Part shown: piece by piece, positions 1-64,000 of the stretch
How the letters are laid out: every line of letters starts with the position of its first letter
Position numbering within the stretch: the first letter of the stretch is position 1
Notes under the pieces: model-generated
Database searches by the model: none
Told to the model about the DNA's origin: nothing
The model's input: only the letters and a program-made list of their open reading frames with translations
Made by a program: the position numbers and the translations under genes
Assembly: GCF_011683915.1 (NCBI RefSeq)
Contig: NZ_JAAQPH010000006.1
Span: forward strand, 186,001-250,000
Direction of reading: 5' to 3'
Length of the DNA stretch: 64,000 nucleotides
Source: Pelagibius litoralis
GTDB lineage: Bacteria > Pseudomonadota > Alphaproteobacteria > Kiloniellales > Kiloniellaceae

Positions 1-483
1 CCCTTCGATCAGGTGGTGCGCCGCCCTGACCGTCGCGGCCATGTAGGTCTCCACGGCTGGGCGCAGCTCCGGCACCTCTGCCGGCCAGAGGTTGGCACCG
101 TGCAGCGGCCAGCCGGCTGTCACGCGGGGATGATCGGCGGGCAGTTCGCTGCCGAAGTAAAGCCCCTCCTTGCCGTCGGGCCGGCCGGAGGTGAGTTCCC
201 CGCCCAGTGGAAAGAAGCCGCGCCAGGCGCGCCCGCCCTGGCTCATGGGAATGCGCAGCTTGGTTTCTTCCGGCAGCGCGAAGAAGCGTCGGCTGGCCGC
301 ATCGAGATCCGTCAAGGTCTGGTCGCCAACGCTGTGGCCGGTGACATAGAAGAAGCCGCTGGCCCGACAAGCCGCCTCGATCTCTTTGGCGACGCCCGCC
401 CGGCCCGCCGTGTCCTCACGCCGGAACAGCGGCGCCATATCGATGACGGGCAGAGTGCTGATGGATTTTGCAGTCTGTCGCAT
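1..483 (-). CDS. Isopenicillin-N-synthase-like 2OG-Fe(II) oxygenase, N-terminal part
   Basis: The reverse strand is open from an ATG at 483 to the left edge of the window (161 codons, no stop), so the C-terminal half is missing only because the window ends. The translation begins [20 protein letters not shown] and continues with [17 protein letters not shown] and [11 protein letters not shown]. This is the typical N-terminal (DIOX_N) region of the isopenicillin N synthase family of 2-oxoglutarate/Fe(II) oxygenases. The HxD...H iron ligands would lie beyond the edge, so activity cannot be judged. In bacteria such proteins hydroxylate or oxidise small molecules; the substrate here is unknown. 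The opposite strand is also open over this stretch, but its translation has no recognisable family. Confidence 0.8.
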
Positions 484-639
484 AGCGCCACAGGCTAGCC
501 GATGAGCCTGTTCCTTTGAAAGCGATCCTTTGTTTGAACCTTTTCCGCTCTTCACCGACTCACACTATTAGCGGCGGCCTGTGGGGAGATTTCCACAAGG
601 GCTGTTCCGCCTGATGTCCCAATGACAAAGGAGACAAAT

Positions 640-942
640 ATGTCCGTTTCACGATTGATGCCCAAGTTGGCCCTGATGCTGGCGATCAGCCTGCCCGCCG
701 GCTATGCGATGGCCCACGATTCCGTGGACTGTGAGCTGGATGCGGAATCCTATTGTGATGAAATTCATGGTGGCGATTCGGTTGGCTGGGAACAGTGCGC
801 CGCCTATGCGGTGGATTTCTGCTCGGACCATGTCCACCTGCCGGGCCAAAGCACGCGGCCCGATAAGTTGCAGATCAAGCAGGAGAACGAGAGGGTCAAG
901 GGACTGTTCATGAAGGAGCTCGAGGATTCGCGTCGCAAGTAG
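640..942 (+). CDS. Small secreted protein with four cysteines, unknown function
   Basis: A 100-residue protein with a clear signal peptide: MSVSRLMPK, then a hydrophobic stretch and a likely cleavage after AMA-HDS. The mature part is acidic and has four cysteines within about 30 residues (DCELDAESYC ... EQCAAYAVDFC), which suggests two disulphides in the periplasm. A lysine-rich helical tail follows. I chose the ATG at 640 because AAAGGAGA (627-634) sits at proper spacing and the signal peptide starts there; an ATG at 622 would put that ribosome site inside the gene. I do not recognise a family. Confidence 0.7.
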   Translation: MSVSRLMPKLALMLAISLPAGYAMAHDSVDCELDAESYCDEIHGGDSVGWEQCAAYAVDFCSDHVHLPGQSTRPDKLQIKQENERVKGLFMKELEDSRRK

Positions 943-984
943 CGGCTGTTCCCTGACATCAGCAGCAATGGCGGTGTCCTTCTC

Positions 985-1017
985 GGCGAGCCCCGGCGAT
1001 CTTCGCCGGGGTTCGCC
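985..1017. terminator. Strong hairpin between convergent genes
   Basis: An inverted repeat of about 15 bp with a 3-base loop (arm GGCGAGCCCCGGCGA) lies between the convergent genes ending at 942 and 1025. It has no clear T-tract, so it is best read as a bidirectional terminator or RNA-stabilising hairpin. Confidence 0.55.
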
Positions 1018-1024
1018 ATGAGGC

Positions 1025-2077
1025 TTAGCCGGCGGCGCGACCGCGCCGTCGGCCCTCACGGCGGCGCCTGGCGGGGGCGGCTGGAATCTCCCCCAGGGGT
1101 CCGGCCTGCTGTTGCTCGGCGCCCTTGGAGATTTCGCCCAGTTTGGCGATGACCGTCGCCATCTCCGGCGGCGCAGCCTTCTCATGGGTCTCCAGGGCTG
1201 CGCGCATGGCACGGATATGCTCCGGCGAGGTGCCGCAGCAGCCGCCGATGATGCGCACACCGGCATCGACGGCAAGGCGCGCATAGTCGGCCATCAGCGC
1301 CGGCGTGCCGGTGTACTCGATGGCGCCCTCGACATACTGGGGAATGCCGCAGTTGCTCTTGGCGACCAGCACGTCGGTTTCCGCTTTCGCGTCTTTCAGG
1401 TTCAAGAGAGCGGCCATCAGTTCCGAGGCGCCGGTGCCGCAGTTGCCGCCGAAGGCGAGCGGCCCGGGGGTCAGTTCATGGGCCAGGCTGGCGAACTGCG
1501 CCGGGGTGATCCCCATCATGGTGCGCCCGTTGGTATCGAAGGAGAGGGTGACCACGTAGGGCAGGCCGGCGGCGGTCGCGCCCTGAACCGCGGCCTTCAC
1601 CTCATCGACCGCCGACATGGTTTCGATCCAGGCGACATCGGCGCCGCCAGCGGCAAGACCCTTGGCCTGTTCTTCGAAAGCTGCCGCCCCCGTCTCTATG
1701 GTCATCGGCCCCAGCGGCTCGAAGAGATCGCCGGTCGGACCGATGGAGCCGGCGACGATCACATCATCGCGGCCACTCTCCTTGGCGGCGCGACGGGCCA
1801 GTTCGGCGGCGGCCTTGTTGATCTCGAAGACCTTGTCCTCGGCCCTGTGCAACTTCATCCGGTTGGCGGTGCCGCCGAAGGTGTTGGTCAGAACGATGTC
1901 GGAGCCGGCATCGATGAAGCTGCGGTAATGCCGGACAACATCGTCCGGGCGCTCCAGATTCCAGATCTCCGGCGCGTCGCCATGCTGCAGGCCCATGGCG
2001 AAGAAATTGGTGCCGGTGGCCCCATCGGCCAGCAGCCAGGGGCGGGTCTTCAGAAGTTCAGTCAGGCGGTCAGCCAT
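1025..2077 (-). CDS. Homocysteine S-methyltransferase (betaine-homocysteine methyltransferase-like)
   Basis: A 350-residue (beta/alpha)8 enzyme of the homocysteine S-methyltransferase family. It should move a methyl group from a donor such as glycine betaine to homocysteine, giving methionine and dimethylglycine. The zinc-binding cysteines are all present: Cys213 in GGNCGTG and Cys280-Cys281 in GGCCGTS. The N-terminal motif LLADGATGTNFF is typical of the family. The arginine-rich C-terminal tail (RRRREGRRRGR) is not part of the fold. I start at 2077 (MADRLTELL) rather than at a frame opening upstream, because the longer version reads through an intergenic repeat. The next gene upstream on the same strand is a dimethylglycine/sarcosine-dehydrogenase-like flavoprotein, which would use the dimethylglycine product. 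The methyl donor is inferred from context. Confidence 0.85.
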   Translation of the reverse strand: MADRLTELLKTRPWLLADGATGTNFFAMGLQHGDAPEIWNLERPDDVVRHYRSFIDAGSDIVLTNTFGGTANRMKLHRAEDKVFEINKAAAELARRAAKESGRDDVIVAGSIGPTGDLFEPLGPMTIETGAAAFEEQAKGLAAGGADVAWIETMSAVDEVKAAVQGATAAGLPYVVTLSFDTNGRTMMGITPAQFASLAHELTPGPLAFGGNCGTGASELMAALLNLKDAKAETDVLVAKSNCGIPQYVEGAIEYTGTPALMADYARLAVDAGVRIIGGCCGTSPEHIRAMRAALETHEKAAPPEMATVIAKLGEISKGAEQQQAGPLGEIPAAPARRRREGRRRGRAAG

Positions 2078-2185
2078 ATCAGCGTAAAAGTCCTTTGGAT
2101 AATCGCGTGTTTCCCTACGGGAACCGCGGAAAGCGGGACGATAAGGTTTCTCATGAAAGAGGGCAAGAATAGCACCGCAGCCGTT

Positions 2186-2316
2186 AAAAAAAGCCCCCTC
2201 ACCCTCCCGCTTCGCGGGGCCCTCCCTCTCCCGCGAGGAGAGAGGGTCTATGCGGCAGTCTCGCAACATCTCCCTCTCCCCTCGTGGGAGAGGGTCGGGG
2301 TGAGGGGGCTTTTTTG
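2186..2316. repeat. Palindromic intergenic repeat, family A copy 1
   Basis: A GC-rich element whose ends pair (GCCCCCTCACC with GGTGAGGGGGC) and are flanked by an A-run on the left and a T-run on the right. It can therefore act as a Rho-independent terminator on either strand. Inner arms (CCCTCTCCC and GGGAGAGGG) form further hairpins. A related copy lies at 53691-53838. It sits downstream of the flavoprotein gene ending at 2358. Confidence 0.8.
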
Positions 2317-2357
2317 GTTTAAGCCCACAACCGCACGTTCTCCGGGTCGTCAGCGTT

Positions 2358-4925
2358 TTACGACCTCATCCGCTCATTGGTCGGGTCGTAGAGCCCCTTC
2401 ATGCCAACGGCTTCGACCTGGACGGGGAACTTCTGGTTGAAGTACTCGATCTCGAGCCGGCGGCCCGCCTCGCAGTAGTCCTGCGGCAGGTAGCCGAGCG
2501 CGATGTTCTTTCCGATCGACGGACCGTAGGCCAGGCTGGTCGTGTAGGAGCGCCGGCCGAGCGAGTCGATCAGCACGTCGCCGGTCTTAGGATTGACGAT
2601 CGGGCAGTTGCCCATCGGGAAGCGCGCCACGCCGTCCTTGTCGTTATTGTCCGTTACCGTGAGCGTGCAGAGCATCGCCGGCTGCTGCGCGCGCTCGCGC
2701 TGCTTGAGATAGACGGCCTTGCCGTGGAAATCGGCGGCCTTGACCTTCGGACGGGCGAGACCGGCCTCGACCAGATTGTACTCGGTCAGAAGGTCTGCGT
2801 TCTGAAGGCGCAGGCTCTTCTCCAGCCGGCGGCTGTTGGCGTAGGTCTCGATCCCGATCGGGGCGATGCCGACCTCGCGGAACATGTCCCACAGCGCCAG
2901 GCCGTAGCTGAGCGGGAAGTGGAGTTCCCAGCCCTGCTCACCGACATAAGAGATGCGGAAACCCTTCACCGGCACGCCGCGCAGGGTGAAGTCCCGGCTG
3001 GCCGCGAAGGGGAAGTTCTCCGGATCGAGCCCGGCCGGATTGTCGGCCAGTTTCTTCAGGCTCTCGCGGGCGTTCGGCCCCCAGACTCCGATGCAGCCAT
3101 AATGATCGGTCCGGTCCTCGACGAAGACCGACCATTCCTTGTCCTGTGTCATGCGGCGCAGGTAGGTGGCATCCCGGTTGCCGGCATCGCCGCCGTCGAT
3201 GACCCGGAAGCGGTCCTCGGCCAGACGCAGGACGGTCAGGTCCGCCCGCACGCCGCCGGCGGCGTCGAGGAAGTTGGTGTAGACGCCCTTGCCGAGCGGC
3301 GTGTCGCCCGCGACCTTCGAGGAGGAGACGTACTCCATCAGCCGTTCCGCGTCGCGGCCCGAGACGTCGTAGATCGCGAAGTGGGACAGGTTGACCATGC
3401 CGACGTTCTCGGAGAGCTCCAGATGCTCGGCGTTGGAAACCCGCCAGAAGTGGCGGTTGTCCCACTCGTTCAGGCGCTCCGGCACGCGCTCGGCGTATTT
3501 GGCCAGCAGCGTCTCCTCGTTGGAGGCGTAGCCGTGCGCCCGTTCCCAGCCGGCGATCTCCATGAAATGGCCGCCCAGCTCCTTCTCCCGCAGATAGAAG
3601 GGGCTGCATCGCAGGTTCCGGCCTTTGGAGTAGGGTTCGCGATTGTGTACCGGCGGATTGTAGATCTTGAACGCCGTCTCATAGCAGCGGTCGTGGATAT
3701 AGCGTTCCGTCTTCTGAATCGGATAGTAGCGGGCGTAGTCGATGCTGTGATGGTCGAACTCGGTCCGGCCGTCGGTCATCCAGTCCGCGATGAGCTTGCC
3801 CGTGCCCGGGCCGTCCTTGATCCAGACGGACACGCCGTACCACAGGCCGCGCACGTCAGGCGATTCGCCGATGGAGGGCCCGCCGTCGCCGGTCACCTGA
3901 AGCAGCCCGTTGAAGGAATACTTCTCGTTGTAGCCGAGTTCCCCGAGGATCGGGGTCAGCTCCATCGCGCGCTCCAGGGGTTCGATAACCTGCTCCATCT
4001 CCAGGTCGCGCTGGGAGGGTGAGAGGCGGGCCTCCTCCTTCTCCAGCAGGTCACGCGGATGGACGAGGCGGGGCTCCTTCTCTTCGTAATAGCCCCATTC
4101 GATCTGTCCGCCCTCGCTCGTCTTCGGATCGCCGGTGTCGCGCAGGTAGGCGGAGTTGCCCTGGTCGCGCAGCAGGGGATAACCGATCTCCTTGCCGGTG
4201 CCCGCGAATTCCGTGTAGGGCCCGAAGAAGGTCAGCGGATGGTCGACCGGCATAACCGGCAGGTCCTCGCCCGCCATCTCCGCGATCAGGCGACCCCAGA
4301 GGCCGGCGCAAACGACGACGGTGGGCGCCTCGATATAGCCGCGCGTGGTGTGGACGCCCTTGATGTGGCCGTTCTCGATATCGAGACCGGTACAGGCTGT
4401 ATTGGCCATCGTCTTCAGCTTGCCGGTTTCCTCTGCGTCGCGGATCATCTCCCCGGCGACGACCTGGGAGCGCGGGATCACCAGACCCGCATCCGGATCC
4501 CAAAGCGCACCCTGGATGACGTCTTCATCGACCAGCGGCATCAGCTCCTTCACCTTCTTGGGCGTGATCATTTCGACCCGGTTGCCGAAGGCGCGGCCGG
4601 AGCTGACCCGGCGTTCGAGTTCGCGCATCCGTTCGTCGTCGCCCTTGCGGGCAACCTCAATGCCGCCGATGCGCGCGTAGCGGCCGCGCTTTTCGAAGAA
4701 GTCGATGCTGTACTTGGTCGTGAAGATCGTTATCTGGTCGTGCATCGTGTTGAAACAGAAGTCCGACGCATGGCCGGTCGAGCCGATGTCGGTCGGGATG
4801 CCCGATTTGTCGATCCCGATGATGTTGTCCCAGCCCCGCTCGATCAGGTGATGGGCAACGGAGGCCCCGACGATGCCGCCCTGTCCGATGATCACGACGT
4901 TCGCGCTCTTGTGGAACTGCGCCAT
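2358..4925 (-). CDS. Dimethylglycine/sarcosine dehydrogenase-like FAD protein with GcvT domain
   Basis: An 855-residue two-part enzyme. Residues about 8-390 form a DAO-type FAD oxidoreductase with the dinucleotide motif VIIGQGGIVG (11-20). The motif GSTGHAS places His52 where DMGDH and sarcosine dehydrogenase attach FAD covalently. Residues about 430-855 form a GcvT-like aminomethyltransferase domain that binds tetrahydrofolate (YVGEQGWELHFP is typical). The family oxidises N-methyl groups of dimethylglycine, sarcosine or related amines and captures the one-carbon unit as methylene-H4folate. Tryptophan is usual before the flavin-linked histidine in DMGDH but glycine is found here, so the exact substrate is open. 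The gene is divergent from an MttB homologue, and a homocysteine methyltransferase lies downstream. Both fit stepwise demethylation of betaine-type compounds. Confidence 0.88.
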   Translation of the reverse strand: MAQFHKSANVVIIGQGGIVGASVAHHLIERGWDNIIGIDKSGIPTDIGSTGHASDFCFNTMHDQITIFTTKYSIDFFEKRGRYARIGGIEVARKGDDERMRELERRVSSGRAFGNRVEMITPKKVKELMPLVDEDVIQGALWDPDAGLVIPRSQVVAGEMIRDAEETGKLKTMANTACTGLDIENGHIKGVHTTRGYIEAPTVVVCAGLWGRLIAEMAGEDLPVMPVDHPLTFFGPYTEFAGTGKEIGYPLLRDQGNSAYLRDTGDPKTSEGGQIEWGYYEEKEPRLVHPRDLLEKEEARLSPSQRDLEMEQVIEPLERAMELTPILGELGYNEKYSFNGLLQVTGDGGPSIGESPDVRGLWYGVSVWIKDGPGTGKLIADWMTDGRTEFDHHSIDYARYYPIQKTERYIHDRCYETAFKIYNPPVHNREPYSKGRNLRCSPFYLREKELGGHFMEIAGWERAHGYASNEETLLAKYAERVPERLNEWDNRHFWRVSNAEHLELSENVGMVNLSHFAIYDVSGRDAERLMEYVSSSKVAGDTPLGKGVYTNFLDAAGGVRADLTVLRLAEDRFRVIDGGDAGNRDATYLRRMTQDKEWSVFVEDRTDHYGCIGVWGPNARESLKKLADNPAGLDPENFPFAASRDFTLRGVPVKGFRISYVGEQGWELHFPLSYGLALWDMFREVGIAPIGIETYANSRRLEKSLRLQNADLLTEYNLVEAGLARPKVKAADFHGKAVYLKQRERAQQPAMLCTLTVTDNNDKDGVARFPMGNCPIVNPKTGDVLIDSLGRRSYTTSLAYGPSIGKNIALGYLPQDYCEAGRRLEIEYFNQKFPVQVEAVGMKGLYDPTNERMRS

Positions 4926-5308
4926 TAATACCGTCTCCGTCTAAGAACGTTGCGTCACCTGACCGGCAATCCTGTACTGCCCGCCGCCGCCCCCGGGCCC
5001 GCCTGCGGGCCGGCCTCGCTCATGCCTTATCCCGGGACGGAGGGCCGTCCCGGCAAGGTGCCCATTGTTTCCCGAAGCGGCGGCGCGCGCACCCCGTTCC
5101 GGCGACCGCATTTGTCGTATCCCCGACATAGCCGGCAAGGGGGCGGCCCCTTCGGGCCGGGTCCTGGAACTTTCAGGAATTCCGCGGTTTTCAGCCTGCG
5201 ATCCAGGGGGCTGCTTGGCGCGTTTCCACCCGACACGGTCGCGCTTGCGACAGAGCGCCGAAAGCCGTGGTGCCGATAATCCGGTTCTTCCTTTTCGAGG
5301 ATCGGGAT
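4926..5308. other. Divergent intergenic region, probable promoters
   Basis: 383 bases between the divergent flavoprotein and MttB-like genes. It must hold both promoters. The only structured element I see is a small dyad, TGTCG-N6-CGACA, at 5113-5128. I find no convincing ORF or riboswitch. Confidence 0.4.
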
Positions 5309-6889
5309 ATGGCGCGAATAGCGGAAATTGACGGGACCCAGCCGGTACGGGGCGAGGGGCGGCGCGGCCGGCGCAGCGGCGGCGGGGCCGATGCCCGGCG
5401 CGCCCTGCGCAGCAGTGGCACGGTCGCCAAGAAGCGCTTCATCGAGCGTCAGATACCGCCTTACGAGATCCTCTCCGAAGAGAACCTGGCCCTGATCGAG
5501 GAGAACGCCGAAACGGTGCTGAACGAGATCGGCATCGAGTTCCGCGATGACCCGGAGGCGCTGGCGATGTGGAAAGACGCCGGTGCCGATGTGCAGGGCG
5601 AACGGGTGCGTTTTCCGCGCGGGCTCTGCCGCAAGCTCTGCGAGACCATTCCTTCCAGCTTCACTCAGCATGCCCGCAATCCGGAACGCTCGGTGGAGGT
5701 CGGCGGCAACAACACGGTTTTCGCCCCGGTCTACGGCCCGCCCTTCGTGCGCGACCTGGAGGGTGGGCGCCGCTATGCGACCATCCAGGATTTTCAGAAC
5801 TTCGTGAAGCTGGCCTATATGTCGCCGTCGGTGCATCACTCCGGCGGTACGGTCTGCGAGCCGGTCGACGTGCCGGTGAACAAGCGCCACCTCGATATGG
5901 TCTACGCCCACCTGCGCTATTCCGACATGCCCTTCATGGGTTCGGTCACGGCGCCGGAGCGCGCCGAGGACTCGGTGGCCATGGCGAAGCTCGTGTTTGG
6001 CGACGATTTTGTCGAGAACAACACGGTGATGATCAATCTGATCAACGCCAACTCTCCCATGACCTTCGACGGCACCATGCTGGGGGCGCTGAAGGTCTAT
6101 GCCCGGCACAATCAGGCCTGCATCGTCACCCCCTTTATCCTGTCGGGCGCCATGGCGCCGGTGACGCCGGTCGGGGTGATGACCCAGACCCTGGCGGAGG
6201 CGCTGGCGGGCCTCGCCTTTACGCAGCTCGTGCGGCCCGGTGCGCCGGCGGTGCTGGGCAGCTTCGCCTCTTCGATCTCCATGCAGTCCGGTGCGCCGAC
6301 CTTCGGTACGCCGGAGCCGGCGCTGGTGCTTTACGGCATGGCGGCCCTGGCGCGCCGCCTCGGCGTGCCCTTCCGCTCAGGCGGGTCGCTCTGCGGCTCC
6401 AAGCTGCCGGACGCCCAGGCGGCCCATGAAAGCACCCAGACCCTGATGCCGACGGTCCTCGGCGGGGTGAACTTCGTGCTCCACGCTGCCGGTTGGCTGG
6501 AGGGCGGTCTGGTGTCGTCCTATGAGAAGTTCATCATCGATGCGGACCAATTGGGCATGATGCAGACCTTCGCCGGCGGCTATGACCTGAGCGAGAACGG
6601 TCAGGCCATGGATGCCATCCGCGAGGTCGGGCCGGGCAGCCACTTCCTGGGCTGCGCCCACACCCGCGCCAACTTCGAGACCGCCTTTTACCGCTCGAAC
6701 ATCGCCGACAACAATTCCTTCGAGCAGTGGGAGGCCGATGGCGCCCTCGACGCCTTCCAGCGCGCCAACGGCATCTATAAGAAGATGCTGGCGGACTACG
6801 AAGCCCCGGCCCTGGCGCCCTCCATCGACGAGGCCCTGAAGGCCTTCATCGCCGAGCGCAAGGCCTCGGAGCCCGACGCCTTTTCCTGA
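5309..6889 (+). CDS. MttB-superfamily methyltransferase, paralogue 1 (non-pyrrolysine)
   Basis: A 526-residue member of the trimethylamine methyltransferase superfamily (COG5598). These TIM-barrel proteins move a methyl group from a quaternary or tertiary amine to a corrinoid protein. Family signs include the N-terminal block LALIEENAETVLNEIGIEF and later SGAPTFGTPEPALVLYG, HAAGWLEGGLV and IREVGPGSHFLG. There is no in-frame amber codon, so this is a pyrrolysine-free member, like the glycine betaine enzyme MtgB and the proline betaine enzyme MtpB. The start at 5309 has GAGG eight bases upstream; the 40 residues after it are basic, glycine-rich and probably disordered. Its likely partner is the corrinoid protein at 26475-27179. 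The divergent DMGDH-like gene suggests glycine betaine or a similar substrate, but the sequence alone does not prove this. Confidence 0.9.
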   Translation: MARIAEIDGTQPVRGEGRRGRRSGGGADARRALRSSGTVAKKRFIERQIPPYEILSEENLALIEENAETVLNEIGIEFRDDPEALAMWKDAGADVQGERVRFPRGLCRKLCETIPSSFTQHARNPERSVEVGGNNTVFAPVYGPPFVRDLEGGRRYATIQDFQNFVKLAYMSPSVHHSGGTVCEPVDVPVNKRHLDMVYAHLRYSDMPFMGSVTAPERAEDSVAMAKLVFGDDFVENNTVMINLINANSPMTFDGTMLGALKVYARHNQACIVTPFILSGAMAPVTPVGVMTQTLAEALAGLAFTQLVRPGAPAVLGSFASSISMQSGAPTFGTPEPALVLYGMAALARRLGVPFRSGGSLCGSKLPDAQAAHESTQTLMPTVLGGVNFVLHAAGWLEGGLVSSYEKFIIDADQLGMMQTFAGGYDLSENGQAMDAIREVGPGSHFLGCAHTRANFETAFYRSNIADNNSFEQWEADGALDAFQRANGIYKKMLADYEAPALAPSIDEALKAFIAERKASEPDAFS

Positions 6890-7223
6890 CCCGCGTCCAC
6901 AGAACCGACCTGTAACAACCTTGTTGTACTGCCGGCGGCTGTCCATCGGTCCGGCAAGGGCTGAAGGCCCGCTGCAGCGATTCCAGAAGTCTGCGACTTC
7001 CGCCCATGAGGCGGCTTGCCCGCTTCCCGCCTTTATCCCCCTCACGGGGTGACTTGGTTCGCCCGCCGGATCAGGCCTGCCTGGCGGCATGAGTAAAACT
7101 GGTCGGCCACGGCGATACGCACGCGCAAAGCCTTGTGAAATAGGCCAGGAAATGGGAAAGACGACGGTATGGAGTCAGGCGGGGCAAGCCGGGGTAAAAG
7201 CGAAAGCTAACCAGGGAGTTTTT
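6890..7223 (+). other. Intergenic stretch without a clear gene
   Basis: About 330 bases between the MttB-like gene and the P-loop protein. It contains a short dyad (ACAAC-CTT-GTTGT near 6915-6927) and a CCGCC/GGCGG pair near 7060-7085. The downstream frame stays open back to an ATG at 7089, but the later GTG start is better supported. Base composition becomes more AT-rich towards the right. Confidence 0.35.
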
Positions 7224-8057
7224 GTGAGACAGGGCTCGACATCTCCTTCGATTTATTGGGTCGTGGGCAGCGGGACGAACATCGGTAAGACCACTATCGC
7301 CACGGCTCTTATCAGGGCCCTGAACGGGAATGGAGAGAGGGCTGTCGGGTTCAAGCCCTATGCCTCATCCCGACTATACGACCTGATTGATTTTATGATT
7401 GAGGTGTATCCGAGGTCGCAGTGCAAGCTGTTTGGCAAGGACGCATGGAGGTTGAGTACTGCGTCGCCGTTGACGGGAGCAGACCTGGTAGATTTAGTTG
7501 TTCCGACCCAACTCTTAAGCCATCCGACCTGGCGAAGCATCTTGTTGATGAGGACCGGAACGACTCAACTGAATAACGTCGAATTCTTTTGCAGCGAATA
7601 TGGCGCTAAGCTGAAGGAGCGTTCTGACTTACGGCATATAATCGGCAGGACCGGTCTCCCGTTTGACAGTTCAGTTCTCAAAGCGGATATCGACATTACC
7701 TATGCGCCTTGCGTGTCACCTGAAAAGCAAAGGGATGCGTTCAACGCATTGTTGGACATCGGCGTCGATGCGGTGGTTTGCGAGGGGGCCGGCGAATGGC
7801 TTCCCATCTGGCAGGATTGCCCGGTCGTCAACCACGTGATCTTTGTGACGGGCGGTGTGGTGAATCTGTTTCCGAATTTGGATGTCGGTTTTTCGTTTAA
7901 CCCAACGGCCCCAGCCCGGCATGTCGGGGAACTGGCGGAAGTCCTTAAGAACCCGGCTTTACGACGGTTTTCGAGCCCTCTCTATCTGGTTGAAGAGGAG
8001 CGCCGAGAACGCATGGCTCAGCGGATCGTGCAAGAACTCGTCGCCAAGGTTCAGTAA
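7224..8057 (+). CDS. BioD/CobB-like P-loop ATPase, lower GC than neighbours
   Basis: A 277-residue P-loop protein related to dethiobiotin synthetase-type enzymes. It shows the Walker A variant GSGTNIGKTT (about residues 15-24), followed by RAVGFKPYA as in BioD, and VDAVVCEGAGEWLP, resembling the BioD/CobQ 'EGAGG' region. BioD carboxylates diaminopelargonate, but the middle of this protein diverges and no biotin genes are nearby, so the substrate is unknown. I use the GTG at 7224 because AGGGAG lies five bases upstream and it puts the P-loop at the usual distance from the N-terminus. An ATG at 7089 or 7152 would add a basic tail. Codon use is visibly more AT-rich than the flanking genes, suggesting horizontal acquisition. 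Confidence 0.65.
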   Translation: MRQGSTSPSIYWVVGSGTNIGKTTIATALIRALNGNGERAVGFKPYASSRLYDLIDFMIEVYPRSQCKLFGKDAWRLSTASPLTGADLVDLVVPTQLLSHPTWRSILLMRTGTTQLNNVEFFCSEYGAKLKERSDLRHIIGRTGLPFDSSVLKADIDITYAPCVSPEKQRDAFNALLDIGVDAVVCEGAGEWLPIWQDCPVVNHVIFVTGGVVNLFPNLDVGFSFNPTAPARHVGELAEVLKNPALRRFSSPLYLVEEERRERMAQRIVQELVAKVQ

Positions 8058-8219
8058 CCGTATTGTCGCGGTAGCGAATCCAAACCGCAAAAAAAGCCAA
8101 CGTTTTCATAAGGGTGAATGTCGGCTAAGTTCCGTTCCACGAGTCTACAGAGTGGCGCGGTTCTCTGCGTGCCACTTTTCCTTTGCTGACGGCTTTCACG
8201 TAGAGAGGAAGATACCCAG

Positions 8220-8624
8220 TTGGATAAGATCGAGCTTGGAATGACCGGCCATGCGGAAATGGTTGTGGGAACGAACGATACCGCGCCGCGCATCGGCTCC
8301 GGCCATATCGCCGTGCTTGGAACACCCAGGATGATCAATCTTATCGAGGAAGCCGCCCTGGCTGCCGTCGAGCAGCTTTTGCCGGAGGGCAAGCAGTCGC
8401 TCGGCACGCACCTCGACGTCTCCCACCTTGCTGCGACCCCAGTGGGTATGACGGTGAAGGCGGAGGCGGAATTGATCTCGGTGGACGGACGCAAGCTGTT
8501 GTTTGCCGTCCGTGCCCACGACGAGATGGACCTGATCGGTGAGGGCCGGCATGAACGCGTGGTCGTCACCGCCGCGTCCTTTCAGGCCCGCATCGACGAA
8601 AAGGGGAAGTCGCTCAGACGCTGA
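8220..8624 (+). CDS. FlK-type acyl-CoA thioesterase (hotdog fold)
   Basis: A 134-residue hotdog thioesterase of the family whose best-known member is the fluoroacetyl-CoA thioesterase FlK. The three FlK catalytic positions appear conserved: Thr35 in LGTPRM, a glutamate in LIEEAA (43-44) and His69 in DVSHLAATP. The ending GEGRHERVVV is also typical. The start is a TTG at 8220 with AGGAAG upstream. Homology supports this start because the family begins about seven residues before the conserved Gly-x-x-Gly. Most bacterial homologues are general thioesterases, so fluoroacetyl-CoA should not be assumed. It stands alone, convergent to the next gene. Confidence 0.8.
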   Translation: MDKIELGMTGHAEMVVGTNDTAPRIGSGHIAVLGTPRMINLIEEAALAAVEQLLPEGKQSLGTHLDVSHLAATPVGMTVKAEAELISVDGRKLLFAVRAHDEMDLIGEGRHERVVVTAASFQARIDEKGKSLRR

Positions 8625-8647
8625 CCATCTGATCTCACTCTCTTGCT

Positions 8648-9034
8648 TTAAAAGCTCATCTGCCTGCCGTCGGTCATGGTGAAGGGCGAGCGGTAGTCGT
8701 CGCCCGGCGTCACCCAGTAGTAGGTGGTGCCGTCGGTTTCCACGTCATAGCAGGCCCAGCCGCCGCGCTGCCACCAGGAACAGTACTGGTCCTTGGCCTC
8801 GTCCACCTTCCACTTGCCTTCGTCGGGCACGCCGCCTTCGGGAAGATAGACCGTGGCGCCGGAGGTTTCGAAGTACTGCCGGGTGTCGGTGCCGCGCCAG
8901 TTGCCCAGGGCGGTGCGTCCGTCGAGCAGTTGCTGGATTTGCCCGGCGGTGAGTTTGTCATCGGCCAAAACATCCGCGGATTGCAGGCACAGCGCCGCGA
9001 GGCTGACGGCCAGTGCGAAGAAGTGTCTGCGCAT
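8648..9034 (-). CDS. Small secreted DUF995-like protein
   Basis: A 128-residue exported protein with a signal peptide (MRRHFFALAVSLAAL, cleavage near VLA-DDK). The mature domain begins TAGQIQQLLDGRTALGNW and continues with Gly/Trp-rich beta strands (QYCSWWQRGGWACYDV), in the style of DUF995 and related periplasmic domains. Two cysteines eight residues apart may form a disulphide. No function is known. It is convergent with the thioesterase gene and divergent from the aco operon. Confidence 0.7.
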   Translation of the reverse strand: MRRHFFALAVSLAALCLQSADVLADDKLTAGQIQQLLDGRTALGNWRGTDTRQYFETSGATVYLPEGGVPDEGKWKVDEAKDQYCSWWQRGGWACYDVETDGTTYYWVTPGDDYRSPFTMTDGRQMSF

Positions 9035-9411
9035 TCTCTGATCCTCCTATGCTGCCACGCAGCATAGGGCCGCTTGTCACAGCCTGAAACCCGTTGCCGC
9101 CGATTGGCTCTGTTGAAACGCTGAAATGCCGTTCTCAACAAATGAAACAGGTTTCTTACAAATGTCCATTGATTGGCGATGGGACCTCAGTCACACTAAG
9201 AAAAAAGTGCCGACAAGCTGTCGCGATGTGAGTCGACTGTTTTCCGGCGATCCTGCGCCAAGATCACGTTGTTCAGGACCGTTCGTGGTGTTTTCGTTGT
9301 TGTCCGTCGACCCACCAAAGCGATGCGCGGCCCGATAGCCAGCCGGCCCGACCAATCGGACGGTGGCAGGTCATGGCCTGCGACAGGCCATCTATGGGAG
9401 GAACGACGCCA
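9035..9411 (+). promoter_or_regulatory. Upstream region of the aco operon
   Basis: 377 bases before acoA without a convincing gene. Two dyads are visible: TGTTGA/TCAACA (9111-9116 with 9135-9140) and GAAACAGGTTTC at about 9144-9155. Acetoin operons in other proteobacteria are often driven by AcoR from sigma-54 promoters, and these dyads could be activator sites. I could not identify a clear -24/-12 pair. Confidence 0.35.
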
Positions 9412-10383
9412 ATGCTTCAGTTGAGCAAAGAAGACCTCGTCAAAGCCTACACGCAGATGCGCACGATCCGCGATTTCGAGGAGCGGGTGCATGATGAATT
9501 CGCCGGCGGCGGCATTCCCGGTTTCGTCCACCTCTACGCCGGGGAAGAGGCGTCGGCCGTCGGGGTCTGCATGAACCTGAATGACAAGGACAACATCGCC
9601 TCGACCCACCGCGGCCACGGCCACTGTATTGCCAAGGGTTGCGACGTGAAGGGGATGATGCAGGAGATCTACGGGCGCAGCGGCGGCCTCTGCGGCGGCA
9701 AGGGTGGCTCCATGCATATCGCCGACCTCTCCAAGGGCATGATGGGCGCCAACGGCATCGTCGGCGGCGGGCCGCCACTGATCTGCGGTGCGGCACTGAC
9801 CGCAAAGACCCTGGGTACCGGGGCGGTGGCGGTGGCCTTTGTCGGCGACGGCGGCTCCAACCAGGGCACCACGCTGGAATCCTACAATCTTGCCAATGTC
9901 TGGAACCTGCCGGTGATTTTCGTGGTGGAAGACAACGGCTACGCCGAGTCCACCGCTTCTGCCTGGTCGGTTGGCGGCGGCAGCCAGGTGAAGCGGGCCG
10001 AGGCTTTCGGCATGGAGGGCTTCGAGGTCGACGGCCATGATTTTTTCGCGGTCTATGAAGCGGCCCGCGACGTGATCGCCAAGGCGCGCGACGGCGGCGG
10101 GCCGAGCCTGCTGCACGTGAGGCTGAATCGCTATTTCGGCCACTTCGAGGGCGATGCCATGACCTATCGCGGCAACGGCGAGGTGGACGGCCTGCGCCAG
10201 AAGCGCGACAGCCTGGATATCTTCCGTCAGCGGGTCGCCGAAACCGGCCTTCTGGAAGTATCTGAAATGGATGAGATCGACCGTTCGGTCGCAACCCTGG
10301 TGGATGAGGCGGTCAGCGAGTCCGTGGCGGCGCCGCCGCCGACCCGCGAGGACCTGACCACCGACGTCTACGTTTCGTACTAG
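9412..10383 (+). CDS. acoA: Acetoin (2-oxoacid) dehydrogenase E1 alpha subunit
   Basis: A 323-residue thiamine-diphosphate-dependent E1 alpha subunit. It carries the E1 region STHRGHGHCIAKG, the GGKGGSMHI block and the TPP/Mg motif GDGGSNQGT...VVEDN. The start at 9412 has GGGAGGA upstream. With E1 beta and an AcoC-type E2 immediately downstream, the best match is the acetoin dehydrogenase complex, which splits acetoin into acetaldehyde and acetyl-CoA. Pyruvate and branched-chain E1 proteins are related, but an E2 carrying an alpha/beta-hydrolase domain is specific to the Aco type. The spacing to acoB is 11 bases. Confidence 0.88.
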   Translation: MLQLSKEDLVKAYTQMRTIRDFEERVHDEFAGGGIPGFVHLYAGEEASAVGVCMNLNDKDNIASTHRGHGHCIAKGCDVKGMMQEIYGRSGGLCGGKGGSMHIADLSKGMMGANGIVGGGPPLICGAALTAKTLGTGAVAVAFVGDGGSNQGTTLESYNLANVWNLPVIFVVEDNGYAESTASAWSVGGGSQVKRAEAFGMEGFEVDGHDFFAVYEAARDVIAKARDGGGPSLLHVRLNRYFGHFEGDAMTYRGNGEVDGLRQKRDSLDIFRQRVAETGLLEVSEMDEIDRSVATLVDEAVSESVAAPPPTREDLTTDVYVSY

Positions 10384-10394
10384 GGGAGGCCGAG

Positions 10395-11408
10395 ATGCCG
10401 AAGAAATCATTCCGCCAGGCGATCAACGAAGCCCTGGCCATGGAAATGCGCCGCGACCCCACGGTGATCCTGATGGGCGAGGACGTGGCGGGCGGCATGG
10501 GCGCCGCCGGTGAGGACGATGCCTGGGGTGGCCCGCTGGGGGTGACCAAAGGCCTGATGCCGGAGTTCGGGCGTGACCGCATCCTGGACACACCGATCAG
10601 CGAGAGCGCCTTCATCGGCGCCGCTGCAGGCGCGGCAGCAACCGGCCTCAGGCCCGTGGCGGAGCTGATGTTCGTCGACTTTCTGGGGGTCTGCCTCGAT
10701 CAGATCTACAATCAGGCCGGCAAGTTCCGCTACATGTTCGGCGGCAAGGCGGTGACGCCGCTGGTGATACGCACCATGTACGGCGCCGGCTTTCGCGCCG
10801 CCAGCCAGCACAGCCAGTGCCTCTATCCCGTGTTCACCCATATGCCGGGCCTGAAGGTGGTCATTCCCTCTTCGGCTTACGAGGCCAAGGGCCTGCTGAT
10901 CCAGGCGATCCGCGACGACGACCCGGTGATCTTCTTCGAGCACAAGGTGATGTACGACGACGAGGAAGAGGTGCCGGACGAGGCCTATACCATTCCCTTC
11001 GGCGAGGCCAACCTGACCCGCGAAGGCGACGATGTCACCATCGTCGCCATCGGCCGCATGGTCCAGTTCGCCAACCAAGTCGCCGACAAGCTGGAGGGCG
11101 CGGGCATCGGCTGCACGGTGGTCGATCCGCGCACCACCTCGCCGCTGGACGAGGAAACCATTATCGAATGCGTCGAAGAGACCGGGCGTCTGGTCATCGT
11201 CGATGAGGCCAGCCCGCGCTGCAACGTCGCCACCGATATCTCGGCCCTGGTTTCGGAGCGGGCCTTCAGCGCCCTGAAGGCGCCGATCCGCATGGTGACG
11301 CCGCCGCACACGCCGGTGCCCTTTGCCGCCGAGTTGGAGGATCTCTACATCCCCAGCCCGGAGCGGATCGAGGAAGCGGTGCGCAGCGTCATGGGAGCGC
11401 AGGCATGA
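10395..11408 (+). CDS. acoB: Acetoin dehydrogenase E1 beta subunit
   Basis: A 337-residue transketolase-like E1 beta subunit. Typical blocks are SFRQAINEALAMEMRRDPTV, LMGEDVAG, FGRDRILDTPISESAFIG and the C-terminal RMVTPPHTPVPFA. It pairs with AcoA to form the TPP site. The start ATG at 10395 follows AGGGGAGG. Its stop overlaps the start of acoC (ATGA, 11405-11408), which indicates translational coupling. Confidence 0.88.
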   Translation: MPKKSFRQAINEALAMEMRRDPTVILMGEDVAGGMGAAGEDDAWGGPLGVTKGLMPEFGRDRILDTPISESAFIGAAAGAAATGLRPVAELMFVDFLGVCLDQIYNQAGKFRYMFGGKAVTPLVIRTMYGAGFRAASQHSQCLYPVFTHMPGLKVVIPSSAYEAKGLLIQAIRDDDPVIFFEHKVMYDDEEEVPDEAYTIPFGEANLTREGDDVTIVAIGRMVQFANQVADKLEGAGIGCTVVDPRTTSPLDEETIIECVEETGRLVIVDEASPRCNVATDISALVSERAFSALKAPIRMVTPPHTPVPFAAELEDLYIPSPERIEEAVRSVMGAQA

Positions 11409-12514
11409 GCGAGGCCGCGATCCAGGCCATCACCATGCCCAAGTGGGGCCTGGCGATGGAGGAGGGCAAGGTAAGCGCCTGGATGGCCGAGGAGGGCGCG
11501 GCCATCGCCGGCGGTGAAGAGATCCTGGAAATCGAGACCACGAAGATCACCAATGTCTTCGAGAGCCCGGTCGCCGGCGTCCTGCGCCGCCGCGTGGTGG
11601 TGGAGGGTGAAACCGTGCCGGTCGGCGCGCTGATCGGTGTGGCCGCCGGGGCCGAGATCCCGGATGCCGATATCGAGGCCTTCATCACCGACTTCCAGGC
11701 CAACTTCGTGGTCGAAGCCAGCGACGCTGCGGCGGCCCCAGAGGCTGAGACGATCACCGTCGCCGGGCGCCAGCTCAGTCATCTGCGCATGGGCCCGGAA
11801 GACGGCCCGCCGGTCGTCCTGGTGCACGGTTTCGGCGGCGACCTCAACGGCTGGCTGTTCAATCAGCCGGTCCTGGCGGAAGACCACAGCGTCTATGCGC
11901 TCGACCTGCCGGGCCACGGCCGCGCAGAGAAGAACGTGGCCGGTCTGGATGTGGCGGGACTGGCCGCGCTGTTGGCCGACTACATGGAAGCTGTCGGCAT
12001 CGGCGCGGCGCACTTGGTGGGCCACTCCCTCGGCGGTGCCGTTACCCTGAAACTCGCGATCGATCAGCCGGCGCGGGTGAGCCGGCTGACCCTCTTGTCC
12101 CCGGCCGGGTTGGGCGAGGAATTGAACGTTGCCTATGTGAAGGGATTCGCCGGGGCGGAGGGCCGCAAGGAGATCAAGAGCCTGCTGCAGCAGCTCTTTG
12201 CCGATCCGCAGCTGGTCAGCCGCGACATGATCAACGAGGTGCAGAAATACAAACGTCTGGACGGCGTGACGGCGGCCCTGAACGCGCTGGCCGATGCGGT
12301 CTTCCCCGGCGGGCGGCAGGGTTTGGTTATGCGGGATCAACTCGCCACACTGGCCATGCCGGTGCAGGCCATCTGGGGCCGTGATGACGCCATCGTCCCC
12401 CCCGCGCATGGCGAGGGTCTGCCCGACAACGTGACGCTCCACTGGTTGGAGCGGACCGGCCACATGCCCCATATGGAAGCCGCCGGCGACGTGAACCGGC
12501 TGATCGCGGGTTAG
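11405..12514 (+). CDS. acoC: Acetoin dehydrogenase E2: lipoyl domain fused to alpha/beta hydrolase
   Basis: A 369-residue protein with an N-terminal lipoyl domain (about 5-82; lipoylated Lys47 in EIETTKITN) and a C-terminal alpha/beta-hydrolase fold (about 118-369). The hydrolase nucleophile is Ser208 in GHSLGG, preceded by the HGFGG oxyanion loop (141-145), with candidate acid GRDDAIVP and base TGHMPH. This is the AcoC arrangement, in which the hydrolase-like domain replaces the usual acyltransferase domain. There is no peripheral-subunit-binding domain. No E3 (lipoamide dehydrogenase) follows, so one encoded elsewhere must serve the complex. Confidence 0.87.
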   Translation: MSEAAIQAITMPKWGLAMEEGKVSAWMAEEGAAIAGGEEILEIETTKITNVFESPVAGVLRRRVVVEGETVPVGALIGVAAGAEIPDADIEAFITDFQANFVVEASDAAAAPEAETITVAGRQLSHLRMGPEDGPPVVLVHGFGGDLNGWLFNQPVLAEDHSVYALDLPGHGRAEKNVAGLDVAGLAALLADYMEAVGIGAAHLVGHSLGGAVTLKLAIDQPARVSRLTLLSPAGLGEELNVAYVKGFAGAEGRKEIKSLLQQLFADPQLVSRDMINEVQKYKRLDGVTAALNALADAVFPGGRQGLVMRDQLATLAMPVQAIWGRDDAIVPPAHGEGLPDNVTLHWLERTGHMPHMEAAGDVNRLIAG

Positions 12515-12610
12515 GGCCTGCACGTGGCCGTTGTGGCCGGCGTTGGCTCTTGGGCCTCGATGGCTATGGGGCGTCTTCCGGACGCTGGCGAGTGTGCGCT
12601 GAACGGATCG

Positions 12611-13129
12611 CTAAACGTCTTGACGCAACCCTAACTGCTCCCGCAACTCGACCATTTCCTCGTGGAAGTCGCCGAAACTGTAGGTATCGAACCAAAAGCC
12701 TATGCAGAGTGATGTGGCTTCTTTCTGGGCCTCGAAATCCAATGCCCAGCTGAAGCTTTGATAGGCGAAGCTCACACAGACGATCTGGGTCCGGAATCTG
12801 GTGCCGATGTCCAGAAGCGCATCGCGATGCGGCCGAAGTCTGTAGAGTAGGGCGTCAACATGACGGTCAAGGCTCTGGGTGTCCTCTAATCCACTCTTGA
12901 GTCTCCAACATGAAGATTTCCGCTTGAGTGTGTGACCGCGACGTTCGAAGGCATCGCCAACACGCCAGCATTCATCCGGTTGCAACCCCAGGGCCTCGGT
13001 AATCTCGGACGGATCATCGCGGCCGACAGCATGAAAGTAAGCATACTCGCGATCAGTCTCAGGTGGTGAAGGCATCAAACAATCCAACTGTGATGGCGTT
13101 TCCATTCGCGAGCGCTGCGGGTCTGACAT
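12611..13129 (-). CDS. DUF4279 domain protein
   Basis: A 172-residue cytosolic protein matching the DUF4279 pattern: an N-terminal AYFHAVGRDDPSEITEALGLQPDECWRVGD, then SSCWRLKSG and a helical tail with SWALDFEAQ. DUF4279 has no established biochemical function. Base composition is lower in GC than the flanking genes, suggesting accessory origin. It is divergent from the LysE-type exporter. The start at 13129 is the first ATG; Met9 or Met19 are alternatives. Confidence 0.7.
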   Translation of the reverse strand: MSDPQRSRMETPSQLDCLMPSPPETDREYAYFHAVGRDDPSEITEALGLQPDECWRVGDAFERRGHTLKRKSSCWRLKSGLEDTQSLDRHVDALLYRLRPHRDALLDIGTRFRTQIVCVSFAYQSFSWALDFEAQKEATSLCIGFWFDTYSFGDFHEEMVELREQLGLRQDV

Positions 13130-13255
13130 TTGGCCCAGTCCAAACGGCGCGACCGAACGGGTGGCGATAGGCGCCCCGTCGGGCCCCCGTTTGAATGTGT
13201 CGTCGAAGTCTGGTCTTATGGTTCAAGTCATGGCTTTGATTTGGGAGAATTATGC

Positions 13256-13867
13256 ATGACGGTCGAATACCTGCTGACCGCGATGATCGTGATCCTGCTG
13301 CCGGGCACCGGCGTGCTCTACACCCTGGCTTTCGGGCTCAGCCGGGGCTGGCGGGCCAGCGTTTTCGCGGCCTTCGGCTGTACGCTGGGTATTCTGCCTC
13401 ACGTTGTCGCCTCGATCATCGGGCTGGCGGCGCTGCTCCACACCAGCGCCATGGCTTTTCAGGTCGTGAAGTATCTCGGGGTCGCTTACCTGTTCTATCT
13501 GGCCTGGGGCGTGTGGCGGAACGGCGGCGTTCTGCAGGTCTCCGAACAGAATGCTCCGGTCTCCGCAGTCAAGATCATCATCAGCGGTATTCTGGTGAAC
13601 ACCTTGAACCCGAAGCTGTCGCTTTTCTTCCTGGCCTTCCTGCCCCAGTTCGTGCCGGCGGGCGCGTCTGATCCGACCGCTACCATGCTGGGCCTGGCCG
13701 CGACCTTCATGGCGCTGACCTTTGTCGTTTTCGTCGGCTACGGCGCTTTCGCCTCTGCGGCGCGGCATCACGTCATTTCAAAGCCACTGACAATGCTCTG
13801 GCTGAGGCGTGGTTTCGCCGGGGCCTTTGGGGCTCTGGGTCTGCGGCTCGCTCTTTCTGAGCGGTGA
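13256..13867 (+). CDS. LysE/RhtB-family amino-acid exporter
   Basis: A 203-residue inner-membrane protein with the LysE/RhtB signature: LLPGTGVLYTLAFGLSRGWRASVFAAFGCTLG near the N-terminus and VNTLNPKLSLFFLAFLPQFV in the middle. Five to six membrane segments are visible. The family exports amino acids or their lactones. The start at 13256 has GGGAG eight bases upstream; the frame is open further 5' but without family residues. In the N-terminal motif the usual proline after PG is threonine (PGTG), a minor variation. Confidence 0.85.
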   Translation: MTVEYLLTAMIVILLPGTGVLYTLAFGLSRGWRASVFAAFGCTLGILPHVVASIIGLAALLHTSAMAFQVVKYLGVAYLFYLAWGVWRNGGVLQVSEQNAPVSAVKIIISGILVNTLNPKLSLFFLAFLPQFVPAGASDPTATMLGLAATFMALTFVVFVGYGAFASAARHHVISKPLTMLWLRRGFAGAFGALGLRLALSER

Positions 13868-13871
13868 AGGG

Positions 13872-14033
13872 ATGACCGGTGTTACCGGCGGGTGCCAATG
13901 CGGCGCCCTGCGCTACCGCGCCGAGGGCCTGTTCGACCTGCCGGAGGTTGCGCCGGCGCAGGCGCAGGAAGACGCGGACTGGAATGCCCAGGTCATCTCC
14001 AACCAGCACCCCGATCACGATACGGATCGCTGA
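13872..14033 (+). pseudogene. Remnant of a GFA/CENP-V-type protein
   Basis: A 53-codon frame that starts exactly like a glutathione-dependent formaldehyde-activating (GFA) family protein, with GGCQCGALRYRAEG including the first zinc cysteine pair. It then jumps to a short tail (LPEVAPAQAQEDADWN...). The central CHCxxC zinc site and about 80 residues are missing. This looks like an internal deletion of a full-length gene, although a short novel peptide cannot be excluded. It begins four bases after the LysE stop. Confidence 0.5.
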
Positions 14034-14038
14034 CAAAA

Positions 14039-14521
14039 ATGCAGGAATCGAACGTCACCGTCCGCCGCGCCCGGGATGATGAAGCCGAGGCTCTGACCGC
14101 GCTGTCCCTGAAGTCCAAACGTTCGAATGGTTACGACGACGCCTTCATGGCCGCCTGCCGGGAGGAATTGACGGTCACCGACCAGCGCCTCGCCGAAGGC
14201 GAGTACTGGGTTGCCGAGAGCGAGGAACTCTGTGGCTGCGCCTGCCTGCTGGCCGATCCGAATGGCGGCTCCGGCGAAGTGCATGCCTTTTTCATCGACC
14301 CGGATTGGCAACGCCGGGGGGTCGGCCGGCTGCTCTGGAACAAGCTGGTGCAGCGCGCCAAGGAACAGGGCCTGATCGACCTGCGTCTCGATGCCGACCC
14401 CGCCGCCGTTCCTTTCTACGAAGCAATGGGCTTCAAGGTCGTTGGCGAAGCGCCTTCCGGTTCAATCCCGGGCCGCAGTCTGCCGCACATGAAGGTCGCC
14501 GTTTCGGATATTGCAGGCTGA
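14039..14521 (+). CDS. GNAT-family N-acetyltransferase
   Basis: A 160-residue acetyl-CoA-dependent acyltransferase. It starts VTVRRARDDEAEALTALS. The acetyl-CoA binding loop is IDPDWQRRGVGRLLWNKLV (motif A, Q/RxxGxG/A), and PFYEAMGFKVVG near the end is motif B. The substrate is not predictable. The ATG at 14039 lies six bases after the stop of the GFA remnant, so the two may have been one transcription unit. Confidence 0.8.
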   Translation: MQESNVTVRRARDDEAEALTALSLKSKRSNGYDDAFMAACREELTVTDQRLAEGEYWVAESEELCGCACLLADPNGGSGEVHAFFIDPDWQRRGVGRLLWNKLVQRAKEQGLIDLRLDADPAAVPFYEAMGFKVVGEAPSGSIPGRSLPHMKVAVSDIAG

Positions 14522-14564
14522 TCTGTCGGCTGTTGGCAGATGCCCCGGGCGCCGGGCGTCTGAT

Positions 14565-14693
14565 CTAGGCGCTGTCTCTTCTTTTCGACTCTTGTGCCTG
14601 AAGCGATACCCACCAGATCGCTGCGGCACCGATTAGGAAAATGCCCAATCCTGCAAGGAACAGGCAAATGAACAGCATCGGCGAGATACCCAT
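14565..14693 (-). CDS. 42-residue single-span membrane peptide
   Basis: A short reverse-strand gene: MGISPMLFICLFLAGLG, followed by IFLIGAAAIWWVSLQ and a charged tail QESKRRDSA. One membrane span with a positive cytoplasmic end is clear. GAGGTG lies just upstream of the ATG at 14693 at suitable spacing. It resembles the many small, poorly annotated inner-membrane proteins of proteobacteria. No partner is known; it lies downstream of, and on the same strand as, soxG. Confidence 0.5.
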   Translation of the reverse strand: MGISPMLFICLFLAGLGIFLIGAAAIWWVSLQAQESKRRDSA

Positions 14694-14876
14694 AGTGGTC
14701 ACCTCATCTGGAAAACAGGTTGCGGGCCACCGGTCTTTGTTGCGAAGGCTGTGACTTTCCGCTGACTGGCTGGCAGTCGTGCCACAGGATCCAAGAGAGG
14801 GCCTTGAGCTTGATCAAACAGGCGTTGAGGGCGTGGGTGTCGGGGAAAAACAGCCTTGCGGCCGCGCAGCGCTTCG

Positions 14877-15494
14877 CTAGCCGCCTGAATACTCCCGCGC
14901 GGCGTCGCTGAGCCAGCGCCAGAGGTAGTCGGCGAAGGAGCGGCGGGTGTAGAGGTCGTAGTCCGGCCCGCCTTCATCTTCGTTGCTTAGCTGATGCAGG
15001 GTGATGGCGGTTTTCGACAGGTGGCTTTGGGCGCAGTGGCCGGCACCGCCGAAGGCGCTGGGGTGCAGATCCAACGGGCAGCCTTTGGCGATCACATCGG
15101 CGGCCCTCGGCCCGGAAATGTGGATGCAGACCAGGCTCTCGCCGACCTCGGTCACGGCGCTGTGGATGTCGCCCAGGGCGTCGCGCAGGCTGGCCGACAG
15201 TTGTGCTTCTGCTTCAGGCGATACGTCATGCCGGACCAGCAGCCACTCGTTGGGGCCGAGCCAGAGGATGGCCAGGGTTTCGTTCTGTGCCGCCGTGTTC
15301 GGCTCAACGGGCAGACCGAGGCCCAGTGCCCCATTCACCGCTTCCAGAAAGGTCGGATCGTCCTTCTCGCCGCGCAGGTTCACCGCTGTCGGCAGGCTCT
15401 TTTCATGCAGGCGCACCGCGGCGTCGGATGAAGGCTCCCGGCCTTCAAGGCCCAGATGGGCAAGCGCATTCTGTCTCAGATAGGTCTCGATCAT
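14877..15494 (-). CDS. soxG: Sarcosine oxidase gamma subunit
   Basis: A 205-residue gamma subunit of heterotetrameric sarcosine oxidase. Family features include ILWLGPNEWLLV, VTEVGESLVCIHISGPRAADVIAKGCPLDLHP and the C-terminal YTRRSFADYLWRWL. It stabilises the complex beside the GcvT-like half of the alpha subunit. It is the last gene of soxBDAG and overlaps soxA by four bases (15491-15494). Confidence 0.9.
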   Translation of the reverse strand: MIETYLRQNALAHLGLEGREPSSDAAVRLHEKSLPTAVNLRGEKDDPTFLEAVNGALGLGLPVEPNTAAQNETLAILWLGPNEWLLVRHDVSPEAEAQLSASLRDALGDIHSAVTEVGESLVCIHISGPRAADVIAKGCPLDLHPSAFGGAGHCAQSHLSKTAITLHQLSNEDEGGPDYDLYTRRSFADYLWRWLSDAAREYSGG

Positions 15495-18400
15495 TTCAGC
15501 CGCTCTCCCGCCGGATCGAAGAATACCGGGCTCTCCGCGACCACGCAGGCCACCGTCTTGCCGCCCTCCAGCGGGGCATAGAGTGTCTCGCCCTTTCTGG
15601 CCAGACCGCCCTTCACCAGGGCCATGGCGATGGAGCGGCCGCAGTTCGGACTGTAGTAGCTTGAGGTGACATGGCCCAGCATCGGCATCGGTGGTTGCGG
15701 CAGGACCTGCTCGACCAGTTGGGCGCCCTCCGGCAGCACCTCTTGCGGGTCCTGGGTCAGGATACCGACCAGTTGTTTACGGTCCGGCTTCAGCATGTCG
15801 GCGCGGGTGAGGGAGCGCTTGCCGATGAAGTCCTTGGTCTTGGAGACCGCCCAGCCCATGTCGAGGTCCAGAGGGTTCACCGAGCCGTCGGTTTCCTGGC
15901 CGACGATGATGTAGCCCTTTTCGGCGCGCAGCACGTGCATCGCTTCGGTCCCGTAAGGGGTGATGCCGTAACGCTCCCCCACCGTCATCACGGTCTGCCA
16001 GACCGCCATGCCGAAGGAGGCCGGTACGTTGATCTCGTAGGACAGCTCGCCGGTAAAGGAGATCCGGAAAATCCGCGCCGGCACCCCGGCCACCCGGGCG
16101 GCGGTGTAGCCCATGTGGGGCAGGGCATTGGGCGAAAGCTCCGCGTCGCTCAGCTCCGCCAGCAGTTTGCGGGCGTTGGGGCCGGAAAGGGTAATGGTCG
16201 CGAACTGCTCGGTGACCGAGGTCAGGAAGACCTTCAGGTCGGGCCACTCGGTCTGCAGATAGTCTTCCAAATGGGACAGAACCGCGGCGGCGTTGCCGGT
16301 CGTGGTGGTCATCAGGAAGTGGTTTTCGCCGAGGCGCGTGGTGACGCCGTCGTCGGTCACCATGCCGTCCTCGCCCAGCATCAGGCCGTAGCGGCAGCGC
16401 CCGATGTCGAGCTTCTTCCAGGCGTTGGTATAGACCCGGTTGAGGAACTCGGCGGCGTCCGGGCCCTGGATGTCGATCTTCCCGAGGGTCGAGGCATCGA
16501 GAATGCCCAGCGACTGGCGGACCGCCTTCACCTCGCGGTTCACCGCCGTGTGCATGTCCTCGCCGAACTGCGGGTAGTACCAGGGGCGGCGCCATTGGCC
16601 GACATCCTCGAAGAGGGCGCCGTTGCGTTCGTGCCAGGCGTGCATCGGCGTGCGCCGCAGGGGATCGAGCAGGTCGTCCACGTCGCGCCCGCCGAAGATG
16701 CCGAAGCTGACGGGGGTGAAGGGCGGGCGGAAGGTGGTGACGCCCACCTCCGGCAAGGGCCGTCCGAATTCTTCCGCAACGATGCCGATGGCGTTGACGT
16801 TGCCCAGCTTACCCTGATCCGTCGCCATGCCGGTGGTGGTGTAGCGCTTCACATGTTCGATGGAGACATAGCCCTCGCGCAGGGCGAGTTTCAGGTCGGC
16901 GGCGGTGACGTCGTTCTGCTGATCGACGAAGTGCTTTGCCTTCTGCCCCAGGGGCTTGTCCGAGGGCACCAGCCAAATCCAGCGGCCGGGCAGGAAGTCG
17001 CGATCCTCGCTCTCCACCGTCACGGCCGCGCCGGCCTGGAAACCGGCCTCGGCCGCGGCTGCGGTGCCCGCTTCCGCACCTTCGGCAAGGCAAGAACCCA
17101 GGCCGAAGGCGCCATTGGCGGATCCGGCGCAACGCTGGCCCGCCTGCATGGCCTTATCAGGCACGAAGCAGGCGTGCTCCTCGTCCCAGTTCAGGCTGCC
17201 CTTGGCGTGACAGAACAGGTGGACCGTGGGGCTCCACCCGCCCGAGTTGGCGATCAGATCGCAGTCGATCTCCTCGACCGCGCCGACCACCGCATCGCCC
17301 TCGACGGCCAGTTCGGCAACCCGCACCTTGGTGACGCGCTTCCTGCCCGCGGTCCCGATGATCGCGTGCTCGGCCAGGATGCGCAGGCCCGCCGCTTCGG
17401 CCCGCTCGGTCAAGGGGCCGCTGGGGGCGGAGCGAAGGTCGATCACCGCCACGACCTCGATACCCGCCGCCGTCATATCCAGGGCGGCGCCATAGCCGCT
17501 GTCGTTGTTGGTAAAGACCACCGCGCGCTTGCCTGGCCTGACGGCATAGCGGTTGATGTAGCTCTGCACCGACGAGGCGGTCATGATGCCCGGACGGTCG
17601 TTGTCGGCGAAGACCAGGGGGCGTTCGATGGCCCCGGCGCAGAACACCGCCTGCTTTGCCCGCAGCTTCCACAGCCGGTGGCGGGGCAGCTCCGCCGGCG
17701 GTTCCGCCAGATGGTCGGTTACATTCTCCATCAGGCCAAAGAAGCCATGGTCGAAGGCGCCGTAAGCGATGGTCCGGCGCAGGATGCGGACGTTGGCCAT
17801 CTGGGAGAGTTCGGTCTCGGCAGCGCGTACCCAGTCCAGCGCCGCCTGGCCGTCGATCATCTCCTCGGCGGCGCTCAGAAGGGCGCCGCCCAGCAGGTGG
17901 TCCTGTTCGACCAGCACCACCCTGGCGCCGCTGCGCCCGGCGGCCAGGGCGGCGGCAAGGCCCGCCGGGCCCGCGCCGACCACCAGCACATCGCAATAGG
18001 CATAGGTCTTGTCGTAGCGGTCCGGGTCGCGCTGGCTGGGCGCCCGGCCCAGGCCGGCGGCGCGGCGGATGATGTGCTCGTAGGTTTTCCAGGCGCTGAC
18101 CGGCCACATGAAGGTCTTGTAGTAGAAGCCCGCCGGGATCAGGCGAGCCGCCAGGGTGTTGACCGCGCCGACGTCGAACTCCAGCGACGGCCAGGCGTTC
18201 TGGGGCTGGGCGCTCAGGCCTTCGACCAGTTCCAGCTGGGTTGCCTTGATGTTGGGGTCGGTGCGGGGGTCTTCGCCGACCTGGACCAGGGCGTTGGGTT
18301 CTTCCGGCCCGGCGGTGACGATGCCGCGGGGGCGGTGGTACTTGAAGCTGCGGCCGACAAGGTGCACGCCGTTGGCCAAGAGGGCGGCTGCCAGGGTGTC

Positions 18401-18499
18401 GCCGGCCAGGCCCTTATAGGCCCGGCCGTTGAAGGTGAAGCTCAGCGGCTTGTTGTGGTCGATCTGACCGCCGTGCGGCAGGCGCATGCGTCCGGACAA
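15491..18499 (-). CDS. soxA: Sarcosine oxidase alpha subunit
   Basis: A 1002-residue alpha subunit. The N-terminal part has a ferredoxin-like fold (FTFNGRAYKGLAGDTLAAALLANG), followed by a NAD-binding flavoprotein region with VLVVGAGPAGLAAALAAGRSG. The C-terminal half (about 600-1000) is a GcvT-like H4folate-binding domain (AEFLNRVYTNAWKKLDIG, FTGELSYEINVP). The complex oxidises sarcosine to glycine and transfers the methyl carbon to H4folate as methylene-H4folate, making peroxide. I keep the TTG at 18499 because AGGAGG is nine bases upstream; an ATG at 18487 is too far from it. Confidence 0.93.
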   Translation of the reverse strand: MSGRMRLPHGGQIDHNKPLSFTFNGRAYKGLAGDTLAAALLANGVHLVGRSFKYHRPRGIVTAGPEEPNALVQVGEDPRTDPNIKATQLELVEGLSAQPQNAWPSLEFDVGAVNTLAARLIPAGFYYKTFMWPVSAWKTYEHIIRRAAGLGRAPSQRDPDRYDKTYAYCDVLVVGAGPAGLAAALAAGRSGARVVLVEQDHLLGGALLSAAEEMIDGQAALDWVRAAETELSQMANVRILRRTIAYGAFDHGFFGLMENVTDHLAEPPAELPRHRLWKLRAKQAVFCAGAIERPLVFADNDRPGIMTASSVQSYINRYAVRPGKRAVVFTNNDSGYGAALDMTAAGIEVVAVIDLRSAPSGPLTERAEAAGLRILAEHAIIGTAGRKRVTKVRVAELAVEGDAVVGAVEEIDCDLIANSGGWSPTVHLFCHAKGSLNWDEEHACFVPDKAMQAGQRCAGSANGAFGLGSCLAEGAEAGTAAAAEAGFQAGAAVTVESEDRDFLPGRWIWLVPSDKPLGQKAKHFVDQQNDVTAADLKLALREGYVSIEHVKRYTTTGMATDQGKLGNVNAIGIVAEEFGRPLPEVGVTTFRPPFTPVSFGIFGGRDVDDLLDPLRRTPMHAWHERNGALFEDVGQWRRPWYYPQFGEDMHTAVNREVKAVRQSLGILDASTLGKIDIQGPDAAEFLNRVYTNAWKKLDIGRCRYGLMLGEDGMVTDDGVTTRLGENHFLMTTTTGNAAAVLSHLEDYLQTEWPDLKVFLTSVTEQFATITLSGPNARKLLAELSDAELSPNALPHMGYTAARVAGVPARIFRISFTGELSYEINVPASFGMAVWQTVMTVGERYGITPYGTEAMHVLRAEKGYIIVGQETDGSVNPLDLDMGWAVSKTKDFIGKRSLTRADMLKPDRKQLVGILTQDPQEVLPEGAQLVEQVLPQPPMPMLGHVTSSYYSPNCGRSIAMALVKGGLARKGETLYAPLEGGKTVACVVAESPVFFDPAGERLK

Positions 18500-18513
18500 G
18501 GCTGTCGTCCTCC

Positions 18514-18807
18514 TCAGACGTAGCGCTTGGGGTCGAGCGCCGGCGGCGGCGACCCCATGGGATAGACCGCCAGAATCTCATAGGTCACGCTGTCGCGGGC
18601 GGCGTTGAACCAGCGGCGACAGCCCTGTGCGTGGTTCCAGCGCTCCAGCACCAGGCCCTTGGGATTGTCGCGGAAGAAGACAAACTCGGCCCAGTCGGCA
18701 TCGCTCAGCGTCTCCGGGTCTTTGGGCCGTTCGATATGGGCTTCGCCGCCGTTGGCGAACTCGCTCTCGCAGCGCGGCCCGCAGTGAGGACAGGAAATCA
18801 GCAGCAT
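18514..18807 (-). CDS. soxD: Sarcosine oxidase delta subunit
   Basis: A 97-residue zinc-binding delta subunit. The zinc ligands typical of SoxD appear as CPHCGPRCESEF near the N-terminus, followed by FVFFRDNPKGLVLERWNHAQGCRRWF. It sits between soxB and soxA in the usual order B-D-A-G, with about 15-17 bases between genes. Confidence 0.92.
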   Translation of the reverse strand: MLLISCPHCGPRCESEFANGGEAHIERPKDPETLSDADWAEFVFFRDNPKGLVLERWNHAQGCRRWFNAARDSVTYEILAVYPMGSPPPALDPKRYV

Positions 18808-18824
18808 GGCGGGGCTCTCACTCT

Positions 18825-20078
18825 CTAGTGCGCCACGGCGGCGGCGCCGTGTTCGTCGATCAGGAAGCCGCTGCGAAAGCGGTCGATGCTGAAGGCGGCG
18901 TTCAGCGCGTGGGGCTCATCCTGGGCGATGGTATGGGCAAAGACCCAGCCGGAGCCGGGTGTCGCCTTGAAGCCGCCGGTGCCCCAGCCGCAGTTGAAGT
19001 AAAGGCCCTCGACCGGTGTCTTGGAAAGGATGGGGCTGGCATCCGGGCAGACGTCGACGATGCCGCCCCACTGGCGCAGCATGCGCATGCGCCGAAACAG
19101 GGGGAACAGCTCGCAGATCGCCGCCAGGGTTTCCTCGGTCACCGGCATGCTGCCGCGCTGGCCATAGCCGATGTAGCTGTCGACGCCGGCGCCGATCACC
19201 AGCTCGCCCTTGTCGGATTGGCTGACATAGGCATGGACGGCGCCGGACATGACGACGGTATCGATCACCGGCTTCACGGGTTCGGAGACCAGGGCCTGCA
19301 GGGGCAGGGACTGCACCGGCAGGCGAAAGCCCGCCATCTCCGCCATGACGCTGGAATGGCCGGCGGTGACGACGCCGACCTTGCCGGCCTCGATGAAGCC
19401 CTTGCCGGTTTCGACCCCGGTGATGCGGCCATTTTCACGGCGGAACCCGTTCACCGGGCATTCCTGGATGATGTCCACGCCCAGGGCATCGGCGGCGCGG
19501 GCATAACCCCAGGCAACCGCATCGTGGCGTGCCGTGCCGCCGCGGCGCTGCAGGCTGGCGCCGAGCACCGGGTAGCGGCCCTTGGCGCGCAGGTCCATGA
19601 TCGGCACCATCTCCTGCACCTGGGCCGGGGTCAGGAACTCTGAATCGACGCCGTTCAGGCGGTTGGCGTTGATGCGGCGGGAAACCTCGCGCAGGTCGTG
19701 CTGGCTGTGGGCGAGATTCAGAACCCCGCGCTGGGAGAACATGACATTGTAGTTGAGATCCTGGGACAGCCCTTCCCAGAGCTTCAGGGCGTGTTCGTAG
19801 AGCGCCGCCGACTGGTCCCAGAGATAGTTGGAGCGCACGATCGTCGTGTTGCGCCCGGTGTTGCCGCCGCCCAGCCAGCCGCGCTCCACCACCGCGACGT
19901 TGGTGATGCCGTGGTTCTTGGCCAGATAGTAGGCGGTCGCCAGGCCGTGCCCGCCGCCGCCGACGATCACCACGTCGTAGCGCGGCTTCGGCTCCTTGTT
20001 TTGCCAGGCCTGCGGCCAGTTCTCATGATAGGAGAGGGCGTTACGCAGAAGGCTGAAGACTGAATAGCGCGATGTCAT
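18825..20078 (-). CDS. soxB: Sarcosine oxidase beta subunit
   Basis: A 417-residue beta subunit with the FAD dinucleotide motif [17 protein letters not shown] (37-53) and the sequence [12 protein letters not shown]. The latter places His185 at the position where the beta subunit carries covalent FMN. It holds the site that oxidises sarcosine. I start at the ATG at 20078 ([13 protein letters not shown]), which matches SoxB N-termini; the frame is open about 57 codons further upstream without family similarity. It is the first gene of soxBDAG and divergent from the AraC-type regulator. Confidence 0.92.
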
Positions 20079-20371
20079 GCCTGTCCGGCTTCCCCTGTTA
20101 ACCGATGCCCCTTGGCGGAGGCCCTGTCCCGGCGCTCTTTCCAAGGCGCCCTTAAGCCTCTGACCATGCTCGCATCCGGCCTGCTGTTTGGCAACGGCAG
20201 GCTGCATTGTCAGTGACGTCCCAACGCCAGCGGCAAGGCGCCAGGGCACTCGATAAGCAAGCTGACGGCTTGCTGTTCCCCGGCGGAAAATTATCTGTTC
20301 GCGACACGGCCTTTCATGCCAAAGTCCTCATGTTCTCGATGGTTCCCGTGACATAGGATTTGCGTCGCGCA
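20079..20371. promoter_or_regulatory. soxB / AraC-regulator divergent promoter region
   Basis: 293 bases between divergent start codons. The right half is more AT-rich (GGCGGAAAATTATCTGTTCG, near 20282-20301) and probably holds promoters. I could not define a regulator site with confidence. Confidence 0.4.
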
Positions 20372-21373
20372 ATGTTTGGTAATGTTCCCCGGGAAGTGCC
20401 CCAGAAGATCGCCTTGGTCCTGGTGCCGCGCTTTTCCTTTCTGCCCTTTACCGGGCTGATCGAATCCTTCCGCCTGGCCAACCGGTTGAGCGGCCAGGAG
20501 CTCTATAACCGGGTGCTGGTCTCAAGCGACGGGGGCCCGGTCACGGCCTCGAACGGGATCACTTTGGATGTCGCGGGCGACCTCTCCCTGGCGGAGGCCT
20601 GTGGAACGGTGGTCATCTGCGGCGGCCTGGATGTGCACCTCCATCAGGACAAGAGCCTTCAGGCCTGGCTGCGCAAGGTCGACCGGCGCGGCGCCGATGT
20701 CGGGGCGATCTGCACCGGCAGCTATATCCTGGCGCGGGCCGGCCTGCTGGAGGGCTTCCGTTGTACGATCCATTGGGAGAACCTGGCCGGCTTCTGCGAG
20801 GAGTTCCCGGACATTGAGGTAACGACCGAACTGTTCGAGATCGACCGCAACCGCTTCACCTGTTCCGGCGGGACGGCGGTGATCGACATGATGCTGAACG
20901 TCATCGCCCGCCAGCATGGCTACGAGCTGGCCGCCAGCGTGGCCGACCAGTTCATGCACGAGCGTATTCGCGACCATCACGACCGCCAGCGGATCTCCCT
21001 GCCGGCGCGCCTGGGCGTGCGTCACCCCAAGCTGCTCTCGGTGATCTCCCTGATGGAGCAGAACCTGGAGGAGCCGCTGACCCGCAGCGAGCTGGCGCGG
21101 GAGGCCGATCTCTCAACCCGCCAGTTGGAGCGCCTGTTCCGCAAATACCTGAACCGCTCCCCGGCCCGCTACTACCTGGAACTGCGGCTGAACAAGGCCC
21201 GGCTTCTGCTGTTGCAGACCAATATGTCGGTGATCGATGTGGCGCTGGCCTGCGGCTTCGTCTCGGCCTCGCACTTCTCCAAGTGCTATCGCGATTTCTT
21301 CGGCCGCACGCCACGCAAGGAACGGGGTCTTCCCCTGCAGGCGGACGAGGATCAGTCACGCGTCGCCGAGTAG
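20372..21373 (+). CDS. GlxA/GbdR-type AraC-family regulator
   Basis: A 333-residue transcription regulator with an N-terminal DJ-1/PfpI-like domain (about 10-175; GAICTGSYILARAGLL) and a C-terminal AraC double helix-turn-helix (about 215-320; SELAREADLSTRQLERLFRKYLNRSP and IDVALACGFVSASHFSKCYRDFFG). This is the architecture of GlxA and of GbdR, which in Pseudomonas senses betaine or dimethylglycine and activates sarcosine and dimethylglycine genes. Its divergence from soxBDAG makes it the likely activator of that operon. I chose the ATG at 20372; a TTG at 20360 is also in frame. Confidence 0.85.
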   Translation: MFGNVPREVPQKIALVLVPRFSFLPFTGLIESFRLANRLSGQELYNRVLVSSDGGPVTASNGITLDVAGDLSLAEACGTVVICGGLDVHLHQDKSLQAWLRKVDRRGADVGAICTGSYILARAGLLEGFRCTIHWENLAGFCEEFPDIEVTTELFEIDRNRFTCSGGTAVIDMMLNVIARQHGYELAASVADQFMHERIRDHHDRQRISLPARLGVRHPKLLSVISLMEQNLEEPLTRSELAREADLSTRQLERLFRKYLNRSPARYYLELRLNKARLLLLQTNMSVIDVALACGFVSASHFSKCYRDFFGRTPRKERGLPLQADEDQSRVAE

Positions 21374-21413
21374 GCGGCTTGGTCCTTTGATCTGCGTTGG
21401 GCGGAGGTATGGC

Positions 21414-23543
21414 TCAGGCGGGCCGCCGCCGACGGCGGCCCTTGCCGGCGGCTGAATCGTTCGCGGCCGAGGGGTTGGACGCGGCGGGCAGGGTGACGGC
21501 CTTCGAAAGGTTGGGGAAGCTGGCGGAGGAGTGAGGCAGCCCCATGGCCTCCACGAAGTGGGCCTGGAAGTTCGGCTCCACCGCGGTTTCGATCTTCTCC
21601 ACCTGACGGATAACCTCTTCGATGTCGTCGCGCGCATTCTGGTTCAACAACGCGATGCGCGCGCCGGTGCCGGCGGCGTTGCCGGCGGAGTAGACGTTCT
21701 CCAGGGGACAGTCGGGGATCATGCCCAGGACCATGGCATATTTGGTGTCGATATGGCTGCCGAAGGCGCCGGCGAGCATGATCTGCTCGATCTGCTCGAC
21801 GCCCAGGCGGTCCATCAGCAGGCGGATGCCGGCATAGAGCGCGGCCTTGCCGAGTTGGATGGCGCGTACGTCGTTCTGGACGATGCGGATTTCCGGCGTC
21901 CCGTCGTGAACAAGATAGGAGAAGGTGCGGCCGTCGGGTTGAATGCGGGGGCTGCGGCTTGCGGCTGTCCCGTCGATGGTGCCGTCCTGCGCCAGGATCC
22001 CCGCCAGAAACATCTCGGCCAGGACTTCGATGATGCCGGAACCGCAGATGCCGGTGATACCGGTCTTCCTGGTTTCCTCCACGAAGCCTTCTTCATCGGA
22101 CCAGAGCTCACTGCCGATCACTTTGAAGCGCGGCTCCAGGGTCTCGGGGTCGATGCGCACCCGCTCGATGGCGCCGGGCGCCGCCCGTTGCCCGCAGGAG
22201 ATCTGGGCGCCTTCGAAGGCCGGACCGGTCGGCGAGGAACAGGCCAACAGACGGTCCCGGTTGCCCAGGATGATTTCGGCGTTGGTGCCGACGTCGACGA
22301 CCAGCGTCATCTTTTCGGTCAGGTGCGGCGTTTCCGAAAGGATCACGCCTGCGGTATCGGCGCCGACGTGACCGGCGATGCAGGGCAGGACATAAACCCT
22401 GGCGTTGGGATGAAAGCGCAGGTCGAGCTGGCTGGCCCAGAGGGTGATGCCGGAGTTGGCGGCCAGGGCGAAGGGGGCGCCGCCCAGCTCCGTCGGGTCG
22501 ATGCCGATCAGCAGGTGGTGCATCACCGGGTTGCCGACGAAGGTGGCGTTGAGGATCTCCTCGCGGTCGATCCCCGATTCCTCGCAGACCGCATCGGCCA
22601 GTTCGTTGATCGCGCGGCGCACGGCGTCGGTCATCTCGCGGTCGCCGCCGGGGTTCATCATGACGTAGGACACCCGGCTCATCAGGTCCTCGCCGAACCG
22701 GATCTGCGGGTTCATCAGACCGGAGGAGGCGATGACCTCACCGGAAGCCAGGTCGCAGAGATGGGCGGCGACGGTGGTGGAGCCGATATCGACGGCCAGG
22801 CCGTAGGAGCGGTCGTGGAAGCCCGGCCAGATGGCGGTTATCACCTGGCCGCGGTGCACCGCAACGGTGATCCGCCAGTTGCCGGCCCTCAGGGACTGCT
22901 GAAGGTTCTGCAGGATGCGAAGGTCCGCTTCCAGGGCGGTTAGCCCCCACTGATCTTCCAGCGCCGCCAGCAGGCGTTCGAGGTCGCCGCTGGGGTTGTG
23001 CATGTCTGGCTCCTGCACCACGACGTAGTGCAGGCGGATGGCGGGGTCGAGCTCGATGTCGCGCACCTCGGCGCGCTTGCGAACCACCTGTTTGTGGACC
23101 TGGCTTGCCTCCGGGACGTCGATGACGACGTCTTTGACGAGGACCGCCTGACAGGACAGCCGGCGGTCGTCCTGCATGCCGCGCTTTGACTTGTAGCGCT
23201 CCTCGATCTTGTTCCAGTCCGAGACATGGTTGGTCCGGCTGGTAATGCCGTGCTTGGCGAACTCGCCCGTGCCCACCACCACCTGGCAGCGGCCGCAGAG
23301 CCCGCGCCCGCCGCAGACCGAATCGATATCGACGCCCAGGCTTTGAGCCGCTTTCAGCAGCGGCGTCCCGACAGGAAAGCGGCCGCGCTTTCCCGAGGGT
23401 GTAAAAACAACGAGGGCTTGATCGATCAAGGGCGGTTTATCCCCGGCGTCGTCGTCGTTCGCGGCGTCCCGCGCCTTCGCCTTCAGTGCCTTCGGCGGCA
23501 GGCTCGCGGAACTTTTTAATCCAGGCGCGGCAGTCCTTGTCAT
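21414..23543 (-). CDS. RamA-like corrinoid activation protein (2Fe-2S ferredoxin + ASKHA domain)
   Basis: Up to 709 residues. A plant-type [2Fe-2S] ferredoxin domain (Cys77, Cys83 and Cys86 in VCGGRGLCGRCQV, fourth Cys in RRLSCQAVLV) is followed by a large ASKHA/DUF4445 region with LAVDIGSTTVAAHL, LVVDVGTNAEIILG and AGAFGSHID. Members such as RamA use ATP and reduced iron-sulphur centres to reactivate corrinoid proteins whose cobalt has oxidised to Co(II). It ends the corrinoid operon. The ATG at 23543 would overlap the upstream methyltransferase gene by 107 bases. A TTG at 23429 (LIDQALVVFTPSG) gives a start typical of relatives and is a real alternative. Activation of the corrinoid protein at 26475-27179 is inferred from linkage. 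Confidence 0.88.
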   Translation of the reverse strand: MTRTAAPGLKSSASLPPKALKAKARDAANDDDAGDKPPLIDQALVVFTPSGKRGRFPVGTPLLKAAQSLGVDIDSVCGGRGLCGRCQVVVGTGEFAKHGITSRTNHVSDWNKIEERYKSKRGMQDDRRLSCQAVLVKDVVIDVPEASQVHKQVVRKRAEVRDIELDPAIRLHYVVVQEPDMHNPSGDLERLLAALEDQWGLTALEADLRILQNLQQSLRAGNWRITVAVHRGQVITAIWPGFHDRSYGLAVDIGSTTVAAHLCDLASGEVIASSGLMNPQIRFGEDLMSRVSYVMMNPGGDREMTDAVRRAINELADAVCEESGIDREEILNATFVGNPVMHHLLIGIDPTELGGAPFALAANSGITLWASQLDLRFHPNARVYVLPCIAGHVGADTAGVILSETPHLTEKMTLVVDVGTNAEIILGNRDRLLACSSPTGPAFEGAQISCGQRAAPGAIERVRIDPETLEPRFKVIGSELWSDEEGFVEETRKTGITGICGSGIIEVLAEMFLAGILAQDGTIDGTAASRSPRIQPDGRTFSYLVHDGTPEIRIVQNDVRAIQLGKAALYAGIRLLMDRLGVEQIEQIMLAGAFGSHIDTKYAMVLGMIPDCPLENVYSAGNAAGTGARIALLNQNARDDIEEVIRQVEKIETAVEPNFQAHFVEAMGLPHSSASFPNLSKAVTLPAASNPSAANDSAAGKGRRRRRPA

Positions 23544-24342
23544 GGCCGTTCAGCACGTCGGCGGCCATGATACCGGTCAACTCTTCCGGGTGCAGCGGAT
23601 TCATGATCGCCGAGGTCATGCCGGCGCCGGCTGCCATGGCCAGGAAGACCGCGTTCAAGGCGTGGCGGTTGGGCAGGCCGAAGGAGATGTTGGAAGCGCC
23701 GCAGGTTGTGTTGACGCCCAGCTCCTCGCGCAGCTTGCGGACGATGGCAAAGGCCTGGCGGCCGGCCGTGCCCATGGCCCCGATGGGCATGACCAGGGGG
23801 TCGACGACGACGTCGGCGGCGGGGATGCCGTAGTCGGCGGCCCGCTCGACAATCTTCTTGGCGACTGCGTAGCGCACTTCCGGATCCTCGGAAATGCCGG
23901 TCTCGTCATTGGAGATGGCGACCACGGCGGCGCCGTGCTTTTTGACCAGAGGCAGAACCCGCTCCATCTGTTCCTCTTCGCCGGTCACCGAGTTCACCAG
24001 CGCCTTGCCCTGGTAGACACTGAGGCCGGCTTCCAGGGCCTCGACGATCGAGGAATCGATGGATAGAGGCAGATCGGTCAGGGACTGCACCAGCTTGATG
24101 GTCTGGGCCAGGATGGCAGGCTCGTCCGCAAGGGGGATGCCGGCATTGACGTCCAGCATGTGGGCGCCTGCGGCAACCTGAGCCAGGCAGTCGGCTTCGA
24201 CCCGGCTGAAATCGCCGGCGGCCATCTCGGCGGCCAGCAGCTTGCGCCCTGTCGGATTGATGCGCTCACCGATGATCCGGAAAGGGCGGTCGAAACCGAT
24301 CACCATTTCCCGGGTTGCCGAGCTTACAACCGTATCTGCCAT
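23437..24342 (-). CDS. Methyltetrahydrofolate:corrinoid methyltransferase (MtgA/AcsE type)
   Basis: A 301-residue pterin-binding TIM barrel. It begins FRIIGERINPTGRKLLA and has ADCLAQVAAGAHMLDVNAGIP, LPLSIDSS and GASNISFGLPNRHALN, all classic for the methyl-H4folate domains of MetH, AcsE and MtgA. It would transfer the methyl group between the corrinoid protein and tetrahydrofolate, feeding amine-derived methyls into C1 metabolism. The start at 24342 has AGGAG upstream. The C-terminal tail is unusual: about 20 very Arg/Glu-rich residues (EGEGAGRRERRRRRG) that lie in the stretch shared with the next gene. Confidence 0.88.
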   Translation of the reverse strand: MADTVVSSATREMVIGFDRPFRIIGERINPTGRKLLAAEMAAGDFSRVEADCLAQVAAGAHMLDVNAGIPLADEPAILAQTIKLVQSLTDLPLSIDSSIVEALEAGLSVYQGKALVNSVTGEEEQMERVLPLVKKHGAAVVAISNDETGISEDPEVRYAVAKKIVERAADYGIPAADVVVDPLVMPIGAMGTAGRQAFAIVRKLREELGVNTTCGASNISFGLPNRHALNAVFLAMAAGAGMTSAIMNPLHPEELTGIMAADVLNGHDKDCRAWIKKFREPAAEGTEGEGAGRRERRRRRG

Positions 24343-24531
24343 AGTTCCCTTACTCCTGTTCACCCGGGCGGTGTGCCGCTTTTGTCGGGGAATCCGCGCC
24401 GGAATGCCGTAACTCAGGCGCGATTAGCGCTTTTTCCGCTTCCCCCGGCTGACGCAGAGGCGACAGGGACTGGCCGATTCGCGCTAGATCGGCATCCGGC
24501 CGGCGTTTCCCGCCGTTTATCCGATGTGCGC

Positions 24532-25479
24532 CTATTCTATGTGCAGAGTGACGTTGAAGCCTTTTTCCTTGGGCTTCAGGTCGAAATGGCCATCGGCCAC
24601 GGCATAGCTCCAGGCGGCCGAGCGGCGCAGCCCGCCGAGCGGGTACATGTGCACCCGCGCGATGCCGCAGTCCGGATCCAGGGCCTTGTAGCGCGCCAGG
24701 TCGAGCAGCAGCTTGTCCGGCGCGTTCACCGTCATCAGCTTGGCCACGTTGCGGGCCTGACGGGTCAAAAAGCGCATCGAGGGGCCGACGCCACAGGCCT
24801 TGGCGTGGTTGATCAGGGTCTTGATGGTCGCCAGGCCGGGCACGCCGATATGGATCGGCAGGTGGTTGCCCGCTGCCCGGATGGCCTTGTCCCAGGCGAT
24901 GATCGGTGCGGCCTCGAAGCAGAACTGGGTAGCGATATAGAGGCTGGCATCGCTGCGTTCGGCAAAGGTGTTCTTCCAGGTCAGCGCTTCCTGAAGACCG
25001 CTGGGCGAGATATCGGGGCTGCCTTCCGGGTGCCCGGCAATGCCGATGGTTTCGATCCCGTACTTATCGAAGAGACCGGTTTCCAGAATATCCATCGAGC
25101 TTTCGAAGGGCCCCAGAGGCGAGTCCACCGCCCCAGCCAGCGCCACCACATGCTTGATATCGACGCTGTCTTTCAGGGCCTGCAGATAGCCTTCCAGCGC
25201 GTCACGGCTGGGGATCGAGCGCGCGGCAAAGTGCGGCATCGGCTCGAAGCCTTCTTGCCTCAGGCGCCTGGCCGTTGCCACCGTATCGGCGAAGTCCGAT
25301 CCCGGCAGAAAGGTGACGGCCACACGGGCGCCGGGGCGCAGGTGTTCACGGTAGTCGGGAATCTTGGCGGCCGATCCCGGCGTCGTTTCGATGGTGAAGC
25401 CCTGCAGCAGATCGATGATCTGTTGGCGGGTCTCTTCGGCGGCCGTATCAACCGCATCAGCCTTGCTCACGGCAAACAT
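24532..25479 (-). CDS. Methylenetetrahydrofolate reductase-like (MetF family) protein
   Basis: A 315-residue flavin-dependent TIM-barrel protein of the MetF family. Blocks include IETTPGSAAKIPDYREHL, PMPHFAARSI, IGIAGHPEGSPDISP and ATQFCFEAAPII, with the PIHIGVPGLATIKTL segment near residue 210. Located between corrinoid and pterin methyltransferase genes, it probably works in the oxidative direction, turning methyl-H4folate into methylene-H4folate for energy or biosynthesis. A role in methionine synthesis cannot be excluded. The N-terminal start at 25479 follows GGAAG. Confidence 0.85.
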   Translation of the reverse strand: MFAVSKADAVDTAAEETRQQIIDLLQGFTIETTPGSAAKIPDYREHLRPGARVAVTFLPGSDFADTVATARRLRQEGFEPMPHFAARSIPSRDALEGYLQALKDSVDIKHVVALAGAVDSPLGPFESSMDILETGLFDKYGIETIGIAGHPEGSPDISPSGLQEALTWKNTFAERSDASLYIATQFCFEAAPIIAWDKAIRAAGNHLPIHIGVPGLATIKTLINHAKACGVGPSMRFLTRQARNVAKLMTVNAPDKLLLDLARYKALDPDCGIARVHMYPLGGLRRSAAWSYAVADGHFDLKPKEKGFNVTLHIE

Positions 25480-25499
25480 CCCAAACTTCCTTTACCAGA

Positions 25500-25802
25500 T
25501 CATAGACTGTTGAGCCCGCCGGCGGCCACGAGTTCGGCCAGGCGGGTATCGTCGTATTCGTTTTCCAGCCGGCCGGCGGCGGCGGCGGCCTCTGCTTCCA
25601 GGTCGTCCCCGCAGTCGCTCGGCGTACCGCGGCGCCACTCCTCAAGATAGGCGTCGCTGCCGTGCAGCTTGGCGCGCATGGCGGCCCGGTCGATAGCCTT
25701 CTCGAAGCGCTCGGTCAGCTGGATTTTGGCGTTCTTGCGTCCGGCCTTGACGATGACCTGGGCCGGAATGTCACGCCAGTAGACGATGGTCAGCTGAGCC
25801 AT
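25500..25802 (-). CDS. Small 'virulence factor'-family protein in corrinoid operon
   Basis: A 100-residue protein starting LTIVYWRDIPAQVIVKAGRKNAKIQL, which matches the small family usually labelled 'virulence factor'. That name has no support here. The protein is helical and acidic after residue 30, with no membrane span and no obvious catalytic motif. It overlaps the DUF1638 gene upstream by 13 bases and is followed 20 bases later by the MetF-like gene. A function in the corrinoid methyl-transfer pathway is therefore likely but undefined. Confidence 0.75.
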   Translation of the reverse strand: MAQLTIVYWRDIPAQVIVKAGRKNAKIQLTERFEKAIDRAAMRAKLHGSDAYLEEWRRGTPSDCGDDLEAEAAAAAGRLENEYDDTRLAELVAAGGLNSL

Positions 25803-26443
25803 GAAGCCGGCTCCTTCGGCACGTCGACTTTCTGCTCAAGGAACTGGGCCATCTCGCCATAGCCGGTAAAGCGGTATTCGTAGGCAAGGTCCAGGCGGGC
25901 CGCAGCCTGCGCGGCGCGCGCCTGCAAGTCCGGGTCCTCGGTCTGGGCCAGATAGATCACTTTTTTGTAGTTCCCGAAATAAAGGTCCCGTAGTTCGGGA
26001 TGCCGGTCGAGGCCGAGGCCCTGGACGATCAGGCGGTCGAAGTGCCGCGCCAGGTAGTCGGTCAGATAGAAGGTCCCGATCTCTGCCTCTGCCAGCGCAT
26101 CGAAGACCTGGCTGCCGGCAAAGAAGGAATAACAGTGCGGGCCGTCGATCCGCTCCACCCCTTCGGCCCGCAGGACTCGGTCCAGTTCACCGCCGGTTCC
26201 ACAGTCGCCGTAGAGAACGAAAATGCGGTCGTAGCGTTCCTTGGCGGTCTGGATGCGTTCTTGCACCGCCGTGGGGATTTTCTCCGGCGTGTTGTGCCAG
26301 GCGGCCGGCAGGCAAGAGATGGTCAGATGCCGCCAGGCGTTGACGCGCACCAGTTCCACCAGTTCTCGGGCCAGGGCTCCGCAAGCGATAATGAGCGTGC
26401 GTTCCGGGCAGTGCGCGACAGCTTGGAGGGCGGGGGCGGGCAT
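25790..26443 (-). CDS. DUF1638 protein in corrinoid operon
   Basis: A 217-residue protein of the DUF1638 family. Conserved-looking motifs carry cysteines: LIIACGALARELVEL, FVLYGDCGTGGELDRVL and DGPHCYSFFAG. A metal or cofactor-binding role is plausible from the Cys/His spacing (YGDCG, GPHC). DUF1638 proteins are frequently beside MttB-type methyltransferases and corrinoid proteins in methanogens and bacteria; their biochemical role is not established to my knowledge. The ATG at 26443 has GGGAAG upstream; the gene lies 31 bases after the corrinoid protein gene. Confidence 0.85.
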   Translation of the reverse strand: MPAPALQAVAHCPERTLIIACGALARELVELVRVNAWRHLTISCLPAAWHNTPEKIPTAVQERIQTAKERYDRIFVLYGDCGTGGELDRVLRAEGVERIDGPHCYSFFAGSQVFDALAEAEIGTFYLTDYLARHFDRLIVQGLGLDRHPELRDLYFGNYKKVIYLAQTEDPDLQARAAQAAARLDLAYEYRFTGYGEMAQFLEQKVDVPKEPASWLS

Positions 26444-26474
26444 GATCAGCTTCCCTTACCGGCGGCGCGGGCGC

Positions 26475-27179
26475 TCAGGCGACGCCTTGCGTCTGGTTGT
26501 GACGGCGCTTCATGAACTCGGTCGCCGTCTCCACCGCCACCGCGGCATCGCGGCAGTAGGCATCGGCACCGACCGCTTCCGCGAAGGCTTCGTTCAGCGG
26601 CGCACCGCCGACCAGGACCACATAGTCGTCGCGAATGCCCATTTCCTTCATGGTGTCGATAACGACCTTCATGTAGGGCATGGTGGTGGTCAGCAGGGCC
26701 GACATACCCAGGATGTCGGGTTTGTGCTCCTCCAGGGCGGCCAGGTAGTTCTCGACCGGATTGTTGATACCCAGATCGATAACCTCGAAGCCGGCGCCTT
26801 CCATCATCATGGAGACCAGGTTCTTGCCGATGTCGTGGATATCGCCCTTTACCGTGCCGATCACCATGGTGCCGAGTTTCGGAGCACCGGTTTCGGCGAG
26901 CAGGGGGCGCAGAATAAACATGCCGCCCTTCATCGCGTTGGCGGCGAGCAGGACTTCCGGCACGAACAGAATGCCGTCGCGGAAATCAATGCCGACGATA
27001 CGCATGCCTTCCACCAGGGCCTCGGTCAGAACCCGATACGGTGTCCAGCCACGGCCGAGCAGAATGTTGACGCTTTCCTCAATCTCTTCCTTGAGGCCGT
27101 CATAGAGGTCGTCGTGCATCTGCTTGACGAGTTCGTCATCGTCAAGGCTGTTGAGATCAAGATCGTCGTCGTCTGCCAT
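26475..27179 (-). CDS. Corrinoid (methylcobamide) carrier protein, MtgC/MttC type
   Basis: A 234-residue two-domain corrinoid protein. A helical cap domain (about 20-95) precedes the cobalamin-binding Rossmann domain (about 100-225). The signature DIHDIGKN gives the cobalt-ligating His115 (D113-x-H-x-x-G118), followed by GMSALLTTTM and VLVGGAPLN. It accepts methyl groups from MttB-type enzymes and gives them to the methyl-H4folate methyltransferase. The N-terminus is extremely acidic (DDDDLDLNSLDDDE). I start at 27179 rather than 27257 because the longer frame reads through a tandem repeat. It leads the six-gene operon and is the only corrinoid carrier in the window, so all three MttB paralogues may share it. 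Confidence 0.92.
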   Translation of the reverse strand: MADDDDLDLNSLDDDELVKQMHDDLYDGLKEEIEESVNILLGRGWTPYRVLTEALVEGMRIVGIDFRDGILFVPEVLLAANAMKGGMFILRPLLAETGAPKLGTMVIGTVKGDIHDIGKNLVSMMMEGAGFEVIDLGINNPVENYLAALEEHKPDILGMSALLTTTMPYMKVVIDTMKEMGIRDDYVVLVGGAPLNEAFAEAVGADAYCRDAAVAVETATEFMKRRHNQTQGVA

Positions 27180-27190
27180 GCTCGTTTCCC

Positions 27191-27235
27191 TGTGGCAAAA
27201 GGCCCCGTGACAAAAGGCCCTGTGGCAAATGGGCA
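27191..27235. repeat. Three tandem 15-bp units upstream of the corrinoid protein gene
   Basis: Units TGTGGCAAAAGGCCC, CGTGACAAAAGGCCC and TGTGGCAAATGGGCA lie end to end, just 12 bases from the start codon of the corrinoid gene. They fall in its leader, so they could affect translation or bind a regulator. Their origin may simply be slippage. Confidence 0.7.
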
Positions 27236-27556
27236 GCCAGCCGCCCCACCCCATCATTAGTGGCGTTTGCGGGCCTTGATCGGCTTCACCTTCGGCGACA
27301 AATCGTGTCTGAATCGCGACATCGTAGAAAAAGAAGCGAAGTCAACGACTTGCGTCGTCTTTCCCTGTTCCGGGCCGAGGCTTTCTCCCCTCATTCCCGG
27401 CCGGCAGTGGGCAGGGCGGCGTCTTCAGGCAGTTGCGGTGCGGACTGTGTTCCTAATCGGTCTCCCGGCTCCCGGCTCCAAGCCGCTTGCCATTGCGGGG
27501 TGCCGATGGAAGGATCAATTCCCAGGGAGGTTGGATGCGTCGCTTTCGGGGATGGC
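27236..27556. other. Divergent intergenic region
   Basis: About 320 bases between the corrinoid operon and the reductase gene. It holds the promoters of both. The reductase frame stays open upstream to 27260, but that part lacks family similarity. An AT-richer patch at 27300-27345 (AAAAAGAAGCGAAG) is a candidate promoter area. No riboswitch is visible. Confidence 0.35.
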
Positions 27557-28897
27557 ATGCCATATAGCGTGGCGATTATTGGCGCTGGGCCGAGCGGCTT
27601 CTACACAGCAGAAGCTTTGCTAAAGTCCAGCCTGGACTACCGGATCGACCTTATTGAGGGTCTGCCCACCCCTTTTGGCCTGGTTCGCTTCGGCGTCGCG
27701 CCGGATCATCAATCCACCAAGCGTGTTGCACGCACTTATGATCGTACTGCTGCAGACGAGGCGGTGCGCTACTACGGCAATGTAGAGGTGGGGCGCGATG
27801 TCCGCCTGGAGGAACTGCGCAGCCTCTACGACGCGGTGGTGGTTGCGGTCGGGGCCCCGCTGGACCGCGAACTGAAGATTCCAGGCGGCGACAAGCCGGG
27901 CGTTTATGGCTCGGCGGCCTTTGTCGGCTGGTACAACGGCCACCCGGCGCACCGGGACCTGGCGCCGGATCTGGACACCGACAGCGTTGCCATCATCGGC
28001 AACGGCAACGTCGCCCTGGATATCGCCCGGGTTCTGGTCAAAACCCCGGCGGAGATGGCGACCACCGACCTGCCGGACTATGCCGCCGAAGTGCTGCATT
28101 CCGCACCGGTTCGCGACGTTTACCTGATCGGCCGCCGCGGACCCCTGGATTCCAAGTTCACCAATGTCGAACTGCGCGAGATGGCGCGGCTAGAGGATTG
28201 CGTGCCGCTGGTCGATCCCGGGCAACTGCCCGAGGGTCCCGCCCCGGAGGCGGGCGAGCGGGAACAACGTCTGCAGGCCAAGAACCTGGACACCCTGCGC
28301 GGCTTTGCCGGGCTCAGTGCGGCGGGCAAACGCAAGCGCGTTCATTTCAAGTTTTTCTCCCGTCCGCTTGAAGTATTGGGCGGTGATAGGGTTGAGGCGC
28401 TGCGGTTGGAAAAGACCCGGGTGGAGGCTGGCCACGCGGTCGGCACCGGCGAGACCTTTGACCTGCAGTGCGGCGCTGTGATGGCGGCGATCGGAACGCG
28501 GGCACAGCCGCTGGAGGGCATTCCCTTTGACCGGAACAAGGGCGTCGTTACCAACCGTCACGGGCGCGTGGCCAAGGGGCTCTACGTGGTCGGCTGGGCG
28601 CGCCGCGGCCCCACCGGGGTTATCGGGACCAACAAGCCCGACGCGGATGAGATCGCCAGGCATATCGAAACCGATCTGGCCGGCGCGCAGACGGCCAAGC
28701 CCGGACGCGTGGCCCTGGAGGACCTGCTGGATGAACGCGGCGCGGCCTGGATCGGCTATGACGGCTGGAAGGAGATCGAGGCGGCGGAAGTCGATGCCGC
28801 CGCCCCGGGCATGCCACGCAAGAAACTCAGCCGGGTCGCGGAAATGCTGGCGGTTCTGGACCGCTCCGGGCGATCCGCCCGGCGGCGGGCGGATTGA
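27557..28897 (+). CDS. Adrenodoxin-reductase-like ferredoxin-NADP reductase (FprA type)
   Basis: A 446-residue flavoprotein of the adrenodoxin reductase/FprA group. It begins with the FAD motif VAIIGAGPSGFYTAEALL, then PTPFGLVRFGVAPDHQ, a second dinucleotide site VAIIGNGNVALDIARVL and the C-terminal YVVGWARRGPTGVIGTNKPDA. It moves electrons between NADPH and ferredoxin. KorAB follows about 160 bases later on the same strand. The enzyme may therefore reoxidise the ferredoxin that KorAB reduces, or supply electrons to it. The ATG at 27557 gives the usual short N-terminus; Met at 27506 is possible. Confidence 0.9.
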   Translation: MPYSVAIIGAGPSGFYTAEALLKSSLDYRIDLIEGLPTPFGLVRFGVAPDHQSTKRVARTYDRTAADEAVRYYGNVEVGRDVRLEELRSLYDAVVVAVGAPLDRELKIPGGDKPGVYGSAAFVGWYNGHPAHRDLAPDLDTDSVAIIGNGNVALDIARVLVKTPAEMATTDLPDYAAEVLHSAPVRDVYLIGRRGPLDSKFTNVELREMARLEDCVPLVDPGQLPEGPAPEAGEREQRLQAKNLDTLRGFAGLSAAGKRKRVHFKFFSRPLEVLGGDRVEALRLEKTRVEAGHAVGTGETFDLQCGAVMAAIGTRAQPLEGIPFDRNKGVVTNRHGRVAKGLYVVGWARRGPTGVIGTNKPDADEIARHIETDLAGAQTAKPGRVALEDLLDERGAAWIGYDGWKEIEAAEVDAAAPGMPRKKLSRVAEMLAVLDRSGRSARRRAD

Positions 28898-29053
28898 GCT
28901 ATACACATACAAAAATTGTGATTTTAAAAATTTTACGGCCGAATATGATGTTTTCAAAGATGGCGATGGCAAAACCTGAGCCTCAGGGCCATATTCACGC
29001 CGAGCAGGCAGGCTGAAGCGTGTTCTGCCCCTATCCAGTGAGAGGTTCTAGGA

Positions 29054-30922
29054 ATGGAAGGTTCGACGGCTCTTAAGGCCGGGCCCTCAGGCCGCCGGGT
29101 TCTTGACTCTGCGGTGGTGCGTTTTGCCGGGGATTCCGGTGACGGCATGCAGTTGACCGGCAGCCAGTTCACGCTGTCCACGGCGCTGGCTGGCAATGAC
29201 CTGGCGACATTTCCGGACTTCCCGGCCGAGATCCGCGCACCGGTTGGGACCACCTTCGGCGTTTCGGCGTTTCAGATCAATTTCGGCGCCCGGGTCATCA
29301 AGACTTCCGGCGATGACCTGGACGTCCTGGTGGCGATGAATCCGGCGGCGCTCAAGGTCGATCTGCCGGAGCTGAAGTCGGGTGGGCTGCTGATCATCGA
29401 TTCCGGTTCGTTCAACGAGCGCAACTTCACCAAGGCAGGGTACAGCGCGGATCCGCGCCAGGACGGCAGCCTCGGCGACTATCGGATCGTCGAAGTCGAC
29501 ATGTCGCAGATGACTCAGGACGCGCTGAAGGATTCCGGCCTTACAAAAAAGGAGGCCCTGCGCTGCAAGAACATGTGGGCGCTGGGGCTGGTTTATTGGA
29601 TGTTCGGGCGCCAGCGCAAGCCGACCCAGGATTGGCTGACCAGCAAATTCGCCAAGCGGCCCGAAATCGCCACTGCCAATATCGCCGCGCTCAACGCCGG
29701 CCATGCCTTTGGCGAGACGGCGGAGATGGGTGAGGACCTGGCCGCCTTTTCCATACCGGCGGCGAAGATCGCGCCCGGCCTCTATCGCAACATCACCGGG
29801 GCGGAAGCCCTGTCCTGGGGCCTGGTGGCCGGCGCCAGCGGCGCCGATCTGAAGCTGGTGTTCTGTTCCTATCCGATCACCCCGGCTTCCTCGCTGCTGC
29901 ATACCCTGGCCGGGTTGAAGAACCACGGCGTGGTGACCTTCCAGGCCGAAGACGAAATTGCTGCGGTCTGTGCGGCCATCGGTGCGTCCTATGCCGGCGG
30001 CGTCGGCGTCACCTCCAGCTCCGGGCCCGGGGTCGCCCTGAAGACCGAGGCAGTCGGCCTGGCGATCTCCGCCGAGCTGCCGCTGGTCATCGTCAACTCC
30101 CAACGCGCCGGGCCGTCGACCGGCATGCCGACCAAGACCGAGCAGTCCGACCTCTATCAATCGGTTTTCGGCCGCAACGGCGACAGCCCCCTGGTGGTCC
30201 TGGCCGCCCGTTCGCCGGCCGACTGCTTCGACGTGGCGATAGAGGCGGTGCGCCTGGCGACGAAATACATGACCCCGGTCATCCTGTTGAGCGACGGCTA
30301 CATCGCCAATGCGGCGGAGCCCTGGGCGCTGCCCGATGCCGATGCGCTGCCGCGTTTTCCGGTCGCCTTTGAAACCGAGACGGAGGGCTTCCACCCCTTC
30401 AAGCGGGACCCGGAGACCTTGGCCCGTGTCTGGGCGGTCCCCGGAACGCCCGGGCTGGAGCATCGTATCGGCGGGATCGAGAAAGCCAGCAACAGCGGCA
30501 ACATCTCCTACGACGCGGACAACCATCAACTGATGACCAACCTGCGCCGCGACAAGGTTCTGGGTATCGCAAAGGATGTTCCGCCTCAGCAGTTAGAACA
30601 GGGCGGCACCGATGACCGGCTGGTCCTGGTGGGCTGGGGCTCGACCTACGGGCCGATCAGCCGGGCGGTCGACAACCTGCGCGAAGAGGGCCTGCCGGTT
30701 GCCCATCTGCACCTGCGCCATATCTGGCCGCTGGCGCGGAACCTGGGCGAGCTGCTGGCCGGTTTCGAGCAGATCGTGGTGCCGGAGATGAACGACGGAC
30801 AGCTGGTCACCCTGTTGCGCAGTGAATTCCTGGTGCCGGCGGAGGGCCTGAACAAGGTCACCGGCAAGCCGTTCAAGATTGTTGAGATAGAGGCGGCGGT
30901 GCGCGCCCGCCTGGAGGCCTGA
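29054..30922 (+). CDS. korA: 2-oxoacid:ferredoxin oxidoreductase, fused gamma-alpha subunit
   Basis: A 622-residue subunit in which the gamma domain (about 20-195; VVRFAGDSGDGMQLTGSQF) is fused to the alpha/TPP-pyrimidine domain (about 215-620; FCSYPITPASSLLHTLA, TSSSGPGVALKTEAVGLA, QRAGPSTGMPTKTEQSDL). This KorA form occurs in aerobic bacteria and uses 2-oxoglutarate in the TCA cycle with ferredoxin as electron acceptor. The exact oxoacid is inferred. The region upstream (28898-29053) is strikingly AT-rich (ATTTTAAAAATTTTA), probably a promoter. The stop lies one base before the korB ATG. Confidence 0.9.
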   Translation: MEGSTALKAGPSGRRVLDSAVVRFAGDSGDGMQLTGSQFTLSTALAGNDLATFPDFPAEIRAPVGTTFGVSAFQINFGARVIKTSGDDLDVLVAMNPAALKVDLPELKSGGLLIIDSGSFNERNFTKAGYSADPRQDGSLGDYRIVEVDMSQMTQDALKDSGLTKKEALRCKNMWALGLVYWMFGRQRKPTQDWLTSKFAKRPEIATANIAALNAGHAFGETAEMGEDLAAFSIPAAKIAPGLYRNITGAEALSWGLVAGASGADLKLVFCSYPITPASSLLHTLAGLKNHGVVTFQAEDEIAAVCAAIGASYAGGVGVTSSSGPGVALKTEAVGLAISAELPLVIVNSQRAGPSTGMPTKTEQSDLYQSVFGRNGDSPLVVLAARSPADCFDVAIEAVRLATKYMTPVILLSDGYIANAAEPWALPDADALPRFPVAFETETEGFHPFKRDPETLARVWAVPGTPGLEHRIGGIEKASNSGNISYDADNHQLMTNLRRDKVLGIAKDVPPQQLEQGGTDDRLVLVGWGSTYGPISRAVDNLREEGLPVAHLHLRHIWPLARNLGELLAGFEQIVVPEMNDGQLVTLLRSEFLVPAEGLNKVTGKPFKIVEIEAAVRARLEA

Positions 30923-30923
30923 C

Positions 30924-31946
30924 ATGAATATCGCGACGCCCCCACCGAAGACCGCCAAGGACTATGCCTCTGACCAGGAGGTGCGCTGGTGCCCGGGCTG
31001 CGGCGACTATGCGATCCTGAAAGCGGTACAGAAAACCCTGGCCGAACTGCAGGTCGAGACCGAGAAGACGGTCTTCATTTCCGGCATCGGCTGCGCCGCG
31101 CGCTTTCCGTACTATCTCTCGACCTATGGCTTCCACACCATTCACGGCCGCGCGCCGGCCTTTGCCACCGGGGTGAAGCTGACCAACCCGGAACTCGACG
31201 TCTGGGTGGTGTCGGGCGACGGCGATGCTTTGTCGATCGGCGGTAATCATCTGCTGCATGTCCTGCGGCGCAACGTCGATCTGCAGTTTCTGTTGTTCAA
31301 TAACGAGATCTACGGTCTTACCAAGGGGCAGGCCTCGCCGACCTCCCGTGTTGGTACGCGCTCGCCCTCCACGCCGGGCGGATCGCTCGACACGCCGGTG
31401 TCTGCCGGCGCCTTCGCCCTGGGCGCGGGTGCACGTTTCTTTGCCCGCTCGGTGGATACCCAGCAGAAGGACCTCCCGGTGGTCTTGAAGCGGGCGCGCG
31501 AACACCGCGGTGCCTCGCTGGTGGAGATTTTTCAGAACTGCATCGTCTACAACGACGATGTTTTTGCCAGTTTCACCGACCGCTCGGTCGCGGCAGATGC
31601 CCAGATCCATCTGGAGCATGGCAAGCCCATGCTCTTCGGCAAGGAGCGCGACAAGGGTCTGCGTCTGAAGCCCGGCCGCCTGGCCCTGGAGGCGGTGACG
31701 CTGGGTGAAGACGGGATTACCGAGGCGGACATTCTGGTGCACGACGAAACCGACCGGGCCATGGCAACCCTGCTGGTGGCCATGCAGCCGCCCAGCCTTC
31801 CGGTCGCCATGGGTGTGGTCTTCTGCGACCCGGCACCCAGCAGCTACGAAGCCGGCGTGCTGGCCGAGGTAGAGGCAGCCCACAGCGCCCATCCCGGCAC
31901 CCTGGCCGAGCTGCTCAAGAAGGGTAACACCTGGACGGTGCCCTAA
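30924..31946 (+). CDS. korB: 2-oxoacid:ferredoxin oxidoreductase beta subunit
   Basis: A 340-residue TPP-binding beta subunit. It has WCPGCGDYAILKAVQ and GIGCAARFPYYL, whose cysteines help bind the [4Fe-4S] cluster. The TPP/Mg motif GDGDALSIGGNH leads to NNEIYGLTKGQASPTS. It pairs with KorA to convert a 2-oxoacid and CoA to acyl-CoA, CO2 and reduced ferredoxin. It is convergent with a MarR-type regulator 29 bases downstream. Confidence 0.92.
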   Translation: MNIATPPPKTAKDYASDQEVRWCPGCGDYAILKAVQKTLAELQVETEKTVFISGIGCAARFPYYLSTYGFHTIHGRAPAFATGVKLTNPELDVWVVSGDGDALSIGGNHLLHVLRRNVDLQFLLFNNEIYGLTKGQASPTSRVGTRSPSTPGGSLDTPVSAGAFALGAGARFFARSVDTQQKDLPVVLKRAREHRGASLVEIFQNCIVYNDDVFASFTDRSVAADAQIHLEHGKPMLFGKERDKGLRLKPGRLALEAVTLGEDGITEADILVHDETDRAMATLLVAMQPPSLPVAMGVVFCDPAPSSYEAGVLAEVEAAHSAHPGTLAELLKKGNTWTVP

Positions 31947-31975
31947 GCCCCTTCCAGGTGCCCCAAGCCGACCAG

Positions 31976-32464
31976 TCAGACCAGCTTTTTCAGCAGGCTC
32001 ATGAAGGTCTCGCGCTCCTCGGGATCGAGGGGCGCCAGAATCTCGCCGCCAATGCGTCTGGCGTCCGTCAGCATCGATGAGACGGTCTCCTGGCCCAGCG
32101 GCGACAGGCTCAAAACCATGCGGCGGCGGTCATTGGGGTCGGGCAGGCGAACGATGAAGCCGCGCTCCTGCAGGCGCCGGATGACGCCCTGAATCGTTGC
32201 CGGGTCCATTGCCGCCATGCGGCCCAGGCGATTCTGCGAAAGCTTGCCGGTCTCGTGAAGCCGGGCCATGGCGAAGAACTGCGTCGGCGTCAGCTGGGCG
32301 TCGGCGAGCACGGTCAGGAAGATGGAGGAAGCACGCTGATGCGCCCGGCGCAGCAGATGCTGGACCTGATGGTCCAGGATGAAGCCTTCCGCCGGCTGCG
32401 ACTCGTCGCTCTCGTTCGGATCGGATAGTTGTGTCTGTTCGGATAAGCTGGACAAGTTGGTCAC
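31976..32464 (-). CDS. MarR-family transcription regulator
   Basis: A 162-residue winged helix-turn-helix protein. The DNA-binding part reads LTPTQFFAMARLHETGKLSQNRLGRMAAMDPATIQGVIRRLQERGFI and continues with the wing LPDPNDRRRMVLSLSPLG. The first 30 residues are Ser/Glu-rich and probably disordered. The start is GTG at 32464 with only a weak ribosome site; a start further in is possible. The target is unknown; korAB (convergent) and hutH (upstream, same strand) are neighbours. Confidence 0.82.
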   Translation of the reverse strand: MTNLSSLSEQTQLSDPNESDESQPAEGFILDHQVQHLLRRAHQRASSIFLTVLADAQLTPTQFFAMARLHETGKLSQNRLGRMAAMDPATIQGVIRRLQERGFIVRLPDPNDRRRMVLSLSPLGQETVSSMLTDARRIGGEILAPLDPEERETFMSLLKKLV

Positions 32465-32618
32465 CCCTGAAGGAGATCGAAACCTCGATTAAGCCACTCG
32501 AAGACCGTCTTATGCGGTTCGTCCGAGTGCCAACAAATCCTCTGCCACCATCAGTATACAGATGCTTTTCCGCCTGCGTCCAGCGGCTAAACCTCGGCGC
32601 CATATTAGCTTTTGGCGA

Positions 32619-34157
32619 TTAAGCGTCGGTCAGGCAATTGCGCTCCAGAAGTTCGGTGGTGAACCAGCCGCTGTTGACCAGTTCCGCCAGGGCCTCGATA
32701 TCCGGTGCCAGCAAGCGGTCGTCGGCCAGGAAGGCCGCCCGTCCGCGAATGGCGTCCATGGCCCGGGTGAGTTTTGGGGAGGTTTTGAGAGGGCGGCGCA
32801 GGTCTATACCCTGGGCCGCCGCCATCAGCTCGATGGCCACGATGTAGCCGGCGTTCTCGGCGATGTCCGACAGGCGGCGGGCGCCATGGGTCGCCATGGA
32901 GACGTGGTCTTCCTGATTGGCCGAGGTCGGCAGGCTGTCGACGCTGGCGGGATGGCAGAGCATTTTGTTTTCCGAGGCCAAGGCCGCCGCGGTGACGTGG
33001 GCGATCATGAAGCCGGAATTGAGGCCGGGTTCGGCAACCAGGAAAGCGGGCAGGGTGCTCATGTGGGCATCCACCAGCAGCGCCATCCGGCGTTCCGACA
33101 GAGCGCCCACTTCCGACAGGGCCATGGCAATGCTGTCGGCGGCGAAGGCCACCGGTTCGGCATGGAAGTTTCCGCCGGAAATCACTTCGCCGGTGTCGGC
33201 AAAAACCAGGGGATTGTCGGAAACCGCATTGGCCTCGATGGTGAGGCTGCGGGCCGCGTTCCGAAAGACATCCATGATTGCGCCCATGACCTGTGGCTGG
33301 CAGCGCAGCGAGTAGGGGTCCTGAACCCGGTCGCAGTCGAGATGAGACTGCCGGATCTGGCTGTCCGCCAGCAGATCGCGCAGCCACGCCGCCACCTGAA
33401 TTTGGCCGTGGTGTCCCCGTAGTGCCTGAATTCTGGGGTCGAAGGGGGTATCGCTGCCCAGGGCCGCATCGACCGAGAGGGCGCCGGCGGTGATGGCGGC
33501 GCTGAAGATATCGGCGGCCAGGAACAGGCCGTGGAGCGCCAGGGCGGTTGAAACCTGGGTGCCGTTCAGAAGGGCGAGCCCTTCCTTGGCGGCAAGCTCG
33601 ATCGGCTCCAGCCCGCGCTCCGCCATGACCTCGCGCGCGGGGCGGGCCTCTCCGCCATGGCGGAGATGGCCTTCGCCCAGCAGCACGGCCGAGAGATGGG
33701 CCAGGGGCGCCAGGTCGCCGGAGGCGCCGACCGAACCCTTCGCCGGAATGACCGGATAAAGCGCCTCGTTCAAAAGCAGGATCAGGCGGTCGATCACCTC
33801 GGCGCGAATGCCGGAGTGCCCGCGCGCCAGGGCATTGATTTTCATCAGCAGGATCAGGCGGACGACGCGGTCATCCAAGGGCGCGCCGACGCCGGTGCAG
33901 TGCGACAACACCAGTCGGCTCTGCAGTTCGGCGACCTGGTCGGCGGCGATGGTCTGCCGCGCCAGGCTGCCGAAACCGGTTGTGATGCCGTAGACCCGGC
34001 GCCCCTCGGCGACCACCGCTGCGACACAGCCGGCCGAAGCGTTAATGGCCGCGTAGCAGGAAGGGTCCAGGGTGATCGGTTGCGCCTGCCGCCAAATCCC
34101 GCAGAGCCTCTCCAGCGTCAGCGTTCCAGCCTTCAGTATGTAGCGATCTCCGGTCAC
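32619..34157 (-). CDS. hutH: Histidine ammonia-lyase
   Basis: A 512-residue lyase that turns L-histidine into urocanate and ammonia, step one of the Hut pathway. The Ala145-Ser146-Gly147 triad in [16 protein letters not shown] forms the MIO prosthetic group. Tyr in VYGITTGFG (about 56) is the catalytic tyrosine region. The start is GTG at 34157 with GAGAGG upstream. A perfect HutC-type palindrome lies 20 bases before the start. The gene is about 14 kb from the other hut genes, so the shared operator matters for linking it to them. Confidence 0.93.
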
Positions 34158-34176
34158 CTGTCGTGCCTCTCTGATG

Positions 34177-34194
34177 AAGTTGTATATACAACTT
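34177..34194. promoter_or_regulatory. HutC operator upstream of hutH
   Basis: A perfect 18-bp palindrome, AAGTTGTATATACAACTT. It contains the TTGTATATACAA core expected for GntR-family HutC and is identical to the site before hutU (48944-48961). Its position close to the start codon would block transcription when HutC is bound. Confidence 0.88.
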
Positions 34195-34509
34195 TATTCC
34201 TCTTTAGCACTCTTTTGGCAGGCCACAAAGCAGGAGCTGCTGACCGCCTTCGATTTCTCCGGGCTGTAGTATTGATAGAAAAAGATTGATAAAATACACC
34301 TATAAAGTGTATAAGACCTACGCTGATCGACTCTTGCACCATGGTTTTACGCTGACGAAAGGTCGGGGGCTGGTCACTTTAAATCAGCTTAATCGGCTTT
34401 GCTCGATGCCAAATAACTAAAGGATTCCAGCGTTTAGATTAAACGAAAGTTTAAGGCCTGAGCGATTAGCTTCCGCTTCTGGGTAGTTGTTGCATCAAGA
34501 GGAAATCCC
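34195..34509. other. AT-rich divergent intergenic region
   Basis: 315 bases between the hutH operator and the chemoreceptor gene, noticeably AT-rich. Dyads: ATACAC-N7-GTGTAT (34294-34312) and CGTTTAGATTAAACG (34431-34445). The sequence GAAAGTTT at 34444-34451, before the chemoreceptor, resembles a sigma-28 (flagellar) -35 element, but the -10 match is poor. No gene is seen. Confidence 0.4.
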
Positions 34510-36207
34510 ATGCGGCTCAAGGCCTTTCGGTCCTTTCGGATCGCCCATCGTGTATTGACGCTGATTGCGCTGTCAGCCGTCGGCCTGGTTATCGTTGCCG
34601 GTGTGATCCTGGTCGATCTGCGTAGCTCGCTGGTCGAGCAGAAGCGCAATGAGCTGCGCCAGTTGGTGGAAAGCGCGGTGGCAATTGCCGAGGCAAACCA
34701 CAAGCGCGCGGAGGCGGGTGAGCTTTCGCTCGAAGAGGCCCAGCGCCTGACCCTGACCGCGATTGGCGATATCCGCTACAACGGCTCCGACTATTTCTGG
34801 GTCAACGACATGCAGGCGGCCATGATCATGCACCCGATCAAACCGGCCCTGAACGGCAAGGATTTGAGCGGCCTGAAAGACAAGGCCGGCACGCAGATCT
34901 TCGTCGAGTTTGTCAAGGTCGTCAGTGCCGAGAGAGCCGGCTATGTTACCTACCTCTGGCCGAAGCCGAACAGCGAAGAAGCGGTATCGAAGGAATCTTA
35001 TGTGAAGGGCTTTGAGCCCTGGGGCTGGATCGTCGGCACTGGCGTCTACATCGATGATCTGGATGCAATCTTCTGGCAGAAGGCCACGGTGCTCGGTGGT
35101 ATCATCACCGCCATTCTACTGGGTATTGCGGTGATTTCGATGCTGATCGCGCGCAGCATCACCCGGCCGATCTCCGGGATGATCGCCAGCATGGGAGAGC
35201 TGGCATCCGGCAATCTTGCGGTCGAGATTCCCGGTGTTGGCCGTCATGACGAGATTGGCGATATGGCCGATGCGGTCCAGGTGTTTCGCAGCAATGCTGA
35301 AGAGCAGCGCCGCTTGGAAAAGGAAAAACTGGAGACCGCCAAGCGCGCGGAGCAGGAAAAACAGCAGGCCATGCGCCAACTGGCCGATGGCTTTGAAGTC
35401 AGCGTGAAGTCGGTCGTCGATTCCGTCTCATCGACCGCTACGACCATGCAGACGACGGCAGAGTCCATGTCTTCTGCGGCCGACGAGACCGAGCAGCAGG
35501 CCAAGGCCGCTGCCGGCGCCTCCGAAGAAGCTTCGGGCAACGTTCAGACTGTCGCCTCGGCGGCGGAGGAGCTTGCCGCTTCGATCGAGGAGATCGGCCG
35601 TCAGGTCTCGCGCTCGTCGGAGACGGCGAACAAGGCGGTGGAACATGCACGGGGCACCAACGGCAAGGTCGAAGGTCTGGTCGATGCGGCGCAAAAAGTC
35701 GGGGAGGTGGTGAACCTGATCTCCGACATTGCCGAGCAGACCAACCTGCTGGCGCTGAACGCGACCATCGAAGCGGCGCGCGCCGGTGAAGCCGGCAAGG
35801 GTTTTGCCGTGGTCGCCAACGAGGTCAAGTCGCTGGCGACCCAGACTGCCAAGGCCACCGAGGAAATCTCTCAGCAGATCGGCGAGATACAATCGGCGAC
35901 GACCGATGCGGCGGCGGCGATCCGTACCATTGGTGAAACCGTCGAGCAGATCAACGAGATCGCCGGCAGTATCTCTGCGGCTGTGGAAGAACAAGGCGCC
36001 GCAACGCAGGAGATCGCCCGCAACGTACAGCAGGCCTCGGAGGGCACCAACAAAGTGACCGGCAACATCGCGTCCGTGACCAAAACGGCGGGCGAGACCG
36101 GCAGCTCGGCAGGCGAAGTGCTGAGTGCCGCCAGCCAGCTCTCGGAGCAGTCCGAGAATCTCCGCCGTGAAGTGGAGCAGTTCATCGAAAAGGTTCGCGC
36201 GGCCTGA
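34510..36207 (+). CDS. Methyl-accepting chemotaxis protein with single Cache domain
   Basis: A 565-residue receptor. Membrane span 1 lies at about 15-37. A periplasmic sCache_2-type sensor (about 45-190) has [24 protein letters not shown] and [17 protein letters not shown]. Membrane span 2 (about 195-216) is followed by HAMP (about 217-270) and the signalling domain with the hairpin tip [21 protein letters not shown] (split here only by length). The start has AGAGGAAA upstream. An MttB paralogue follows 215 bases downstream on the same strand, so an amine or betaine ligand is possible but unproven. sCache_2 receptors commonly bind small organic acids. Confidence 0.92.
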
Positions 36208-36422
36208 CAACGCCGGATGCCGCACATGGGTCCTGGCAGGAGCCCTGGCCGTCAGCCGGTTTGACCGGTTGACGCCGAGGCTCTTTCTTTTCTGGCCCTT
36301 CACCAGACCGTTCCCTGCGACACTTTTGGTCGGATTAAGAAAAGCCGTTCGTCCGGAAGGCGCCAAGCTTGGGGTTCGAGGGCCGACGACCGCGGCCGAT
36401 TGGACAGTGCGGGAGAGGAGCG

Positions 36423-37946
36423 ATGGCCGGCAACAGACGGGGCCGCGGGCGCGCCGCCGAGCGTCCCCATAGCAATGTGGCGCCCGCGGGTCTGAGCGGC
36501 GGGACCTACCGCCCTCTGCGAGAAGGTGATGTCCCGCGGATCGTGGCGGCGGCTGTAGAGGTTCTGGAGCGAACCGGCATCGAAGTTGCGCCCAGTCCCT
36601 GCCGCGAGGTCTTCCGCGCCGCCGGCTGCCGTATCGACGACGATGCAAACCGCGTCTACATCGGCCAAAAACTGATCGAGTCCGGGTTGCAGACGGCGGC
36701 CCGTGAAGTTTTGCTGGCCGGCCGCAGCCCGGCCCATGACCTGAAGCTCGGCGGACAAAGGGTCTACATGGGCACCGGCGGGCAGGCGGTGAAGATTCTG
36801 GATCTTGACGGCGAGGTTCGCGAAACCAGGCTCTCCGACAACTACGACATCGGCCGCCTCTGCGATACCCTGGAACATATTCACTTTTACATGCGCCCGG
36901 TGGTGCCGCGCGACCTGCCCAACGAGCAGATCGATCTCAATCAGTTCTATGCCTGCCTGGCGGCGACCGAAAAGCATGTCATGGCCAATGCCTATCTGCC
37001 GGAGAAGGTTGCCGAGCAGCGGGCGATGGCCGAGATCCTGGCCGGCGGCGCCGAGGCGCTCGACCGCCGTCCGATCATTTCCTACAGCAACTGCTGGACG
37101 GTGAGCCCGCTGCGCTATGCGACGGAGACGGTGGAGATTCTCGACCAGATCGTCGCCCAGGGCCTGCCGGTGGCGATCTCCTCCGCCCCCCAGGCAGGGG
37201 CCACCTCGCCGGCGGCCCTGGCGGGTACCCTGGTGCAGATCATCGCGGAGCAGCTTTCCGGCATCGTCTATGTGAACCTGTTGAGCCCCGGCCATCCCCT
37301 GCTGATGGGCTGCGTGCCGGCCCAGGCCGATCTGCGCAGCGGTGCCTTTGTCGGCGGATCGTCGGAATTCGCGCTGCTGAACGCCGCCTGCGCCCAGATC
37401 GCCCAGTATCTCGATGTGCCGATCTACAACTCTTCGGGCATATCGGATGCCAAGGTGCCCGACGCCCAGGCCGGCGCTGAGAAGGGTATCACCGGCCTGG
37501 CCGCCGCCTTGGCGGGGTCCAACTATATCCATCACTCGGCCGGTTTCCTGGAGAGCCTGCTGACCGTCGCCTATGAGCAGTTCGTGATCGACAACGATGT
37601 GAACGGCGAGATCATGCGTATGCTCAAAGGTATCGAGGTTACGGAGGAGTCGCTCTCCATTCCGGTCATCGACGAGGTCTGCAAAGGCGTCGGGCATTTC
37701 CTCGGGCATCCTCAGACCCTCGCCCTGATGAACAGCGAGTATCTCTATCCCAGCCTGCTGGACCGCGATAACCGCGACGACTGGGAAATGAAGGGCGCGC
37801 GGGATATTCGCGAAGCTGCGCGGGAGCAGGCGCGCAAGGTCCTGGCCGAACACTGGCCGCAGGCCATTCCGGCGGATCTGGACGCTGAAATCCGCCGGCG
37901 CTTTGAGATCGTGCTGCCGGAAAGGGCCATGCGTCCCGCGGCCTGA
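36423..37946 (+). CDS. MttB-superfamily methyltransferase, paralogue 2 (divergent)
   Basis: A 507-residue COG5598 protein, clearly related to the other two MttB homologues but more diverged. It shares the N-terminal pattern (VPRIVAAAVEVLERTGIEV), HHSAGFLESLLTVAYEQFVIDNDV near residue 380 and a C-terminal basic helical tail. Where the paralogues read SGAPTFGTPE or SGAPAFGTPE, this one has SGAFVGGSSE, so its substrate pocket probably differs. No amber codon is present. The start at 36423 has GAGAGGAG upstream and is followed by a basic disordered leader. It stands alone between a chemoreceptor and an intergenic repeat. Substrate unknown; a quaternary amine is likely from the family. Confidence 0.85.
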   Translation: MAGNRRGRGRAAERPHSNVAPAGLSGGTYRPLREGDVPRIVAAAVEVLERTGIEVAPSPCREVFRAAGCRIDDDANRVYIGQKLIESGLQTAAREVLLAGRSPAHDLKLGGQRVYMGTGGQAVKILDLDGEVRETRLSDNYDIGRLCDTLEHIHFYMRPVVPRDLPNEQIDLNQFYACLAATEKHVMANAYLPEKVAEQRAMAEILAGGAEALDRRPIISYSNCWTVSPLRYATETVEILDQIVAQGLPVAISSAPQAGATSPAALAGTLVQIIAEQLSGIVYVNLLSPGHPLLMGCVPAQADLRSGAFVGGSSEFALLNAACAQIAQYLDVPIYNSSGISDAKVPDAQAGAEKGITGLAAALAGSNYIHHSAGFLESLLTVAYEQFVIDNDVNGEIMRMLKGIEVTEESLSIPVIDEVCKGVGHFLGHPQTLALMNSEYLYPSLLDRDNRDDWEMKGARDIREAAREQARKVLAEHWPQAIPADLDAEIRRRFEIVLPERAMRPAA

Positions 37947-37976
37947 CGCTCTGTCGCGATCCTTCTCGTGCCAGAC

Positions 37977-38111
37977 CGGATCATGTTTTGTCGGAACCAC
38001 TTCGTGGTTCCGACAAAACATGTGAATCCGATCGACATCAAACAGTTAGCAGATTCACCGGGTTGGATGGATTGCTTTCAGCGATTCCATCCAACCCGGA
38101 TCTGCTCTAGG
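37977..38111. repeat. Double-hairpin intergenic repeat, family B copy 1
   Basis: An element of about 135 bp made of two hairpins. The first is a near-perfect palindrome (CATGTTTTGTCGGAACCAC, loop TTC, then its complement). A conserved linker (AATCCGATCGACATCAAACA) follows. The second hairpin joins AGCAGATTCACCGGGTTGGA to TCCAACCCGGATCTGCT. Copies lie at 43276-43427 (reversed) and 56601-56740. This copy falls between the MttB paralogue and the downstream operon. Confidence 0.88.
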
Positions 38112-38119
38112 CTGGGGCC

Positions 38120-38581
38120 ATGGATCGGCTTCCCTACTGGCAGCGAAAATCGCTCTTTGAGATGACCTCGGCGGAGTGGGAAGCTCTCTGCGATGGCTGT
38201 GGACGTTGCTGCCTTATCAAGCTGGAAGACCCGGATGACGGCGAGATCGTGCATACCGAGGTCACCTGCCATTTGCTGGATACAAAGGCTTGCCGTTGCG
38301 GCGACTACGCCAACCGCAAGGCCGTCGTTGAGGACTGTGTGCAGCTCTCGCCGGAGAACGTCGCCGAACTGAACTTCATGCCGCCGAGCTGCGCTTATCG
38401 ACGGCTGGCGGAGGGGCGGGATCTTGCCTGGTGGCATCCCCTGGTGTCCGGCGATCCGAACTCGGTCCATGAAGCGGGTATTTCGGTGCGCGGCCGCGTG
38501 GTCTCCGAGACGCTGATCGCCGACGAGGATCTGGAAGACCATATCGTGGACTGGCCGGGCCAGGAAATCATCGAAGCATGA
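38120..38581 (+). CDS. UPF0260 (YcgN-type) cysteine-cluster protein
   Basis: A 153-residue cytosolic protein of the UPF0260/YkgJ cysteine-cluster group. Its signature is [14 protein letters not shown] (Cys24, 27, 30, 31), followed by [17 protein letters not shown] and later PPSCAYR. A zinc or iron-sulphur site is likely. Function unproven. Its end overlaps the next gene by four bases (ATGA at 38578), so it is translationally coupled to the Fe-S protein downstream. The repeat at 37977-38111 ends just before its start. Confidence 0.87.
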
Positions 38582-39300
38582 GGGCAGCCGATCTCAGCGA
38601 CATCGCGCGGCTGGCGGGAGAAGAGGGGCTGCGGTTGCGCGGCGCCTTTCACTGCGAAACCGGCGATGGCGTGCCGCCGCAGCGCGACGGCGGCGAAAGC
38701 CGCACGCTGATCCTGCTCGGCAATCTTGGGGGCAGTCTCTGGCAGCAGTTCGCTGCATCGCCGGAGGCCGGCGACGGGCGGCCGGACCCGATGAACCGCT
38801 GGAGCATCCGTATCATCGGCGGTCTGGCGGTGCGCCTGGACGGTCTTGCGCTTTTTCCCTTCGGGGGCGCGCCTTATCATCCCTTTCTGCGTTGGGCGCG
38901 CCGCGCGGAAGCGCTCAGTCCATCGCCCTTGGGCATGCTGATCCATCCGGACTACGGTCTCTGGCACGCTTACCGCGGCGCTGTCGCCTTGGGGGAGCAC
39001 CTGGCGCTTGATGAACCGATTGACGTTGCATCGCCTTGCGAAACCTGCGCCGGGCAACCATGTCTAACGGCCTGTCCGGTAGACGCCTTTACCCAGGTAA
39101 AAGCCTCTACGGCGGCCGGCTATGACGTGGCGGCCTGCACGGCTCATCTGCAGACACCGGCGGGCGCGGACTGCCTGTCGGGCGGCTGCCTGGCGCGCCG
39201 GGCCTGTCCGGTCGCAGCGGAGTTCTGCTACGAAGCGCCTCAGGCAGCGTTTCATATGAGTGCTTTTCTTACCTCACAGACTGCGAAGACGGAGCCTTGA
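38578..39300 (+). CDS. QueG-like ferredoxin-type [4Fe-4S] protein
   Basis: A 240-residue protein whose C-terminal third binds iron-sulphur clusters: [19 protein letters not shown] (four Cys) and a second set in CTAHLQTP...[13 protein letters not shown]. This suggests two [4Fe-4S] clusters. The N-terminal 140 residues have no motif I recognise, except [11 protein letters not shown] and a segment similar to the folding region of epoxyqueuosine-reductase-like ferredoxins. It lacks the B12-binding part of QueG. Coupled by overlap to genes on both sides, it probably passes electrons in a shared process. Confidence 0.75.
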
Positions 39301-39989
39301 TGAAACAAACCGTTCTCTTGATCGATCATCCCATCGGCCAGCGGGATGACCGAGCCTCCAGGATGCTTCAGGAAATGGGATACGCCATCGAATGGTGTTC
39401 GCCCGGGCGCGGCGACGTTCTGCCGCCGCTCGACAGCGACTTTAAGGCGGCGATCGTCTATGGCGGTGCCGAGAGTGCGAACCATACCGAAGATAAGGCC
39501 TATCTGCGTGTCGAGACCGACTGGATCGGCGGCTGGGCGGAGACGGGACGCCCTTTTCTCGGCATCTGCCTGGGCGGGCAGATGCTGGCCCGGGCACTGG
39601 GGGCGACGGTCTCGCGCCACGACGAGGGCCTGCACGAGATCGGCTATGTGAAGATCGATCCAACCCCGGCGTCGAAAGGTTTTCTGGGCGATGCCATGCA
39701 TGTCTACCAATGGCACAACGAGGGCTTTGAGGTGCCGGCCTGTGCGGAGCTGCTGGCCTCCGGCCCGGTCTTTCGCAATCAGGCTTTTCGCTACGGTGCC
39801 AATGCCTACGGCATTCAGTTTCACCCCGAGGTTTCGCGCCCGGTCATGGAGCGCTGGATGCGCGAAGCGAGCCACATGCTGGAAGAGCCCGGCGCCCAGT
39901 CCAAGGTCGCGCAGTTGGCGGCGGCGGCCCGGTTCGACGCGCCCATGGAGGCCTGGCTGCGCGGCTTCCTGACACGCTGGCTGGCCTGA
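39300..39989 (+). CDS. Class I glutamine amidotransferase-like protein
   Basis: A 229-residue class I glutamine amidotransferase. The nucleophile is Cys90 in FLGICLGGQMLA, and the His/Glu pair lies in YGIQFHPEV near residue 170. The ATG at 39300 shares one base with the upstream stop. The protein has no fused synthetase and no partner next to it. Stand-alone members of this type include gamma-glutamyl hydrolases such as those acting on glutamylated amines. A true substrate cannot be given. Translational coupling to two Cys-cluster proteins is unusual for an amidotransferase. Confidence 0.82.
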   Translation: MKQTVLLIDHPIGQRDDRASRMLQEMGYAIEWCSPGRGDVLPPLDSDFKAAIVYGGAESANHTEDKAYLRVETDWIGGWAETGRPFLGICLGGQMLARALGATVSRHDEGLHEIGYVKIDPTPASKGFLGDAMHVYQWHNEGFEVPACAELLASGPVFRNQAFRYGANAYGIQFHPEVSRPVMERWMREASHMLEEPGAQSKVAQLAAAARFDAPMEAWLRGFLTRWLA

Positions 39990-39995
39990 ACTCCT

Positions 39996-40256
39996 TCAAG
40001 GTAGGGCCCTGAGCCGAGGCACAGCGGCGGTCTCGCAGACCGGCGTGGCCCAGCGTTGGCCGAGCCGCAGGGCACCGGCGCCCAGTCCCAGCAGGCGACG
40101 ACCGGCGAAGCGGCGCAGCCAAGCCAGGGTTCGGCTTGGCCGCCTTTTGCGGCGACGATACAACGGCCGAGCTCGGGGCGCGAAGGGATCGCTGATGCCC
40201 GGTGGCGGCAGCTTGCCGCCGGCCCGGGTCATGCTGTAGAGCAAGATTTCAGACAT
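39996..40256 (-). CDS. Possible small basic protein
   Basis: An 86-codon frame (MSEILLYSMTRAGGKLPPPG..., then very Arg-rich) divergent from the LysR gene. In favour: an ATG just downstream of the AT-rich promoter-like region and a weak GTGAGA site. Against: the high arginine content is what random GC-rich frames give, and the convergent amidotransferase ends only six bases away. No family is recognised. I rate it as uncertain. Confidence 0.35.
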   Translation of the reverse strand: MSEILLYSMTRAGGKLPPPGISDPFAPRARPLYRRRKRRPSRTLAWLRRFAGRRLLGLGAGALRLGQRWATPVCETAAVPRLRALP

Positions 40257-40406
40257 AGAATTTCTCACTTATATCAATCGTGATATGGAGTTTTCTGTCG
40301 TCTACTTACTTGATTTCTTCTGTATATCAATAAAATATAGATTACTCAGAATTCGACAACTGACACTTTCTCATCCAATGCATTAATTTATCTAAGGTAT
40401 AGGTCG
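40257..40406 (+). promoter_or_regulatory. AT-rich promoter region of LysR gene
   Basis: An AT-rich stretch with a dyad, ATATCA-ATCG-TGATAT, at 40271-40286, and a TTGATT-like -35 followed by ATAAAATAT. A LysR-type regulator often binds its own divergent promoter at such T-N11-A sites. The assignment is tentative. Confidence 0.4.
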
Positions 40407-41303
40407 GTGAAGGAACTGCCTCCCCTGAACGCGCTGCGGGCCTTTGAGGCCGGTGCCCGGCATCTCAGTTTCACCAAGGCGGCGGAGGAACTGCATGTTA
40501 CCCAGGCGGCGGTGAGCCATCAGGTAAAGGCGCTGGAAACCCATCTTGGGTTTCCGCTGTTCAAGCGTCTGATCCGCAGGCTGATCCTGACCGATCAGGG
40601 CAGGGCACTCTATCCGGTGGTAAACGAGAGCTTCGGGCGTATTGCAGAGGTTGCCGGCAAGCTGCGGCACGATGGTGAGTCGCGCATACTGACCGTTTCG
40701 ATCACGCCGGCCTTTGGGGCGAAGTGGCTGATCCATCACCTGCCGCGATTTTGGGCGCAGCACCCGGAGATCGATCTGCGGATCCATCACTCCATCCAGA
40801 CGACCGATCTGCGCCACGACGATGTCGACGTTGCGATACGCTTTGGCGCCGGCCGCTGGGAGGGTCTGATTTCGGAATTTCTTCTGAGGGTCGACTACAT
40901 TCCGGTCTGCAGCCCCGCACTTTTAGACGGCAAGAATGCGCTGCGGCGGCCAAGCGATCTTCGTCATCATACGCTGCTGCACGAGGACGACCACGACGGC
41001 TGGATTCAATGGCTGGCTGTTGCCGGGGTGACCGACATCGATCCGCGCCGCGGCCCCATCATCGACGATGCGACGGTCATTCTGCATGCCGCGGCGGAAG
41101 GTCAGGGTGTCGCCCTGGGGCGGACCTCGCTGATCGCCGAAGACCTGGAGACGGGCCGCCTGGTGAAGCCCTTCGACCTCACGGTCCTGAGTGACCTGGC
41201 CTATCACCTGGTCTATCTGCCCGGGGCCCTGGAGAGCCCGAAGGTGAAAGCTTTTCGCGACTTTCTGGTCACCGCCGCTCACGTAGAACCGGCTGACGTT
41301 TAG
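40407..41303 (+). CDS. LysR-family regulator, GcvA-like
   Basis: A 298-residue LysR regulator. The N-terminal helix-turn-helix is LRAFEAGARHLSFTKAAEELHVTQAAVSHQVKALE, very close to the GcvA subgroup (also AmpR-like). The co-inducer domain (about 92-292) starts LTVSITPAFGAKWLIHHLPRF and contains VDVAIRFGAGRW. GcvA controls glycine cleavage in E. coli, and many GcvA-like proteins in alphaproteobacteria regulate unrelated genes. No gcv genes are near. The start is GTG at 40407. The 3' end overlaps the convergent DUF1194 gene by 35 bases. Confidence 0.88.
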   Translation: MKELPPLNALRAFEAGARHLSFTKAAEELHVTQAAVSHQVKALETHLGFPLFKRLIRRLILTDQGRALYPVVNESFGRIAEVAGKLRHDGESRILTVSITPAFGAKWLIHHLPRFWAQHPEIDLRIHHSIQTTDLRHDDVDVAIRFGAGRWEGLISEFLLRVDYIPVCSPALLDGKNALRRPSDLRHHTLLHEDDHDGWIQWLAVAGVTDIDPRRGPIIDDATVILHAAAEGQGVALGRTSLIAEDLETGRLVKPFDLTVLSDLAYHLVYLPGALESPKVKAFRDFLVTAAHVEPADV

Positions 41304-42051
41304 GCGGGATGCTGCTGTTCGCTTGCGCGCTAAGCCCTGTGCCTGGTGCCGCCGCGATGGGGGCACCGGTGATTTCAAAGTAGATCTTGCGCTGCATCGC
41401 CTCGGCAAAGTCTTCGAAATTGTCGGCTGTCATCAGGAAGCTTCCGGGGCCGCCGACGACCCAGGCCGCATAGTAGTCAGTGAGGTTCGGTTCTTCGTTC
41501 AGAATTGCCAGGCCATTGACGGTGATACCGGCCTGGTTCGCCAGGGCCCGGGCCAGCGCCGGTGATTCGCCCTCGTTGGCGCGGCCGTCGCCGGAGACGT
41601 CGATCGCCTTGCGTTCGCCCTCAAAGTCATTCCGCCGGATCGCCCGAATGGCTTCGAGCATGGCTGTGTTCATCCCGGTGGCGCCGCCCTTGATCTGGCG
41701 TTCGCTGCGGCGCACCAGTTGGGCAAACCAGAGGGCATCCTCAGCGCTGGCGATATGGGTCCAACCGATGGTCAGGCTCTGGGCATGGACGCTGGACCAT
41801 TGCAGCAGGCTGACGGCGATACCCTGCGGCCGGCTGTCTTCGATGGCGGCCAGAACGGCCGGATCTTCAAAGGCGCTGGCGATCCCCAGCATCTGAAGGC
41901 GAAATTCCTGTTCGGTGACGCTCGACGAGCAGTCGACCGCCAGCAACAGCTCGAGGCGAACGCTTTGCGGTTCCGCCGCTGCGGCCGATACCCGGAAGCA
42001 GAAGAAGACAATCAGCCAGGCGGAGAAGACGGGCGTTGCAAGACTCGGCAT
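41269..42051 (-). CDS. Secreted DUF1194 protein (von Willebrand A-like)
   Basis: A 260-residue exported protein. A signal peptide (about 1-26, cleavage near AAA-EPQ) precedes a vWA-like DUF1194 domain. That domain has the MIDAS-like motif LLLAVDCSSSV and IDVSGDGRANEG, which supplies further metal-contact residues, and ends at EDFAEAMQRKIYFEI. Such domains usually mediate protein binding in the periplasm. The C-terminal tail is low-complexity. The overlap with the gcvA-like gene (41269-41303) is convergent. Confidence 0.83.
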   Translation of the reverse strand: MPSLATPVFSAWLIVFFCFRVSAAAAEPQSVRLELLLAVDCSSSVTEQEFRLQMLGIASAFEDPAVLAAIEDSRPQGIAVSLLQWSSVHAQSLTIGWTHIASAEDALWFAQLVRRSERQIKGGATGMNTAMLEAIRAIRRNDFEGERKAIDVSGDGRANEGESPALARALANQAGITVNGLAILNEEPNLTDYYAAWVVGGPGSFLMTADNFEDFAEAMQRKIYFEITGAPIAAAPGTGLSAQANSSIPPKRQPVLRERR

Positions 42052-42260
42052 TGCAACAGTCTAGCCGCGGTCTTCTGCCGCCGATAGCGCAACCTTTGCG
42101 ACGAACCGAAGCTGGCATCTTTGCGCAGAAGGTTCACCAGTCCTGCAGGCGCGCTGCCGGGGATTTGTGACAACTCGGCGCAAACGTTCATCGCTTTTAA
42201 ACGGAGAGGGCGGCATAGTGCTTTTCTTCGGATCTGGGTGACGAAAGAGGGTCAACGACC

Positions 42261-43133
42261 ATGCCTGCCGCTAGGCTTTTCCCACGACATCTTTTTTCCT
42301 TGCTGATCTGCGGGCTCCTGACAGGGGCCCCCGGTATTGCGATGCTCGATGCTGCGGCTGCCGATACCAAGGCCCAGCAGGTAACCCTGCAGGTGGTGAT
42401 CGCCGAAGGCGCCAAGCCGATGCGCGAATCCGTCACCTTCAATATCGCGCGTGTCGCGCCGGGCGGGCGGCTGGAGCCGGTGGATACGAAGATCGGCGCG
42501 CCGCTCAAAATCGCTCTGCCGCAGGGGCGTTACCAAGTCGAGGCAAGCTACGGCGATACCTCGGTGACCTCGACCTTCGACGTCGCCGGCAAGGCTTTGA
42601 CCCATCGGATATCGTTGAATGCGGGCTGGGCGCACCTGCGGGTCATTCCGCACCGGGGGGCCTTGCCACTGACGTCGGCGATCGATTGGGAAGTCCTGAC
42701 CTATGGCCGCGACGCGACCGGCCAGCGTCACCGGGTGGCCGCTGTGAAGAGCCCCAACCCGCGGGTGGTGTTGCCGGCCGGTCACTATGTGGTCCAGGCG
42801 AAGACGCGTGATTCCCTGGCGAAACACACCATTGAGATCACGGCCGGCCATACCTATAAGTACACCCTGGACCTGAACGCTGGCGCGGTCGCCTTTTCGG
42901 CGGTGCGTGGCGGCGGCGGCCCGACGATCGAGGAGACCGTGGACTGGCAGGTCTTCAAGGCAAGCGATGCGTCGCTCAGCAAACCCGTGACCACACGCAG
43001 TGCCGCCAGTGGACGCTTCTGGCTGCGCGAAGGGCGCTACATCGTGCTGGCTCGGCAAGGCCAGTGGAACGGCCGGGCCAACTTCGAAGTGCGCTCGGGC
43101 AATGAGCGCAGTATTTCCGTCGAGTTGAAGTAG
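42261..43133 (+). CDS. Periplasmic protein with three beta-sandwich repeats
   Basis: A 290-residue exported protein with a signal peptide ending near AAA-DTK. Three units of about 80-90 residues follow (about 40-115, 116-200 and 201-290). Each contains a 'LP-x-G-x-Y-x-V' type strand: LPQGRYQVEASYG, LPAGHYVVQAKTR and LREGRYIVLARQG. This resembles Ig-like or carboxypeptidase-regulatory-like folds. No catalytic motif is present, so a structural or binding role in the envelope is likely. I know of no named family for the whole. Confidence 0.75.
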   Translation: MPAARLFPRHLFSLLICGLLTGAPGIAMLDAAAADTKAQQVTLQVVIAEGAKPMRESVTFNIARVAPGGRLEPVDTKIGAPLKIALPQGRYQVEASYGDTSVTSTFDVAGKALTHRISLNAGWAHLRVIPHRGALPLTSAIDWEVLTYGRDATGQRHRVAAVKSPNPRVVLPAGHYVVQAKTRDSLAKHTIEITAGHTYKYTLDLNAGAVAFSAVRGGGGPTIEETVDWQVFKASDASLSKPVTTRSAASGRFWLREGRYIVLARQGQWNGRANFEVRSGNERSISVELK

Positions 43134-43186
43134 GCGCGTGAAGAGTCTGCGCTATAGCGTTTTCGACTGACGTCGAATCGGTTCCA

Positions 43187-43250
43187 GCCCACTCCCCCTC
43201 CCGGCCACCCATAGGATACTGGCGTTGGGTGGCCGGGAGGGGGAGTGGGC
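43187..43250. repeat. Perfect 24-bp inverted repeat
   Basis: Two perfectly complementary 24-base arms (43187-43210 and 43227-43250) around a 16-base loop. The arm starts GCCCACTCCCCCTCCC. This would be an extremely stable hairpin between the convergent genes ending at 43133 and 43425. There is no T-run, so it may be a repeat element as well as a transcription barrier. Confidence 0.85.
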
Positions 43251-43275
43251 CGGTGCCGTCAAACTGTGAAAGACC

Positions 43276-43427
43276 CTAGAGCAGATCCCGGTCGGATGGA
43301 ATCGCCGAAGGCGATCCCCTGGGATATCTGGCGACCGGGTGAATCTGCTCTAACTGTTTGATGTTGATCGGATTCACATGTTTTGGCGCAACCACAAAGT
43401 GGTTCCGTCAAAACATGATCCGATCTA
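43276..43427 (-). repeat. Double-hairpin intergenic repeat, family B copy 2
   Basis: The same element as 37977-38111 but reversed and about 17 bp longer in the second hairpin. Its outer end (TAGATCGGATCATG on the minus strand) contains the TAG stop of the small membrane protein gene (43425-43427). Confidence 0.88.
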
Positions 43428-43652
43428 GTCGAGCTTGCGCAGCTGCTCGGCGGTGTCCTTGCGCCACTCCGCTTCTTTTTGCACCGCTTCCAGGGTGACC
43501 GGCTGACCGTTGTTCGGATTGGTCAGTACTTTGTCCTGCGGGTCTTCCCCGGAGATCCAGGCCAGGGTGCTCTGGCCTTCGTTGGTCTGGCTGATGGCGA
43601 CAACTGCCACCAGGGCGGCGATAGCGCCGGCAATGGCGATCTTGCGATTCAT
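43425..43652 (-). CDS. Small exported or membrane-anchored protein
   Basis: A 75-residue protein with an N-terminal hydrophobic segment (RKIAIAGAIAALVAVVAIS) that acts as signal or anchor. A charged periplasmic tail follows (EDPQDKVLTNPNNGQPVTLEAVQKEAEWRKDTAEQLRKLD). The ATG at 43652 is preceded by a purine-rich GGAGTGGGG. I do not recognise a family. The stop codon lies inside the family B repeat, so the C-terminus may have been set by repeat insertion. Confidence 0.6.
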   Translation of the reverse strand: MNRKIAIAGAIAALVAVVAISQTNEGQSTLAWISGEDPQDKVLTNPNNGQPVTLEAVQKEAEWRKDTAEQLRKLD

Positions 43653-43837
43653 GATGTTACCCCACTCCCTCATGGACACCTGCGAAACAGGCGTTCTCCC
43701 GATGCCAGGATAATTGGGGGTGCTCAGCCACATTGCACATGACATTTCTGTGATTTTGAACGATTCCAGAAAGAGGCCGAGAATTCAGAAAAGGCTAATA
43801 AATCTTTGGTCGAACGGCTACTGCCGGGAAATCTTTT

Positions 43838-45388
43838 CTAGAACAGCAGCTTGGGCAGTACCGTCGCAAGCGGCTGCCACAACCAGAGGAGCAGCATGCC
43901 GAAAAGCTGCAGCAGGATGAAAGGCAGGACGCCCAGGTAAATCTGGCCGGTGGTGACCTCTTTCGGGGCCGCGCCGCGCAGGTAGAACAGCGAAAACCCG
44001 AAGGGCGGGGTCAGGAAGGAGGTCTGCAGGTTGATGGCGATCAGGATCGACAGCCAGACCGGATCGTGCCCCATGAGGATCAGCACCGGCGCCACCAACG
44101 GCAGCAGGATGACCGAGATCTCGACGAAATCGAGGAAGAAGCCCAAAACGAAAATAAGGGCCATGACGAAGAGCAGGGCGCCGTCGGCGCCGCCGGGCAT
44201 GGCGGCGATGATCTCTTCGACATGGGCATCGCCGCCCAGGCCGCGGAACACCAGCGAGAAAACGCTGGCGGTGAGGATGGTGGCGAAGATCATCGCCGTG
44301 ACCGTCATGGTGCTGGTCATCACCGGTTTCAGGATCTCGGCACGCCAGGCCCGCCGCAGCGCCTGGCCGACGGCGGCCAGAGCCACGGCCACCAGCACCA
44401 TTGCAAAGACGCCCAGCAGCCAGTCGAGTGCGCCGGTATCGGCGCGTTGCAGACGCACCGGTGCGAGACGGGCGAGAATGCCGAGGCCCAGCAGCGCCGC
44501 GCCCCCGGCATAGATCAGGTGCGGTGAGCCGCCCTGTCGCAGGGCGGCCAGCATCAGCGCGCCGACAGCGCCGACCGAGGCCGCTTCGGTGGGGGTGGCG
44601 ACACCGCCCAGGATAGAGCCGAGCACCGCGACGATGAGAACTACCGGCGGGATCAGGGCACCGAAAACCCTGCTGCGCGACGGCTGCTCTTCGGGCTGAA
44701 CCAGCGCCGGAGCATCGGTCGGAGACAGCCAGGCCTTGGCCAGCATGTAGGCGATGTAGATGGCCACCAGCAGCAGGCCGGGCAGCAGGGCCGCGGCGAA
44801 GGTCTGGCCGACGGAGATGGTGTCGATGGTGAACAGGCCCTGGCGGAACTGGGCCTGCTGATAGGCGTTCGACATGACGTCGGAGAGGATGATCAGCAGG
44901 GTCGAGGGCGGAATGATCTGGCCCAGGGTGCCGGCGGTACAGACCACGCCGGAGGCAAGGCGCGGGTTGTAGCCGTTGCGCAGCATGGTGGGCAGAGCGA
45001 TCATGCCCATGGCCACCACGGTGGCGCCGACGATGCCGGTGGAGGCGGCCAGCAGCGCGCCGACCAGGATCACCGAAACGCCGAGGCCGCCGCGCAGACT
45101 GCCGAAGAGGCGCCCCATGGTTTCCAGCAGGTCTTCGGCGATGCGGCTCTGCTGCAGCACCACGCCCATGAAGACGAAAAGCGGAATGGCGATCAGCACG
45201 TTGTTGGTCAGCAGGCCGAAGATACGTTGGGAAAGCGCGCCCAGCAGCCCGACATCGAAGACGCCGAAGGCCCAGCCCAGCGCGGCAAAGATCACCGCGA
45301 CGCCGGTCAGCGTGAAGGCCACGGGATAGCCGAGCAGGATGGCGCCGATCAGCACCGCGAACATCAGCAGGTCGAGGTATTCGATCAC
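43838..45388 (-). CDS. TRAP transporter large permease (DctM family)
   Basis: A 516-residue inner-membrane protein. It has the DctM pattern: VAFTLTGVAVIFAALGW, IPLFVFMGVVLQQS, MGMIALPTMLRNGYNPRLASGVVCTAGTLGQIIPPST and the C-terminal LQTSFLTPPFGFSLFYLRG. DctM proteins are usually about 425 residues. The excess lies around residues 290-350 (HLIYAGGAALLGLGIL...WLLGVFAMVLVAVALAAVGQ), which adds two hydrophobic segments. It forms the Na+-driven channel with the small permease, and its start overlaps that gene by four bases. TRAP systems import carboxylates; see the finding on hut context for a substrate idea. Confidence 0.9.
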   Translation of the reverse strand: MIEYLDLLMFAVLIGAILLGYPVAFTLTGVAVIFAALGWAFGVFDVGLLGALSQRIFGLLTNNVLIAIPLFVFMGVVLQQSRIAEDLLETMGRLFGSLRGGLGVSVILVGALLAASTGIVGATVVAMGMIALPTMLRNGYNPRLASGVVCTAGTLGQIIPPSTLLIILSDVMSNAYQQAQFRQGLFTIDTISVGQTFAAALLPGLLLVAIYIAYMLAKAWLSPTDAPALVQPEEQPSRSRVFGALIPPVVLIVAVLGSILGGVATPTEAASVGAVGALMLAALRQGGSPHLIYAGGAALLGLGILARLAPVRLQRADTGALDWLLGVFAMVLVAVALAAVGQALRRAWRAEILKPVMTSTMTVTAMIFATILTASVFSLVFRGLGGDAHVEEIIAAMPGGADGALLFVMALIFVLGFFLDFVEISVILLPLVAPVLILMGHDPVWLSILIAINLQTSFLTPPFGFSLFYLRGAAPKEVTTGQIYLGVLPFILLQLFGMLLLWLWQPLATVLPKLLF

Positions 45389-45894
45389 GCCGATTTCCGT
45401 TTCTCGAGAAGGGACAGCAGGTCACGCAGCATCCCGGCCAGGCCCTGCACGATCAGCAGGATGCAGAAGGCCGGGATCAGGGACTTGAGCAGGAAGGAAG
45501 CGGGTATGCCGCCGACCGAGATCGGCCCCTCCAGCACCGCCCAGGAATTGCGCACCGACGGCCAGGTGAACCACAGCAGCATCAGCAGGGAGGGCAGCAG
45601 GAAACCAAGGGCGGCGGCCAGGTCAATGACCGCGCGGCCGCGCTTTGCAAAGCGGCTGTAGAAGATATCGACGCGCACATGGGCATCGGCCAGCAGGGTG
45701 TAGCCGGCGCCCAGCATGAAAAGGGCGGCATGCATGTAGAGCACGCCCTCGTTCAGGAAGATGAAGGAGATGCCGAAGACGTAGCGCAGCAGCACCACGG
45801 CGAACTGTAACAGCACCATCAGCAAGGCGAACCAGCGCACGCCCATGCCGACAGTATGGTTCACGGCATCGAGCCGGGCGATCCAAAGCTGCAT
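45385..45894 (-). CDS. TRAP transporter small permease (DctQ family)
   Basis: A 169-residue membrane protein with four predicted spans, beginning MQLWIARLDAVNHTVGMGVRWFALLMVLLQFAVVLLRYVFG. A LYMHAALFMLGAGYTLLADAHVRVDIFY block is typical of DctQ. It partners with the large permease, whose gene overlaps it by four bases. A palindromic repeat separates it from the binding-protein gene upstream. Confidence 0.88.
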   Translation of the reverse strand: MQLWIARLDAVNHTVGMGVRWFALLMVLLQFAVVLLRYVFGISFIFLNEGVLYMHAALFMLGAGYTLLADAHVRVDIFYSRFAKRGRAVIDLAAALGFLLPSLLMLLWFTWPSVRNSWAVLEGPISVGGIPASFLLKSLIPAFCILLIVQGLAGMLRDLLSLLEKRKSA

Positions 45895-45941
45895 GGTTGG
45901 TTTCCCCGAAGCGCCGAATTAGTGACGCAATGGTCCCTGAT

Positions 45942-46049
45942 CATTCTCCGCCGTCATGCTCGGGCTTGTCCCGAGCATCCATGGTTCAGCCGCCTCGCCA
46001 CGGCGTCATGGACCCTCGGAACAAGCCCGAGGGTGACGGAAGGAGAATG
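45942..46049. repeat. Palindromic intergenic repeat, family C
   Basis: A 108-bp element with complementary ends (CATTCTCC ... GGAGAATG) and two inner hairpins (ATGCTCGGGCTTGTCCCGAGCAT, shown by arms GCTCGGG/CCCGAGC; and CCCTCGG...CCGAGGG). It lies between the TRAP binding-protein and small-permease genes. It could lower expression of the permeases relative to the binding protein. This type of sequence is common between genes in alphaproteobacteria. Confidence 0.8.
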
Positions 46050-46077
46050 ACTGCAACAACGTCGTTGCGCCAGCCTG

Positions 46078-47172
46078 CTAGTATTTATAGTCGAGTGCGC
46101 GGGCGTTCATCTGCCCGTTGTCGGCGTAGACCATGTAGTCGGCGATCGAAGAGCGGTAGGCGAGGAAACTCTCGACGGTCCGTTTCACCAGTTCGTCGTC
46201 GTCCTCCCGCAACTCGGTCATCACTTCGCCGGCGGCGTTGCCCATGGCGACGATGACGCTCTCCGGCAGCATCTTCACCTGCACGCCTTGCTCGGCCACC
46301 AGCTTCTGCAGAGCGGCGGCATGCTTGGTGGTGTACTCGGTCCAGACCGGGTTGTAGAGCGACTCGCAGGCCAGGGCGACCGCCTGCTTCAGGTCGTCGG
46401 GCAGGGCGTTGTAGGCTTCCAGGTTGACGCCGCATTCCTCCGCCGAAGAGGGCTCACCCACGCCGGGCCAGTAGTAGTTCTTGGCGACCTGATAGAAGCC
46501 GAGGGCGGAATCGGTCCAGGGGCCGATGAACTCGCCGGCGTCCAGCGCGCCGGACTGCAACGCCTGGAACATGTCGCGCCCGCCCATGGCCTGCACCGCC
46601 ATGCCGAGCTTGGCGCACATCTCAGAGGCCAGGCCGGTGGTGCGATAGCGCAGGCCCTTCAGGTCGTCGACCGAGTTGATGTCCTTGCTGAACCAGCCGG
46701 CCCACTGCGGCCCGGAGTTGCCGCAGAGGAAGGGCTTCAGGCCGAAGCGTCCGTACATTTCGTCGTAAAGCGCCTGGCCGCCGCCGTGGGTCAGCCAGCC
46801 GACCTGCTCGTCGGCGCGCAGGCCGAAGGGCTGGGAGCCGAACAGCAGGATGCCCTTGGACTTGGAACCCCAGTAGGCAGGGACGGCGTGATAGAGCTCG
46901 GCGGTGCCTTCGGAAACCGCGTCGAAGACGCCGCGACCGGGAACCAGTTCACCGGCGGCAAACAGCTTCACCTCGATGCGACCGCCGGAGAGGGCGGTGA
47001 TGCGGTCGGCCAGCAACTGTGCGGCGACGCCCGGTCCGGGCAGGTTTTTCGGCCAGGCCGTGACCATCTTCCACTGCATCTTGCCTTGCGCGATGGCCGG
47101 GGCGGCCAGAGCGGAACTCGCAGCGACCGCGGCACCGGCGCCGCCGGCTTTCAAAAATGCACGTCTCTTCAT
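46078..47172 (-). CDS. TRAP transporter substrate-binding protein (DctP/TakP-like), Tat signal
   Basis: A 364-residue periplasmic binding protein. The signal peptide has a twin-arginine motif (MKRRAFLKAGGAGAAVAASS, cleavage near AIA-QGK). The body is DctP-type: WKMVTAWPKNLPGPG, LRYRTTGLASEMCAKLGMAVQAMGGRDMFQALQSGALDAGEFIG. It resembles the 2-oxoacid-binding TakP group, where an Arg in the LRYR motif holds the substrate carboxylate. The gene begins 62 bases after the hutU stop on the same strand, so it is probably co-transcribed with hutU under HutC. That makes urocanate, histidine or a related imidazole acid a candidate ligand, by inference. Confidence 0.9.
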   Translation of the reverse strand: MKRRAFLKAGGAGAAVAASSALAAPAIAQGKMQWKMVTAWPKNLPGPGVAAQLLADRITALSGGRIEVKLFAAGELVPGRGVFDAVSEGTAELYHAVPAYWGSKSKGILLFGSQPFGLRADEQVGWLTHGGGQALYDEMYGRFGLKPFLCGNSGPQWAGWFSKDINSVDDLKGLRYRTTGLASEMCAKLGMAVQAMGGRDMFQALQSGALDAGEFIGPWTDSALGFYQVAKNYYWPGVGEPSSAEECGVNLEAYNALPDDLKQAVALACESLYNPVWTEYTTKHAAALQKLVAEQGVQVKMLPESVIVAMGNAAGEVMTELREDDDELVKRTVESFLAYRSSIADYMVYADNGQMNARALDYKY

Positions 47173-47234
47173 GTCTCGTCTCCCAAGTTAGCAACCCAAA
47201 AAGCTTTGTTTTAGTTTCCCTTAGGACCGTCGCC

Positions 47235-48917
47235 TCAGTCCAGCATCGGCAGGTTGAGTCCCTGCTCTCTGGCACAGTCTTTTGCGATTTCGTAGCCGGC
47301 ATCGGCGTGGCGCATGACGCCGGTGGCCGGATCGTTGTGCAGCACCCGGGCGATGCGCCGGGCCGCGGCTTCGGTGCCGTCGCAGACGATCACCATGCCG
47401 GAGTGTTGCGAGTAGCCCATGCCGACCCCGCCGCCGTGATGCAGCGACACCCAGGTGGCGCCGCTGGCGGTGTTCAGCAAGGCGTTCAGCAGCGGCCAGT
47501 CGGAGACGGCGTCGGAGCCGTCCAGCATGCCCTCGGTCTCCCGGTTGGGGCTGGCGACGGAGCCGGAGTCCAGGTGATCGCGGCCGATGACGATAGGTGC
47601 GGAGAGCTCGCTGCTGGCGACCATCTCGTTGAAGGCGAGGCCCAGCTTGGCGCGCTGGCCCAGGCCGACCCAGCAGATCCGCGCCGGCAGGCCCTGGAAC
47701 TGAATGCGCTCACGCGCCATGTCCAGCCAGTTGTGCAGATGGGTGTCGTCGGGGATCAGTTCTTTTACCTTGGCGTCGGTCTTGTAGATGTCCTTCGGGT
47801 CGCCTGACAGCGCGGCCCAGCGGAAGGGTCCGATGCCGCGGCAGAAGAGGGGGCGGATGTAGGCCGGCACAAAACCGGGGAAGTCGAAGGCATGCTCGAC
47901 GCCCATATCCTGGGCCATCTGGCGGATGTTGTTGCCGTAGTCGAAGGTGGGGACGCCCTGGGCATGGAAGTCCAGCATGGCGCGCACCTGCACGGCCATG
48001 GATTCCTTGGCCGCCTGCACCACGGCGTCGGGATTCCTGGTCTTCTCGTCCTCCCAGCGCTGCAAGGTCCAACCCGCCGGCAGGTAGCCGTTCAGCGGAT
48101 CGTGGGCGGAGGTCTGGTCGGTTACGGCATCGGGCCGGATGCCCTGCTCCACCATCTCCGGAAAAATCTCTGCGGCGTTGCCGAGCAGCCCGACGGAGAC
48201 GGCTTCGTCTTTGGCCTTGGCGTCCTCGATGATCGCCATCGCTTCTTCCAGGGTTGCGGCCTGACGGTCGAGGTAGCCGGTCTTCAGGCGCATCTCGATA
48301 CGGCTGGGCTGGCATTCGACCGCCAGCATGGAGGCGCCGGCCATGGTCGCCGCCAGCGGCTGGGCGCCGCCCATGCCACCCAGGCCGCCGGTCAAAATCC
48401 AGCGGCCCTTCAGGTCGCCGCCATAGTGCTGGCGCCCGACCTCGACGAAGGTCTCGTAGGTGCCCTGCACGATGCCCTGGCTGCCGATGTAGATCCAGGA
48501 TCCGGCGGTCATCTGGCCGTACATCATGAGCCCGGCCTTATCGAGCTCGTTGAAGTGTTCCCAGTCGGCCCAGTGCGGCACCAGGTTGGAATTGGCGATC
48601 AGCACCCGCGGCGCATCGGCATGGGTTGGGAAGATGCCGACCGGCTTGCCGGACTGCACCAGCAGGGTCTCGTCGTCGTTCAGGTTCTGCAGGCAGGAAA
48701 CGATGGTGTCGAAGGACTTCCAGTCCCGTGCCGCCCGGCCGATACCGCCGTAGACCACAAGCTCTTCCGGCTTCTCCGCCACCTCCGGGTCGAGGTTGTT
48801 CATCAGCATGCGAAGCGGCGCTTCGGTCAGCCAGGACTTGGCGGAGAGTTCCGCGCCATGGGGGCTGCGGATGACGCGGGCGTTGTCACGCCTTGAGTTG
48901 GTGGGAGTATCGGACAT
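47235..48917 (-). CDS. hutU: Urocanate hydratase
   Basis: A 560-residue urocanase, step two of histidine breakdown, converting urocanate to imidazolonepropionate with tightly bound NAD+. Signatures are [35 protein letters not shown] and the active-site region [22 protein letters not shown] with its catalytic cysteine. The ATG at 48917 ([16 protein letters not shown]) matches HutU N-termini; an in-frame TTG at 48926 is less likely. A perfect 18-bp HutC palindrome lies 27 bases upstream. Confidence 0.95.
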
Positions 48918-48943
48918 GGCAGGCAAACTCCGGATCTGGACCG

Positions 48944-48961
48944 AAGTTGTATATACAACTT
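48944..48961. promoter_or_regulatory. HutC operator upstream of hutU
   Basis: The 18-bp palindrome AAGTTGTATATACAACTT, identical to the hutH site. It is placed to repress hutU and, by read-through, the TRAP genes. Confidence 0.9.
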
Positions 48962-49001
48962 TCGCCGGAGAGTCGACGGGGAAGGGCAGGCGCGCTCCGG
49001 C

Positions 49002-49496
49002 CTAGCCGCTCCGCCCGCAACTGCGCGCGAGGATCGGGACCCATTCTTCACCCAGGTCGGCTTCCCAGAGGGCGTCGAAGCGGTCGTTGCCGGTGAAGCG
49101 GAATTCTTCGCGCACCGGCCCGCCGCTGGCGAGGACGTGGCGCATCTCGCCCTCAAGCTTTATGCGCTCGGCGGTTTCCTCCACCAGTTTCATCTCCACC
49201 GTGGCGTCGTAGGAGAGGACCCGGCGCAGGGCGAGCGGCGTCGAACCGTCGTCCAGCCAGACGTCGAGCAGGGTGGCGCCGTTGTCCTCGGTGATCTCGC
49301 CGATCAGCCAGCCGTTGCTGAGGCGGTAGTTCAGGGTCATGGCGATGGCGGCGTCGTTTTCCTGGGCCTGACAGGACCACTGGCCGACCAGCCTTTCCGC
49401 CAGCGGTGCGGCCTCGGCTTTGGCCCATGGATTGCCCAGGAACAGGGCGGCCGCGAGGACCGGGATGGCGGACTGAAGGAGGGTTCCGGGTCGCAC
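49002..49496 (-). CDS. Exported lipocalin-like hypothetical protein
   Basis: A 164-residue exported protein with a signal peptide (MRPGTLLQSAIPVLAAALFLG..., cleavage near AEA-APL). The mature part reads as alternating beta strands (LVGQWSCQAQE, LNYRLSNGWLIGEITED, VEMKLVEETAERIKLEGEMRH), like a lipocalin or heme-nitrobindin-style barrel. Two cysteines are present, one near each end. The start is GTG at 49496. Function unknown; it lies upstream of hutU on the same strand but before the operator, so it is not part of that transcript. Confidence 0.65.
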   Translation of the reverse strand: MRPGTLLQSAIPVLAAALFLGNPWAKAEAAPLAERLVGQWSCQAQENDAAIAMTLNYRLSNGWLIGEITEDNGATLLDVWLDDGSTPLALRRVLSYDATVEMKLVEETAERIKLEGEMRHVLASGGPVREEFRFTGNDRFDALWEADLGEEWVPILARSCGRSG

Positions 49497-49648
49497 GATC
49501 AGGGCTCCAAGTGACGGTTCATCGGCGACTCAGCTTCAGTCTTGTAGGGTTTTCAGGCGGGGGCGTCCAGTGATCCTGCGGAAATCGTTGCCCGGACCGC
49601 ACTCAAACGTGATTGGCGCCGGTCACCTTGCAATGGTGGACTTTGCCG

Positions 49649-50473
49649 ATGCGCTGTCTCTTGCAAAAAATCTCTCCGGTGGCGGCCTTGGCGATCTTGA
49701 TGCTGTCCGGCAATGCAACAGCAGCCGATCCCGGACTTGACCTGGTCGCCATTCCCGGCGGCAGTTTCGTGACCGGTGACGCGGGCGGCGATGCCAACGA
49801 GGTGCGGCGGCGCGTTAGCGTTGCGCCCTTCAGCCTGATGCGGCGTGAAGTGACCAATGCCCAGTTCGCCGCCTTCGCCGCGCTGAAGAACCATAGGACG
49901 GAGGCTGAATTGCGGGGCAGCGGCTATGTCTGGACAGACCGCTGGCGGTTGGCCGCTGGGGCCGACTGGCGGCGTCCACAGGGTCAGGGTTCTTCCATCG
50001 ACGGCCTGGACGCGCATCCTGTGGTGCAGGTCTCCGTCCGCGATGCCGAAGCTTTCTGCGCCCACCACGGCCTGCGTCTGCCCAGCGAAAACGAGTGGGC
50101 CTTCGCCGCCCGGGGGCCGCAGTCGCTGCGCTACGCCTGGGGCGACGTCCCGCCGGTGCAGGACGGCAAACAGCTTGTCGCCAACTTCGGGACCGAGCCC
50201 TGCTGCGCAGCGGATGACAGCGACGGCTATGCGCGCACGGCCCCGGTCGGCAGCTATCCCGCCGGGCGCTCGCCCTTCGCGCTCGACGACATGGCCGGCA
50301 ATGTCTGGGAGTGGACGGCCAGCCCGTTTCCCGGCAAGCCGGCGGAGCGGGTGATCCGCGGCGGCGGCTGGGGCAACAACCCCTACTGTCTGCGCGCCGC
50401 CTACCGCCACGGCAACCCGCCGGACATCAGCCTGGACATGGTCGGCTTTCGCTGCGCTGGGCCGCCAAGCTAA
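49649..50473 (+). CDS. Exported SUMF1/FGE-like protein lacking one active-site cysteine
   Basis: A 274-residue protein with a signal peptide (MRCLLQKISPVAALAILMLSG...) and a formylglycine-generating-enzyme (SUMF1) fold: VAIPGGSFVTGD, REVTNAQFAAF, LPSENEWAFAARG, DMAGNVWEWT and VIRGGGWGNNPYCLRAAYR...VGFRCAG. In FGE two cysteines about five residues apart form the copper site. Here the first position is not cysteine (GGGWGNNPYC), so formylglycine activity is doubtful. Non-FGE members of the fold serve other roles. The start is uncertain: 49649 is the best ATG for the signal peptide, and 49613 is also in frame. Confidence 0.78.
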   Translation: MRCLLQKISPVAALAILMLSGNATAADPGLDLVAIPGGSFVTGDAGGDANEVRRRVSVAPFSLMRREVTNAQFAAFAALKNHRTEAELRGSGYVWTDRWRLAAGADWRRPQGQGSSIDGLDAHPVVQVSVRDAEAFCAHHGLRLPSENEWAFAARGPQSLRYAWGDVPPVQDGKQLVANFGTEPCCAADDSDGYARTAPVGSYPAGRSPFALDDMAGNVWEWTASPFPGKPAERVIRGGGWGNNPYCLRAAYRHGNPPDISLDMVGFRCAGPPS

Positions 50474-50515
50474 GGGCGGCAAAAACGACTTGAAGGTAAG
50501 GTTCTTTTGTTTATA

Positions 50516-50533
50516 TAGTTATCATGATAACTA
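50516..50533. promoter_or_regulatory. Palindromic operator, probably for the adjacent MarR protein
   Basis: A perfect 18-bp palindrome, TAGTTATCATGATAACTA, lies 13 bases before the start of the monooxygenase-like gene that leads the small operon with a MarR regulator. MarR proteins bind such dyads. Autoregulation is inferred. Confidence 0.7.
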
Positions 50534-50546
50534 AATGGAGCCCGTC

Positions 50547-50840
50547 ATGCCGGAAACCTTTTCTCTCTTCGCCCGGATCGTCCCGAAGCCCGAGCACCTT
50601 GAAGATGCCCGCCAGGCGATTCAGGAGATCATCCCGGCGACGCGCCGGGAAGCGGGCTGCCGCGAATTCGTTCTGCACGAGGCCCGCGACGGCGCCGGGC
50701 ACCTCTTCCTCTATGAGACCTGGGACGACGATGCGGCGTTGGAGGCGCACTACGCTCAGCCTTACACGCTGTCGGTTTTCGAGCGTTATCGGGACTGGCT
50801 GGCCGAACCGGTGCAGATCACCAAGCTGACGCGGCTGTGA
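50547..50840 (+). CDS. Antibiotic-biosynthesis-monooxygenase (ABM) domain protein
   Basis: A 97-residue dimeric alpha+beta-barrel (ABM) protein. It reads FSLFARIVPKPEHLEDARQAIQEIIPATRREAGCREFVLHEA, then HLFLYETWDDDAALEAHYAQPY. ABM proteins include cofactor-free oxygenases and quinone or heme enzymes. I start at 50547 with GGAG six bases upstream rather than at 50535. A MarR regulator follows 13 bases later and a small membrane protein after that. The three may serve a redox or quinone stress response. Confidence 0.85.
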   Translation: MPETFSLFARIVPKPEHLEDARQAIQEIIPATRREAGCREFVLHEARDGAGHLFLYETWDDDAALEAHYAQPYTLSVFERYRDWLAEPVQITKLTRL

Positions 50841-50853
50841 GGGCGGCCTCTCT

Positions 50854-51291
50854 ATGTTTTTCCTGAAAGACCTGCCGACCCAGGACATGCTGCGGGGTTA
50901 TCAGGCACGCTTTACCGAGATGGATGCGCCGACGGTAGAGGCGGCCCTGAAGCTGCTACGCCGGGCCAGCCTTTTGCTGCGCGCTCTTGAGACTTACTTC
51001 GCCGAGCACGGTCTCTCTCAGACGCGCTTTTTGATCCTGGTTCTGCTGGACCGCGACCCGACGGTGGACGGCCTCTCGGCGACGGAGATTTCGGAGAAGC
51101 TGGATATCTCCAAGCCCATCGTCACCAACACGCTGAAGGCCCTGGCCCGCGAAGGTTTTATCCGGGTCACCGACAACGAGGAAGACCGCCGGGCCCGTTG
51201 GATCACTTTGACCCGCAAGGGCCGGGCGAGACTGCAGGCGCTGTTGCCGGGCTATTTCGAAACGATCCAGACCTTCATGGCCGAAGACTGA
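50854..51291 (+). CDS. MarR-family regulator
   Basis: A 145-residue winged-helix regulator. The recognition region is LSATEISEKLDISKPIVTNTLKALAREGFIRV, followed by the wing TDNEEDRRARWITLTRKGRA. No redox cysteine is seen. It probably represses its own operon through the palindrome at 50516-50533 and is relieved by a small ligand, as is usual for the family. Confidence 0.85.
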   Translation: MFFLKDLPTQDMLRGYQARFTEMDAPTVEAALKLLRRASLLLRALETYFAEHGLSQTRFLILVLLDRDPTVDGLSATEISEKLDISKPIVTNTLKALAREGFIRVTDNEEDRRARWITLTRKGRARLQALLPGYFETIQTFMAED

Positions 51292-51312
51292 GCGAACGCG
51301 GGTTATGCCAAG

Positions 51313-51591
51313 GTGAACAAGCGTCTGGTCTTCATGCTCGCGGTCTGGGTCTGCGTCTATCCGCTGGTCACCCTGCTGCTGTCCGCTTTGGAATGGCTCG
51401 GCCTGCAGCTTCCCCTGGCCCTGCAAACCCTGTTGCTGACCGCCGTTGTGGTGCCCGCCATGGTGTTTGTTGTTGTCCCGGGCGTTTCGCGGTTTGTTGG
51501 CGGGCCCGTTAGTCCCGGTCCCGGTCTTCCGCCGAAAAGCGCCCGCCCAGGCGGTAGCGGTCGCCGGGGTGGAGCAGGCGGGCCCAGGTGA
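51313..51591 (+). CDS. Small membrane protein resembling the C-terminal module of membrane ABM proteins
   Basis: A 92-residue protein starting at GTG 51313. Two spans are clear: RLVFMLAVWVCVYPLVTLLLSALEW and PLALQTLLLTAVVVPAMVFVVVPGVSRFVG. This strongly resembles the C-terminal membrane module found fused to ABM domains in longer proteins. It would be a split version of such a fusion, with the ABM gene at 50547. The last 30 residues (PVSPGPGLPPKSARPGG...) are encoded opposite the 3' end of hutC, and the genes overlap by 83 bases. The start codon has a weak ribosome site. Confidence 0.6.
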   Translation: MNKRLVFMLAVWVCVYPLVTLLLSALEWLGLQLPLALQTLLLTAVVVPAMVFVVVPGVSRFVGGPVSPGPGLPPKSARPGGSGRRGGAGGPR

Positions 51592-52261
51592 CCGGTCGCT
51601 TGCCGGACCAGGTGTGGCGGCGCAGCAGCAGGCAGGGGGTGCCGGCGTCGATCTCCAGCAGGCGCCGTTCCTCATCGCTGGGCAGCACCGCCATCACCAT
51701 GTGCTCGGCTTCGCTTAAGGGAGCGGCCTGCATCAGATAGTGGTTGGGTGTGATCCTGGTGAAGTCCTGGTCCATGTAGGCCGGTGCCGCCGCCGGGCTG
51801 ACGTAGCGGTCTTCCAACTGGATCGGCTGGCCGTTTTCCCGGTGAACGATGATAGAATGAAACAGCGTGTCGCCGCGTTTCAGGCCTAGCAGCTTGGCCT
51901 CGAAGGCGCGGGCCTTCTCGCGGCGCAGCAGGCAGATCTCGGCGCTGTGGTCGTGGCCACGCGCGCGAATCTCGTCGGCGATGTTGTGGATCGAGAGGAT
52001 TTCGGACTGCGGCTTGGTCTGCGCCACAAAGGTGCCGGCGCCCTGGACCCGGTCCAGCCAGCCTTCGCCGGTCAGCTCCCGCAGGGCGCGGTTCACCGTC
52101 ATCCGGCTGACGCCCTGTTCGCGGGTCAGTTCGTTCTCCGAAGGCACGCGCCCGCCCTCCGGCCAGTCACCCGCCAGGATGCGGCTGACGATGTAGTCCT
52201 TCACCTGCTGATAGAGGGGCGGGTCGTCCTGCGCGGTGGGGGCGGGGGTGGAAGGGGCCAT
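51509..52261 (-). CDS. hutC: HutC, GntR-family repressor of histidine utilisation
   Basis: A 250-residue GntR regulator of the HutC subfamily. The winged helix (about 12-80) reads LYQQVKDYIVSRILAGDWPEGGRVPSENELTREQGVSRMTVNRALRELTGEGWLDRVQGAGTFVA. The UTRA ligand domain (about 95-240) follows, with IADEIRARGHDHSAEI and LHPGDRYRLGGRFSAED near the end. HutC represses hut genes and is released by urocanate. I start at 52261; the frame runs upstream across the operator without family residues. The palindrome TTGTATATACAA occurs five times near hut and related genes in this window and is its likely operator. Confidence 0.93.
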   Translation of the reverse strand: MAPSTPAPTAQDDPPLYQQVKDYIVSRILAGDWPEGGRVPSENELTREQGVSRMTVNRALRELTGEGWLDRVQGAGTFVAQTKPQSEILSIHNIADEIRARGHDHSAEICLLRREKARAFEAKLLGLKRGDTLFHSIIVHRENGQPIQLEDRYVSPAAAPAYMDQDFTRITPNHYLMQAAPLSEAEHMVMAVLPSDEERRLLEIDAGTPCLLLRRHTWSGKRPVTWARLLHPGDRYRLGGRFSAEDRDRD

Positions 52262-52356
52262 AGGGTAGGGTGGTTTCCTGGGTTGGGTTTGCTTGCGGCC
52301 TGAACTGTTCCAAGCAACTGCCTTTGCCTGCCATGAGACAAGCTTTACGGCAGAAA

Positions 52357-52370
52357 CTTGTATATACAAG
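52357..52370. promoter_or_regulatory. HutC operator between hutC and hutG
   Basis: The 14-bp palindrome CTTGTATATACAAG in the divergent hutC/hutG spacer, giving autoregulation of hutC and control of hutG. Confidence 0.88.
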
Positions 52371-52426
52371 ATGGGGTGTTCTGGCCAGCCTGACGCCGCT
52401 TGCGCCGGCCCTCAAAAGGATCGTCG

Positions 52427-53236
52427 ATGGACCTCTTTGAATTTTCACAAGGCTCCCTGCCGCTGCTGGTTTCCATGCCTCACAGCGGCACCCACATTCC
52501 GCCCGAACTGGCGGCGCGGATGACCGAAGAGGGTCTGGCGGTGCCGGATACGGATTGGCATATCCCCCGGCTCTACGACTTTCTCGGAGATCTCGACGTC
52601 TCGGTCATCCGGGCGACCCATTCGCGTTACGTCGCCGACCTGAACCGTGCGCCGGACGGTGCGGCGCTCTACGCCGGGGCCGACAATACGGAACTCTGCC
52701 CGATCTCGACCTTCGGCCGCCGGCCGATCTATCGCGACGGGCAGGCGCCGGCGGAAGCGGAGGTGGCGCAGCGGCGGTCGGATTACTGGCAGCCCTATCA
52801 CGACCGCATCGCCGCTGCGTTGGCAACGATGAAAGAGCGTCACGGCATCGCCCTGCTGTGGGATGCCCATTCGATCCGCAGCGAGGTGCCGCGCTTCTTC
52901 GAGGGGCGCCTGCCGGATCTCAACCTGGGTACGGCGGAGGGGGCGGCGGCGGCCCCGGACCTGCTGGGTATCCTAACGGCGGTGGCCCGCGAGGCCGAGG
53001 CGATCGGTTACAGCCATGCCGCCAACGGGCGCTTCAAGGGCGGCTACATCACGCGCCAATATGGCAAGCCCGACGCCGGTATTCACGCGGTGCAGTTGGA
53101 GCTTTCCTGGATCACCTACATGGACGAGGATCCGCCCTTTGCTTTCCGTGAAGACTTGGCGGCCAAGGTGCGCCCGGTGCTCTCCGGCCTCGTTCAGACC
53201 ATGCTGGCCTGGGCGGAGATGGAGGTGGATCTCTGA
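52427..53236 (+). CDS. hutG: N-formylglutamate deformylase
   Basis: A 269-residue zinc hydrolase that makes glutamate and formate, the last step of the five-step Hut pathway. Signatures: LLVSMPHSGTHIPPEL (metal His), DTDWHIPRLYDFL, WDAHSIRSEVPRFFEGRLPDLNLGT and YITRQYGKPDAGIHAVQLEL. The ATG at 52427 follows AAAAGGA. It is divergent from hutC with the operator between them. Confidence 0.93.
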   Translation: MDLFEFSQGSLPLLVSMPHSGTHIPPELAARMTEEGLAVPDTDWHIPRLYDFLGDLDVSVIRATHSRYVADLNRAPDGAALYAGADNTELCPISTFGRRPIYRDGQAPAEAEVAQRRSDYWQPYHDRIAAALATMKERHGIALLWDAHSIRSEVPRFFEGRLPDLNLGTAEGAAAAPDLLGILTAVAREAEAIGYSHAANGRFKGGYITRQYGKPDAGIHAVQLELSWITYMDEDPPFAFREDLAAKVRPVLSGLVQTMLAWAEMEVDL

Positions 53237-53287
53237 GTCGAAGTCGCCGACAGTGTTGTGAGCAATGGCGAACAGGGGGAGGCACCG

Positions 53288-53677
53288 ATGGCGAAGGTTC
53301 TGGGACTTGGCGGTCTGTTCATGGCTTGCGCCGATCCGGAGGCGACGAAGGCCTGGTATGCTCGGGTGCTGGGGCTTCAGGCGAACGACTACGGCGGTTT
53401 CGATTTCCTTCAGCAACAGGCGGTGGAAGCCTTTCCGGGCGCGGCGCGCACCGTCTTCGCGCCCTTCGACGCCAAGAGCGATTACTTCGCCCCCTCGACG
53501 CTGCCCTTCATGTTGAACCTGATGGTCGACGACCTCGACGGCATGTTGGCGCGTGCCAAGGCCGGGGGAGTCGAGCCGGTCCAGCCCGGCGAGGACTACG
53601 ACTACGGCCGTTTCGCCTGGCTGATGGACCCGGACGGCCGCAAAGTCGAACTCTGGGAGCCGGTCAGTCAAGGCTAG
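53288..53677 (+). CDS. VOC/glyoxalase-like protein
   Basis: A 129-residue vicinal-oxygen-chelate fold protein. It begins VLGLGGLFMACADPEATKAWYARVLGLQ and ends GRFAWLMDPDGRKVELWEP, where the glutamate is a typical metal ligand. Family members are glyoxalases, dioxygenases or resistance proteins; the substrate is not evident. The ATG at 53288 has GGGGAGG upstream. It is 51 bases after hutG and may be read with it. Confidence 0.83.
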   Translation: MAKVLGLGGLFMACADPEATKAWYARVLGLQANDYGGFDFLQQQAVEAFPGAARTVFAPFDAKSDYFAPSTLPFMLNLMVDDLDGMLARAKAGGVEPVQPGEDYDYGRFAWLMDPDGRKVELWEPVSQG

Positions 53678-53690
53678 CGCGAAGAAAGAA

Positions 53691-53838
53691 TCCCCCTCAC
53701 CCTCCCGCTACGCGGGAAGCCCCCTCACCCCGACCCTCTCCCACGAGGGGAGAGGGGGAACCCAAAAAAGGGTCGCTGTCGTTCCCTCTCCCCTTGTGGG
53801 AGAGGGAGGGGCCCGCGTTAGCGGGAGGGTGAGGGGAG
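53691..53838. repeat. Palindromic intergenic repeat, family A copy 2
   Basis: A long dyad of about 148 bp. The outer arms pair over about 24 bases (CCCTCACCCTCCCGCTA... with its complement), with inner CCCTCTCCC and GGGAGAGGG arms. It lies between convergent genes (stops at 53677 and 53844). Related to 2186-2316. Confidence 0.85.
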
Positions 53839-53843
53839 TTTCG

Positions 53844-55076
53844 TCAGCCGCCCTGAACGACCTTCCCGTCCTTCACCACCTGATGGCAGGGGTTGAAGCC
53901 GATGCGGTAGGCGAGCTCGGCCGGGTGATCGATATCCCAGAGCACGAAGTCGGCGGCCTTACCGGTTTCCAGGGTGCCGTGGCTGTCCTGCAGGCCGAGG
54001 GCGCGGGCGCCGTTGCGGGTGATTCCGGCCAAGGCCTCCTCCGGTGTCAGGCGGAACAGGGTGCAGGCCATATTCAGCATCAGCAGCAGTGAGGTGGCCG
54101 GGGCCGAACCCGGGTTGCAGTCGCTGGCCAGCGCGATGGGCACTCTGGCCTGGCGGAAAACCTCCACCGGCGGCTGTTGGGTTTCGCGCAGGAAGTAAAA
54201 CGCGCCGGGCAGCAGCACCGCAACCGCGCCGCTGGCGGCCATGGCGCGCACGCCCTCGTCGCTGGTGTATTCCAGATGATCGGCGGAGAGTGCGCCGAAG
54301 CGGGCGGCAAGCGCGGCGCCCTTGAGGTCGGAGAGTTGATCGGCGTGCAGTTTCACAGGCAGGCCGGCGGCCCGGGCCGCCTCGAAGACGCGGGCCACCT
54401 GTTCCGGGTAAAAGGCGATGTGCTCGCAAAACGCGTCGACGGCATCGGCCAGGCCGGAGGCGGCGACCTCCGGCATCATGGCGATCACGGCATCGATATA
54501 GTCTTCCGGCCGGCCGTCGAATTCCGGCGGCAGCGCGTGGGCGCCCAGGAAGGTGGTCTTCACCGTCAGCGCTTCGTTCGCGCCCAGGCGCCGGGCAACG
54601 CGCAGCATCTTCAACTCGTGTTCCAGCGACAGGCCGTAACCGGACTTGATCTCGATGGTCGTCACCCCCTCGGCCAGGAAGGCGCGCAGGCGGGGCAGGG
54701 CGGCGTTGTAGAGGGTCTCCTCGTCGGCTTCGCGGGTCTGGGCGACGGTGAAGCGGATGCCGCCGCCGGCCCGCGCGATTTCCTCGTAGGAAGCCCCCTC
54801 CAGGCGCAGTTCGAACTCCCGCGCCCGATCGCCGCCATAGACCAGATGGGTGTGACAGTCGATCAGGCCGGGGGTGATCCAGCGGCCCGCGCAGTCGTGT
54901 ACCGCGCCGGCCAGATCCGCCGGCGCGCCGGGCAGCGCGCTTTGCGGCCCCAGCCAGGCAATCCTGCCGCCGGCCACGGCAAGCGCCGCCGCTTCGACGG
55001 CGCCGTAAGGTTTGGCGTGCGCCGGGTCGGCCACCATGGTGGCCAGGCGCGCGCCGGTCCAGAGCTCATCCCACAT
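53844..55076 (-). CDS. hutI: Imidazolonepropionase
   Basis: A 410-residue amidohydrolase that opens imidazolonepropionate to formiminoglutamate, step three of the Hut pathway. It has [38 protein letters not shown] (metal His pair), [33 protein letters not shown] and [21 protein letters not shown]. Start at 55076. It is divergent from hutF across a HutC palindrome. Confidence 0.95.
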
Positions 55077-55130
55077 GAGTGCCGTTTCCCCTGTTCACGA
55101 CGTCGCCATTGCAGCGCCACTGCGGCGTCA

Positions 55131-55144
55131 GTTGTATATACAAC
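55131..55144. promoter_or_regulatory. HutC operator between hutI and hutF
   Basis: The 14-bp palindrome GTTGTATATACAAC in the divergent hutI/hutF spacer. Confidence 0.88.
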
Positions 55145-55211
55145 CTGCTTGGCTTACGCTCGGCTCTCCCAACACGCAAGCGCAAGTCGCCTCTTCTCAT
55201 AGCAGGACATC

Positions 55212-56603
55212 ATGACGAGCCATAAGCTTTTTGCAGAGCAGGCCTTTCTTTCAGACGGCTGGGCGGAAAATGTGCTGCTGGAGGTTGATGCGCGGGGTGA
55301 CCTTCGTCAGGTGACGCGAGATGCCGCGGCGGGCGACGCCACGCGGCTGGCCGGGCCGGTGCTGCCCGGCATGGCGAACCTGCACAGCCATGCCTTCCAG
55401 CGGGCCATGGCGGGCCTGGCCGAACATGTGGAGCCGGGCGGAGCAGGCGACGATTCCTTCTGGACCTGGCGGGAGGTAATGTACCGCTTCGTCGGCACCC
55501 TGACCCCCGAACAGGTGCAGGCCATCGCCGCCCAGCTCTATGTCGAGATGCTGAAGTCCGGCTACACGGCGGTCGGTGAATTTCACTATCTGCATCATGG
55601 CCCTGATGGGCAGCCTTACGACGATATCGCAGAGATGTCGCACCGGACCATCGCGGCGGCCAAGGCCACCGGGATCGGCATTACCCAGCTTCCGGTGCTC
55701 TATGGTTACGGCGGTTTCGGAGCTCAGCAAGCCGGTGAAGGGCAGCGGCGTTTTCTCAATAATCCCAATCGCTTGTTGGGCATTGTTGAGGCGCTTAAGA
55801 TATCGCATGAGGGCGATCCTCAGATTCGGGTCGGTCTGGCGCCGCACTCCCTGCGGGCGGTTACGCTTGAGACATTGGATGAAGCGGTGACGGGCCTGAC
55901 TGCACTCGATCCCGGGGCGCCGATCCATCTCCATATCGCCGAGCAGGTGAAGGAGGTGGAGGATTGTCTGGCCTGGTCCGGCAGGCGCCCGGTCGAATGG
56001 CTGCTGGAGAACCGCCCGCCCGACCGCCGCTGGTGTCTGGTGCATGCGACCCACATGAGTGCGGCAGAGACGAAGGGGTTGGCGGCCTCCGGCGCGGTCG
56101 TCGGGCTCTGTCCGACGACGGAGGCAAACCTGGGCGACGGCCTGTTCCCGGCGGCAGACTTTCTGGATGCCGGCGGCGCCTGGGGCATCGGTTCCGACAG
56201 CCACATCTCGGTCAGCCCTGTGGAGGAACTGCGCTGGTTCGAGTACGGCCAGCGCCTTGCCACCCGGCGGCGCAACGTGCTGGCGGGAGAGGGCGCGGCT
56301 GCCGCGCTCGGCCACCGCCTCTACAGCGAAGCGCTCGCCGGCGGCGCCCAGGCCCTCGGCCGTCCCATCGGCGCACTGGAGGCGGGCCGCCGCGCCGACC
56401 TCGTGGTCCTCGACCCGGCGACGCCGGCACTCTCGCAGATGCCCGTCGAGCGCCTGCTCGACGCGACGATCTTCGCCGGCAACTGCAATCCCGTGCGCGA
56501 CGTCATGGTCGGCGGCGACTGGGTCGTCTGCGAAGGGTCGCACAGGGACGAGCGCAAGGTGCTGGAAAACTACCGCGTCGTATTGAAGTCGCTGCTGTCC
56601 TAG
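55212..56603 (+). CDS. hutF: Formimidoylglutamate deiminase
   Basis: A 463-residue amidohydrolase that converts formiminoglutamate to N-formylglutamate and ammonia, the branch that defines the five-step Hut pathway with HutG. Signatures: GPVLPGMANLHSHAFQRAMAGLAE (metal ligands), SGYTAVGEFHYLHH, HIAEQVKEVEDC and GIGSDSHISVSPVEELRWFEYGQRL. The stop TAG (56601-56603) is the first triplet of a family B repeat, so the repeat fixes the C-terminus. Confidence 0.95.
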   Translation: MTSHKLFAEQAFLSDGWAENVLLEVDARGDLRQVTRDAAAGDATRLAGPVLPGMANLHSHAFQRAMAGLAEHVEPGGAGDDSFWTWREVMYRFVGTLTPEQVQAIAAQLYVEMLKSGYTAVGEFHYLHHGPDGQPYDDIAEMSHRTIAAAKATGIGITQLPVLYGYGGFGAQQAGEGQRRFLNNPNRLLGIVEALKISHEGDPQIRVGLAPHSLRAVTLETLDEAVTGLTALDPGAPIHLHIAEQVKEVEDCLAWSGRRPVEWLLENRPPDRRWCLVHATHMSAAETKGLAASGAVVGLCPTTEANLGDGLFPAADFLDAGGAWGIGSDSHISVSPVEELRWFEYGQRLATRRRNVLAGEGAAAALGHRLYSEALAGGAQALGRPIGALEAGRRADLVVLDPATPALSQMPVERLLDATIFAGNCNPVRDVMVGGDWVVCEGSHRDERKVLENYRVVLKSLLS

Positions 56604-56740
56604 ATCGGATCATGTTTTGACGGAACCACTTCGTAGTTGCGCCAAAACATGTGAATCCGATCGCCATCAAACAGTTAGAGCAGATTCACCCGGTCGATGG
56701 ATCGCCTCCGACGATTCCATCCGACCGGGATCTGCTCTAG
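56601..56740 (+). repeat. Double-hairpin intergenic repeat, family B copy 3
   Basis: Same orientation as 37977-38111. It starts TAGATCGGATCATG and ends GATCTGCTCTAGG. The first hairpin here has mismatches (GGAACCACTTCGTAGTTGCG). It begins with the stop codon of hutF and ends at the ribosome site of the next gene. Confidence 0.88.
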
Positions 56741-56748
56741 GAAGAGCT

Positions 56749-57087
56749 TTGATTAATACAACAAAGCCTCTCACCCGCTGGCCCAATGATGAGATTGCGG
56801 CGCTTCTGGGCGATGCCGTCGAAAAACGGGACCTCACGACGGCGGTTGTGAAAGATCTGATCCGCCAGGGCCGGCTGCGCTTCGTCGTCGCCGACGTTGG
56901 CCATCCGTTGCAGGCCATACCGCTCGGAGACTGCTACGACTTTTGGAAGCGCGATGTCGCGGACCATCTTTGCGATAAGCCGGAGGGCTGCTCCCTGGGC
57001 GGCTTCCGGGGCGCCTACTTCTATGTTGCCTCTGAATGGGATGATGGTTCCGCTGTGCCTTTGGTTCTGCTGATCAAGTATCACTGA
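56749..57087 (+). CDS. Hypothetical protein after repeat
   Basis: About 112 residues from a TTG at 56749 with AGGAAG upstream: LINTTKPLTRWPNDEIAALLGDAVEKRDLTTAVVKDLIRQGRLRFVVADVG... It is cytosolic, with no recognised family. The end VASEWDDGSAVPLVLLIKYH suggests a compact alpha/beta domain. The frame is open upstream through the repeat, but that part would be an artefact. The TTG start is a guess. Its stop is about 150 bases before a terminator. Confidence 0.55.
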   Translation: MINTTKPLTRWPNDEIAALLGDAVEKRDLTTAVVKDLIRQGRLRFVVADVGHPLQAIPLGDCYDFWKRDVADHLCDKPEGCSLGGFRGAYFYVASEWDDGSAVPLVLLIKYH

Positions 57088-57240
57088 TGGCGGCGGGCGG
57101 CTTGGTTCATGCGTAGGAGGAGAGGTGACTGACGATTGAGCCAAATCCTCACGAAGAGCCTCCAGAGGAATAATGTTAGTTCTTTCAATCGCAGCCCGCC
57201 AGCTAGTGGCTGACATATTGACAGCTTAACCAGCACGCAA

Positions 57241-57272
57241 AAAAGGCGGAGCCACATAAAGCTCCGCCTTTT
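57241..57272 (-). terminator. Rho-independent terminator
   Basis: A perfect stem, AAAAGGCGGAGC / GCTCCGCCTTTT, with an 8-base loop and an extra A-run on the left that reads as a T-run on the minus strand. It lies 24 bases after the stop of the flavoprotein gene (57296) and can also stop plus-strand transcription. Confidence 0.88.
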
Positions 57273-57295
57273 CGTTTACTCCAGCGTGCCGTTTG

Positions 57296-58630
57296 CTAAA
57301 CCCAGGGGCAGTGGCTGTTGGAGGCGCCGAAGGTGCGGCCTTGGGCGAAGCGGGTGAAGGCGAAGGGCTCCAGCTCCGCCACCCGGTTGTCGCCGGCCAG
57401 GATCTTTGCCACCAGCTTGCCGACCCCGGTCATTTTGAAGCCGTGGTTTGAATCGGCGATCATGTAGGCGTTGGGCAGGATCCAGTCGAAGATCGGCACG
57501 TTGTCCGGCGTGAAGGCGCCGATGCCGCCGTTGGGCCGGTCCTTGAAGTTCTTCCGGTGTCCTTTGAAGCGCGGCATCAGATAGCCCATGGCGGCGGTCA
57601 GGTAGTCGGCGAACCAGTCGTCGGCCTGGTAGTCCTTGTTGTCCCAGCCGTAGGGATCGACCGCGGCCTTGGGGCCGATCTTGATGGGGATGGTGCCGCC
57701 CTGCACGCCGGCGCGCTCCATCCGCTCGGCGCCGTTCTTCCAGTAGACATAGAGATGGTCGGAGATCTCGGCACCGGTTTCCTCGTTCATCACCGGGGTG
57801 TTCATCATCTCGACGTGGAGTACCGGCGGGTCCAGGTCGCGGTTATCGCGGTAGGGCTCATCGACATAGACCTCGCCCTCCAGCAGCCGCCAGTAGGTCC
57901 ACATGTCCAGGCTGTTGGTGCCGCCGTCGGGATACTTGGCCTCGATGGTGTCGGGCTTGCCCAGCATCTCCCAGTGCTTGCCGATCCAGGCGCCGTAGCA
58001 GAGCACGGCGACGTCGCAGGCGATGTCGCCCTCGTTGGTGTGCAGCTTGGAGATGCGTCCGTTGGTGACGTCGTAGCCGGTAACCTCGATGCCGGAGAGG
58101 ATCTGCACGCCGTGCTGAACGCACTTCTCGGCCAGGCCGGCGACGGCCTGGCGGGTGCCGGCATAGCCCGAGGGTTTTTCGTGCAGCACGACACCGACGT
58201 TCTCGGTGTTGAAGTCGGGCCAGTATCCTTTCAGGAAAGACTTGGCCTCCTTGCCGACATAAACGTCGGAGCGGTAGTCGGCGGCGTTCTGACTCTTGGT
58301 CATGCGCTCGTAGTCGGCGATCTGGTTTTCCTCGCCGACGGAGATGTAGCCGACCTGCTGGAAGCCGAAGCGCACCGGGTCTTCCATCCAGACGTCGACG
58401 GAATGACGCAGGATCGGATGCAGCGCTTCGGTCATGTAGAAGTTGCGCACGCAGCCGCAGGCGATGCCGCTGGCCCCGGCGCCGGGTGCTGTCTTGTCGA
58501 GGACGACGATGTCTTTGCCGGACCCCTTGCCGCGAGCCTCCAGCTCCATGGCCAGGTGCCAGGCAGTGGAGAGGCCGTGGATGCCGGCCCCGGCGATGAC
58601 ATAGGTTTTTGAATCCGGAAGTACGGTCAT
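57296..58630 (-). CDS. DAO-type FAD oxidoreductase (SoxB/DadA-like), HutC-linked
   Basis: A 444-residue flavoprotein. The N-terminus has YVIAGAGIHGLSTAWHLAMELEARG (FAD motif GAGIHG), then VVLDKTAPGAGASGIACGCVRNFYM and, near the end, MIADSNHGFKMTGVGKLVAKIL. It resembles the beta subunit of sarcosine oxidase and D-amino-acid dehydrogenases but has no alpha, delta or gamma partners. It would oxidise an N-methyl or amino group of a small amine. It is divergent from an MttB paralogue across 376 bases that hold a HutC-type palindrome. By inference it removes methyl groups left after the MttB step, perhaps from a methylated histidine. A strong terminator follows it. Confidence 0.85.
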   Translation of the reverse strand: MTVLPDSKTYVIAGAGIHGLSTAWHLAMELEARGKGSGKDIVVLDKTAPGAGASGIACGCVRNFYMTEALHPILRHSVDVWMEDPVRFGFQQVGYISVGEENQIADYERMTKSQNAADYRSDVYVGKEAKSFLKGYWPDFNTENVGVVLHEKPSGYAGTRQAVAGLAEKCVQHGVQILSGIEVTGYDVTNGRISKLHTNEGDIACDVAVLCYGAWIGKHWEMLGKPDTIEAKYPDGGTNSLDMWTYWRLLEGEVYVDEPYRDNRDLDPPVLHVEMMNTPVMNEETGAEISDHLYVYWKNGAERMERAGVQGGTIPIKIGPKAAVDPYGWDNKDYQADDWFADYLTAAMGYLMPRFKGHRKNFKDRPNGGIGAFTPDNVPIFDWILPNAYMIADSNHGFKMTGVGKLVAKILAGDNRVAELEPFAFTRFAQGRTFGASNSHCPWV

Positions 58631-59006
58631 GGTGGTGGTATCCTTGTCAGGTCTGATCGACGGATCGTTCCCCCCTGGCGCCCACCTTGACCGTATGGCC
58701 CGCTAGGAAGACCGCGTCTGTCTTCCCGTCTGCGCCGGGCGGAATCGATCCGACCCTTTTCGGGTGCCGCCGGGGCGGTTGTTGACCGCCAGAACCCTGC
58801 GCGTTTAGGCCGGAAACGACACCACCTGTCGTCTATACACGAGACTTTCCGGACTTGTATATACAATTTGATAGGGAAGCAGATCAGCCGCGGCGGCCCG
58901 CCACGATTCTGGCGCAACGGGGCCGGGAGCCCGTGATGCACGCCGCCGGGCAGGCTGTCCTGTCGCACAAACATAAAGGCCTCACCATGAAGGCCGAGGA
59001 GGTACC
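58631..59006. promoter_or_regulatory. Divergent promoter region with HutC-type site
   Basis: 376 bases between the flavoprotein and the MttB-like gene. The core palindrome TTGTATATACAA lies at 58855-58866 (flanks CTTG...CAAT). It is weaker outside the core than the hutH and hutU sites. A half-site-like GTCTATACACGAGAC precedes it at 58831-58845. No gene is seen in the rest. Confidence 0.6.
58855..58866. promoter_or_regulatory. HutC-type operator shared by flavoprotein and MttB paralogue 3
   Basis: The 12-bp core TTGTATATACAA, identical to the core of the other four hut operators. It is in an intergenic spacer, roughly 140 bases from the MttB start and 225 from the flavoprotein start. Confidence 0.75.
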
Positions 59007-60551
59007 ATGGCACGGGATACGGGGCGCCGCGGCGGACGGCGCGGGCAGGGGGAACGCAGGCCGGCAGCCGGCCTGAAGCAGCTCGACTGGGTGTTGCCGG
59101 AAAACCCCTACGACCCCATAAAAGTGCTGCGCGACGATCAGGTTGAAATGATCACCGACACCGCCTTCCGCATTCTGGAAGAGGTCGGCATGGACTTCCT
59201 CCACTCCGAAGCCCGGGAAATCCTCGCCAAGGCCGGCGCCAGGGTGGAGCCGGGCAGCCAGCGTGTTTACCTCGACCGCGGTCTGGTGAAGGAGGCGCTG
59301 GCCTCGGCCCCTTCCAGTTTCACCCTGCATGCCCGCAACCCGGCCCACAATCTGGAGATCGGCGGGCGCAGGATCGTGTTCGGCAGCGTCGGCTCGGCCC
59401 CCAATTCATCCGATATGGACGGCGGGCGCCGTCCCGGCAACTACCGGGACTACAAGAACTTCCTGCGCCTGACCCAGGCCTTCAACATCGTGCACTTCGT
59501 GGCCGGCTATCCGGTGGAGCCGGTCGACCTGCACCCTGCGACCCGGCACCTGGATGCGCTGCGGGATTGTCTGACGCTGACCGACAAGGCTTTCCATGCC
59601 TATTCCCTCGGCCGGGCCCGCATTCTCGACGGCCTGGAGATCGTGCGTATCGGTCACGGCATGACGGAGACTGAACTGGCCGCCAAACCCTGCCTGTTCA
59701 CCATCGTCAACACCTCCTCGCCGCTGCGCCTCGACGGACCGATGATCGAAGGCATCATCGAAATGGCGCGGCGCAATCAGGTGGTGATCATCACGCCGTT
59801 CACGCTGTCGGGTGCCATGAGCCCGGCGACGGTGGCCGGGGCCCTGGCCCAGCAGCATGCCGAGGCCATGGCGGGCATGGCCTTTACCCAGATGGTCAAC
59901 CCGGGTGCGCCGGTGATCTACGGCGGCTTCACCTCCAACGTCGATATGAAATCGGGCGCGCCGGCCTTCGGCACGCCGGAATACAGCCGCGCCGCCCTGG
60001 CCGGCGGACAGCTGGCCCGGCACCTGGGCATTCCCTATCGCTCCTCCAACGCCAACGCGGCCAACTGCGTCGATGCCCAGGCGGCTTACGAATCCCAGAT
60101 GTCGATCTGGGGCGCGGTCATGGGCCACGCCAATTTCATGATGCACGGCGCCGGCTGGCTGGAGGGCGGTCTCTGTGCCTCCTTCGAGAAATTCGTGCTG
60201 GATGTGGAGATGCTGCAGATGATGACGGAGTTCCTGCGGCCCCTGGAGGTCAGCGAGGACTCCATCGGTCTGGAAGCGATCCGCGAGGTCGGGCCCGGCG
60301 GTCATTTCTTCGGCGCCGCCCATACGCTGGAGCGCTATGAGACTGCCTTCTACGATCCTATCCTGTCGGACTGGCGCAACTTCGAAAACTGGCAGGACGG
60401 CGGCAGCGAAACCGCGACCCAGCGCGCCAACCGCCTGTACAAATCCGTGCTGGAAGACTTCACGCCGCCGCCCCTCGACCCGGCGATAAAGGACGAGCTC
60501 GACGACTTCGTCGCGCGCCGCACGGCGGAGGGGGGTGCAGAAGCAGCATAG
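59007..60551 (+). CDS. MttB-superfamily methyltransferase, paralogue 3 (HutC-linked)
   Basis: A 514-residue COG5598 methyltransferase, closest by eye to paralogue 1: ITDTAFRILEEVGMDFLHSEA, VIITPFTLSGAMSPATVAGALAQQHAEAMAG, SGAPAFGTPEYSRAALAGG, HGAGWLEGGLCASFEKFVLD and AIREVGPGGHFFGAAHTLERYE. No amber codon is present. AGGAGG lies ideally before the ATG at 59007. A HutC-type palindrome in its promoter region and a divergent amine-oxidising flavoprotein suggest a histidine-related quaternary amine as substrate, for example hercynine. This is inference; glycine betaine or another betaine remains possible. It needs the corrinoid protein at 26475-27179. Confidence 0.9.
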   Translation: MARDTGRRGGRRGQGERRPAAGLKQLDWVLPENPYDPIKVLRDDQVEMITDTAFRILEEVGMDFLHSEAREILAKAGARVEPGSQRVYLDRGLVKEALASAPSSFTLHARNPAHNLEIGGRRIVFGSVGSAPNSSDMDGGRRPGNYRDYKNFLRLTQAFNIVHFVAGYPVEPVDLHPATRHLDALRDCLTLTDKAFHAYSLGRARILDGLEIVRIGHGMTETELAAKPCLFTIVNTSSPLRLDGPMIEGIIEMARRNQVVIITPFTLSGAMSPATVAGALAQQHAEAMAGMAFTQMVNPGAPVIYGGFTSNVDMKSGAPAFGTPEYSRAALAGGQLARHLGIPYRSSNANAANCVDAQAAYESQMSIWGAVMGHANFMMHGAGWLEGGLCASFEKFVLDVEMLQMMTEFLRPLEVSEDSIGLEAIREVGPGGHFFGAAHTLERYETAFYDPILSDWRNFENWQDGGSETATQRANRLYKSVLEDFTPPPLDPAIKDELDDFVARRTAEGGAEAA

Positions 60552-60587
60552 CTGGTTCTGCACGGGGTCGGTTAGTCTCGGCCCGTC

Positions 60588-61475
60588 ATGAACAATTTAT
60601 CCGACAACTTCCGCGGCGCCCTTTTCATGTCCATCTCCATGGCGGGCTTTGCGCTGAACGACGCGACCGTCAAGTTGGCTTCCGCGGACCTCGGCCTGTT
60701 TCAGATTATCCTGCTGCGCGGCGTTTTCGCCTGCCTGTTGCTCACCCTGCTGGCCTGGCATCGCCGCAGCCTGTTCTATCGGCCATCGCGCGGCGACACG
60801 ATGGTGCTGATCCTGAGGGCGACGGGCGAGGTCGGTGGCACGCTGTGTTTCCTGACCGCGCTTTTCAACATGCCGATCGCCAACGCGACCGCCATCCTTC
60901 AGGCGTTGCCCCTGGCCGTCACCCTGGCGGCCGCCCTGTTCCTGGACGAGGCCGTGGGCTGGCGGCGCTACAGCGCCATCGCGGTGGGCTTCATCGGTGT
61001 GCTGATTATCGTCCGGCCGGGCGGGGAGGGCTTTAACGCCTACGCCCTCTGGGCCGTGGCGGCTGTCGCCTTCATCGTGCTGCGCGATCTTTCAACCCGG
61101 CTTCTTTCCGCCGGCGTTCCCACGCTGTTCACCGCGCTCACCTCCGGCCTGGCGATTACCGTTGTCGGCGGCGTGCTGGCGCTGACCGAGGACTGGGCGC
61201 CGGTCAGCGGACCGTCGCTCGCGCTGACGGCGGGCGCCGCCTTCTTCCTGCTCTTTGCCTATATCTTCGGTGTCAGGACCATGCGCATGGGCGAGGTCAG
61301 CTTCATCTCACCCTTCCGCTACACTGTCCTCATCTGGGCGATGATCCTGGGCTTCCTGCTGTTCGGCGAAGTTCCCGACGGCTGGACCCTGGTCGGCAGC
61401 CTCGTCGTGGTCGGTATGGGCATCTACACCTTCTACCGCGAACGGCGGCTGTTGAAGGCGGCTGCGGCGCAATGA
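60588..61475 (+). CDS. EamA (DMT superfamily) transporter
   Basis: A 295-residue membrane protein with ten predicted spans in two EamA halves. Blocks: GALFMSISMAGFALNDATVKLA, LILRATGEVGGTLCFLTALFNMPIANATAILQALPLAVTLAAALFLDEAVGWRRYSAIAVGFIGVLIIVRPG, and near the C-terminus FISPFRYTVLIWAMILGFLLFGEVPDGWTLVGSLVVVGMGIYTFYRERR. It moves small metabolites, in or out. It lies 36 bases after the MttB paralogue on the same strand, so it is likely co-transcribed and may carry the same substrate. Confidence 0.87.
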   Translation: MNNLSDNFRGALFMSISMAGFALNDATVKLASADLGLFQIILLRGVFACLLLTLLAWHRRSLFYRPSRGDTMVLILRATGEVGGTLCFLTALFNMPIANATAILQALPLAVTLAAALFLDEAVGWRRYSAIAVGFIGVLIIVRPGGEGFNAYALWAVAAVAFIVLRDLSTRLLSAGVPTLFTALTSGLAITVVGGVLALTEDWAPVSGPSLALTAGAAFFLLFAYIFGVRTMRMGEVSFISPFRYTVLIWAMILGFLLFGEVPDGWTLVGSLVVVGMGIYTFYRERRLLKAAAAQ

Positions 61476-61479
61476 GACC

Positions 61480-62232
61480 CTAATATTCGGGAAACTTTTC
61501 GCTGCTGAGTCTAGTCTTGTCGTTAGCTAGAAAGTGGGCGAACCGTCTGACCACCTCTCGCGCAATCTCCATCTGCCTTTTGCGCTGACCCCATGTCTGA
61601 TCAACGATAATGCCATGTCTCATTTGATCGGCTGCTACTTTGAACTCTGCTAGGGTGCTTTGCTGCAAATTCAGAGCAGTGCGCATTTCTCTCCATGCTG
61701 CGATGTCTTTTCTACCAGACGTCATCGAAAGAAAGAATCCTTTCACAGCCTCTATTGCTCGGTAGCAATAAAACGCTGTTTCAATAGGCATTCTTATCGA
61801 TCTCCGGAAATTGGCCATTGCTGATCGCAACTGGAGATCTGATCCCGCTAGCTGAACGAGCTGAGCAAGCTCCGGGAACGGGTCCGTGGTATCTATTCGT
61901 TCGTCAGCGCCAAACACTCGTAAATAGCCAGAGTCGACGTTGAGAGCTGAAACGATCTCAACATCGTAGCCGATCCCGCTCGCAATTCCATGAGCATCAG
62001 TGAAGACTGACACTAGGCTGTTGACCACAAGATTTCGTAGCGTTTCCAAATTGATTTCGACGTTGTTGGTTATGCATCGGACCGAAATTACCGATTTCAG
62101 AATCGTGAAGTGACAGCCAATCTCACCGAACGGTGTTTCGATAGACCTCTGGATGGGATTGCCCCCACTACCGGTAGCATTAAAGTCGGCTCTCTCGGGA
62201 ATGACGCGGCCATGGAATACAATTGTAGACAT
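61480..62232 (-). CDS. Low-GC hypothetical protein, possible HEPN-like C-terminus
   Basis: A 250-residue protein of clearly lower GC than its neighbours, so probably acquired. The N-terminal half is mixed alpha/beta. The C-terminal half is helical: YCYRAIEAVKGFF...WREMRTALNLQQSTLAEFKVAADQMRHGIIVDQTWGQRKRQMEIAREVVRRFAHFL. The pattern of a 'YRAIE' helix followed by a 'RHG' motif recalls the Apea-type HEPN domains found in defence proteins. This likeness is weak and is only pattern-based. No signal peptide or membrane span. It is convergent with the EamA gene, with four bases between stops. Confidence 0.6.
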   Translation of the reverse strand: MSTIVFHGRVIPERADFNATGSGGNPIQRSIETPFGEIGCHFTILKSVISVRCITNNVEINLETLRNLVVNSLVSVFTDAHGIASGIGYDVEIVSALNVDSGYLRVFGADERIDTTDPFPELAQLVQLAGSDLQLRSAMANFRRSIRMPIETAFYCYRAIEAVKGFFLSMTSGRKDIAAWREMRTALNLQQSTLAEFKVAADQMRHGIIVDQTWGQRKRQMEIAREVVRRFAHFLANDKTRLSSEKFPEY

Positions 62233-62395
62233 CAGTGTCCTGAGTTTTTTGGTTCACTGATTAGTTAGCCAATCTGACTTCTCAATGACCAGAGAAAACG
62301 AAAAATGCTGCTATCTGTGTTGGTCCGCCTAGGCGATCGCGTAGAACGGTGAGCAGCTGCTCCCGTGCCTCTTCGATCAGAACCGATTAGGGTGG

Positions 62396-63337
62396 TTATG
62401 CCGTTCCCGGATGGACCGGGGCTTCCTTGGCGCGGAAGAAATAGCGCCGGAAGATGGTACCGTAACCGGAGAACACGTAGCCCCCGTTGGCGGCCTGGAA
62501 GAGGGCGCGCTGTTCGCGGTAGAGCGCCGGGATGCGGTACCAGGGCAGGCCCGGCTTGGCGTGGTGGACGATGTGCAGGTTGTTGTTGAGGAACAGCAGC
62601 GACATCAGCGGCCCGGCCTCGACGATGGCCGAGCGGTGGGTCGGAACCGGCTCCGCGCGATGCTCCAGGAAGGAGCGCAGCAGGGTCAGGCCGATGCCGG
62701 GATAGACGAAGAACAGCAGGTATTGCCAGAGCGGCAGGCCGCAGACGGCGAGCACCCAGGTAAGCACCAGAACGACACCCAGCCCATGAAGCGCCCAGGC
62801 CTTGGCGTGGGAGAAATCGCCCCGCAGCAGGCGCTTGCCTTCGGCACCGTAGAGCAGCCAGAAGCAGCGCAGCGGCCCCAACAGCAGGCGCCCGGCAAGG
62901 CTGTTCTGCACCCAGAGGAAGGTCCGGACGAAGGGGCCGGCGGTGGCCCAGGCCTCAGCGGTAAGATAGAAGGATTCCGGATCGTCCAGCGGATCGGTGA
63001 GGCTGTCGTCGTTGTGGTGTGCCAGATGGCTTTCGCGATAGAGGCGGAAGGGGATCCAGAGCCAGAGGCTCGGCAGCACCAGGGCTTCGTTCAGCCAGGC
63101 GAAAGGCGTCGGGTGGCCGTGCACCACCTCATGCTGCAGTGAGCCGTGCCAGGCCACCAGAAAGGTGCCGGCCGGCAGCAGGACCCACCAGGCCAGGGCG
63201 CCGTGGAACCAGGTAAGGGCGCCGAAGGCAGCGTAAATCACAACCACGACCGCCAGGGTCGGGAACTCGAACTTTCTGGAAACGTGTTTTCTCAGAACGG
63301 GGGCAGAGGCCTGCCCCGACACAAAACGATTACTCAA
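62396..63337 (-). CDS. Membrane fatty-acid desaturase
   Basis: A 313-residue membrane di-iron desaturase/hydroxylase. All three histidine boxes are present: HGSLQHEVVHGH (near 64-75), HLAHH (near 103) and HIVHH (near 255), with hydrophobic spans between them. It would act on fatty acids, lipids or other hydrophobic substrates, using oxygen. The start is a TTG at 63337 with GGGGGAT upstream; a GTG at 63322 is the alternative. The first 25 residues are polar. It is divergent from an XRE regulator. Confidence 0.87.
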   Translation of the reverse strand: MSNRFVSGQASAPVLRKHVSRKFEFPTLAVVVVIYAAFGALTWFHGALAWWVLLPAGTFLVAWHGSLQHEVVHGHPTPFAWLNEALVLPSLWLWIPFRLYRESHLAHHNDDSLTDPLDDPESFYLTAEAWATAGPFVRTFLWVQNSLAGRLLLGPLRCFWLLYGAEGKRLLRGDFSHAKAWALHGLGVVLVLTWVLAVCGLPLWQYLLFFVYPGIGLTLLRSFLEHRAEPVPTHRSAIVEAGPLMSLLFLNNNLHIVHHAKPGLPWYRIPALYREQRALFQAANGGYVFSGYGTIFRRYFFRAKEAPVHPGTA

Positions 63338-63528
63338 GTGGTTTCATCCCCCGATGAATAACGGCTGATACATAACGACCAGGGCATTCTCCCAAAAAGG
63401 GGTAGGGGACAACAATGCGGGACTGCGCACATATCGCAGTTTCTTATCTGCATTGTTTACAATCGCCGCATATTCACTCTAATATGTGCGAATTATCAAC
63501 AAAGTGGCTAATAATCACGGAAACCTTA

Positions 63529-64000
63529 ATGGATCGCCGACAAACCGTTGAAATCTTTCGCGAACGCCTGACCGAGGTGATCGACCGCTCGGGCCTCAGC
63601 CGTTCGGCCTTCGCCCGCAAGGCCGGTCTCGACCGCTCGACGCTCTCACAGCTGCTGTCCGACGGAAACGACCGCCTGCCGCGGGCGGAGACCATTGCTT
63701 CCATCGCCGAACATGAGCAGGTCTCCACCGACTGGCTGCTGGGGCTGATCCAGGAGGAGAAGGTCGGCACCAACATTCTGAGTGAGGCACCGGAAATCGC
63801 CCAGGGGACTTCTTCCACCTTTGCTGACGAGCGGCTGGCGCGCTGGCGGGCCGAGGCGGTGGGCTACAAGATCCGCTATGTGCCCTCCACCCTGCCGGAC
63901 CTCTTGAAGGGGGAGGAAGTGATCCGCTTCGAGTATCGTCAGCAGGGCAGCGAGATGCCGGCCTTTCGCATGGAGCAGGCGGAGGCGCGTCTGGCCTACA
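63529..64000 (+). CDS. XRE-family regulator, N-terminal part
   Basis: The plus strand is open from an ATG at 63529 to the right edge (157 codons), so the gene is cut by the window. Residues about 8-65 form a helix-turn-helix: FRERLTEVIDRSGLSRSAFARKAGLDRSTLSQLLSDGNDRLPRAETIASIAEHEQVSTDWLLGL. After a linker comes RLARWRAEAVGYKIRYVPSTLPDLLKGEEVIRFEY, the start of a sensory or enzyme-like domain of unknown type. The 190 bases before it are AT-rich with several ATATG/CATAT patches, probably its own operator. It is divergent from the desaturase gene, which it may regulate. Confidence 0.8.
   Translation, partial: MDRRQTVEIFRERLTEVIDRSGLSRSAFARKAGLDRSTLSQLLSDGNDRLPRAETIASIAEHEQVSTDWLLGLIQEEKVGTNILSEAPEIAQGTSSTFADERLARWRAEAVGYKIRYVPSTLPDLLKGEEVIRFEYRQQGSEMPAFRMEQAEARLAY

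Follow-up and report, generated by a model that had tools for sequence, protein, structure and literature searches.

An MttB-superfamily methyltransferase and a flavoprotein in the predicted HutC regulon of Pelagibius litoralis: a candidate route from N-methylated histidine into histidine degradation

Introduction

Hercynine is the precursor of ergothioneine. The breakdown of proline betaine (stachydrine) begins with a demethylation by a Rieske oxygenase, followed by flavoproteins. Repression by HutC has been established in other organisms to be relieved by histidine or urocanate. To our knowledge, the non-pyrrolysine members of the MttB superfamily described so far all take a methyl group from quaternary amines.

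Among the described systems closest to the locus reported here is MtgB-MtgC-MtgD of Desulfitobacterium and Ruegeria pomeroyi (PMC12478193), which demethylates glycine betaine and combines an MttB-superfamily enzyme with a corrinoid protein, a pterin methyltransferase and a RamA-type activator. An MttB member acting on gamma-butyrobetaine has been described (PMC8604678). Ergothionase is reported to be without MIO (PMC13405746). The published HutC consensus is TGTA-N2-TACA (PMC12977541). HutC regulons of Proteobacteria, comprising the repressor and its hut targets, have been surveyed (PMC5343134); the terms methyltransferase, betaine, MttB, hercynine and ergothion- are all absent from the main text of that survey. 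A search of the open-access PMC literature found no description of hercynine demethylation or of its entry into the hut pathway.

Here we analyse a 64,000-nucleotide stretch of the genome of Pelagibius litoralis (the window), which encodes the same four kinds of component as the Mtg system, likewise in an aerobic alphaproteobacterium. In contrast to MtgB (PDB 9yce), to which it is 38% identical, the methyltransferase that we call MttB3 is associated with hut genes and with an operator of the HutC type, not with dimethylglycine genes. The repressor and the hut targets are those of known HutC regulons, whereas here the promoter region of MttB3 and a DAO-family flavoprotein (DAO) would join them. 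The order of demethylation followed by a flavoprotein would match the stachydrine route, but with a proposed corrinoid methyltransferase as the first enzyme. The likeness to ergothionase (PDB 6s7j/6s7q), an enzyme whose substrate is a histidine betaine, lies in a protein of related genomes, HAL2.

Materials and methods

The window covers bases 186001-250000 of its contig in a 6.03 Mb genome; the genome-wide palindrome scan covered 6,028,128 bases. MttB3 orthologues were defined as matches at E <= 1e-215 (63-100% identity) in 61 genomes of the order, and all 33 gene neighbourhoods were examined up to the contig ends or within a 20 kb stretch. One genome with a partial MttB3 (G019) was excluded from the 33; L028 and G019 share contig positions and were treated as one genome. 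Two pairs of loci, L206 with L012 (reverse complements of each other) and L205 with L063 (the first contained in the second), were each counted once. G051 is the same record as L012/G023. For HAL2, residue positions are given in what we take to be the numbering of the Pseudomonas enzyme.

Results

The sequence-only reading of this DNA had placed one palindrome between the DAO and MttB3 genes and at four further sites flanking hut genes. The scan bore this out. The palindrome TTGTATATACAA has five exact copies in the window, all at hut promoters or in the DAO/MttB3 spacer (Table 1). Allowing up to two mismatches added no site in the window, with 0.15 expected from shuffles. Exact copies elsewhere in the genome numbered zero, and a single copy with one mismatch lies on another contig. 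TTGTATATACAA contains the HutC core TGTA-N2-TACA, including in the copy in the DAO/MttB3 promoter region, and the genome encodes a HutC orthologue. The HutC profile match begins at residue 53, so the true start of the protein is probably later than annotated. The hut genes are dispersed over 32.6-56.6 kb of the window, with a TRAP transporter and a chemoreceptor in between.

Table 1. Positions of the features discussed (window coordinates)
Feature	Positions	Strand	Location or note	Evidence
RACo/RamA-like corrinoid activator	21414..23543	-		PF14574
Pterin-binding methyltransferase	23437..24363	-		PF00809
Corrinoid (B12-binding) protein	26475..27257	-		PF02310, PF02607
hutH	32619..34157	-	MIO triad ASG intact	TIGR01225, 692 bits
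Operator TTGTATATACAA	34180..34191		at hutH	palindrome scan
hutU (urocanase)	47235..48926	-		
Operator TTGTATATACAA	48947..48958		at hutU	palindrome scan
hutC (repressor)	51509..52369	-		TIGR02018, 316.6 bits (cut-off 220)
Operator TTGTATATACAA	52358..52369		between hutC and hutG	palindrome scan
hutG	52400..53236	+		TIGR02017
hutI	53844..55076	-		TIGR01224
Operator TTGTATATACAA	55132..55143		between hutI and hutF	palindrome scan
hutF	55212..56603	+		TIGR02022
DAO-family FAD protein (P0002)	57296..58630	-		PF01266, 116 bits
Second, degenerate operator TCGTCTATACACGA	58829..58842		DAO/MttB3 spacer	conserved in relatives
HutC-type operator TTGTATATACAA	58855..58866		between divergent DAO and MttB3 genes	palindrome scan and conservation
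MttB3 (P0001), MttB-superfamily methyltransferase without pyrrolysine	59007..60551	+		PF06253, 683.7 bits (cut-off 25)
EamA-type transporter	60588..61475	+	36 bp after MttB3	PF00892

The DAO and MttB3 genes diverge around this shared operator, and the degenerate site TCGTCTATACACGA lies 25 bp from it, centre to centre. In an alignment of the spacer from four genomes (the window's genome, G017, G018 and G021), 12/12 positions of the main site and 12/14 of the second are invariant, against 153/375 of the remaining aligned columns. A genome of another family (G045) carries TCGTATATACAA and TTGTATATACAA in the same spacer at the same 25 bp spacing, and has TTGTATAGACAA upstream of its hutC-hutU genes. 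At MttB3, two genomes of the genus, G016 and G022, retain no more than a degenerate TCGTATATGCAA, and they have no DAO orthologue above 42% identity. The count in the window, the exclusivity within the genome and the conservation rule out a chance occurrence of the palindrome. A site for a general one-carbon regulator is not favoured either: the other copies in the genus adjoin hut genes or transporter operons (one operon has a histidinol dehydrogenase as its last gene), with some extra sites carrying no gene assignment. A variant of the site is also found in front of a SoxB-type gene in L012 (53% identity to the sarcosine-oxidase-type subunit encoded in the window) and could point to a wider C1 regulon.

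MttB3 is encoded by a 514-residue ORF with no internal stop, and so with no in-frame amber codon; no internal stop was found in any of the 33 orthologue matches. The predicted model (pLDDT 89) matches 4yyc and MtgB 9yce and has the MttB/MtgB fold (TM 0.88-0.96 against 4yyc, 9yce and 2qne). The closest solved structure is 4yyc (39% identity), followed by 9yce. We propose that MttB3 is a betaine:corrinoid methyltransferase. It is one of seven MttB paralogues in the genome; a plasmid search with MttB3 returned 1/196 records at 60-80% identity, the others being lower. The EamA gene, possibly on the same transcript, adjoins MttB3 in relatives of the genus (59-79% identity); in the remaining stretches examined, no such neighbour was seen.

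The DAO protein fell below the cut-off in all eight NCBIfam families that it matched (best score 55 bits, for soxB, against a cut-off of 529) and is not assignable to the named oxidases SoxB, MTOX or ThiO. Orthologues at 73-93% identity, one of them partial, were found in 8 other genomes of the 61 searched. An AlphaFold model, built from only 4 sequences with a mean pLDDT of 49, was set aside. The DAO protein is our proposed oxidative demethylase of di- and monomethylhistidine.

A corrinoid carrier, a folate methyltransferase and a RamA-like activator had also been predicted in the window. All are present, but in a separate cluster 31-38 kb from MttB3 that has no TTGTATATACAA palindrome. The corrinoid protein may accept the methyl group, possibly from other MttB paralogues as well, and the pterin-binding protein is a candidate corrinoid:folate methyltransferase. 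Since any of the seven paralogues could use these parts, their presence is weak proof of an MttB3 pathway.

The relatives of MttB3 would also suit a different assignment, in which it is a glycine-betaine-type demethylase, the flavoprotein is a dimethylglycine/sarcosine oxidase, and HutC merely links the two to nitrogen scavenging. Both nearest solved structures agree with this, and some MttB3 homologues (49-64% identity) lie by DMGDH-like genes, themselves 25-27% identical to that of the window. SoxB-type genes occur within 10 kb in L012 and a few other homologues. However, MttB3 of the window is not found among dimethylglycine or sarcosine genes. The DMGDH-like gene (2358-4925) is more than 50 kb away, next to a homocysteine methyltransferase gene and beside another MttB gene, MttB1 (5267-6889). 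MttB1 is 41% identical to MttB3 and is by context the better MtgB candidate. A glycine betaine function would moreover leave the repeated linkage to hut genes and HAL2, described below, unexplained, and we consider it distinctly unlikely.

The preferred assignment of MttB3, to N-methylated histidine, draws on its neighbourhoods across the order. MttB3 orthologues are present in 33/61 genomes. In the comparison with hut genes that the sequence-only reading had suggested, MttB3 has a hut gene no more than 10 kb away in 13/33, from six families (the window's genome, G016, G017, G018 and G022 of family f1; G028 of f2; G039 and G040 of f3; G041 and G042 of f4; G053 and G054 of f6; G060 of f7). The distance in G018 is 8.7 kb. 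A contig end lies close to MttB3 in 10/33 (G005, G006, G013, G014, G020, G021, G038, G045, G051, G052). The remaining ten (G001-G004, G009, G010, G012, G027, G032, G036), at 63-67% identity, have no hut gene in ~7-10 kb on each side. At an assumed background of 2% per genome, itself a generous guess, and with kinship ignored, the probability of 13/33 is ~3e-14; six families is the fairer count.

In 8/33 genomes (the window's genome, G006, G017, G018, G020, G021, G045 and G051), from four lineages (g1, g4, f4, f5), the 400 bp upstream of MttB3 contain an exact palindrome, which is absent before the other 25. None of the eight hut-linked genomes outside the genus has it there. Genome-wide, TTGTMTATACAA has zero copies in five of these eight (G028, G040, G041, G054, G060) and one copy, elsewhere in the genome, in G042 (= G024); in total, 7/11 genomes checked have zero copies. 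In these hut-linked genomes the regulation of MttB3, if any, is thus different or unseen. Taken together, operator identity, conservation before MttB3 and hut linkage make membership of MttB3 and DAO in the HutC regulon a well-supported prediction from sequence. The earlier proposal of HutC control holds to this extent, with control itself predicted.

Beyond the order, an Acidimicrobiia-labelled 5 kb contig carries an MttB3 relative (67% identity) and, within ~90 bp after it, a hutF match that belongs to a different NCBIfam subtype. By tblastn, hut genes were found in only 2/66 contrast loci (L015, L063), many of which are short-flanked. MttB and DAO homologues elsewhere adjoin ABC transporters and other genes, and two genomes (G029, G030) have a 76% DAO orthologue with neither hut genes nor MttB3 on the 20 kb read. 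A quick tree of MttB homologues shows the hut-linked members dispersed across the clade of the order, with 8 linkage changes if contig-broken rows are taken as unlinked and 4 with such rows removed. The linkage may be old and subsequently lost, or gained repeatedly.

Two further genes recur by hutF, MttB3 or HAL2. One encodes a SAM methyltransferase, whose best NCBIfam match is glycine/sarcosine N-methyltransferase (62 bits; cut-off 350); the other is of the ornithine-cyclodeaminase family (OCD).

A line of support beyond the first reading of the sequence is the linkage to HAL2. This second HAL-family gene was found near DAO in G021 and G018, where ergothionase is the top PDB match (E 3e-72 and 2e-74), ahead of true HutH enzymes. 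HAL2 lies within ~5 kb of MttB3 in 6/33 orthologues. In G052, G053, G054 and G060 it is divergent from MttB3 at 107-251 bp; three of these have hut genes on the same stretch, and the contig of G052 ends. In G021, DAO and HAL2 lie on one strand with 78 bp between them. In G061, a genome of another family, they overlap by 4 bp, and OCD, hutF, hutI and hutG follow 1.4 kb on; MttB3 at the orthologue cut-off is absent from G061. A partial HAL2 in G051 lies 2.9 kb from hutF-I-G-C-U. Every pairwise combination of MttB3, DAO and HAL2 thus occurs near hut genes or the operator, and we therefore read the three as one set. In the window's genome HutH alone was found and no HAL2. HAL2-like genes (54-55% identity) in G046-G048 are not near hut genes, and MIO-less homologues also lie away from hut genes in G001, G002, G005, G047, G048 and L229 of G051, which means that the lyase family overall is not tied to histidine.

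The MIO glycine of the ASG triad is missing in 7/7 full-length HAL2 rows and in 7/7 other HAL2-like rows, and Tyr280 is Ile or Leu in 7/7 full-length HAL2, as in ergothionase. Tyr53, Gln277, Arg283, Phe329 and Glu414 are retained. In contrast, the position of His83, which is kept in HutH and ergothionase (6s7j), is Arg in 7/7. HAL2 is 31-33% identical to ergothionase and 31-35% identical to HutH, and so not closer to ergothionase, which forms a very long branch of unsure position in the HAL-family tree. We make no claim of a common origin of the two. The function of HAL2 is predicted; an MIO-less lyase would fit a substrate that already bears methylation on its amine.

Enzymes of these three types could instead handle another methylated imidazole, such as ergothioneine (a thiol), a ring-methylated histidine or an imidazolium. 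That ergothionase is the best solved relative of HAL2, and that HAL2 departs from both HutH and ergothionase at His83, speak for such a substrate. On the other hand, the clusters hold ordinary HutU, HutI, HutF and HutG, suited to sulfur-free urocanate. We regard a substrate of this kind as unlikely, and because of these ordinary enzymes prefer hercynine to ergothioneine.

Discussion

The balance of the sequence evidence favours N-methylated histidine as the substrate of the MttB3 pathway, and hercynine leads as the best single candidate. The earlier proposal of hercynine use is supported at the level of this substrate class, by the linkage of the methyltransferase and the flavoprotein to the ergothionase-like MIO-less lyase; hercynine itself, the sequence of reactions and the task of the flavoprotein are proposed in the scheme below. 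We think it slightly more probable than not that DAO and MttB3 form an accessory branch of the hut regulon, through which N-methylated histidine would enter histidine degradation.

From the gene content, the operator and the linkage, which are observed, we infer all the catalytic steps of MttB3, DAO and HAL2. HutC would repress both the DAO and the MttB3 promoters until urocanate appears. MttB3 would then act on a quaternary histidine betaine, most likely hercynine, and transfer one of its methyl groups to the corrinoid protein. The pterin methyltransferase would pass it to folate, and RACo would reactivate the corrinoid. DAO would strip the remaining N-methyl groups as formaldehyde, yielding histidine for HutH-U-I-F-G. 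In relatives, HAL2, with or instead of the flavoprotein, probably eliminates the methylated amine to give urocanate directly.

The recurring SAM methyltransferase and OCD-family genes are not needed by this simple scheme. They would be easier to place if the HutC-regulon genes acted on a histidine-derived compound not N-methylated at the alpha amine, or supplied one-carbon units. Against this, the described non-pyrrolysine MttB members demethylate quaternary amines, and we judge this explanation very unlikely.

Returning to the N-methylated histidine route, we tentatively extend it, with less assurance than for the window itself, to a modular pathway across this alphaproteobacterial order. It would consist of an MttB-type hercynine:corrinoid methyltransferase, a methylhistidine flavoprotein demethylase and an MIO-less histidine-betaine lyase, some under HutC, and perhaps occur also in an actinobacterial lineage.

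If the proposal is true, hercynine would, as far as we know, have its first catabolic route, and MttB3 would be the first member of its superfamily to act on an aromatic amino-acid betaine. One clade of the MttB superfamily, which is large and mostly unassigned, would gain a substrate, and HutC regulons would extend to a betaine. The proposal would also give histidine betaine a fate in marine bacteria that can be tested directly.

Genes adjoining MttB3, hutF and HAL2

MttB3, the MttB-superfamily methyltransferase, is adjoined in many genomes of the order by a gene block that encodes a fatty-acid-desaturase-like protein, an XRE-like regulator, a formaldehyde-activating GFA protein and a phosphonate-type binding protein. 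An ornithine-cyclodeaminase/mu-crystallin family gene was found repeatedly between hutF and either MttB3 or HAL2, the MIO-less HAL-family lyase of relatives. A SAM methyltransferase gene, not accounted for by a demethylation role of the locus, also lies close to MttB3; for the one copy compared (L119), the closest NCBIfam family was glycine/sarcosine N-methyltransferase, with a score far under the cut-off.

At L229, an MttB homologue (55%) follows a further MIO-less HAL homologue by 107 bp, making up a second lyase/MttB pair.

Further genes of the hut cluster

A second MttB paralogue, at 31% to MttB3, has no palindrome of its own. It is kept at 86-91% in seven relatives of the genus, there beside hutH/MCP. 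The single-domain FGE/EgtB/SenA-like protein showed no match to the DinB part of EgtB. Counterparts at 74-81% occur in G017, G019, G020 and G021, all four of them relatives, and the stretches of G016, G018 and G022 contained none.

Positions in the window and in other loci (L-numbers)
Feature	Window	Other loci	Setting
Desaturase-like/XRE-like/GFA/binding protein block	62396-63337	L177:438-3150	beside MttB3
Second MttB paralogue	36369-37946		within hut cluster
Ornithine-cyclodeaminase/mu-crystallin family gene		L204:5236-6237; L208:6172-7173; L223:13862-14860	
SAM methyltransferase		L119:395-1189; L214:11689-12480; L205:11277-12047	near MttB3
FGE/EgtB/SenA-like protein	49613-50473		between hutU and hutC
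MIO-less HAL/MttB homologue pair		L229:9517-12625	same strand
Palindrome at branched-chain-type operons		L141:14323; L144:9680; L160:5263; L163:11841	
ABC transporter operon with histidinol-dehydrogenase-like gene		L158:2-5071; L159:5795-11000; L132:1995-7402	

Transporter operons preceded by the palindrome

Near hutU in another genus of the family, the HutC-type palindrome also lies 5' of branched-chain-type ABC transporter operons. In three relatives (G017, G020 and G019) it precedes an ABC transporter operon whose last gene is histidinol-dehydrogenase-like (PF00815 check: L158, among L158, L159 and L132). This arrangement hints that the HutC regulon may include the use of histidinol or other imidazoles.
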